Shown here: piece by piece, positions 1 through 23,316 of the stretch | Position numbering within the stretch: the stretch's first letter is position 1 | Layout: each line of letters opens with the position of its first letter | IMG/VR virus record: IMGVR_UViG_3300028844_000819 | Coordinates: 1 to 23,316 of that record | DNA from: a virus | Reading direction: 5' to 3' (one strand) | Length of the DNA stretch: 23,316 bases | The notes under the pieces: generated by a model | What the model was told of the DNA's origin: nothing | Seen by the model: the letters and a program-made list of their open reading frames with translations, nothing else | The model's database searches: none | Made by a program: the position numbers and the translations under genes

Positions 1-2
1 AA

Positions 3-131
3 TTTAATACAAGAGAAGAAGCCAAAGAAAATATAACTCAAACTTCTAGTGGATCAAAATTAAATCGTACTTATCCTATAACTAATTATATTTTTGTAGG
101 TGAAGAGTTAATGAAAGCATCTGAACTATAA
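3..131 (+). CDS. C-terminal end of an unidentified late gene (partial)
   Basis: An open frame enters from the left edge and runs 42 codons to a TAA at 129-131, 13 bases before the next start codon. The visible residues are polar, rich in Thr, Ser and Asn, and end in KASEL. Too little is present to name a family. Same strand, AT-rich composition and tight spacing to the large gene downstream suggest it belongs to the same late (structural) transcription unit. Confidence 0.6.
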   Translation, partial: FNTREEAKENITQTSSGSKLNRTYPITNYIFVGEELMKASEL

Positions 132-144
132 AGGTTTATAAATA

Positions 145-3100
145 ATGACTGACAATTTAAAGTTAGATAAGTTAGATCCTACAGGAGAAGACGCTTGGGG
201 TAATGTGTGGGCGCAATTTCAAAACATAAATAAACCTGAACTTATAAAACAAAGTGAAAAAGCAACTACTTCTAACTTGGAGTTAGCAACTTCTTTTGGC
301 GCACCTAATAAAGAACGTGTAAAAAAAGAAACAGCAAAGCTTGATAAGTTAGCCTTAGAAATAAGAACCAAAGTTAACCACTCTCGACCGGATGCTATAG
401 ATGTTAATAAGGGAGACATTGACTACATTAATTCAGATGAAGAAACCCGTTGGTTAGGTTCTGAAACACCATCTCAATTTGTAAATAAAGCAAAAGAAGC
501 ACTGGGTCTTCACATTACAGACAGAAATTATATAGGAACAAAATCTCCTGCTGCTCTACAAAAAGAATGGGACAATATAGCATTAAAACAAACTATAAAA
601 AGAGATGCAGGTTTAGGACTAAAGCACTTTGAAGATGATAGACTCTATCACTATATAGCCAAAGCAGAGTACAATAGAACTGGTGCAAGAGAGGGTATTA
701 GGATGAGGGTAGATCCTAGTCAAAGAGATTCTAACCAACCTGCTGTGTACTGGACTAGAGAAAAAATAATTGCTAACTGGGCTAGAGAAAAACGAGCAAG
801 AATAGAATTAGGTCAAGTTCAAGCCAGCTCAAAAAACTATGCACAAGTTCAAGGTTATAACACCAGACAAAAATTAGATGCTATATTAGCAGACAGATTA
901 TGGACAGAATATAAAGGTTATATATGGGGTACTAATTCTTCTGCAGAAGAAAAAGTAAAAGCTACAGCTACGGCTGTAGGAACTGTAGCTACAGATTTAA
1001 GTACTGTAGGTGGTGTAGTAGTAGGACGAGTTGCTAGTAAAATGCTTGGTGGTAAAGTTGTAAAAGGCTTAGCTTCAAAACGAATAAACAGAGCTGAAAA
1101 TAAATTTAGAAAGTTAAATAAACTTGATCCTGAATTATCTATTGAAGATGCCATAAGAAATAAAAAAGACATTTCTAATATGGACAAGCAAATACTTCTT
1201 ATGCAGCACTCTACTTTAAAACGTCAGATAACTAATAAAGTAATTGAAAGGGCTTCTAAAACTGAAAAGAGAAAAATATACTACGGTACAGTAGGAGGAG
1301 ATGTACTAGGAACAAGTACTATAGAAGCAGGAGGTCAAACATATGCTGACTATCAGTATCAATTAGCAGAAGAAATAAAAGGAACACAAGATAATATATC
1401 TAAAGGACGATTGTTTATTGCTTCTTTATCTGGTGTATTTAGTGCCTTACCTACTTTAGGTATGAGTTCTTTAAGAAGAAGTGATACTGTAAAAAGTAAT
1501 TTACATCCTATTCTTTATGAAAATTATTTAACAAGAGTAAAATTACAAGATAGTAAATTTGCTAACTTAAATATAAAAGAAACAGTTGATAGTATTCCTG
1601 CTGAAACATGGGAAAAAATGTTAGAGCGCATACAAGGTAATGCTTTAATTCTTTCCTCTTTTTCTGACAAGTCTAAACGAGGTGAACGAGTTTTCTTTAC
1701 TCAACAAGGTGAGAAAATTGATGATGAACTTATGTTATATGATTTATTTTTTGAAGGTAACGAAGACTTAGGTATTAAAGGAGTATTAAATATATTCGAA
1801 GACTTAGGTATTGGTTATTCTAAAGGTGGCAGAGGAACTCTTACAGGTGCAGATGGTAAAACTTATAAAGATAATTTTAGTAACTGGACAGGAGACTTAC
1901 TGTTAGCTTTACCTGACAACATAAAAAAAGAAATGCAAAAAATGTTTGACGATTCTTTAGGTACGTCAGGAATAGAAAGGTTTCAAGGTAAATCTTTAGA
2001 AGAGTTTATAGATGTAGATGCTAAAAGAATAAGTGATGCAGGTAAACTTCTTCAACAAAGAGGTAAGTTTAGAAACATTTTGTTTACTGAAATAGAAAAA
2101 GGTAAGACATCTAAGGAAGCAATAGAAGCTGCTCTGGATGTACCTAAGCCAAAAGTATTAGGTAAACTAATGAATGACGCAGAGTTTGTTCAAGGCGGTT
2201 ATATAAGAGGTTTGATTTCTCATTTAGGTACAACAGGTTTAAATATTAAAGGTTGGCAATGGGCTTCTTCAACACAGTCTGCTGCAGATGCAGTAAAGAT
2301 GGCATTGTATATGGGTAATTCTGGTTTGCAATTCCTAGCTATGCGTGGAGATAAAGCAGGAGAGTATGCAGCAAAAGCACACGGAATAATGAGAGCAAAT
2401 AGTTTAAAGCTTAGGTCACTATGGAATGCAGATACAACGTATTCAGAAATGAATCAGGTATTTGAAGCTAACCCTGATGCAGTTGGAAATTTAGTTAAGT
2501 ACTTTATTGGTGGTGTAGATAATAAACCTGCAGATGTAGGCAAAGGTTTTATCCCAGAGGGTGTGCGTAAGGTAGACAATAAGTTTTTTGATTATGTTCA
2601 AGTTATGGCAGGGGCAAAAGCTGTAGATGTATTTACTAAATTTGTAGAGCTTAACTATGGGTTAAATAGATTTGCTTTAGAAAAATATAATATGTCACAT
2701 CGTGAACTGTTAAACTCACCTGATGTAGTAAAGATATTACAGAGTGATGAGTATGCTCAAGGGATGTTACAAGCAGCTAATCTTGCTGCAAAAAATACGT
2801 GGTCTAAAAAGTATGGTGTTTCAAAAGACCAAGGTGGTACACTCATACAACAAGTTGCTAAATATATAGAAGACATGAGAAGGATTCCTTTCTTAGGAGT
2901 TGAAATACCTTTTGGTCAATTTTTTAATAACACTATAGCATATATGGTAGAACACTCTCCTATCGGACCTTTAAAATATATGATGGATAGAAGTCTAGGG
3001 TACAAAATTGCTCCTGATGATCCTAATACATTTATAGATCACTTAGCAAAAAGTGCAGTTGGTACATCTATTATAATGTATTACGCTAATACAGATCATA

Positions 3101-4368
3101 TGGTTCAAAATATAAAAGACGGTTTAAATTGGAAACAAAATCGTGATAGTGAAGGAAACATATTAAACAAAGCATACAAAATGCCAGAGATTTTTTTTAT
3201 GGGCATAGGAAGAATAATAACATATGGTCGTCTGGGTATAGAAATGCCCGACAAAGAATTTAATGAGATTGTTTCTGACATAAGAACTGCTTTACAAGAT
3301 CCAGAAAGATCTATGGGTTCAGTAGCAAACAGTCTTGTAGAAGCAGGGGAAGATGTAAGTGAGTTAGTTACTACACCTGCTAGTTCTTTTGTATCAAGTA
3401 TACCTAGAGAGTTAGTAGTTGACGTTGGAAAAACATTAGGTCCGGGTAATTTATTTAGAGGTCTTGAGAATAGATTTGATGATTTTGCAGAAAGTTTTCT
3501 TGACATTGCAACCGGAGAAAGAGGTCCAGTAGATGCGTTAAGAGCAGGTTTATCTGATGTAGGTTCTAGGTTTATTAGTGGTAGATACAGATCTCTTGAT
3601 ATGTTAGATGTAGTTGTTGAACAAGCTCAGAAAGATCCTACTGTTCGATATAAAAAAGGCGAATCAAAACATTATTGGCAGCTAATTACATATACAGATA
3701 ACATCTTTAATAGTTTATTAAACACTGCCCAAGCCCCAGAAAAGAAAAGTACCTTTAGAGTACGACAATTAAAAAGTGGTTGGCAAAACTCTTACTTAAA
3801 TCAACCACCTTCATCTTTTGAAAAGATAATGAATAAAGCAGGTATAAGTAATTGGAAAGCATCAAACTCTAATGTGTTTGGAGAAGTAACTAACCATCTA
3901 GATGGTAGGATATTTGATTCTCTTGAAAGAAAAGCTGCTGTTCTATTAGGTTTTGAACCTTATCTCAAAGCAAAAAGTCCTGCAAAAATAACAGACTATG
4001 TTAATGCAGCAATAAAGTCTGCACAAACTGAAGTAATAAAAGAATTAAGTGAAGAGTTTGCAGAATATAATGATGTATATTCAGACCCCTATACAGGAGA
4101 AATTATAGAGGAGAGAACTCACAATGAAGAAAGAAGACTATACTTACTTATGGAATTAGCTAAATCAGGTGGACAAATTGCTGATATAAACAGAGAAATT
4201 AATTCATTAGACCCTGATGGTGATCCTTTATATACAGACAAAGTCACAGGTGAAGCTATAAAAAATGTATACGATTTATCTAACGTACAACTAAACGACT
4301 TACTTATTTCATATCAATCTGAAGACATTGAAACGACAGAAGATAAAAAATTTATTAGAGAGAACTAA
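145..4368 (+). CDS. Very large putative virion / internal core (DNA ejection) protein, 1407 aa
   Basis: No catalytic motif was recognised. The protein is long, highly charged and mostly predicted helical, with Ala/Val/Gly-rich amphipathic stretches (for example residues about 270-310 and 1010-1040) and no signal peptide. Its size, strand and position at the end of the plus-strand block are typical of the gp16-like internal virion proteins of T7-like podophages, which leave the capsid and help move DNA through the envelope; a role as another large structural protein is possible. The ATG at 145 follows an AAAGG ribosome site at 130-134. The gene is visibly more AT-rich than the minus-strand genes it converges on. 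Its TAA at 4366-4368 abuts the stop codon of the opposing gene with no base between. The function is inferred from context only. Confidence 0.55.
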   Translation: MTDNLKLDKLDPTGEDAWGNVWAQFQNINKPELIKQSEKATTSNLELATSFGAPNKERVKKETAKLDKLALEIRTKVNHSRPDAIDVNKGDIDYINSDEETRWLGSETPSQFVNKAKEALGLHITDRNYIGTKSPAALQKEWDNIALKQTIKRDAGLGLKHFEDDRLYHYIAKAEYNRTGAREGIRMRVDPSQRDSNQPAVYWTREKIIANWAREKRARIELGQVQASSKNYAQVQGYNTRQKLDAILADRLWTEYKGYIWGTNSSAEEKVKATATAVGTVATDLSTVGGVVVGRVASKMLGGKVVKGLASKRINRAENKFRKLNKLDPELSIEDAIRNKKDISNMDKQILLMQHSTLKRQITNKVIERASKTEKRKIYYGTVGGDVLGTSTIEAGGQTYADYQYQLAEEIKGTQDNISKGRLFIASLSGVFSALPTLGMSSLRRSDTVKSNLHPILYENYLTRVKLQDSKFANLNIKETVDSIPAETWEKMLERIQGNALILSSFSDKSKRGERVFFTQQGEKIDDELMLYDLFFEGNEDLGIKGVLNIFEDLGIGYSKGGRGTLTGADGKTYKDNFSNWTGDLLLALPDNIKKEMQKMFDDSLGTSGIERFQGKSLEEFIDVDAKRISDAGKLLQQRGKFRNILFTEIEKGKTSKEAIEAALDVPKPKVLGKLMNDAEFVQGGYIRGLISHLGTTGLNIKGWQWASSTQSAADAVKMALYMGNSGLQFLAMRGDKAGEYAAKAHGIMRANSLKLRSLWNADTTYSEMNQVFEANPDAVGNLVKYFIGGVDNKPADVGKGFIPEGVRKVDNKFFDYVQVMAGAKAVDVFTKFVELNYGLNRFALEKYNMSHRELLNSPDVVKILQSDEYAQGMLQAANLAAKNTWSKKYGVSKDQGGTLIQQVAKYIEDMRRIPFLGVEIPFGQFFNNTIAYMVEHSPIGPLKYMMDRSLGYKIAPDDPNTFIDHLAKSAVGTSIIMYYANTDHMVQNIKDGLNWKQNRDSEGNILNKAYKMPEIFFMGIGRIITYGRLGIEMPDKEFNEIVSDIRTALQDPERSMGSVANSLVEAGEDVSELVTTPASSFVSSIPRELVVDVGKTLGPGNLFRGLENRFDDFAESFLDIATGERGPVDALRAGLSDVGSRFISGRYRSLDMLDVVVEQAQKDPTVRYKKGESKHYWQLITYTDNIFNSLLNTAQAPEKKSTFRVRQLKSGWQNSYLNQPPSSFEKIMNKAGISNWKASNSNVFGEVTNHLDGRIFDSLERKAAVLLGFEPYLKAKSPAKITDYVNAAIKSAQTEVIKELSEEFAEYNDVYSDPYTGEIIEERTHNEERRLYLLMELAKSGGQIADINREINSLDPDGDPLYTDKVTGEAIKNVYDLSNVQLNDLLISYQSEDIETTEDKKFIREN

Positions 4369-4381
4369 CTACTTTCTAATA
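4344..4381 (-). terminator. Rho-independent terminator of the minus-strand block, overlapping both convergent stop codons
   Basis: A 10-bp stem (TATTAGAGAG at 4353-4362 with CTTTCTAATA at 4372-4381, one G-T pair) has a 9-base loop. Read on the minus strand it is followed by AA and then six T residues. The stem and loop contain the stop codons of both converging genes. The stem is AT-rich, so its strength is uncertain, but there is no other room for a terminator. Confidence 0.5.
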
Positions 4382-4566
4382 TCTGTGTATCTTTTACACC
4401 ACATAAACACTTCAGTTAAATGCTCAATAGCTTTATCTCTTTCTACTGACTCATCCATATTCCTTTGTATGTACTCCTCTAAAGGGTCTAGCTTTTCAGC
4501 CAGCCCTTTGATGAGATGATACTTCTTACTCTTGATGTATTGTTCTGCTTCTCTGATGATACTCAT
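4369..4566 (-). CDS. Acb2/Tad1-hairpin-like small protein (possible cyclic-nucleotide sponge), 65 aa
   Basis: The last gene of the minus block; its ATG overlaps the NrdJ stop (ATGA), so it is translationally coupled. An upstream in-frame GTG exists but lies inside nrdJ and is less likely. The protein is a predicted two-helix hairpin. Residues 38-60 carry the pattern S-x-E-R-x2-A-x3-L-x-E-x2-M-W (S40, E42, R43, A46, L50, E52, M55, W56), which I recognise from phage Acb2 proteins and the wider Acb2/Tad1 hairpin family. Acb2 proteins bind cyclic di- and trinucleotides and so block CBASS (and some Thoeris) defence. Many family members are small phage proteins of untested function, so the family assignment is more secure than the activity. 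The N-terminal half is less conserved to my eye and ligand residues cannot be assigned from sequence alone. Confidence 0.5.
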   Translation of the reverse strand: MSIIREAEQYIKSKKYHLIKGLAEKLDPLEEYIQRNMDESVERDKAIEHLTEVFMWCKRYTDIRK

Positions 4567-6272
4567 ACTCCGCACGAACCCCCTTGACCACTGATGTCAC
4601 ATATATCGTGAGTCTCTACGTGTTCATCAAACTCTTCCCCTAGTTTCTCGACTGCTTCACTGTAAGGTACAGACGTAAGCGGCTGACCACCTCGACTACC
4701 ATCTGGGTAGCACGTAAACCCTCGTAGTCTGTGAGCGTAACTCGCTAACGTATTAGCGAAAGCTCCTACGGTATCATCATTATTAAGTTTACTACCCCAC
4801 GCAGGAAGATTAATTGTAGAACTAATACTCATGTCTACGTAGTCTTGTACGTCAGCTTGAAACTTAATCCTTCTTTCGTAGTCAGACGCTAAGTCTAACG
4901 CACTCTCAACATCCTCTGGGTCAGTACCATACAGATCAATGAGTTCTTGAGCTGCACTATCTACGACATACTGATACACCCAACGTGTATTACCTTTTAA
5001 ATATCTCCTCTTATATGCCACAGCAAAGATAGGCTCAATGCCTGTTGAAGTACCAGCCAGTATTCCTATAGATCCTGTAGGTGCAATAGCTCTATTAGCT
5101 ACTGGTTTTGTAATGGATAACTTATCAGCAAATTCCCTTGATACTTTATCTGACTCCCCCTTGTATACGGATAGCCACTGGTGAAGTTCGGGTGTTACCT
5201 CATATTTATATCCTTTTTTTATGAGCCACTCGTGTACACCCATGAAGCCTAGACCTAGCCTACGGTTCTTAGCTCTCACTAGATAGACCTTATCGTAAGG
5301 TAGCTGTGCCTTTAACGTCCCACAGATAAGGAACATAGTGGCTAAACGTACTACTTCTTTTAGTTCTGTGATTGTTTCTATGCGTCCAAAGTTTAGTGAC
5401 CCTAAGTTACACACATCACTATCATCAGCACTAGTCACCTCAGTACACGCATTACGTAGTGTCTCATTCTCTTTATCGAAAAAGTTAAACGAGAAGCCCG
5501 GCTCTGCTGTCTTCATGGCTTGCTTAATGTTCTCTTGAAACACTGAGCCTACTTCACCTGTCTCGTAGTAGTTAAGTAACCAATCAGTGTCGTAGTTAAC
5601 TGATACATTGGTCATGTCAAGGGGTGCAGGGAAGTTAAAATCTTCTTGCTTTATATCCCAGAGGGTTTTACCTGTACTACCTACTGGCATTGATGCCCAA
5701 TCTTTAGCTACTAAGAACTTACTAATGTCTGCGTGTTGCCAGTTAAGACTAGCATAGATAGCTGAACGTCTACTGCCACCTTGCATTACTCTTCTACCAA
5801 TCTCATTTATCATGTTCATCTTAGGGATAGGACCAGATGCTTCGCCACCTGTCCTCTTTATTGGTGTGCCTTCTCCTCTGTATACTGAGTAGTCAATACC
5901 TATACCACCACCTGTCATCAGACAACTCTCTGACTTCCAAGATAAGTTAGCCCAATCTTCTCGTGTATCTTCTTCAGCCTTGAGTAGGTAACAGTTGTTA
6001 AAGAACTTGTTAAGTCTACCTGCGTAGTACAAGTACCTACCACCCGGTATAAACTTCATGTCTCGTATGTATTCTTCTAGCTGTTGTCTGTCTTCCTTAC
6101 TGAAGTAAAGATCTGATCCCCCACTCTGAGCAGGTGATGTACATACATCCTCAACTAGAGTGTGAGCTAATGCCGCCCACGTTTCTGCTCCGTCATGTCT
6201 GTACTTATGATTAAATATATCTTCTGAGAATTTAGATCTCAACATTGGGTTTAAGTTAGATCGGTACTGCAT
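4563..6272 (-). CDS. nrdJ: Adenosylcobalamin-dependent (class II) ribonucleotide reductase
   Basis: Reduces ribonucleotides to deoxyribonucleotides for phage DNA synthesis, using a B12-derived radical. The motif N274-A-C276-T-E278 matches the Asn/Cys/Glu active site of class II enzymes (N406, C408, E410 in the Lactobacillus leichmannii enzyme), C288 in the segment SDVCNLGSLN fits the second active-site Cys, and C94 (FNNCYLL) fits the first. C558 and C567 near the C-terminus can serve as the redox-relay pair. At 569 residues it is shorter than the roughly 740-residue Lactobacillus enzyme, so accessory or allosteric segments are probably reduced. No NrdA/NrdB or NrdD/NrdG genes are seen. The start overlaps the MazG stop (TAATG). 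The host must therefore provide cobalamin, as many marine alphaproteobacteria do. Confidence 0.92.
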   Translation of the reverse strand: MQYRSNLNPMLRSKFSEDIFNHKYRHDGAETWAALAHTLVEDVCTSPAQSGGSDLYFSKEDRQQLEEYIRDMKFIPGGRYLYYAGRLNKFFNNCYLLKAEEDTREDWANLSWKSESCLMTGGGIGIDYSVYRGEGTPIKRTGGEASGPIPKMNMINEIGRRVMQGGSRRSAIYASLNWQHADISKFLVAKDWASMPVGSTGKTLWDIKQEDFNFPAPLDMTNVSVNYDTDWLLNYYETGEVGSVFQENIKQAMKTAEPGFSFNFFDKENETLRNACTEVTSADDSDVCNLGSLNFGRIETITELKEVVRLATMFLICGTLKAQLPYDKVYLVRAKNRRLGLGFMGVHEWLIKKGYKYEVTPELHQWLSVYKGESDKVSREFADKLSITKPVANRAIAPTGSIGILAGTSTGIEPIFAVAYKRRYLKGNTRWVYQYVVDSAAQELIDLYGTDPEDVESALDLASDYERRIKFQADVQDYVDMSISSTINLPAWGSKLNNDDTVGAFANTLASYAHRLRGFTCYPDGSRGGQPLTSVPYSEAVEKLGEEFDEHVETHDICDISGQGGSCGV

Positions 6273-6655
6273 TATCTGTTGTCTCCGCTTCCTTTAATTT
6301 TACCTTGTCTCTTACGATTGTTTAGCTTGTCCATGTTGACTTCTATAACTTCTTTAAGAGAACTCTTATACGCATTAGCTATAGCTGTAGCGTAAAACAT
6401 TACGTCACCTAACTCTTTAATCATGTCAGCTTTAGACACAGATTTAGAATCACGTATAGTCTTTTGCATCTTACCTGCAACCTCACCTGCTTCACTCATC
6501 AAACCAAATAAGTTTTCATATAGGCGTTGGTCTGGTGGTGTAATGATCATGCCCTCTACCCACTCACTATAGGCAGTGAACTGATCTGTTGTATCATTTA
6601 TATCTAACTTACTATCGAAGTACCCCATGTTTTTTAAATCCCCTTGAGCTATCAT
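6272..6655 (-). CDS. MazG-like nucleotide pyrophosphohydrolase
   Basis: A 127-residue protein with the MazG-type metal-binding pattern: E55 and E58 in LMSEAGEVAGK and E81, D84 in KELGDVMFY, on two helices of the all-alpha NTP pyrophosphatase fold. Such proteins hydrolyse (d)NTPs to monophosphates; phage versions are proposed to adjust nucleotide pools or clear damaged nucleotides. It sits immediately before nrdJ and shares its last base with the nrdJ start (TAATG), which fits a joint role in nucleotide supply. The ATG at 6655 is preceded by AGGAAT and AAAGG on the minus strand; a second ATG nine codons in is possible. The basic tail (about residues 107-122) is unremarkable. The exact substrate cannot be told from sequence. 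Confidence 0.8.
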   Translation of the reverse strand: MIAQGDLKNMGYFDSKLDINDTTDQFTAYSEWVEGMIITPPDQRLYENLFGLMSEAGEVAGKMQKTIRDSKSVSKADMIKELGDVMFYATAIANAYKSSLKEVIEVNMDKLNNRKRQGKIKGSGDNR

Positions 6656-6662
6656 ATTCCTA

Positions 6663-6827
6663 TTACCTTTCTTGTATTTTTATACTGCTTATGTGTACGT
6701 CATCTATATCGTAGAAGACATCCTCTATTAGTTCTCTTACATCTTGTTCGTGACCACCCTCATACAAAGATAATATGTTAGCCTCATCGTCTACAGCTAT
6801 TCTAAATGTCACACTAAAGGATTTCAT
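6663..6827 (-). CDS. Small acidic protein of unknown function, 54 aa
   Basis: The start codon overlaps the stop of the DUF3310 gene (ATGA at 6827-6824) and the TAA lies eight bases before the MazG start, filling an otherwise empty gap in the operon. The protein begins MKSFSVTFRI, has a central acidic helix (residues about 27-44, rich in Glu and Asp) and ends in a beta-like segment VHISSIKIQER. The beta-alpha-beta appearance with many acidic residues is common in small phage modulators, but I do not recognise a family. The coupled start, lack of frame breaks and fit in the operon support a real gene. Confidence 0.65.
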   Translation of the reverse strand: MKSFSVTFRIAVDDEANILSLYEGGHEQDVRELIEDVFYDIDDVHISSIKIQER

Positions 6828-7105
6828 AGGACATCCTTACCCTCTAGTACATTGATACGCATCTCTGCGTAACGTCTTATCTTTTCTAAGTCTGTGATCT
6901 CTGACTCTACTGTAGTCATACCTTCGTATAGCTTATGTCCTGCTCTACTAGCGTACTTAATTATGTTACCTATCTCAAAAGAGAATCCGTTCTGCATAAT
7001 AAAAGTTACTGGTTCTATAGCGTAACGAGTATAGTGAGAGGGTTCTTTTATTATATCCTCTTTAGTTATACTTATATTGCCTGTTAGGTATGCTGGTGTA
7101 GTCAT
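6824..7105 (-). CDS. DUF3310 family protein
   Basis: A 93-residue protein with the family's features: P-S-H-Y (residues about 22-25), I-E-P-V-T-F-I (30-36), an F-x-x-GNIIKYASRAG block (43-56) and a following helix with DLEKIRRYAEM (72-82). DUF3310 proteins are small helical phage proteins found in nucleotide-metabolism and replication clusters; the biochemical role is not settled, although some are labelled nucleotide kinases. Its position between endonuclease I and MazG agrees with a nucleotide-related job. The ATG at 7105 shares a base with the endonuclease stop codon, so translation is coupled. Confidence 0.8.
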   Translation of the reverse strand: MTTPAYLTGNISITKEDIIKEPSHYTRYAIEPVTFIMQNGFSFEIGNIIKYASRAGHKLYEGMTTVESEITDLEKIRRYAEMRINVLEGKDVL

Positions 7106-7545
7106 TAGTCTTTCCTCTCAGTCTTTAATGTTATTCGTTCGGCAGTTATTAGTTTACCTTTTTCTTTCAACCACGACTCAGGTATTACCCTGTGTGCATA
7201 CTTAAAATTATTCTTCTCACACCAATCTGTATAGGTGCTTTTAGATCCTTTGTAAAGCTTTGCTTTTGCATTACTAAATACAAATCTTATATCTAATTCT
7301 GGATGCTGTTGTCTTATACAAGTATGCTTGTGCCTATCTTCAGAATCGAATTGTCCTTTGGTTTCACATATGATGCCATTATCAAGCAGGAAGTCTGGGG
7401 TATAAGTACGATACCTCAAGTCTTCCCACTCAATCTTTAGTAGTTCATACCTAACCTTAGTTTGGTTATCCTTTAGGTACGCAGCAACCTGTTTCTCTAG
7501 GCCGCTACGATACCTGTATGCACTATGCCTACGTGTTTTTGCCAT
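7105..7545 (-). CDS. T7-type endonuclease I (Holliday junction resolvase)
   Basis: A 146-residue PD-(D/E)xK nuclease. The visible catalytic set is E17 (RSGLE), D51 (YTPDF), E61 and K63 (CETKG); the spacing closely matches E20, D55, E65 and K67 of T7 gp3. Such enzymes work as dimers, resolve branched DNA during recombination and packaging, and in T7 help break down host DNA. The reading frame is intact. The ATG at 7545 lies inside the end of the upstream 68-residue gene (17-base overlap), and its stop overlaps the DUF3310 start. Confidence 0.88.
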   Translation of the reverse strand: MAKTRRHSAYRYRSGLEKQVAAYLKDNQTKVRYELLKIEWEDLRYRTYTPDFLLDNGIICETKGQFDSEDRHKHTCIRQQHPELDIRFVFSNAKAKLYKGSKSTYTDWCEKNNFKYAHRVIPESWLKEKGKLITAERITLKTERKD

Positions 7546-7735
7546 TAGATCTCGCAGTTAAAGCATCTCTTAGGTCACCTAGTTTTACTGCTCCTTCTTT
7601 CTGTAGAGCCGCTAGTACTTCATCAAACAGTTTTATAGCGTTTTGATTTATTGATACTCCATGTACTAACTTCTTTTGAGCATCAGTTAAGTCTTCCTCT
7701 TCGTGTTCTATATTATCTAATGTAAATTTTGTCAT
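7529..7735 (-). CDS. Hypothetical 68-aa protein
   Basis: The protein has an acidic N-terminal part (residues about 8-18, Glu/Asp-rich), a helical centre (LFDEVLAALQKEGAVKLGDLRDAL) and a basic tail. No family recognised. It overlaps both neighbours: 4 bases with the Cas4-like nuclease stop upstream and 17 bases with endonuclease I downstream. Its place between two nucleases suggests a DNA-metabolism accessory role, but that is position only. Confidence 0.6.
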   Translation of the reverse strand: MTKFTLDNIEHEEEDLTDAQKKLVHGVSINQNAIKLFDEVLAALQKEGAVKLGDLRDALTARSNGKNT

Positions 7736-8592
7736 GCTACTTCCTTTGCTATGTGTACGTAATCAATCATTGGTTTTTCTTTAGCCTTTGATACTAACGA
7801 GGGTATCGTTTGTAGAGTAGGCCAACACTTATGTTTGTATGAACAGAAGCCACACTCAATCGTCAGCTTCTTGTTACCTGTTTTAGCTTTGTAAAAGGTT
7901 TCATTGACTGCTTCGTAGCAACGCTCAAAGGGTTCGTCATTCTCTAAGTAATTGTACGTATCAGTAATGTCATCAAGTACTTCCTTTGAATCTATAGCTG
8001 AAGCGTTAACGTATTTGAACTGACCTGTTCCTTTGTTAACTACCCACCAACCACCAACATCTTTGTCTGCACCTTTAGCGTAACCAACAAGCTGAGGTAT
8101 GTAGCCGAAGCTGTCACCTTGCTTAAGAGTTTCTAAGTTAACAAACTTATTGTTGTATGACCAAGGTGACGCAGACTTTATATCGTCTACCTTACCATCT
8201 AAGATTAGATCGTACTCGCCTTTTATAGTTTTGTTATCACCTAAGTCTAAGGTGATGTTGCCGTTGTCTTCAAACTGTACACCAGAAGCCCGAAGTAAAC
8301 CCTTAAAGACAGCTTCCACTATGTCACCTAACAACATGTTCATTAAGAAGTGAGGTGGGAATGGAGTCTTATCTTCAGGGTCATTCTTCTCAAACCAAAG
8401 CTGACACTTAGGACGCCCTACGTTGGACATCCTAAGTCTGAACTCGCCTCTAGGCTTACCGTTGAACTGCTTGTCTAACGCATTGCCTACATCTGTAGCG
8501 ACTTGATCTGTTATCTCCTTAGATACAGAAGCCTCTCCAGCCATAGCCTTTGCTAAGAAAGAATAGACAGATAGTTCAGCAGGGTGTTCCAT
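7732..8592 (-). CDS. Cas4/RecB-like PD-(D/E)xK exonuclease with probable 4Fe-4S cluster
   Basis: A 286-residue nuclease. The core reads GEYDLILDGKVDDIKS with D128, D137 and K139 as the metal-binding and catalytic set, followed by a Q167-x3-Y171 motif (PQLVGY) characteristic of RecB-family nucleases. One cysteine upstream of the core (C63, PKCQLWF) and three close to the C-terminus (C247, C250, C256 in ECGFCSYKHKC) give the one-plus-three arrangement that binds an iron-sulfur cluster in Cas4 and AddB. In T7-like genomes this position is held by the gp6 exonuclease, so it may process DNA ends or degrade host DNA. It shares one base with the upstream gene's stop (TAATG) and overlaps the next gene by 4 bases. 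Confidence 0.8.
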   Translation of the reverse strand: MEHPAELSVYSFLAKAMAGEASVSKEITDQVATDVGNALDKQFNGKPRGEFRLRMSNVGRPKCQLWFEKNDPEDKTPFPPHFLMNMLLGDIVEAVFKGLLRASGVQFEDNGNITLDLGDNKTIKGEYDLILDGKVDDIKSASPWSYNNKFVNLETLKQGDSFGYIPQLVGYAKGADKDVGGWWVVNKGTGQFKYVNASAIDSKEVLDDITDTYNYLENDEPFERCYEAVNETFYKAKTGNKKLTIECGFCSYKHKCWPTLQTIPSLVSKAKEKPMIDYVHIAKEVA

Positions 8593-9488
8593 TATACAGC
8601 CGCCCCCTCTACGTTAACAAAGTCTGCATCACTCATAGTTTTAGAGATGATCTCTGACATTGCAGGGTCAACTGAGCCACCTGTATTTTTAGATGACCAC
8701 TGGTCAAGTACATAACCGTTAGACCAAGTGATCCACTCAAAGAATCCTCTGAGTACATCGTTATCTGACTCAGCAATCTCTACCTTACCACCTACACCTA
8801 TGATCATAGATGAGTAAGTGTTACCTGTTGGTAGTGTATGCTGATCAGCAGAAAGATCTAACTTGTACTGGATGGGTAGTGCATTCTTTCTTTGAATGGC
8901 TTTCACTGCACCATCTAATGCTTTGATACTATCCCTATTCTTTACATCTAAGATAAAGGGTACATCAGTACCTACATCTGACAGAGCATTACCTTCGGCA
9001 TCGACTGGATTAGTTAGATTAACTGTACCAAATACAACCTTAGTTCTTTTGACTTGTCTCATTAGTTCTTTAGTAGCTTGAGGTAGGCTCTCCCAATCTT
9101 CTACATAACCTGAAGGTCTTCCAATGTTGAAGCCCCCTGTGTTATCTTTGAGGTCACCCTTTAGATCAACAGATAGTACTGTCTTCTGCATCTGACTGCT
9201 TTCACTATCCCAACGTGTCCACTGCTGACGCATGGCGAACACTCGTATCTGTGGCTCAACACTATAAACAACCTTGCCTTCACCTAAGTCTAACTTGTAT
9301 GCACCAGAAGGTATTACTTCTATCTTCATAGGCTTACCTGCTACATCTCTAGTACCCATGATACCTGAATGTATCTGAGTCATCCTCGCTAGGCTTGAGG
9401 ATTTCTTACCACCTTCTCCAACGGACACGCCCATCATCTCTGACATTGACATACCATTCTCTGTGGCTACTGTTATTTCTGTACTCAT
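8592..9488 (-). CDS. Putative single-stranded-DNA-binding protein (by position), 298 aa
   Basis: Sequence similarity was not recognised. The protein has a disordered, Met/Ser-rich N-terminus followed by a beta-rich middle (residues about 50-110) and a C-terminal part ending in FVNVEGAAV; it lacks the strongly acidic tail of T7 gp2.5. It lies directly between DNA polymerase and a nuclease, where phages of this type often place their SSB, and has its own promoter, consistent with a protein needed in many copies. The ATG at 9488 is preferred because AAAGG lies seven bases upstream; an in-frame TTG five codons earlier overlaps that ribosome site. Treat the function as an inference from context. 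Confidence 0.55.
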   Translation of the reverse strand: MSTEITVATENGMSMSEMMGVSVGEGGKKSSSLARMTQIHSGIMGTRDVAGKPMKIEVIPSGAYKLDLGEGKVVYSVEPQIRVFAMRQQWTRWDSESSQMQKTVLSVDLKGDLKDNTGGFNIGRPSGYVEDWESLPQATKELMRQVKRTKVVFGTVNLTNPVDAEGNALSDVGTDVPFILDVKNRDSIKALDGAVKAIQRKNALPIQYKLDLSADQHTLPTGNTYSSMIIGVGGKVEIAESDNDVLRGFFEWITWSNGYVLDQWSSKNTGGSVDPAMSEIISKTMSDADFVNVEGAAV

Positions 9489-9520
9489 TTCTATACCTTT
9501 CAAAAGTTTAAGAACTTATA

Positions 9521-9549
9521 GTTTTACTACACTACGTCTACTGTGTCAA
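9521..9549 (-). promoter_or_regulatory. Sigma-70-like promoter for the SSB-like gene
   Basis: On the minus strand TTGACA (9549-9544) is followed by a 17-base spacer and TAAAAC (9526-9521). The -35 is a perfect consensus and the -10 matches at four of six positions. The -35 lies in the last codons of the polymerase gene and the -10 starts just after its stop codon. The only sizeable gap in this part of the operon (38 bases) is here, and an AAAGG ribosome site follows. Confidence 0.5.
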
Positions 9550-11575
9550 GCCAGTTGTCACCAATTTTTGCTTCTAGTAGCATTGGTACACACATATCGA
9601 TACCGTAGGCTTCATGTATGATATTATCTAAATCTTTATTTAAGTCATCTATTATTTGTAGCACATAATTTATCTCCTTTGGATGTACATCAACTACTGC
9701 TGAGTCGTGTACTGTGTTAACTACACACGACTGTAGTAGCCGTAGTCTCTCTTCTAGTTCCATTACTACGACAGGCACGATGTCTGCTGTAGCTAGTCCT
9801 TGCACTGGGTAGTTCTTAATCATAGTGAAGTGACTAACCTTACCCTTTGGTCTTCGTTGTACATCAGGGAAAGCATACTGCCTACCAGATACATTGGTTA
9901 TCTTCTTAGTAGCTAGTGCCTCTTTAGCTAGAGACTTATGCCACGTAGATATACCTGAGTACTTGTCGTTGAAGTGTGTGTAGTATGCCGCCTCTGCTCT
10001 GCTCCTACCGTACCCACTAGCCCCGAATAAAGGAGCAAATGTATGAGCCTTAGCTTCTTGTCTAGTTGTATGCTGACCTGCATCAGTAATAACTTTAGCT
10101 GTATAACTATGCACATCAAACCCTGTGTTGATCTCATCAATAGCTGTCTTGTCTTCTGATAGATGTGCGGCAACTCTAAACTCTAACTGTGCAAAATCTG
10201 CCTCAAGTATCTGACCACCTTCCCATCGTGATACAAACACTTTCTTTACTGGGAACGTATTACCTCTAGGCATGTTTTGCATATTGGGGTTACGTCCACT
10301 GAACCTACCTGTAGCTGATACGTGTTGGGTAAGTCCAACGTGAAGTAAACCATCAGGCTTAGTGAAGATACTGATACCCTCTACGAATGTAGATAGGTAA
10401 GACGTTAAAGCTGATAGTCTTTTTACATCTTGTATGAATGATACAGCACCACTCATGTTGTTGTTACGTGCTGTACTAATCAACACATCTAAACTATCCT
10501 TGCCTGTCTTGAAACCATTAGCGTTAACCCATGACTTATCTCTAGGTGATAACTTGAAGCCAGCTACAACACCTGTACTGGTTAGTACATAACCCTTAGC
10601 ACTACAGTTAGTACAACCACTAGGCTTCTTAAAGTCTTTACCATCCTTCTTAGTTTTAAATACTTTACCCTTACCTCTACAAGTTAAACATATACTAGCC
10701 TTAGTCTTACTTATAATACTACTGTATGTCTTTAGTGTATCTTTAAACTCTTCAGGTGATACTGATTCAAATGTAGTCACCCAAGTTTTCTTATCAAGGG
10801 GGGTGCGACTAAATAGCACCTTAGACATCTGCTCACCACTGTTAAGATTGATTGGTGTGTCACCCATTAGCTCATGTACTGTCTGGTTAAGTCGTGTCTC
10901 TATCTTATCTTTCTCTTCTTCAAACTCTTTACGCACATCGTTGAGTACATCAGTGTTAATCTTGATACCTGTCATGTACATACGAGTCAGTGTCTTGCAT
11001 ACCTTGAAGGTAATATCCCTGATGTTATGTAAGCTTGCACTCTCTGCTGTGTTGTAGTCTTTCTCTATGCTGTGGTATAATGACGCAGTGGCATTTAGAT
11101 CACACTCTAGATAGAAGCTGAGTTCTTTGAGGGGTATCTCATTAGTGTTGTACCCATCCTTGAAGTACGCTTTGAGTGTGTCATCCTTCTGATGTTCTAA
11201 CTCACGATACTCAACACAAGCCGATAGACTTAGTGGTCTCTTCTGACCACGTAATAGTACATACTCAGCTAACATTGTGTCATATATGTCACCATCATAC
11301 TTGAAACCACTAGCCCACAGCCACATCAAGTCGTGCTGTGCGTTGTGCATAACTAACAGTGTAGCTCTATCTAGTACAGCCTGTAGCTGTCGTGACCTGT
11401 CACCTGATATGTCTTGGTACTCAACGTGGTCAAACGTCATAACGTACTGCTCATCAGGGTTGTCTAAGTTCTGTACCCCTACCTGTGTTAATGTATTAGT
11501 AGGTTCAAAGGGATCTAGATGTGTCTTACCACCTCGTTTAGTTACTGTGTTCTCTACGTCTAGTACCAGTCTCAT
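9527..11575 (-). CDS. Family A DNA polymerase with DnaJ-like zinc insert
   Basis: The replicative polymerase, 682 residues. Exonuclease: D6/E8 (LDVEN), N78...D82 (HNAQHD) and Y155...D159 (YLECD). Polymerase: motif A D460 (EADFAQLEFR), motif B R505, K509, F513 and F517 (Phe at the position of E. coli Pol I 762), motif C H623-D624 (TVHDS, Ser where many enzymes have Glu). Between the domains, residues 296-324 hold two CxxC pairs (C296/C299 followed by RGKGK, and C321/C324 followed by SAKGY), like half of a DnaJ zinc domain. T7 polymerase lacks this. I recall it as a feature of HMO-2011-type phages. The start at 11575, two bases after the upstream stop, places the exonuclease motif correctly; an in-frame start 19 codons earlier would add residues with no family counterpart. 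Confidence 0.95.
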   Translation of the reverse strand: MRLVLDVENTVTKRGGKTHLDPFEPTNTLTQVGVQNLDNPDEQYVMTFDHVEYQDISGDRSRQLQAVLDRATLLVMHNAQHDLMWLWASGFKYDGDIYDTMLAEYVLLRGQKRPLSLSACVEYRELEHQKDDTLKAYFKDGYNTNEIPLKELSFYLECDLNATASLYHSIEKDYNTAESASLHNIRDITFKVCKTLTRMYMTGIKINTDVLNDVRKEFEEEKDKIETRLNQTVHELMGDTPINLNSGEQMSKVLFSRTPLDKKTWVTTFESVSPEEFKDTLKTYSSIISKTKASICLTCRGKGKVFKTKKDGKDFKKPSGCTNCSAKGYVLTSTGVVAGFKLSPRDKSWVNANGFKTGKDSLDVLISTARNNNMSGAVSFIQDVKRLSALTSYLSTFVEGISIFTKPDGLLHVGLTQHVSATGRFSGRNPNMQNMPRGNTFPVKKVFVSRWEGGQILEADFAQLEFRVAAHLSEDKTAIDEINTGFDVHSYTAKVITDAGQHTTRQEAKAHTFAPLFGASGYGRSRAEAAYYTHFNDKYSGISTWHKSLAKEALATKKITNVSGRQYAFPDVQRRPKGKVSHFTMIKNYPVQGLATADIVPVVVMELEERLRLLQSCVVNTVHDSAVVDVHPKEINYVLQIIDDLNKDLDNIIHEAYGIDMCVPMLLEAKIGDNWLDTVDVV

Positions 11576-11577
11576 TA

Positions 11578-12000
11578 TTAGAATAACTCCTTTTGTATAG
11601 GGGGATCTAAAAGATAACCGTCCCATCCCCATTGTGATTTTAAATACTTTATAACTTCTCTAAAGTCTTTCTCTGGATATGTACTCCTACCTAAGTTGGC
11701 AAACCTTGAACATATAACAACAGAACCTTTTATGTAATCGGTTTCTAATCTATCTACACTTATAGATAAAGGATGAAATGATTCCATTATCCATGCAGGA
11801 TTTAACTCAACATCAAACCAGTGGCACTTACATTTTTGTTCATCATAAAACATATGCATCAAGTACTCTGCGGTAAGGTCAACTTCTTTTGTGTTTATCC
11901 TACCATAAGCAAGGGGAGTATCTACACGAGAAGGTGCAGGTCTTGTTGCATTTGTAATAACATTTCTAAGAAGTTTCTTGAAAGGTTCTATCCTATTCAT
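11578..12000 (-). CDS. Putative HNH-like endonuclease
   Basis: A 140-residue protein placed between helicase and polymerase. The region KCKCHWFDVEL (56-66) followed by P77-L-S-I-S-V-D83-R-L-E and G92-S-V-V-I-C-S-R-F-A-N102-L-G-R resembles a phage nuclease family in which a short Cys/aromatic segment precedes an S-[IV]-D-R-[IL]-[DE]...GY..GN core of the HNH (beta-beta-alpha metal) type. The usual Asn after the Gly is Ser here (S93), and the His that anchors a standard HNH is not obvious, so activity is uncertain. An AGGA ribosome site lies eight bases before the ATG. It ends two bases before the polymerase ATG, so the two are probably co-translated. Confidence 0.45.
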   Translation of the reverse strand: MNRIEPFKKLLRNVITNATRPAPSRVDTPLAYGRINTKEVDLTAEYLMHMFYDEQKCKCHWFDVELNPAWIMESFHPLSISVDRLETDYIKGSVVICSRFANLGRSTYPEKDFREVIKYLKSQWGWDGYLLDPPIQKELF

Positions 12001-12015
12001 TGTTAATGTCCTAAT

Positions 12016-13245
12016 CTACGCTGAGTATCTGGCGGTGTCACCATCTAACTCAACTGTTACTCTACCGTGCCACCCACCTTGTAACTTATTTTTAGAAACA
12101 ATCAAGTGTCTTTCTGGATCTTTCTCTCCACTGTCGAAGTCATCCCTGTTCTTACTGATGAGTATCATTAGGTCTGTCTCTGCCGCCTTGCCTGTCTTAC
12201 TACCCTCTAACATTGACTGATCTACGTTGACTACATTCTGTGCTGACGCTGATAGCTGAGACATATAGAAGATAGCACAGCCGTACTGTTTAGCTATGTT
12301 ACGAGCATAGATTGCCGCATCCTTTAAGTACACATCAGACTTATCACTGGTACGTTGAGCAAACTTATCACCCATGTCTAGTACAACTATGTCTGGCTTG
12401 TACCCTTTGATGACAGCCTCAACCCACTCCATAGTCTTACCTGTAGTATCCTTCAATACTAACTGCTCAAGTATAGGGTTGTACTTTTGTGCCGCCTTCA
12501 ATGGGTTAGCTACTATCTGTTTGCTTGTCATACCTGTTGCCGCATTCATGTATCGCTCACCTACCCTGTCGTATGATTCCTCGTTGACTAGCACCATACA
12601 CTTAGCACCTTGATTAGCGAACCCCTTCTCAGAGGCTATGAGAGAAGCATGGAAGGATGTCTTACCTGTATTAGGTCTAGCACCTACCATGATTAAGTGA
12701 CCACCACTCACGCCCTCTATCCTACGAGCAAGGCTAGGGATATTAAACTTCCATTGTGCTTGTGTCTTACTTAACTTCAGTAGTGTATCCATGCTGATGT
12801 CATCCCACTCAACCTTTAAGTTAGGCATGAAGTCATCTTGATAGCTAGAGATTATATTACGTAACGCTTCCATGCTGTGCAACTTACCGTTGACGTAATC
12901 AATACCTATGTTAGCTACCTCTTCACCTACTACCCTCTGGAATAACTTAGACAACACATCGGAAGCTACGTCCTTACTTAAGGCTGTCTCTCTGTCGATC
13001 TTCTTGAACAGATCTCTGAAGACTTCCTTGTTAGCTGTAGTAAGTGTGCCGTTGTTAGCGAAGAACAAAGCCTCAAGTGTAGCTGGTGTAACTGACTGCT
13101 CGTACTTTTCCATAGCGTACTCTAGTGTCTGCTTTATCTTACGTAAATCTTTAGTGAATAACTTATCAGGAAACCTTATACCTTTATGGTCGTCATAGAA
13201 ATCCTTATCCATCATCGTTCTTAGTAGTGCTAGTTCGTGCATCAT
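12016..13245 (-). CDS. Replicative DNA helicase (DnaB/RecA fold)
   Basis: A 409-residue helicase. An N-terminal helical domain of about 160 residues is followed by a RecA-like core: Walker A G188-A-R-P-N-T-G-K-T-S197, an NEES segment (221-224) that can supply the catalytic Glu, Walker B ending in D290 (PDIVVLD), and a motif-3-like YMSQLSASAQN. It unwinds DNA 5'-3' as a hexamer ahead of the polymerase. Unlike T7 gp4, primase and helicase are separate proteins: the start overlaps the primase stop by four bases (ATGA), the typical arrangement for a split pair made in equal amounts. The C-terminal strand-rich segment (HLIVSKNKLQGGWHGRVTVE) matches the DnaB-family end. Confidence 0.9.
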   Translation of the reverse strand: MMHELALLRTMMDKDFYDDHKGIRFPDKLFTKDLRKIKQTLEYAMEKYEQSVTPATLEALFFANNGTLTTANKEVFRDLFKKIDRETALSKDVASDVLSKLFQRVVGEEVANIGIDYVNGKLHSMEALRNIISSYQDDFMPNLKVEWDDISMDTLLKLSKTQAQWKFNIPSLARRIEGVSGGHLIMVGARPNTGKTSFHASLIASEKGFANQGAKCMVLVNEESYDRVGERYMNAATGMTSKQIVANPLKAAQKYNPILEQLVLKDTTGKTMEWVEAVIKGYKPDIVVLDMGDKFAQRTSDKSDVYLKDAAIYARNIAKQYGCAIFYMSQLSASAQNVVNVDQSMLEGSKTGKAAETDLMILISKNRDDFDSGEKDPERHLIVSKNKLQGGWHGRVTVELDGDTARYSA

Positions 13246-14048
13246 GTTGTGTACTCCTTTAGTTTTAATATGTCTTCTTCTGTTTTATATTTAATGTCAT
13301 CTTGTAACATCATTACCATAGTGGTTACCCCTGTCCAAGACTCAATCTCTTTCTTATATTTTATACTCTTATGTGTAGCGTCAGGGTCGAGTGCTACAAT
13401 AATCTTTGTGTAGTCCTGTAAGTATTCCATATGTGTGTGACTAATATTTGTACCTAAGATAGCTATGCCTGTGACATTTGGACACACCTTTGCCACAGTG
13501 ATAGCACTGATTACATCCTCTACTATTACAGCTACACCATTAGGCTCACCCATACACTTACTAAATACAGTAGCGTTACCAGTATACCTGAGCCACTTAG
13601 GTACAGAGCCACTGAGTGACCTGCCTATAGCGTCTATAACCTTATGCTTATCTCGTATGAGAAACACAACACGCTCATCCTTAACGTCATACATCACATC
13701 CATATATTCATTCTCTAAGCCCCACCTAGATACAAATCTATGGTAGTTAGTTTGAGAAGGCTCAGGGTATGTGATGTACTCAGGTATTATAAATGTAGGT
13801 ATTACATTTGATACTGATTCTTTTTTGTAGTTAGCTATCTTCTTTTCAATCTCTAAAATAGATAGATTAATATTTTGCATACCTTGAGTTACGCAATCAA
13901 GTTTATAACAATTATATAAAACAACACCGTCTTCTCTTGTAGCAGTAAAAGTATTAAACGAACCACAGACAGGGCAGTCACCCCTAAAGTTCTCATCACT
14001 TTTTAAATAGAGATCCTCAATATATTCTTTGAGATTATTTCTTTCCAT
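13242..14048 (-). CDS. DNA primase with zinc finger and Toprim domain
   Basis: A 268-residue primase that makes RNA primers for lagging-strand synthesis. A Cys4 zinc finger lies at C25, C28, C47 and C52 (DCPVCGS... and NCYKLDC). The Toprim core shows the conserved Glu E177 (VIVEDVISA), the GTN turn at 199-201 and the DPD pair D221/D223 (IIVALDPDA). It corresponds to the N-terminal half of T7 gp4 as a stand-alone protein, partnered with the overlapping helicase gene. The ATG at 14048 was chosen because AAGGAG lies about five bases upstream and because earlier in-frame codons lie in the integrase coding sequence, which it already overlaps by 14 bases. Confidence 0.9.
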   Translation of the reverse strand: MERNNLKEYIEDLYLKSDENFRGDCPVCGSFNTFTATREDGVVLYNCYKLDCVTQGMQNINLSILEIEKKIANYKKESVSNVIPTFIIPEYITYPEPSQTNYHRFVSRWGLENEYMDVMYDVKDERVVFLIRDKHKVIDAIGRSLSGSVPKWLRYTGNATVFSKCMGEPNGVAVIVEDVISAITVAKVCPNVTGIAILGTNISHTHMEYLQDYTKIIVALDPDATHKSIKYKKEIESWTGVTTMVMMLQDDIKYKTEEDILKLKEYTT

Positions 14049-14955
14049 TCCTTCTCCTTTCTTGTGCATCCTTTGCACCACTAAATGTATTAACTAAGTA
14101 AGGCACTAGACTTTGATGTGACTGATGCCCTGTCACTTGCTTTATACCTATCCAATCGACACCTACTTCTGACATCTCAACGACAGCAGTACGCCTAAGA
14201 TCCCTAGCTTGTAGCTCATCAGGTAGATTAACTTCTACCTTTATCTGTTTGAAAAGTTTAGATATTTCATCTTCCTTGTAGTGAGAATAGATACCTGCCC
14301 TTGCTACAGTGCGAGGTGCTACATACTCTGATAACCCATCGTACTCTTCTCTTTGTTTATACAACACTTTAGTTAATGAGTCACCAATAAATAAATGTAC
14401 ATCTACTCCTCTTTTGTTTTGGTGTATGTCCATTCTCTGTGCTTCTAAATCTAAAGAGTCCCACTTCAACAAACGTATATCGCCAACACGTTGACCTGAT
14501 TCATACAGTATATGACATATCAATCCAATGCTACGCCATTTAAAATCTGAGTAGGCAGTGTCTAAAAATAGTTTAACTTGATCGTGAGTCCATAAGGTTC
14601 TACGTGGTTTACATTTTAATTTAGGTACAAGTGCCATCAAATTTTGAGGTATGATACTGTGTCTAATACAATCGTTTAATACTATACTAACATTAGTTGC
14701 TATGTAGTTAGCAGACCTAGTGCCTTTATCTAACCATACATCGTATGCTGTCTGAAGATGAGCATACCTTATATCTTTTACTGGTGTTGTAGCTAACATC
14801 CTATTCCCTTTTATCTTAGTATTACAAGCAACTTTAAGATTGCTTATGTATTTTTTCTGTGTAGCTATAGTTAAAGCACAGAAAGATTTACTTCTCATGT
14901 AGTAACTACACGCAGTTTCAAAAGTTGAGTTATGTTTCAATTCAATATGTTTCAT
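14035..14955 (-). CDS. int: Tyrosine recombinase (integrase)
   Basis: A 306-residue phage integrase: an N-terminal SAM-like DNA-binding domain (about 10-110) and a catalytic domain with R156 (ESGQRVGD), K181 (QNKRG), R254 (RDLRRT), H277 (TGHQS) and nucleophile Y286 (VPYL), nine residues after the His as expected. The first His of the usual H-x-x-R box is Arg here (R251). It catalyses site-specific recombination and suggests the phage can integrate, or descends from one that could. The gene sits inside the replication operon, between a 24-residue membrane peptide (overlapping start) and primase (14-base overlap), so it is probably expressed with the early genes. No attP core resembling a tRNA 3' end was found next to it. 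Confidence 0.92.
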   Translation of the reverse strand: MKHIELKHNSTFETACSYYMRSKSFCALTIATQKKYISNLKVACNTKIKGNRMLATTPVKDIRYAHLQTAYDVWLDKGTRSANYIATNVSIVLNDCIRHSIIPQNLMALVPKLKCKPRRTLWTHDQVKLFLDTAYSDFKWRSIGLICHILYESGQRVGDIRLLKWDSLDLEAQRMDIHQNKRGVDVHLFIGDSLTKVLYKQREEYDGLSEYVAPRTVARAGIYSHYKEDEISKLFKQIKVEVNLPDELQARDLRRTAVVEMSEVGVDWIGIKQVTGHQSHQSLVPYLVNTFSGAKDAQERRRNGKK

Positions 14956-15026
14956 GCTGAAAATATATACAAAACAATAACTATTAGTACTGCAAATTCA
15001 AGTACTTCTCTAATAGTTATCTTCAT
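14952..15026 (-). CDS. Single-helix membrane peptide, 24 aa
   Basis: The frame begins MKITIREVLEF and continues with a hydrophobic run of Ala, Val, Leu and Ile to residue 22, ending in SA. Its ATG overlaps the stop of the 110-residue gene (ATGA at 15026-15023) and its TGA overlaps the integrase ATG (ATGA at 14955-14952), so it exactly fills the gap between two genes. This double overlap and the clean charged-then-hydrophobic layout support translation. It is too short for normal gene callers. It would insert as one transmembrane helix; the function is unknown. The alternative is a leader whose translation only couples its neighbours. Confidence 0.55.
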   Translation of the reverse strand: MKITIREVLEFAVLIVIVLYIFSA

Positions 15027-15355
15027 TTTATAACCCTCAAGTGTGACCTATCTTTCTTAACTGGAGCTTTATCTTTGAAGGAGTTCTTTATTATCTCCAC
15101 TGATGCATCAGCCATAGCGCATACCAATCGTACTGTCTCAACACGTAAGTCATCATACAAATCAGGATGATGTTCTTCTAAGTCAAGCTCTGGCTGATCA
15201 TTACTTATATAAGTAGTGATGTTGTGACAGTATGCGTCCAAGTGTTCTGCTACTGCCTCAGCGAATACATCAGATACTATAGGCATGAAGTGGTAGTCTT
15301 CTTCTTCGTAGTGAACTACTGCATACAGTATTTCGGGTAAGTCTTCATCAGTCAT
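15023..15355 (-). CDS. Hypothetical acidic protein, 110 aa
   Basis: A very acidic protein (many Asp and Glu in residues 1-20 and 50-70) with a helical C-terminal half and a basic last segment (residues about 94-110, KAPVKKDRSHLRVIK). No family recognised. The start overlaps the end of the upstream 57-residue gene by 8 bases and its stop overlaps the next start. Strong negative charge is seen in DNA-mimic proteins, but nothing else here supports that idea. Confidence 0.65.
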   Translation of the reverse strand: MTDEDLPEILYAVVHYEEEDYHFMPIVSDVFAEAVAEHLDAYCHNITTYISNDQPELDLEEHHPDLYDDLRVETVRLVCAMADASVEIIKNSFKDKAPVKKDRSHLRVIK

Positions 15356-15521
15356 CGTCTTCTATCCTTTCTATTGTTATGTTGTTAGATAGCGTACCTG
15401 TATCTCTATACGCTAAGGCATAATAGTCAGCCCAGATAGCTAAGTGTCTGTATAACTCATACGGATCACCACTGTCCACCAATACATTTGGTTCTGTCAT
15501 TGTGATGTTGTACTTAGGCAT
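15348..15521 (-). CDS. Small protein of a duplicated pair, copy A, 57 aa
   Basis: It starts MPKYNITMTE and contains DSGDPYELYRHLAIWADYYAL (residues 16-36), a predicted helix rich in Tyr and Trp. It is about 70% identical (37 of 53 positions, hand count) to the protein at 16818-16961. In both copies the similarity begins at the same place, overlapping the stop codon of an unrelated upstream gene in the shared string CCTAAGTAC. Conservation at the protein level between the copies, with many silent changes, shows that this short frame is a real gene. Function unknown. Confidence 0.75.
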   Translation of the reverse strand: MPKYNITMTEPNVLVDSGDPYELYRHLAIWADYYALAYRDTGTLSNNITIERIEDDD

Positions 15522-15951
15522 CCATGAACCAATCTGGTTTTACTCTGTTCTTATTCCACCTAGCAAAGCTAACCTTGTCACGCTTATAGAATGCACGATA
15601 CGCATTGATAGGGTAGTCCTCGTCTGTCTTGAGACCTTTGAACAAAGCAAAAGCGTGTTTACCTGCACCATGATACTTACCATACCTGTGGGTATATTCA
15701 CTCAACATACTCTGGTATGTCAGCCGAGCAAAGGAATAGTTAGCACGTGTCTTCATTGCCCATAGTGTACATGGGTGCTTCTGATGTACTGGTTTGTACA
15801 ACTCATTCTCCTCTGCATACTCTGGTGCATGATGCCACAGGCTAGTGCATAGCATCTGTGCTTCTTCTAGTGGCATCTTCACTACGTGTTGGTCACACAA
15901 CGCTTTAGCTATAGCGTCAGGGTGGTAGTCTACTATAAATCTATTCATCAT
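15514..15951 (-). CDS. Conserved marine-phage protein of unknown function, 145 aa
   Basis: The sequence has features I associate with a widespread family in marine phages: D-Q/K-H-V-V-K-M (residues 20-26), an E-x-A-Q-M-L segment, HPCTLWA (59-65), S-E-Y-x-x-R-Y-G-K-x-H (about 84-94), and an AYRAFYKRDK...W...PDWF C-terminus. Many His, Cys, Tyr and Trp residues suggest an enzyme or nucleic-acid-binding protein, but no activity is known to me. The first of two adjacent ATG codons (15951, 15948) lies in the end of the broken Mom-like gene. Its last codons overlap the start of copy A of the duplicated pair. Confidence 0.75.
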   Translation of the reverse strand: MMNRFIVDYHPDAIAKALCDQHVVKMPLEEAQMLCTSLWHHAPEYAEENELYKPVHQKHPCTLWAMKTRANYSFARLTYQSMLSEYTHRYGKYHGAGKHAFALFKGLKTDEDYPINAYRAFYKRDKVSFARWNKNRVKPDWFMDA

Positions 15952-16569
15952 TATTCCCCTTTTTCCATTTTACTTCTAGTGTATTATCAAACACTTTTAA
16001 AAATCTGTGTTTGCGTGAACGTGGTCTCCATTCACCTTCAAGATGTTTGGTTGCACCACGATTATGTTTTATGTATGTGCCATCATTTTGTTTTATCCAA
16101 AAGTCAGACTTCATATCAGTTTTATCCAAAAGTCAGACTTCATATCAGTCAGATCATAATAGTCAAAACCTAACGCTTTGTAAACAGTACCACTGTGGTA
16201 GTCATCATCAGCGTAAGATAGTATAGCCCTCACATTATTCTTTTCTTTCAATAACTTAATAGACCTAGCTACAAACCACCCTGCTAAATTGTGTTCACGC
16301 ACTTGGTGGTCTGGGTGTAGTACTAAACGTGACAACTCATACAACCCTTCCTGATTGTTTCTATCTAGTCCAAACATACCTTTGCTTAACTCAGGTACAG
16401 GTAGTCCAGTAAAGATACAGACACCTACAACTGTGTCAAGATACATTAAACCATAGTTATCACCTGACTTAAATCCTCGTGATATATTTGTAAGATAGTG
16501 ATGTGCTTGTAATAAATCAGCACACTCACCCTTAGTTATACAACGAATAGTATAGTCAGACTTAGACAT
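15941..16569 (-). pseudogene. Mom-like (GNAT-fold) DNA-modification protein split by a 29-bp tandem duplication
   Basis: The upstream frame (16569-16111, 152 aa) has an AHHYL motif (H24, Y25), E78-L-S-R81, and the SYADDDYHSGTVYKALGF block (118-135), typical of phage Mom-like acyltransferase-fold proteins, which convert adenine in DNA to a modified base that blocks restriction. The frame then hits a stop after DFWIKLI. The remaining C-terminus lies in another frame (16129-15941; WIKQNDG... HNRGATKHLEGEW...), which lacks a ribosome site. The 29-bp repeat at 16092-16149 causes the break: removing one copy restores a single 199-residue gene. A -1 slip on AAAA at the junction would also rejoin the parts with a duplicated 10-residue segment. 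The start at 16569 follows a GGGGG ribosome site. It could be a true pseudogene, a split gene or an assembly artefact. Confidence 0.65.
16092..16149. repeat. Perfect 29-bp tandem direct repeat (two copies)
   Basis: Bases 16092-16120 are repeated exactly at 16121-16149. The length is not a multiple of three, so the duplication shifts the reading frame of the Mom-like gene it lies in. Perfect identity implies a recent event. Confidence 0.95.
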
Positions 16570-16581
16570 TCATTATCCCCC

Positions 16582-16818
16582 TTACATTATGTTTGGTGGT
16601 ACACTATGCACATAGTCATAGTCTTTATACTCCTCAGACTCCCAGTCCTCACAGAAGAGTAGGTCTATCTTAGCATCTGGTATGTTATAGTCAACCAGTT
16701 TAAAAGCAAACTCCACAGCACTCTTCCAGTCATGTACGTCAGGATATGTGTCATCACATTCCACTATTTTCTCAGTACCATTTACTGACAGTCCTATTTT
16801 ATATCTATCTACAGACAT
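16582..16818 (-). CDS. Hypothetical protein, 78 aa
   Basis: The protein begins MSVDRYKIGLSVNG (a beta-like strand), followed by an acidic centre and a C-terminal stretch rich in Glu, Asp and Tyr (residues 55-71, EDWESEEYKDYDYVH). No family recognised. The start shares a base with the stop of copy B of the duplicated pair (TAATG), and it ends 12 bases before the start of the Mom-like gene, with the latter's ribosome site in the gap. Confidence 0.65.
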   Translation of the reverse strand: MSVDRYKIGLSVNGTEKIVECDDTYPDVHDWKSAVEFAFKLVDYNIPDAKIDLLFCEDWESEEYKDYDYVHSVPPNIM

Positions 16819-16961
16819 TAATCTATCTCCTTTATTGTTACATTGCTAGGTAGTATACCATACTCTTTGTATTGTAAAGCATAATAGTCAGCCCACATAG
16901 CCAAGTGTCTGTACATCTCATACGGATCACCTGAATCTATTAGTATATTTTGTTCTGTCAT
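16818..16961 (-). CDS. Small protein of a duplicated pair, copy B, 47 aa
   Basis: A paralogue of the 57-residue protein at 15348-15521, with DSGDPYEMYRHLAMWADYYAL (residues 9-29). The similarity extends seven codons upstream of this ATG (PKYNIT), but where copy A has its ATG, copy B has ATT (16982-16980), directly overlapping the upstream gene's stop. Either initiation moved to the internal ATG at 16961, or the rare ATT start is used, giving 54 residues. I annotate the ATG. The stop overlaps the next gene (TAATG). Function unknown. Confidence 0.7.
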   Translation of the reverse strand: MTEQNILIDSGDPYEMYRHLAMWADYYALQYKEYGILPSNVTIKEID

Positions 16962-16974
16962 TGTAATGTTGTAC

Positions 16975-17187
16975 TTAGGAATCTTTCATCTCCTCTAGTT
17001 CTGCAACCACGAATGGGTCAAGGTAATTCTCTATGATAGTTATCTGATCTTGGATATGTTCTATATCTTTTTGTAGAACGAGTATCTTCATAGGGTGGTG
17101 GTTAACCTGCACAAAATCACAGTCATCCATTAGACACGCAATAGATATACTTGCCTCACGTACTGCCTCTAATACTTTATCTGTCAT
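16975..17187 (-). CDS. Hypothetical protein, 70 aa
   Basis: A helical protein beginning MTDKVLEAVREAS and ending in a Glu-rich helix EMKDS. No family recognised. A longer in-frame reading (start 17379) would run through two other genes and gives low-complexity, gene-unlike sequence, so the ATG at 17187 is chosen. It overlaps the TGA of the membrane peptide upstream (ATGA at 17187-17184), and together with that peptide and the 69-residue protein forms a chain of three overlapping genes. Confidence 0.65.
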   Translation of the reverse strand: MTDKVLEAVREASISIACLMDDCDFVQVNHHPMKILVLQKDIEHIQDQITIIENYLDPFVVAELEEMKDS

Positions 17188-17273
17188 CCTGTTAACGCTT
17201 TTACTAAAAAGTATAGCGTCACTAAAGATGCTACTGCTAGTATTATTATTAGTCTTCTGTAAGTTAGTTTCAT
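17184..17273 (-). CDS. Single-helix membrane peptide, 29 aa
   Basis: It begins MKLTYRR and continues as a hydrophobic stretch of Leu, Ile, Val and Ala from residue 9 to about 23, ending VKALTG. The positive N-terminus and length fit an N-in single-span peptide. The ATG shares a base with the upstream stop (TAATG at 17275-17271) and its TGA overlaps the next ATG. The C-terminal LTG and its nucleotide context (TAACAGGAT) also occur at the end of the 30-residue peptide at 17500-17592, hinting at common origin or a shared ribosome site. Function unknown. Confidence 0.6.
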   Translation of the reverse strand: MKLTYRRLIIILAVASLVTLYFLVKALTG

Positions 17274-17482
17274 TAGTCTGTCTCCTCTGCATAAACTGTT
17301 TCGTGCATTGCATGACCAAACTCCCAATCTCTACGAAAGTCTGCATCATTTCCATTATTATTCCATTCACGTTCAGCAAGTTCCTCTGCTATATCACCTG
17401 CCTTTAGATCATCATCAGCTTCAATCTCATAGTTTCTATCGTAGTATAAGGTTGCTTCTACCTTCACATAATATGTTGGCAT
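17273..17482 (-). CDS. Hypothetical acidic protein, 69 aa
   Basis: It starts MPTYYVKVEATLYYDRNYEIEADDD, a beta-strand-rich opening of the type seen in small phage proteins built as a beta sheet with one helix, followed by the helix AGDIAEELAEREW and an acidic tail ending EETD. No family recognised with certainty. The ATG at 17482 is preferred to the GTG two codons upstream because AAAGG is nine bases before it and only three before the GTG. The stop overlaps the start of the next membrane peptide. Confidence 0.65.
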   Translation of the reverse strand: MPTYYVKVEATLYYDRNYEIEADDDLKAGDIAEELAEREWNNNGNDADFRRDWEFGHAMHETVYAEETD

Positions 17483-17499
17483 TGTCACTATCCTTTCAG

Positions 17500-17592
17500 T
17501 TATCCTGTTAGCCCATAGGTTATGAGCATGAATGAGTATGCTATGGCACAGAGCGCAATGATACCCAGTAAGTCTTTGATACTATTGTACAT
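17500..17592 (-). CDS. Single-helix membrane peptide, 30 aa
   Basis: It starts MYNSIKDLLGIIALCAIAYS and continues hydrophobic to ITYGLTG. The ATG at 17592 lies inside the last codons of the 76-residue gene (11-base overlap) and the TAA at 17500 leaves just enough room for the ribosome site of the next gene. This is the same plan as the 29-residue peptide at 17184-17273: short polar start, about 20 hydrophobic residues, LTG end. It is likely to be a one-span inner-membrane peptide; function unknown. Confidence 0.55.
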   Translation of the reverse strand: MYNSIKDLLGIIALCAIAYSFMLITYGLTG

Positions 17593-17812
17593 TATTCATG
17601 CCCTCATGTATAAATCTCTTGACTACATTTAGTTGCTGTCTCATAGACTCTTTGTCTATACTACTGTCCTTACTGTGTTGTAGTACCTCTTGTATATCAG
17701 AAAGCATACCCATTGCAACCATTGATGCACCTACCATTTTTGTGTAGCTGTCATCTATGAGATCTTGAACGGCTTGCTTAGTCATACCATACATTTGTGT
17801 ATCATCAGTCAT
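17582..17812 (-). CDS. Hypothetical helical protein, 76 aa
   Basis: An all-helical protein rich in Met (MTDDTQMYGMTKQAVQDL, then MVGASMVAMGML) with a long C-terminal helix KESMRQQLNVVKRFIHEG. No family recognised. An in-frame start at 17875 would begin inside a strong RNA hairpin; the ATG at 17812 has GGAG seven bases upstream, so it is preferred. The end overlaps a membrane peptide gene. Confidence 0.65.
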   Translation of the reverse strand: MTDDTQMYGMTKQAVQDLIDDSYTKMVGASMVAMGMLSDIQEVLQHSKDSSIDKESMRQQLNVVKRFIHEGMNNVQ

Positions 17813-17834
17813 GTTTTCTCTCCAGTGGGTGTGT

Positions 17835-17875
17835 TTGCTATCTCTACACGTGTTATGACCGTATAAAGATAGCAA
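17835..17875 (-). promoter_or_regulatory. Strong 16-bp hairpin in the leader of the 76-aa gene
   Basis: Bases 17835-17850 pair with 17860-17875 at all 16 positions if the two T-G oppositions are read as G-U wobbles in the minus-strand transcript, with a 9-base loop. There is no T run on either side, so it is not a simple terminator. It lies between the stop at 17885 and the ribosome site at about 17820. An RNase III processing site or mRNA-stability element is the likeliest reading. Confidence 0.6.
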
Positions 17876-17884
17876 TATTAAAGA

Positions 17885-18064
17885 CTAGGCCGCTTTTCTG
17901 GCAAATTTACCATTAATTCTGTAACCTTCGTTACGTAGCAACCACGTGTGATACCCTGCGTTTACATATATACGCCCATTAGATGTGTTGCGTCCACAAA
18001 GATCACGAATGTTAACGCCTTTTACAATTAGTGGGGTACTCTGTTGGATAAATGTCTTTTTCAT
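17885..18064 (-). CDS. Small basic protein, 59 aa
   Basis: A frame of 59 codons starting MKKTFIQQSTPLIVKGVNIRD, with an Arg/Lys-rich second half and a tail GKFARKAA. AGGAG lies eight bases before the ATG and a good sigma-70 promoter 40 bases upstream, making it the first gene of a sub-operon. The segment INGKFARK and the short beta-strand pattern (GRIYVNAGYHTWLLRN) suggest a small nucleic-acid-binding fold, but no family was recognised. Confidence 0.65.
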   Translation of the reverse strand: MKKTFIQQSTPLIVKGVNIRDLCGRNTSNGRIYVNAGYHTWLLRNEGYRINGKFARKAA

Positions 18065-18105
18065 GTTGTATTCTCCTATTTGGGGTTATATTAAATTGTA
18101 CACTA

Positions 18106-18135
18106 GTTATATTACTAATGCTGTTACCTTGTCAA
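18106..18135 (-). promoter_or_regulatory. Sigma-70 promoter inside the early block
   Basis: On the minus strand a perfect TTGACA (18135-18130) is followed by 18 bases and TATAAC (18111-18106, five of six). It sits in the only gap of this stretch (18065-18131), its -35 overlapping the stop codon of the upstream gene, and would start RNA about 35 bases before the 59-residue gene. Confidence 0.65.
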
Positions 18136-18278
18136 GCAATTCTTTTTAACTTGCTGACAAAATTCTTTTGTTGTGACATATTTCTCAGCATAACCTTGTG
18201 TTTACGCTCTACATCACGTTGGTACTTCCATTTGTTCTTATAATTACTCTTTTTCACTTTCACGTATTGCACGTTCAT
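18132..18278 (-). CDS. Very basic small peptide, 48 aa
   Basis: It starts MNVQYVKVKKSNYKNKWKYQ and remains Lys/Arg-rich (KLKRIA at the end), so it probably binds nucleic acid. It overlaps the 51-residue gene by 35 bases in another frame. AAGGAG lies only two bases before the ATG, too close for ideal initiation; a GTG two codons later is an alternative. No family recognised. Confidence 0.45.
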   Translation of the reverse strand: MNVQYVKVKKSNYKNKWKYQRDVERKHKVMLRNMSQQKNFVSKLKRIA

Positions 18279-18399
18279 TCTCCTTACTTCTATTAACCTT
18301 TACACCCTTACCCTTCTTCGGTGGTACTGTCTGGGGTGACTGTCTGTTCTGTAACATTGCCCTTGCCATAGGGTTTCGTATGCCCGTCTTGCGTTTCAT
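18244..18399 (-). CDS. Very basic small protein, 51 aa
   Basis: It starts MKRKTGIRNPMARAMLQNRQ, has the stretch PPKKGKGVKVNRSK (27-39), and ends acidic (RESEKE). The ATG overlaps the TGA of the ParB-like gene (ATGA at 18399-18396), so it is coupled to it. The N-terminal NPMARAMLQNRQ followed by Lys-rich sequence recalls small, disordered phage proteins I have seen near replication genes; no function can be assigned. Confidence 0.6.
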   Translation of the reverse strand: MKRKTGIRNPMARAMLQNRQSPQTVPPKKGKGVKVNRSKENERAIRESEKE

Positions 18400-19262
18400 A
18401 TTCCTAGTACATCAGTTATAGTACTATAACATGGTGATGTAAACTCCTCCTGCTCATTAATAGTATTATCAAACGCCTGCATTGCTACAAGCATTATTTT
18501 ACTGGATCTCTCTCTGACATCGTAATCTTTATCTACATACTCTGTGCCTGTGAATACAGGAACTAGACCTTGGCGTATCTTTTCCATTAAAGAGACTAAG
18601 AGTAAAGGCAAAGACTCCTCTATTGCACGCCTAGATTTTATAGATGTATTAAGATACTGCCCTTTAGAATTTTGTCTTAGCTTAGTGAGTTTAAGGAACA
18701 TTTGTAAGCCCTCTTGCTCACTTATTTTACCAGACATAATAGCCATCATTAGACCTGCCCTCATACCTGCACTTAAAATTCCATAGTATGCCGGACACAT
18801 TTTATGTAACTCTGTAGTTAGTCTACCTAAATCACCCCTGATGTAGGGTTTCATGTAGGTAAGTGACATAGTTTTATTCCCAGAACCGTGAACAAATCTA
18901 AATGGTACACGAATCGTACTTATAATCTTAGCCGATATCTGTGTCAGATCGGATAGGGTGCGTTTCTTACCTACATCAATCTTTAGTTTTGACTCTGGTT
19001 CTAAGCCATAACATACAAGCTGTTTGTCCACAGTAATACCTGATTTTTGTATTGCCATTAGCCTGTGTTGACCATCAACTAGAATACCATTGGTATCAAA
19101 ACCTATACCCTGAGTTGTAGCCTGCCACTGCCCTTGTGTAAGCTCATACATTAAATTATCTAACGTAGACTTAGACATAGACATTCGGTAATTAGCGGTA
19201 TTGTGTTCTAGTAATTTAGTTGCCCTGTTGGGTGTGATTTTTTCATATTTAGCTCTAAGCAT
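18396..19262 (-). CDS. ParB/Srx-like nuclease-domain protein
   Basis: A 288-residue protein with the ParB-like nucleotide-binding motif D63-G64-Q65-H66-R67 in NGILVDGQHRLMAI (residues 58-71), preceded by a strand TQGIGFD. This motif marks the ParB/Spo0J/sulfiredoxin fold, in which phage members have been linked to nuclease, transcription or CTP-dependent DNA-binding functions. The rest (from about 100) is helical with no visible helix-turn-helix, so this is not a classical plasmid ParB; no ParA gene is seen. The ATG follows AGGAG at seven bases. As an early gene beside the control region it could act in takeover of the host or in regulation. Confidence 0.75.
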   Translation of the reverse strand: MLRAKYEKITPNRATKLLEHNTANYRMSMSKSTLDNLMYELTQGQWQATTQGIGFDTNGILVDGQHRLMAIQKSGITVDKQLVCYGLEPESKLKIDVGKKRTLSDLTQISAKIISTIRVPFRFVHGSGNKTMSLTYMKPYIRGDLGRLTTELHKMCPAYYGILSAGMRAGLMMAIMSGKISEQEGLQMFLKLTKLRQNSKGQYLNTSIKSRRAIEESLPLLLVSLMEKIRQGLVPVFTGTEYVDKDYDVRERSSKIMLVAMQAFDNTINEQEEFTSPCYSTITDVLGI

Positions 19263-19299
19263 TGTTTTTCTCCTGTTGTGCTAGAGTTTCCCTTGTGTA

Positions 19300-19374
19300 T
19301 TATAAAAACATAAGCCAACCGACTATAACGGTGGTATATATTAATGATAATCCTGCTATGTAATAGTAAAACAT
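19300..19374 (-). CDS. Single-helix membrane peptide, 24 aa
   Basis: It starts MFYYYIAGLSLIYTTVIVGW and ends LMFL; nearly the whole peptide is hydrophobic, with no charged residues. The ATG shares a base with the TAA of the 59-residue gene upstream (TAATG at 19376-19372). The 37 bases between its stop and the ParB-like start contain that gene's AGGAG site. The coupled start supports translation, but a peptide this short could also be chance; function unknown. Confidence 0.45.
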   Translation of the reverse strand: MFYYYIAGLSLIYTTVIVGWLMFL

Positions 19375-19553
19375 TATATCTGCCTACCTCTAATGCTAAA
19401 AGTATAGCCACTAGCCCTAAGTATAGCCTCTAACTGCTCTGTTACTATCTTAGTACCATGTATTTGTGTAAAAAACTTACTAGTCTCACAGTCTGGGTAT
19501 AATACCTCTGTACCGTAGTTATTCTTCTGTCTCACAAACAATTCTTTTTCCAT
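19374..19553 (-). CDS. Hypothetical protein, 59 aa
   Basis: It begins MEKELFVRQKNNYGTEVLYP, followed by a polar central part and a helix TEQLEAILRASGY (38-50) and a basic end SIRGRQI. The segment YGTEVLYPD...F has the look of a small protein with a beta sheet and one helix. GAGGG is found about eight bases before the ATG. It shares its last base with the next start. No family recognised. Confidence 0.65.
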   Translation of the reverse strand: MEKELFVRQKNNYGTEVLYPDCETSKFFTQIHGTKIVTEQLEAILRASGYTFSIRGRQI

Positions 19554-19570
19554 TGTGTTTCCCTCTGTTA

Positions 19571-19654
19571 CTATACGTACAACACTATAGGTATTAATAC
19601 CAATGTCAAGATAATTATGTTGATTATTGCAAAAATTATTATACCGTTGTTCAT
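19571..19654 (-). CDS. Single-helix membrane peptide, 27 aa
   Basis: It starts MNNGIIIFAI right after the stop codon of the DUF7178-like gene (TAAATG, no spacing) and stays hydrophobic (Ile, Leu, Val) to YV at the end. The frame is intact to TAG at 19571. The start abutting the upstream stop is compatible with re-initiation. A 12-bp palindrome, GGTATTAATACC, at 19590-19601 lies inside the coding sequence. Function unknown. Confidence 0.5.
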   Translation of the reverse strand: MNNGIIIFAIINIIILTLVLIPIVLYV

Positions 19655-20305
19655 TTACTTAATCCCTAGCTTTTCACGATGCGCTACCCATGTAATAGCC
19701 TGCACTTGGTATGGTAGTATAGTTGTACCATGTTTCTTGTTATATAGCTTGGCGGCCTTGATATAGCTGTCTGTTATCACCCTATACTGTCTTGGAGTCA
19801 TGTTAGACCCATTGCTACTTAATGCGTGACGTTCCCCAGTGTATATATTCTTGGCGTGACCATCCACACAGACTGTATCTATATTACTGGTATGGTTGTC
19901 TATACACCTAAAGAATGCTGTTGTCTTACGTCCACTAAGTATGGTTTCAATCTCTTTGACCACCCAATTAGGTGTATAATCCCAATTTGTCTTAGTAATC
20001 TCCAATATACGTATGGCTTTATCCTTGTTGGCATTATAGGTACACACCTTAACATCACTATACTGCTCGTTATTTACATAGGCATAGCACATATTCATGG
20101 TATCCATTACGTTGCGTTCCCACTTGTTGTTTGGACTCAATGCGGCAAGTACCCCTACCACTTTGACCAGTGGCACTTTATGTGTCTTGGATATCTGTTG
20201 GCATTGCTTGTATGCTCTTGCATACCACGTCATACCAAACTCAATATGCCACGGCTTGGCGGCACGTAGCGTTTTCAGAATCTGTGTTGCTTTAACTGTT
20301 AACAT
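19655..20305 (-). CDS. DUF7178-like conserved phage protein, 216 aa
   Basis: The first gene of the minus block. It contains a YARAYKQC segment (28-35), VGVLAALSPNNKWERNVMD (51-69), SGRKTTAFFRC (about 124-134), VCVDGHAKNIYTG (145-157) and a C-terminal QAITWVAHRE (202-211). I recognise this as a phage family of unknown role labelled DUF7178. The layout (a helical region with AALSP, then Gly-Arg-Lys, then V-D-G-H-A) is reminiscent of helix-hairpin-helix DNA glycosylases, but this is only a resemblance. GGAAGG lies about eight bases before the ATG. The long untranslated region upstream carries the candidate early promoter. Confidence 0.7.
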   Translation of the reverse strand: MLTVKATQILKTLRAAKPWHIEFGMTWYARAYKQCQQISKTHKVPLVKVVGVLAALSPNNKWERNVMDTMNMCYAYVNNEQYSDVKVCTYNANKDKAIRILEITKTNWDYTPNWVVKEIETILSGRKTTAFFRCIDNHTSNIDTVCVDGHAKNIYTGERHALSSNGSNMTPRQYRVITDSYIKAAKLYNKKHGTTILPYQVQAITWVAHREKLGIK

Positions 20306-20334
20306 TTTATAGACCTTCCCTTACACTGTTAAAA

Positions 20335-20408
20335 TTAATAGTGGGTTCCCCACTCCACAAACGTGTTGGCTTGAGTTGGCCCAAGATTGAATGAGTCACC
20401 ACTATTAA
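20335..20408. repeat. 10-bp inverted repeat enclosing a 74-base structured segment
   Basis: TTAATAGTGG at 20335-20344 is perfectly complementary to CCACTATTAA at 20399-20408. Inside it AGTGGG/CCCACT forms a competing tight hairpin with a three-base loop, and GTTGGC is repeated. It could be a cruciform or, in RNA, a closed domain. Confidence 0.6.
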
Positions 20409-20545
20409 CTTATTTTTCTGCCCTGCACTTTCGGCCACTTGACGTCATCTAACGGCTCCCCAGCGTTGGCATCTCAGAACACATACTAGCCCAACCCTTT
20501 TTCATTTACGGGAGAACTGCCAATCCCTTAAGTTGGCCGCTTGGT

Positions 20546-20581
20546 AGCTATGATCTAATCCAAGATCTAGAAGCTGTTTTT
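20546..20581 (+). terminator. Possible plus-strand rho-independent terminator
   Basis: GATCT (20552-20556) pairs with AGATC (20563-20567) around a six-base loop, and AGCT (20546-20549) pairs with AGCT (20572-20575) outside an internal loop; five T residues follow (20577-20581). A second, weaker hairpin with a T5 tail lies upstream at 20465-20502 (GTTGG with CCAAC). Neither follows a plus-strand gene. Confidence 0.3.
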
Positions 20582-21103
20582 ATCGTAGTAATATTTTTAT
20601 TAGTTAGTCAAGTTATTTATTTAGTAGTTATTATGACCGTATATTCATTTAGTATCTTATGACCACTTGCTTGCTAGTCTAGCTTTTAATCAAATGACTC
20701 TGCTGTTAAACTGTTAAACTTTAAGTTTGGTTGTTTGGTTGTTCGTCGTTTTGATGATTACAATAGATCAGATAGTTAATCAGATGTAAACAGTTAATTT
20801 CATTTTATTTAATAAAAATTATAAGTCATTGTTTTTAAAGGATTATTTTATTCATTTAATTGTTGGATAGTATGTTTTATTAAGGTGTTCATGGTTTGTT
20901 CTTTTATGTATATATATAAGGACTAAGGTTTTATGGGGTATACTCCTACACTTCATTCTGTACGTTATCCTTTAAAATCAAGGGTTTACGAGACACTATT
21001 AATAAGCAACTGTTCTATTAACAGTATCAAATAAGGTGTAAGTCATTGTTTTCATTAGATAATTTATATAAAATGTTTTATTTAATGTGACTATCTAAAA
21101 AAC

Positions 21104-21131
21104 ATTGTAGAATCTAGGGTCAAAGTGTCAT
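21104..21131 (-). promoter_or_regulatory. Candidate early promoter for the minus-strand block
   Basis: On the minus strand ATGACA (21131-21126, five of six) is followed by 16 bases and TACAAT (21109-21104, five of six). RNA would begin near 21097, giving a leader of about 790 bases before the first gene, so a nearer promoter may also exist. Confidence 0.35.
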
Positions 21132-21236
21132 TATGAGTGTATATATGCACGGTAGGCAGGGGCCACCCACCCGTAGTACGTATACGTATACAGATACGCC
21201 CACAGATCAGTAAAATTGACTGTCAACCACTTTAGC

Positions 21237-21485
21237 AACACTTAAACCCCATTTACCTTGGATCAAACATCTGTGACTTTTATGCACCTATATGAACACA
21301 CAAACTGAATTACTTTAGCATATAGTAAATTAGCTATTGACATGGTTTGATAAATGTGTAAAACTACATATACTAACTAACTAACCACTTAAAGTGTTTC
21401 ATTTAAATATAATATATATTAAACTATAAGAACACTTAAATGATAATCAAATAAAACGCCATACACTTGTAATGTAACACTTAAC
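21237..21485 (+). repeat. Iteron-like AACACTTAAA repeats upstream of the plus-strand genes
   Basis: Copies: 21237-21246 (10 of 10), 21384-21393 (9 of 10), 21431-21440 (10 of 10) and 21476-21485 (9 of 10). The last three are spaced 47 and 45 bases apart. The units starting at 21384 and 21476 are similar over about 45 bases, including a shared CATTTAAAT. They are candidate operator or replication-initiator sites. Confidence 0.6.
21337..21364 (+). promoter_or_regulatory. Sigma-70-like promoter for the plus-strand genes
   Basis: A perfect TTGACA (21337-21342) is followed by 16 bases and TAAAAC (21359-21364, four of six), with TG directly before the -10. The same -10 sequence serves the minus-strand promoter at 9521. 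It lies in the AT-rich leader about 185 bases before the first plus-strand gene and just upstream of three iteron-like repeats. Confidence 0.45.
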
Positions 21486-21548
21486 TGTTGCATTTAAATG
21501 CTATGTTAATATACCCTATATGTAAATAATTATAAATAAGTGTTGACA

Positions 21549-21782
21549 ATGAGTAAAAAATCTGTAAAACTATACACAGACAATGTTTTAGAAGAGTTTT
21601 ATAACCATACAGTACGTGGTTCATTAGAAAATCTCCATATACCACACAGTGATGTCTTCTACGTACGTGAAGCAGTACAGGCACACTATGGTAGGCCATT
21701 TACATTAAAGCATGTAGAAGAGGCAATGAGAGCTGAAGGCTGGACTGAGAAGAGTTACAGTAATCCTGATTACGGAAAGTAG
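21549..21782 (+). CDS. Hypothetical protein, 77 aa
   Basis: First gene of the right plus-strand block. It begins MSKKSVKLYTDNVLEEFYNH and contains FYVREAVQAHYGRPFTLKHVEEAMRAEGW (residues about 37-65), helical with a helix-turn-helix-like rhythm, so DNA binding is conceivable; no family was recognised. The ATG at 21549 is preferred to the GTG at 21540; no good ribosome site precedes either. It ends two bases before the HNH gene, so both are probably expressed together. Confidence 0.65.
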   Translation: MSKKSVKLYTDNVLEEFYNHTVRGSLENLHIPHSDVFYVREAVQAHYGRPFTLKHVEEAMRAEGWTEKSYSNPDYGK

Positions 21783-21784
21783 TA

Positions 21785-22099
21785 ATGGCTGTAAAACCTA
21801 AAAATAAAACAAAGAAAATGAACGTAGGTGGTGTAGCAACTAAGCCTAAACGTAATTATGTAAAAGAAAACACTAATTATAAGTCACGACCAGAGCAAAT
21901 AGCTAAACGTGTTGGGCGAAATAAAGCTAGAAGAATGGCTACCAAGGCAGGTTTAGTAAGAAAAGGTGATGGCAAGGACGTTGATCATAAGAATGGCAAT
22001 GCTACTGACAATAGACCAAGCAACCTTAGAGTTGTAGCTTCTAAGCGTAACAGATCTTTCCCACGTACTGCAAATGCCACTAAGAAACGTAAAGTTTAA
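21785..22099 (+). CDS. HNH-like endonuclease / DNA-binding protein, 104 aa
   Basis: A very basic protein (Lys/Arg-rich at residues 4-50 and at the C-terminus, KKRKV) with an HNH core D67-H68-K-N-G-N-A-T-D-N-R-P-S-N80-L-R (VDHKNGN...NRPSNLRVV). The DH, the Asn and the second Asn-Leu-Arg match the family's catalytic motif; the zinc-binding Cys pairs found in some HNH enzymes are absent. Small HNH proteins of this type are common in marine podophages, often beside packaging or structural genes, and are believed to nick or cut DNA. GGAAAG precedes the start. Its neighbours downstream are membrane-associated, so its exact role is unclear. Confidence 0.75.
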   Translation: MAVKPKNKTKKMNVGGVATKPKRNYVKENTNYKSRPEQIAKRVGRNKARRMATKAGLVRKGDGKDVDHKNGNATDNRPSNLRVVASKRNRSFPRTANATKKRKV

Positions 22100-22111
22100 A
22101 GGAGTAATTCA

Positions 22112-22207
22112 ATGAAATACACTTGGGATTTAATCAAAGAAAATAAAATACTTGTAATTGCAGCAATTATAATAGCAATACTAGCGTATAACGCAATAGC
22201 AGGATAA
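22112..22207 (+). CDS. Single-helix membrane peptide, 31 aa
   Basis: It starts MKYTWDLIKENKILVIAAII and continues hydrophobic to YNAIAG. The layout is a short charged cytoplasmic start and one transmembrane helix. AAAGGAG lies seven bases before the ATG, the best ribosome site of all the small peptides here. The stop is one base before the GTG of the next gene. It might be a small holin or pinholin-like protein or an assembly factor, but no lysis enzyme is seen in the window. Confidence 0.7.
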   Translation: MKYTWDLIKENKILVIAAIIIAILAYNAIAG

Positions 22208-22208
22208 A

Positions 22209-22841
22209 GTGACCCGTAAATTACTTTTCTCTATTGCATGTACTGCCTTACTTGTAGCATTTGTGTTACCAACTATGGTAATAACAGCTTTTGCAGCAGA
22301 TAGTAACACTGTATCCTCTACTGTAGTAACAGATAAGAGTGTACCTACAGCTTCTGCACCTTCTGTTGTAGTAAATAACAACGATGTGTGTAAATCTGCC
22401 GCTGCAGTCTCTGTGCAGACACAGGTACTAGGCATTGCTACTGGAGTAACTATAACTGACGAGAACTGTGAGCGCATAAAGCTGGCACGTTCTCTATATG
22501 GTATGGGTATGAAGGTAGCTGCAGTATCTACGCTATGTAGAGACTACAGAGTCTTTGATGCAATGTGGATGTCAGGTACTCCCTGCCCATTTATGGGGAA
22601 GATAGGTGACGATGCTAAGTCTTCATGGGAGAAGAACCTAGATGTAATGCCTGAAGCCTCTGAGATACGTATACGTGAAGAAGCTATTATATTAGCATCC
22701 GCAAAAGAAGCTAAAAAAGTAAAAGTAATAGCTAAACCAAAACCTAAAGTTACTAAACCTGTAAAGAGGCCCCGTGATGAGAATAACAAAAGCGTCTGGC
22801 TTAAGCCTATTGGTGCTATTCTTATGCTACTCCTACTCTAA
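22209..22841 (+). CDS. Exported cysteine-containing protein, 210 aa
   Basis: The GTG at 22209 follows the previous stop by one base, with AGGA just upstream. An N-terminal signal peptide (TRKLLFSIACTALLVAFVLP) has a likely cut after AFA (about residue 29). The mature part has four cysteines (C61, C87, C110, C126) that could form two disulfides in the periplasm, a Lys-rich linker (PKPKVTKPVKRPRD, 177-190) and a final hydrophobic segment (IGAILMLLLL, 201-210) that could anchor the C-terminus. I have the impression that this Cys pattern recurs in marine phages but know no function. The last 65 bases overlap the next gene in another frame, both encoding hydrophobic stretches. Confidence 0.7.
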   Translation: MTRKLLFSIACTALLVAFVLPTMVITAFAADSNTVSSTVVTDKSVPTASAPSVVVNNNDVCKSAAAVSVQTQVLGIATGVTITDENCERIKLARSLYGMGMKVAAVSTLCRDYRVFDAMWMSGTPCPFMGKIGDDAKSSWEKNLDVMPEASEIRIREEAIILASAKEAKKVKVIAKPKPKVTKPVKRPRDENNKSVWLKPIGAILMLLLL

Positions 22842-23316
22842 AGCAGATGAGGTGTGTCCATCAGGCACTGTGGGCCTGTGTGACCCTACTGTACTAGAGA
22901 CTATAGTAGAGACAGTAGATGTAACCTCACAGAATGACGGACAAGGTACATTAACTACAACAGTGACTACAGTTACTACAACCACAGACACTGTAACTAA
23001 CGCAGACTCAGGTGATCTACTTGCCTCTGGATCTGACTATGTATCTTCTAGTAAAGAAGGAGATATGGACAGTGATTGGGGTGGTGAAGGCCCAGCTTCT
23101 ATGCCTACAGGTAGTGGATGCGGTGCATTAGGAACAGACAAATGTGCATCAATAACGGGAAGTGGTAATACAACATCTGTAATGGGTGTGCCTAATATGG
23201 GTACTACCTTTAAACAAACGATAGATATATCAGATCTAAACATAAGTAGTGGTGGTAAGACTACATACACTATCAAGGTAGATAAGCAAGATGCTAGTGA
23301 TAGTATCTACATGCAC
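22777..23316 (+). CDS. Exported Thr-rich protein, cut by the window end (180 aa visible)
   Basis: The frame is open from the ATG at 22777 to the window edge with no stop. A signal peptide (MRITKASGLSLLVLFLCYSY) is followed by a likely cut after SKA; the FLC sequence is not a proper lipobox. The mature part has C27 and C35, a Thr-rich stretch (residues 58-74), Gly/Ser-rich segments with C115 and C123, and beta-like repeats (DISDLNISSGG, TYTIKVDK). It starts inside the previous gene in another frame. An exported beta-rich surface or virion-associated protein is plausible; no family was recognised. Confidence 0.7.
   Translation, partial: MRITKASGLSLLVLFLCYSYSKADEVCPSGTVGLCDPTVLETIVETVDVTSQNDGQGTLTTTVTTVTTTTDTVTNADSGDLLASGSDYVSSSKEGDMDSDWGGEGPASMPTGSGCGALGTDKCASITGSGNTTSVMGVPNMGTTFKQTIDISDLNISSGGKTTYTIKVDKQDASDSIYMH

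What the first reader, a model, noticed from the sequence alone, without database searches (positions are those of the whole stretch)
14952..19654. Hidden layer of single-helix membrane peptides wedged between early genes
Five frames of 24-30 codons (19571-19654, 19300-19374, 17500-17592, 17184-17273, 14952-15026) each encode a short polar start and one hydrophobic helix. Four have an ATG overlapping the upstream gene's coding sequence or stop, and the fifth starts directly after a stop codon. A sixth of the same kind lies on the plus strand (22112-22207). All are below usual gene-calling limits. Two (17500 and 17184) share an LTG end. Phage micro-membrane proteins can act in superinfection exclusion, membrane remodelling, inhibition of membrane-bound host defences or lysis timing. 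Such a repeated plan within one operon looks like a system rather than chance.
Basis: partly seen in the sequence, partly recalled or inferred. Interest (0 to 1): 0.75.

Follow-up and report, generated by a model that had tools for sequence, protein, structure and literature searches.

The report
Phage membrane micro-genes at operon joints
Six very small phage genes, each coding for a 24-31 residue peptide that should sit as one helix in the bacterial membrane, are almost certainly real genes that standard annotation misses; they look like separately acquired membrane effectors (one hops between unrelated phages as a complete 29-codon gene), not parts of one machine.

Summary
All six frames are present; the five leftward ones fill gaps between genes, and all have an SD-like motif. 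Related marine phage contigs (HMO-2011-type and others) carry orthologs of every one with no frameshift or stop. Substitutions favour third positions (35:16:46; pN/pS 0.35). The 17184 family occurs at 13 IMG/VR loci; ORF DNA identity is 61-94% while both 60-nt flanks fall to chance (20-40%), so it is a portable 27-29-codon gene. The 22112 family keeps exactly 31 residues at seven loci (pN 0.16, pS 0.52). Five of nine gaps are filled; 0.03 expected. Across relatives, single-helix micro-ORFs pile up at three junctions: integrase 5' (18/64, expected 0.2), DUF7178 3' (7/31, 0.15), thyX 5' (4/32, 0.13), but hardly at 15 control junctions. They are hidden in published isolates (CRP-207, CRP-2, CRP-1).

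"A system" is not supported: the families are unrelated in sequence, differ in charge pattern and are gained or lost independently; the sixth lies in another operon. Most likely they are early inner-membrane effectors acting on host membrane proteins (precedent: 30-residue PfsE). That function is inferred; lysis control is the main rival.

The parts
19571..19654 (-). micro-ORF, 27 aa MNNGIIIFAIINIIILTLVLIPIVLYV, directly after the DUF7178 gene stop
   Evidence: ortholog in L014 (81% over 26 aa, same position); DUF7178 3' junction is a hot spot (7 of 31 distinct junctions, 0.15 expected)
19300..19374 (-). micro-ORF, 24 aa MFYYYIAGLSLIYTTVIVGWLMFL
   Evidence: L014 ortholog 19/24 identical; L015 has an unrelated-looking 24-aa ORF (MDSFWYEYIGYSLATIWILSLYHR) in the same slot
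17500..17592 (-). micro-ORF, 30 aa MYNSIKDLLGIIALCAIAYSFMLITYGLTG
   Evidence: orthologs in L014 (93%), L015 (97%) and L043 (75% over 28 aa; no ATG there, GTG/TTG start)
17184..17273 (-). micro-ORF, 29 aa MKLTYRRLIIILAVASLVTLYFLVKALTG; portable gene
   Evidence: 13 IMG/VR loci, 27-29 aa, 9 distinct sequences, pN 0.155 / pS 0.382; homology stops at the ORF ends
14952..15026 (-). micro-ORF, 24 aa MKITIREVLEFAVLIVIVLYIFSA, 4-nt overlaps with the 110-aa gene and the integrase
   Evidence: same length and overlaps in L002/L003, 17/24 identical; integrase 5' junction is a hot spot (18 of 64, 0.2 expected)
22112..22207 (+). micro-ORF, 31 aa MKYTWDLIKENKILVIAAIIIAILAYNAIAG, first after the HNH-like gene, abutting an exported-protein gene
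   Evidence: 31 aa at seven loci incl. the window, always before the AADSNTVSSTVVTDK gene, pN 0.158 / pS 0.522; AlphaFold2 helix, pLDDT 82
14035..14955 (-). tyrosine integrase (anchor)
   Evidence: PF00589 E 7e-18; PHROG 1 integrase
15023..15355 (-). 110-aa gene upstream of 14952
   Evidence: 112-aa homolog in L002/L003 in the same place
16975..17187 (-). 70-aa gene (MTDKVLEAV...) starting in a 4-nt overlap with the 17184 stop
   Evidence: sequence; 90.7% DNA match in L001
17273..17488 (-). 71-aa gene upstream of 17184
   Evidence: 69-aa homologs in L015 and L001
17582..17812 (-). 76-aa gene upstream of and overlapping 17500 by 11 nt
   Evidence: orthologs in L014 and L015
19374..19553 (-). 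59-aa gene upstream of 19300
   Evidence: homologs in L014, L015, CRP-1
19655..20305 (-). DUF7178 protein (anchor), first large gene of the leftward operon
   Evidence: PF23802 E 9e-36; 27 related loci
22209..22841 (+). 210-aa protein with N-terminal signal-like sequence, abutting 22112
   Evidence: PHROG 20531 E 5e-11; 71% identical homolog in L001

Best explanation
Each ORF is a genuine gene for a single-pass inner-membrane microprotein; the five leftward ones are translated by coupling to the preceding gene (start at or in its stop), and all six have their own SD-like motif. The genes are unrelated to one another and are gained, lost and exchanged separately by recombination at operon joints. 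The five leftward ones are probably expressed early, with the replication operon. The most likely action (inferred, about 0.4) is that each inserts one helix in the host inner membrane and binds a specific host membrane protein, changing its activity to favour the resident phage (blocking entry of a second phage, or blunting a membrane-borne host function or defence), as PfsE of phage Pf4 does with PilC. The plus-strand 22112 belongs to an exported-protein cassette and may act in the envelope or virion instead. Shown: existence, conservation, purifying selection, helix prediction (for 22112 and a related-position 33-aa family), mobility of 17184, junction hot spots. Inferred: translation, membrane insertion, early timing, target and effect.
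For: Orthologs for all six without frameshift or stop. Pooled substitutions 35:16:46 by codon position, pS 0.33, pN 0.12. Randomised-substitution tests: BLOSUM similarity kept more than chance for 19300 (P 0.001), 22112 (P 0.0001 or less), 17184 (0.01-0.02), 17500 vs L043 (0.002); not significant for 14952 (0.07) or 17500 vs L014/L015 (too few changes). 17184: ORF identity 61-94%, 60-nt flanks 20-40%, several different neighbour sets. 33-aa family at or near the integrase in many loci and CRP-207: 23 distinct DNA sequences, ungapped, dN 0.44 / dS 1.20. Hot spots at 3 junctions, almost nothing at 15 control junctions. Conserved coding-strand micro-families mostly have SD motifs, conserved antisense ones almost never. 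Precedent PfsE: 30 residues, inner membrane, binds PilC, superinfection exclusion (PMC8764522).
Against: No translation or localisation data exist. 19571, 19300 and 14952 have only one distinct ortholog each. No match to any described family, so function rests on analogy. 17184 lies next to lysis genes in two other phage types. PfsE's YXWGW motif is absent from all six.
Confidence: 0.5

Rival explanations
1. Lysis control: some or all are tiny holins, antiholins or holin partners that set or sense lysis timing.
For: 17184 relatives lie just after an endolysin gene and a 57-58 aa hydrophobic gene in L141/L143 (PF00959; GH108 / PHROG endolysin) and three genes before a 3TM holin (PF11351) in L144. 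Some HMO-2011-type phages keep a cell-wall hydrolase (PF07486) a few genes before the integrase.
Against: In L141/L143 a palindrome (10-bp stem in L141) separates the micro-ORF from the lysis genes. Of 18 loci with the integrase micro-ORF and at least 2.5 kb of upstream DNA, none has a detectable endolysin of the tested types; the four loci that do lack the micro-ORF. Other 17184 homes are early, non-lysis operons.
Confidence: 0.17
2. Membrane anchors or accessory subunits for phage replication or integration (tethering DNA or the neighbouring enzyme: integrase, ThyX, DUF7178).
For: Fixed positions next to integrase, thyX and DUF7178 with translational coupling.
Against: Different unrelated micro-sequences sit beside the same enzyme family in different phages, many relatives lack any, and 17184 moves between neighbour sets.
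Confidence: 0.13
3. Leader peptides or spacers: translation couples neighbouring genes and the peptide sequence itself does not matter.
For: Start/stop overlaps at both ends in 14952 and 17184.
Against: Amino-acid conservation with silent changes, invariant 31- and 33-residue lengths, and 17184 keeping its sequence while its neighbours change.
Confidence: 0.06
4. Chance open frames in AT-rich gaps.
For: Random hydrophobic ORFs are common on the antisense strand here.
Against: Expectation 0.03 vs 5 seen in the gaps; orthologs and purifying selection.
Confidence: 0.03

Closest known systems
PfsE (PA0721) of Pseudomonas filamentous phage Pf4
   Same: About 30-residue phage inner-membrane protein, the smallest of its phage, well conserved among relatives (PMC8764522)
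   Different: Filamentous phage; YXWGW motif and PilC binding. None of the six has the motif; targets unknown here
Phage Gp11 of PhiNM1 (S. aureus)
   Same: Early-expressed small phage membrane protein that inhibits a host process at the membrane (PMC11237401)
   Different: 53 residues, two predicted helices; no sequence relation tested or expected
DicB (cryptic prophage, E. coli)
   Same: Small prophage protein that blocks entry of other phages through an inner-membrane receptor (PMC6832061)
   Different: 62 residues, acts through MinC; not described as a one-helix micro-gene
Predicted small genes of phage genomes (Fremin et al. 2022, cited in PMC11323111; text not held)
   Same: General class: short conserved phage genes missed by annotation
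   Different: Whether these families were in that catalogue could not be checked; here neighbours, selection and junction hot spots are resolved
CRP-345 gp23 (annotated hypothetical, 28 aa)
   Same: Single-helix micro-gene just before thyX in an HMO-2011-type phage, same kind of placement
   Different: A different family from the six in the window

Membership tests
PfsE-type superinfection exclusion peptide | about 30 residues with one hydrophobic inner-membrane segment | tested here: met
   24-31 aa, hydropathy 1.9-3.2; helix models for 22112 and the 33-aa family; membrane location itself is predicted only
PfsE-type superinfection exclusion peptide | conserved YXWGW motif | tested here: not met
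   absent from all six sequences; motif from PMC8764522
PfsE-type superinfection exclusion peptide | binds PilC and excludes pilus-dependent phage | not testable with these tools
   needs two-hybrid and plating assays
Conserved phage small gene (coding) | orthologs with intact frame and purifying selection | tested here: met
   only marginal for 14952 (P 0.07)
Conserved phage small gene (coding) | translated in infected cells | not testable with these tools
   no profiling or proteomics data available
Phage moron (portable single-gene cassette) | gene present or absent between relatives, homology ending at gene boundaries | tested here: met
   17184 only; 17500 and 19300 homology ends near their stops on one side
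Phage moron (portable single-gene cassette) | own promoter and terminator | tested here: inconclusive
   promoter-like sites no more frequent than in shuffles; L141 palindrome; window copies look operon-borne
Holin / antiholin | co-located with an endolysin | tested here: inconclusive
   yes in L141/L143 for 17184, none in 18 integrase-micro-ORF loci
Holin / antiholin | sequence match to a described lysis family | tested here: not met
   no Pfam or PHROG match

The most novel reading that the evidence does not exclude
HMO-2011-type phages keep three fixed exchange slots (before integrase, after the DUF7178 gene, before thyX) into which unrelated one-helix micro-effectors are repeatedly loaded, and at least one such effector (MKLTYRRL..., 27-29 codons) travels between different phage groups as a complete gene: a pool of membrane micro-effectors that current annotation does not see.
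Probability: 0.45. Interest if true: 0.75.

Novelty: new variant of a known kind. Interest (0 to 1): 0.6.

Why it matters
HMO-2011-type phages are described as a dominant, broadly distributed marine group (PMC9038755), yet part of their early operon is missing from annotation because the genes are 24-33 codons long. The result gives a cheap way to find such genes (look at named junctions), shows that a 29-codon gene can be a unit of exchange between phages, and makes testable, in cultured phage-host pairs (CRP-207, CRP-2, CRP-1, CRP-345), whether one-helix peptides shape superinfection and host takeover in the ocean.

Tried and rejected
Pfam and PHROGs scans of the micro-proteins: nothing above cut-off. 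tblastn of 22112 and 17184 against named phages, and of 17184 against plasmids: no match. 17184 in 84,980 bacterial/archaeal genomes: none confirmed, so no host or prophage assignment. The concatenated-peptide scan used chimeric rows only to choose patterns; patterns came from 17500 alone. The neighbour scan for 19300 gave more 59-aa homologs, but L126, L128 and L129 have no 24-aa ORF after it. Considered and dropped: a shared LTG motif as evidence of common function; hydrophobicity alone as evidence of coding (antisense ORFs are as hydrophobic); a holin-endolysin pairing for the integrase-side ORFs.
Full report
WHAT THE WINDOW IS. The window is a whole 23,316-base IMG/VR record related to HMO-2011-type marine podoviruses: integrase relatives in CRP-207, CRP-2, CRP-603, CRP-1, CRP-345 and HMO-2011 at 36-45%, and DNA-level matches only in short pieces. 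A leftward operon runs from the DUF7178 gene (19655-20305, PF23802) through many small genes to integrase and, by sequence and synteny with the named phages, primase, helicase, DNA polymerase and ribonucleotide reductase; a rightward operon starts near 21540.

OBSERVATION. All six ORFs exist as described. Each of the five leftward ORFs fits its gap, starting at or inside the preceding stop (0, 1, 11, 1 and 4 nt overlap); 14952 and 17184 also overlap the next gene's start by 4 nt. SD-like purine runs lie 7-12 nt upstream of all six. Shuffling each of the nine operon gaps of at least 55 nt gives a summed expectation of 0.03 such ORFs; five are found and none on the antisense strand by the same test. 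I set the gene boundaries used there from the ORF lists; one start was set 7 nt too high (17194, true ATG 17187), which does not affect the result.

CONSERVATION. Relatives were fetched with the ParB-like protein (L001), integrase (L002, L003, then 80 loci by profile), DUF7178 (27 loci) and the peptides themselves. Orthologs: 19571 and 19300 in L014; 17500 in L014, L015, L043; 17184 in L015, L043 and more; 14952 in L002 and L003; 22112 in L014, L043, L001 and more. Pooled differences by codon position are 35:16:46, pS 0.33, pN 0.12. With the same substitutions re-placed at random, similarity as high as seen is rare for 19300, 22112, 17184 and for 17500 against L043; 14952 is only suggestive (P 0.07). 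22112: seven loci, all 31 aa, pN 0.158, pS 0.522, always abutting the same exported-protein gene, whose own signal sequence varies between a plain and a lipoprotein-like form (the lipoprotein reading is mine).

A PORTABLE 29-CODON GENE. A scan with the 17184 alignment returned 13 loci. Their ORFs are 27-29 aa, begin MKLTYR(R/K)L in every complete copy, and give pN 0.155, pS 0.382 over nine distinct sequences. The neighbours differ: early small-gene operons of HMO-2011-like phages (L135, L136, L139, L140, L142); after a lysozyme or GH108 endolysin gene and a small hydrophobic gene, facing an oppositely oriented gene (L141, L143); and between an SNase gene and a DUF6321 gene, three genes before a 3TM holin (L144-L146). 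DNA identity to the window is 61-94% inside the ORF and 20-40% in the 60 nt on either side. The unit that moves is the ORF itself.

JUNCTION HOT SPOTS. The screen upstream of the integrase found several unrelated one-helix ORFs of 23-37 aa in the same slot, including a 33-aa family with 23 distinct DNA sequences, ungapped, dN 0.44, dS 1.20, unannotated in CRP-207 at 4362-4463, where the annotated integrase start (4423) lies inside it. In a uniform test over nine anchor genes, distinct junctions with a one-helix micro-ORF were: integrase 5' 18/64 (expected 0.20), DUF7178 3' 7/31 (0.15), thyX 5' 4/32 (0.13). The other 15 junction classes gave 0 or 1 each; one of those single hits (CRP-1 helicase 3') is the thyX micro-ORF seen from the other side. 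The thyX one is annotated as gp23 in CRP-345 but not in CRP-2 (7831-7917) or CRP-1 (9140-9238). Limits: the integrase loci are the 80 best profile matches, and dereplication was by shared 12-mers.

NOT ONE SYSTEM. The six have no mutual similarity beyond hydrophobicity; net charge sits at the N-terminus in 17184, is absent in 19571 and 19300, and sits at the C-terminus in the CRP-207 33-aa peptide. They come and go separately. The LTG ends share a short DNA string and carry little weight.

MECHANISM. Shown: coding conservation, helix prediction for 22112 (pLDDT 82) and the 33-aa family (pLDDT 89), mobility, position. Inferred: translation, membrane insertion, early timing from operon position, and function. 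The best analogue in action is PfsE, a 30-residue phage peptide that binds the inner-membrane protein PilC and blocks superinfection (PMC8764522); other small phage or prophage proteins acting at the membrane are Gp11 (PMC11237401) and DicB (PMC6832061). I therefore favour separately acquired membrane effectors at about 0.4 for function and about 0.9 for being real genes (higher for 17184 and 22112, about 0.8-0.85 for 14952, 19571 and 19300). Lysis control is the main rival: 17184 keeps company with lysis genes in two phage types, but none of 18 integrase-side micro-ORF loci with enough upstream DNA has a detected endolysin of the types tested.

NOVELTY. No Pfam or PHROG family matches; no named phage or plasmid has 17184. 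Small conserved phage genes as a class are known (PMC11323111, and Fremin et al. 2022 cited there, text not held). New here are the families, the three recurring junctions and ORF-exact mobility of a 29-codon gene.

Noticed in passing
16090-16147 within 15941-16569: A Mom-like DNA-modification gene (PF25680 E 7e-16; PHROG 1384) is split into 152-aa and 62-aa frames by an exact 29-bp tandem duplication; L001 carries an intact 199-aa version. Could be real or an assembly error.
   Followed up: partly
4369-4575 (-): 68-aa protein with a weak, below-cut-off match to the Acb2/Tad1 hairpin family (PF24729, E 0.011) and PHROG 1454 (E 3e-4): possible anti-CBASS protein.
   Followed up: no
15361-15522 and 16822-16983: Direct repeat, 78% identical over 162 nt, covering two paralogous genes of about 50 aa (VDSGDPYELYRHLA...); related genes follow 17500 in L014 and L015.
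   Followed up: no
18396-19262 (-): 288-aa gene (PHROG 5931, ParB-like by eye) is cleanly absent from L014, where homology jumps from 19292 to 18400.
   Followed up: no
L004 4362-4463: In CRP-207 the annotated integrase start (4423) lies inside a conserved 33-aa micro-ORF; the true start is probably near 4459-4465.
   Followed up: partly
e.g. L069, L077, L091, L123 just upstream of the integrase: Conserved 75-95 aa protein with an N-terminal helix and a NQTFSARNH...YWKVR motif (PHROG 3342, unknown), largely overlapping another 50-80 aa frame.
   Followed up: no
L001 3418-3495; L016 595-684; L022 4410-4502; L052 3436-3519: Further one-helix micro-ORFs of 25-30 aa in related phages, the last three with SD motifs and copies in other contigs.
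   Followed up: no

Follow-up and report, generated by a model that had tools for sequence, protein, structure and literature searches.

We analyzed a window of 23,316 nt, an IMG/VR record of a marine phage of the HMO-2011 type obtained from environmental DNA, and observed that its mom-like gene is a broken member of the Mom family. A perfect 29-nt tandem duplication interrupts the reading frame, and this break was absent from all the relatives examined. Sequence comparison with these relatives indicates that the duplication arose very recently and is confined to this contig. On balance, we lean slightly toward a real duplication that has no function, an assembly slip being somewhat less likely.

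A repeat scan confirmed that the mom-like gene contains two exact tandem copies of a 29-nt unit, as claimed in a sequence-only reading of the same DNA. The gene is located on the minus strand, with the first copy in reading order at 16119-16147 and the second at 16090-16118, forming a perfect direct repeat of period 29. Comparison at a lag of 29 nt gave 31 consecutive matches. The whole perfect run therefore covers 16090-16149 and the register of the repeat is free by 2 nt, so that the positions first proposed for the two copies (16092-16120 and 16121-16149) are one valid register of this run. The boundary homology of the duplicated unit is 2 nt. No other perfect tandem duplication with a unit of 15-80 nt was present in the whole window, and the same scan over 441,303 nt of related loci returned only two (27-nt and 16-nt units), both located outside mom. 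These results indicate that the 29-nt repeat did not arise by chance matching.

The gene occupies 629 nt of the minus strand (15941-16569), with an ATG start and a TAG end that do not belong to one frame. Its 5' part (16111-16569, minus strand) is an ORF of 152 aa corresponding to residues 1-150 of the protein of the relatives, followed by LI and a TGA stop at 16113-16111. The 3' part (15941-16114, minus strand) corresponds to residues 143-199 and is out of frame with the 5' part; it has 57 codons from an ATG at 16114-16112, and in the ORF list it starts from a TTG codon (15941-16129, 62 aa). On the same strand, the stop of the 5' part and this possible restart overlap in an ATGA at 16111-16114, and an A-AAA tetramer at 16120-16123 is a place where a -1 slip would rejoin the two frames. 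The proposal that the duplication shifts the frame was thus borne out, with a stop after 152 codons and the conserved tail in another frame down to 15941. The single 199-codon frame expected from one copy was likewise found, as an unbroken ORF, in four near-identical one-copy relatives. An intact member of Mom (PF25680) keeps its frame through the C-terminal part; in the window gene, the frame breaks after residue 150.

Mom of phage Mu is a GNAT-fold enzyme that modifies adenine and blocks restriction. The 5' part of the window gene matched the Pfam family Mom, PF25680, above its curated cut-off (58.9 bits, E 7e-16, for a cut-off of 27.1), and the Mom-like family phrog_1384 (E 1e-22). An intact relative reached 65.5 bits against PF25680, and in intact relatives the end of the match moved from profile position 134 to 164 for PF25680 and from 155 to 202 for phrog_1384. 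This lengthening in the unbroken relatives indicates that the out-of-frame piece also belongs to the Mom family. A profile built from 45 relatives found the methylcarbamoylase Mom of phage Mu (PDB 8bv8) with an E of 2.6e-7. The AlphaFold2 model of the intact relative L002, which is not the product of the window (mean pLDDT 93), matched 8bv8 over residues 1-199 (Z 18.4, rmsd 3.7, 182 aligned, the next entry having a Z of 14.3), and 8bv8 ranked first in a Foldseek search with the same intact-relative model. The likeness to Mu Mom lies in the profile match and in the whole-length fold of the relatives, whereas the identity is only 18% and the window copy, unlike Mu Mom, is frameshifted. Taken together, the two families, the profile of the relatives and the fold match support the Mom-like assignment first made from the sequence.

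Four contigs carry a mom gene 98.8-100% identical at the DNA level to that of the window, each of these records bearing two names (L002/L088, L003/L090, L004/L091 and L005/L089). In contrast to the window gene, from which they differ by 0 to 7 SNPs in 600 nt, all four possess one 29-nt copy and one intact 199-codon ORF (for L003/L090, by alignment). The counts were 5 SNPs for L003, 1 for L004 and 7 for L005. For L002/L088, the extra 29 nt are the sole difference, with 0 SNPs in the 422 nt before the repeat and 0 in the 178 nt from the second copy on; this absence of SNPs in 600 nt agrees with the recent origin deduced earlier from the identity of the copies. L006, whose protein is 83% identical, likewise carries one copy in a single unbroken ORF. 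The one-copy junction was found in 4 viral contigs. The two-copy junction, sought with an exact 38-mer and a degenerate 25-mer, was found in 0, in a search that would miss diverged copies and possibly omits the records nearest to the window. An unrelated 30-mer located upstream in the mom gene matched the same 4 contigs, so that the contig count is not biased by the repeat.

In a wider alignment search, we kept the best 80 of 132 relatives, which together with Roseobacter phage CRP-212 gave 81 loci holding 60 distinct proteins (L008-L012 are the same contigs as L002-L006). With tblastn, each of these 81 loci gave one uninterrupted alignment of 190-207 residues, whereas the window gave two alignments in different frames. 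A natural arrangement as two genes at this point, which the sequence-only reading had named as evidence against a break, was rejected, as mom is whole in 81 of 81 homologous loci (best 80 of 132 plus CRP-212). There is thus clear pressure on the gene to remain whole, and the window contig alone shows the break. A scan of genome contigs returned 29 relatives, none of them close to the window gene (best 60%).

Among 45 homologues, 44 columns are invariant and 12 of these lie after residue 150 (K158 to L188). The model of the intact relative has strands at 156-158, 169-173 and 177-183, forming a confident beta region past the break. The duplication therefore sets the GNAT core apart from a structured C-terminal region with 12 of the 44 invariant residues, and loss of function is the plain expectation for a 5' part lacking them. 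Since 29 nt do not make up a whole number of codons, a ribosome translating the GNAT core would reach a stop after residue 152, and the protein would lack the conserved beta structure of its C-terminus, so that, judging from the predicted fold and the conserved columns, the Mom product of the window is most likely inactive.

The core genes of HMO-2011-type phages were detected in the window by tblastn with CRP-212 proteins, namely RNR (78% identity), polymerase (37%), helicase (35%) and primase (30%). Compared to L088, the window is SNP-free over 15791-17100 (1,310 nt) apart from the 29 nt, and the longer alignable stretches elsewhere are 67-69% identical. Compared to L091, it is 92% identical over 9204-14749 and SNP-free over 15952-16910 (959 nt). 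Such a mom block (window 15634-17231) has the appearance of a recent exchange between phages or of a chimeric assembly, and on the alignments we regard it as recently exchanged. The block also contains a 78-aa ORF upstream of mom (16582-16818, minus strand), identical in L002 and L091. Downstream, an overlapping gene of 145 aa (15514-15951, minus strand; phrog_624, with a weak Pyr_excise match) is mosaic, its 5' part being L088-like and its 3' part L091-like with a changeover near 15634, and a 63-nt in-frame deletion absent from all four close relatives is located at this changeover. A 179-nt direct repeat, D1, lies on either side of the mom block (15361-15539 and 16822-17000, 75-78% identical). 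D1 was rejected as a regulatory element, since its two copies are small ORFs paralogous to each other (47 and 57 aa in L091); these ORFs possibly offer homology for the exchange of the block. Rfam and tRNA scans of the window found nothing, and promoter-like sites in the window were at the level of shuffled sequences.

We also observed that Mom is fused to a C-terminal MazG-like region in 14 of the 81 loci (best 80 of 132 relatives plus CRP-212): L007 (4001-4933), L018 (cut by the contig end), L024-L028, L030, L032, L036, L037, L053, L055 and L057. Three of the four fusions checked passed the Pfam cut-off for MazG, L053 scoring 18.5 for a cut-off of 22. In CRP-212, an HMO-2011-type phage, gp15 carries a Mom 62% identical to that of the window and, unlike the window gene, is unbroken and fused to a MazG domain. 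The annotation of this protein begins at an internal start, 183 nt (61 codons) into Mom, and its name refers to MazG alone, which leaves its Mom domain unnamed. The word Mom is absent from the main text of a paper on HMO-2011-type phages (PMC9038755).

An assembly artefact, already considered in the sequence-only reading, is a serious rival, with somewhat less than an even chance, since the repeat is part of an identical block that was exchanged recently and is next to a second private indel. Two partial contigs sharing a 29-nt overlap would have been abutted without being collapsed, in a block common to several co-occurring phages; by an alternative route, gap closing would have misplaced a 29-nt overlap, and the real phage would possess one copy and a working Mom. 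The perfection of the repeat, flanks that both match a one-copy relative at every base and a two-copy state seen in no other contig found are in line with such an error. The block is moreover identical between phages of different backbones, and assemblers often break and rejoin at a place of this kind, where 1,310 SNP-free nt stand against a backbone of 67-69% identity. The identical block nevertheless reaches well past the repeat on both sides, so that no visible chimera border coincides with the repeat. The 63-nt indel, which only the window carries, is found about 455 nt from the repeat, at the mosaic changeover, but it preserves the reading frame, as expected of a genuine change under selection. 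Real recombination can leave two such private indels within about 500 nt of each other in a block common to different backbones, and an assembler can produce them too. Errors of this type would be rare, given the two perfect tandem duplications (15-80-nt units) in 441,303 nt of comparable contigs. In addition, seven other comparable genes and a separate mazG segment of the window align with CRP-212 in single frames and only mom switches, which indicates that the contig is not generally poor. By a slight margin, we infer that the duplicated DNA is real rather than an assembly slip; one assembled contig is its sole witness, which counts against the reading that we prefer.

A reversible switch, a split enzyme and programmed frameshifting together take up less than a tenth of the probability. 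A switch would mean that Mom is turned off and on in the population as the 29-nt copy is gained and lost, which we consider very improbable. By their nature, perfect tandem copies can revert through slippage, and the gene occurs with one copy and with two in otherwise identical form; however, one two-copy contig stands against four one-copy contigs with a near-identical gene, all 81 loci (the 80 best of 132 relatives, and CRP-212) are in the intact state, and neither a repeat array nor a dedicated recombinase site was seen, the boundary homology being 2 nt. The phase-variable switch suggested from the letters alone gained no positive evidence, as no second two-copy contig occurred among the four with a near-identical gene and the relatives showed no repeat array. 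What the window shares with the general class of phase variation by short repeats and slippage is a copy-number change that shifts the frame and is revertible in principle, and it differs by a single extra copy, seen once, with no array and no recurrence. Among the matches listed for the literature on reversible tandem duplications, no title concerned Mom. In a split enzyme, even less probable than the switch, the two parts would be co-translated through the ATGA overlap at 16114-16111 and assemble into an active Mom. The overlapping stop and possible restart would permit this, as would the 8 residues shared by the two parts, which jointly hold all the residues of the protein of the relatives, and both features count against an absence of function. 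No split relative was found, all 81 loci (best 80 of 132 plus CRP-212) being unbroken, and M143 is not conserved, occurring only in the 4 near-identical loci (TDMKS) among the 81. In addition, no strong Shine-Dalgarno sequence precedes the internal ATG, unlike the starts of mom and of the downstream gene, and the break takes predicted strands away from one and the same domain. A duplication yielding a translationally coupled two-piece enzyme, or reversibly silencing a spreading mom block where modification is costly, is improbable when the two are taken as one proposal. As for the -1 slip at A-AAA (16123-16120), the arithmetic of the sequence-only reading holds, as the tetramer is in the right frame and a slip would give 209 codons, while nothing shows that it occurs. 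We give almost no credence to such a 209-residue protein, whether programmed or leaky. Of the 81 loci, 8 have the A-AAA at the site (ATAAAA) and 28 do not even possess the DFWxK motif, and one-copy relatives with the same tetramer need no slip, which counts against frameshifting. No stimulatory RNA structure was found downstream of the slip site (z = 0.71, 147 of 200 shuffles folding at least as well). Programmed frameshifting was therefore rejected, the slip site not being conserved and the downstream RNA being unstructured.

Overall, the real, functionless duplication would be explained as follows. A marine HMO-2011-type phage would carry a block gained not long ago and bearing a gene of the Mom family, in which a 29-nt stretch would have been copied once in tandem, in this contig alone. 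The simplest origin would be a replication slip or an end-joining event, the boundaries sharing 2 nt of homology. The outcome would be a loss-of-function allele of recent date, either neutral or slightly deleterious in hosts that do not restrict the phage. Loss of DNA modification in a host without matching restriction, one of the options named in the sequence-only reading, may apply here, and the duplication would represent a chance allele and not an evolved switch.

If the duplication is real, it provides a snapshot of a counter-defence gene lost just after its exchange between phages, and helps to time the gain and loss of anti-restriction genes in populations of marine phages. If it is an artefact, it cautions that a frameshift seen in a single metagenome contig, within a recently exchanged block, needs a read check. 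The mobile mom block of HMO-2011-type phages and the Mom-MazG fusions may outlast the duplication in usefulness.
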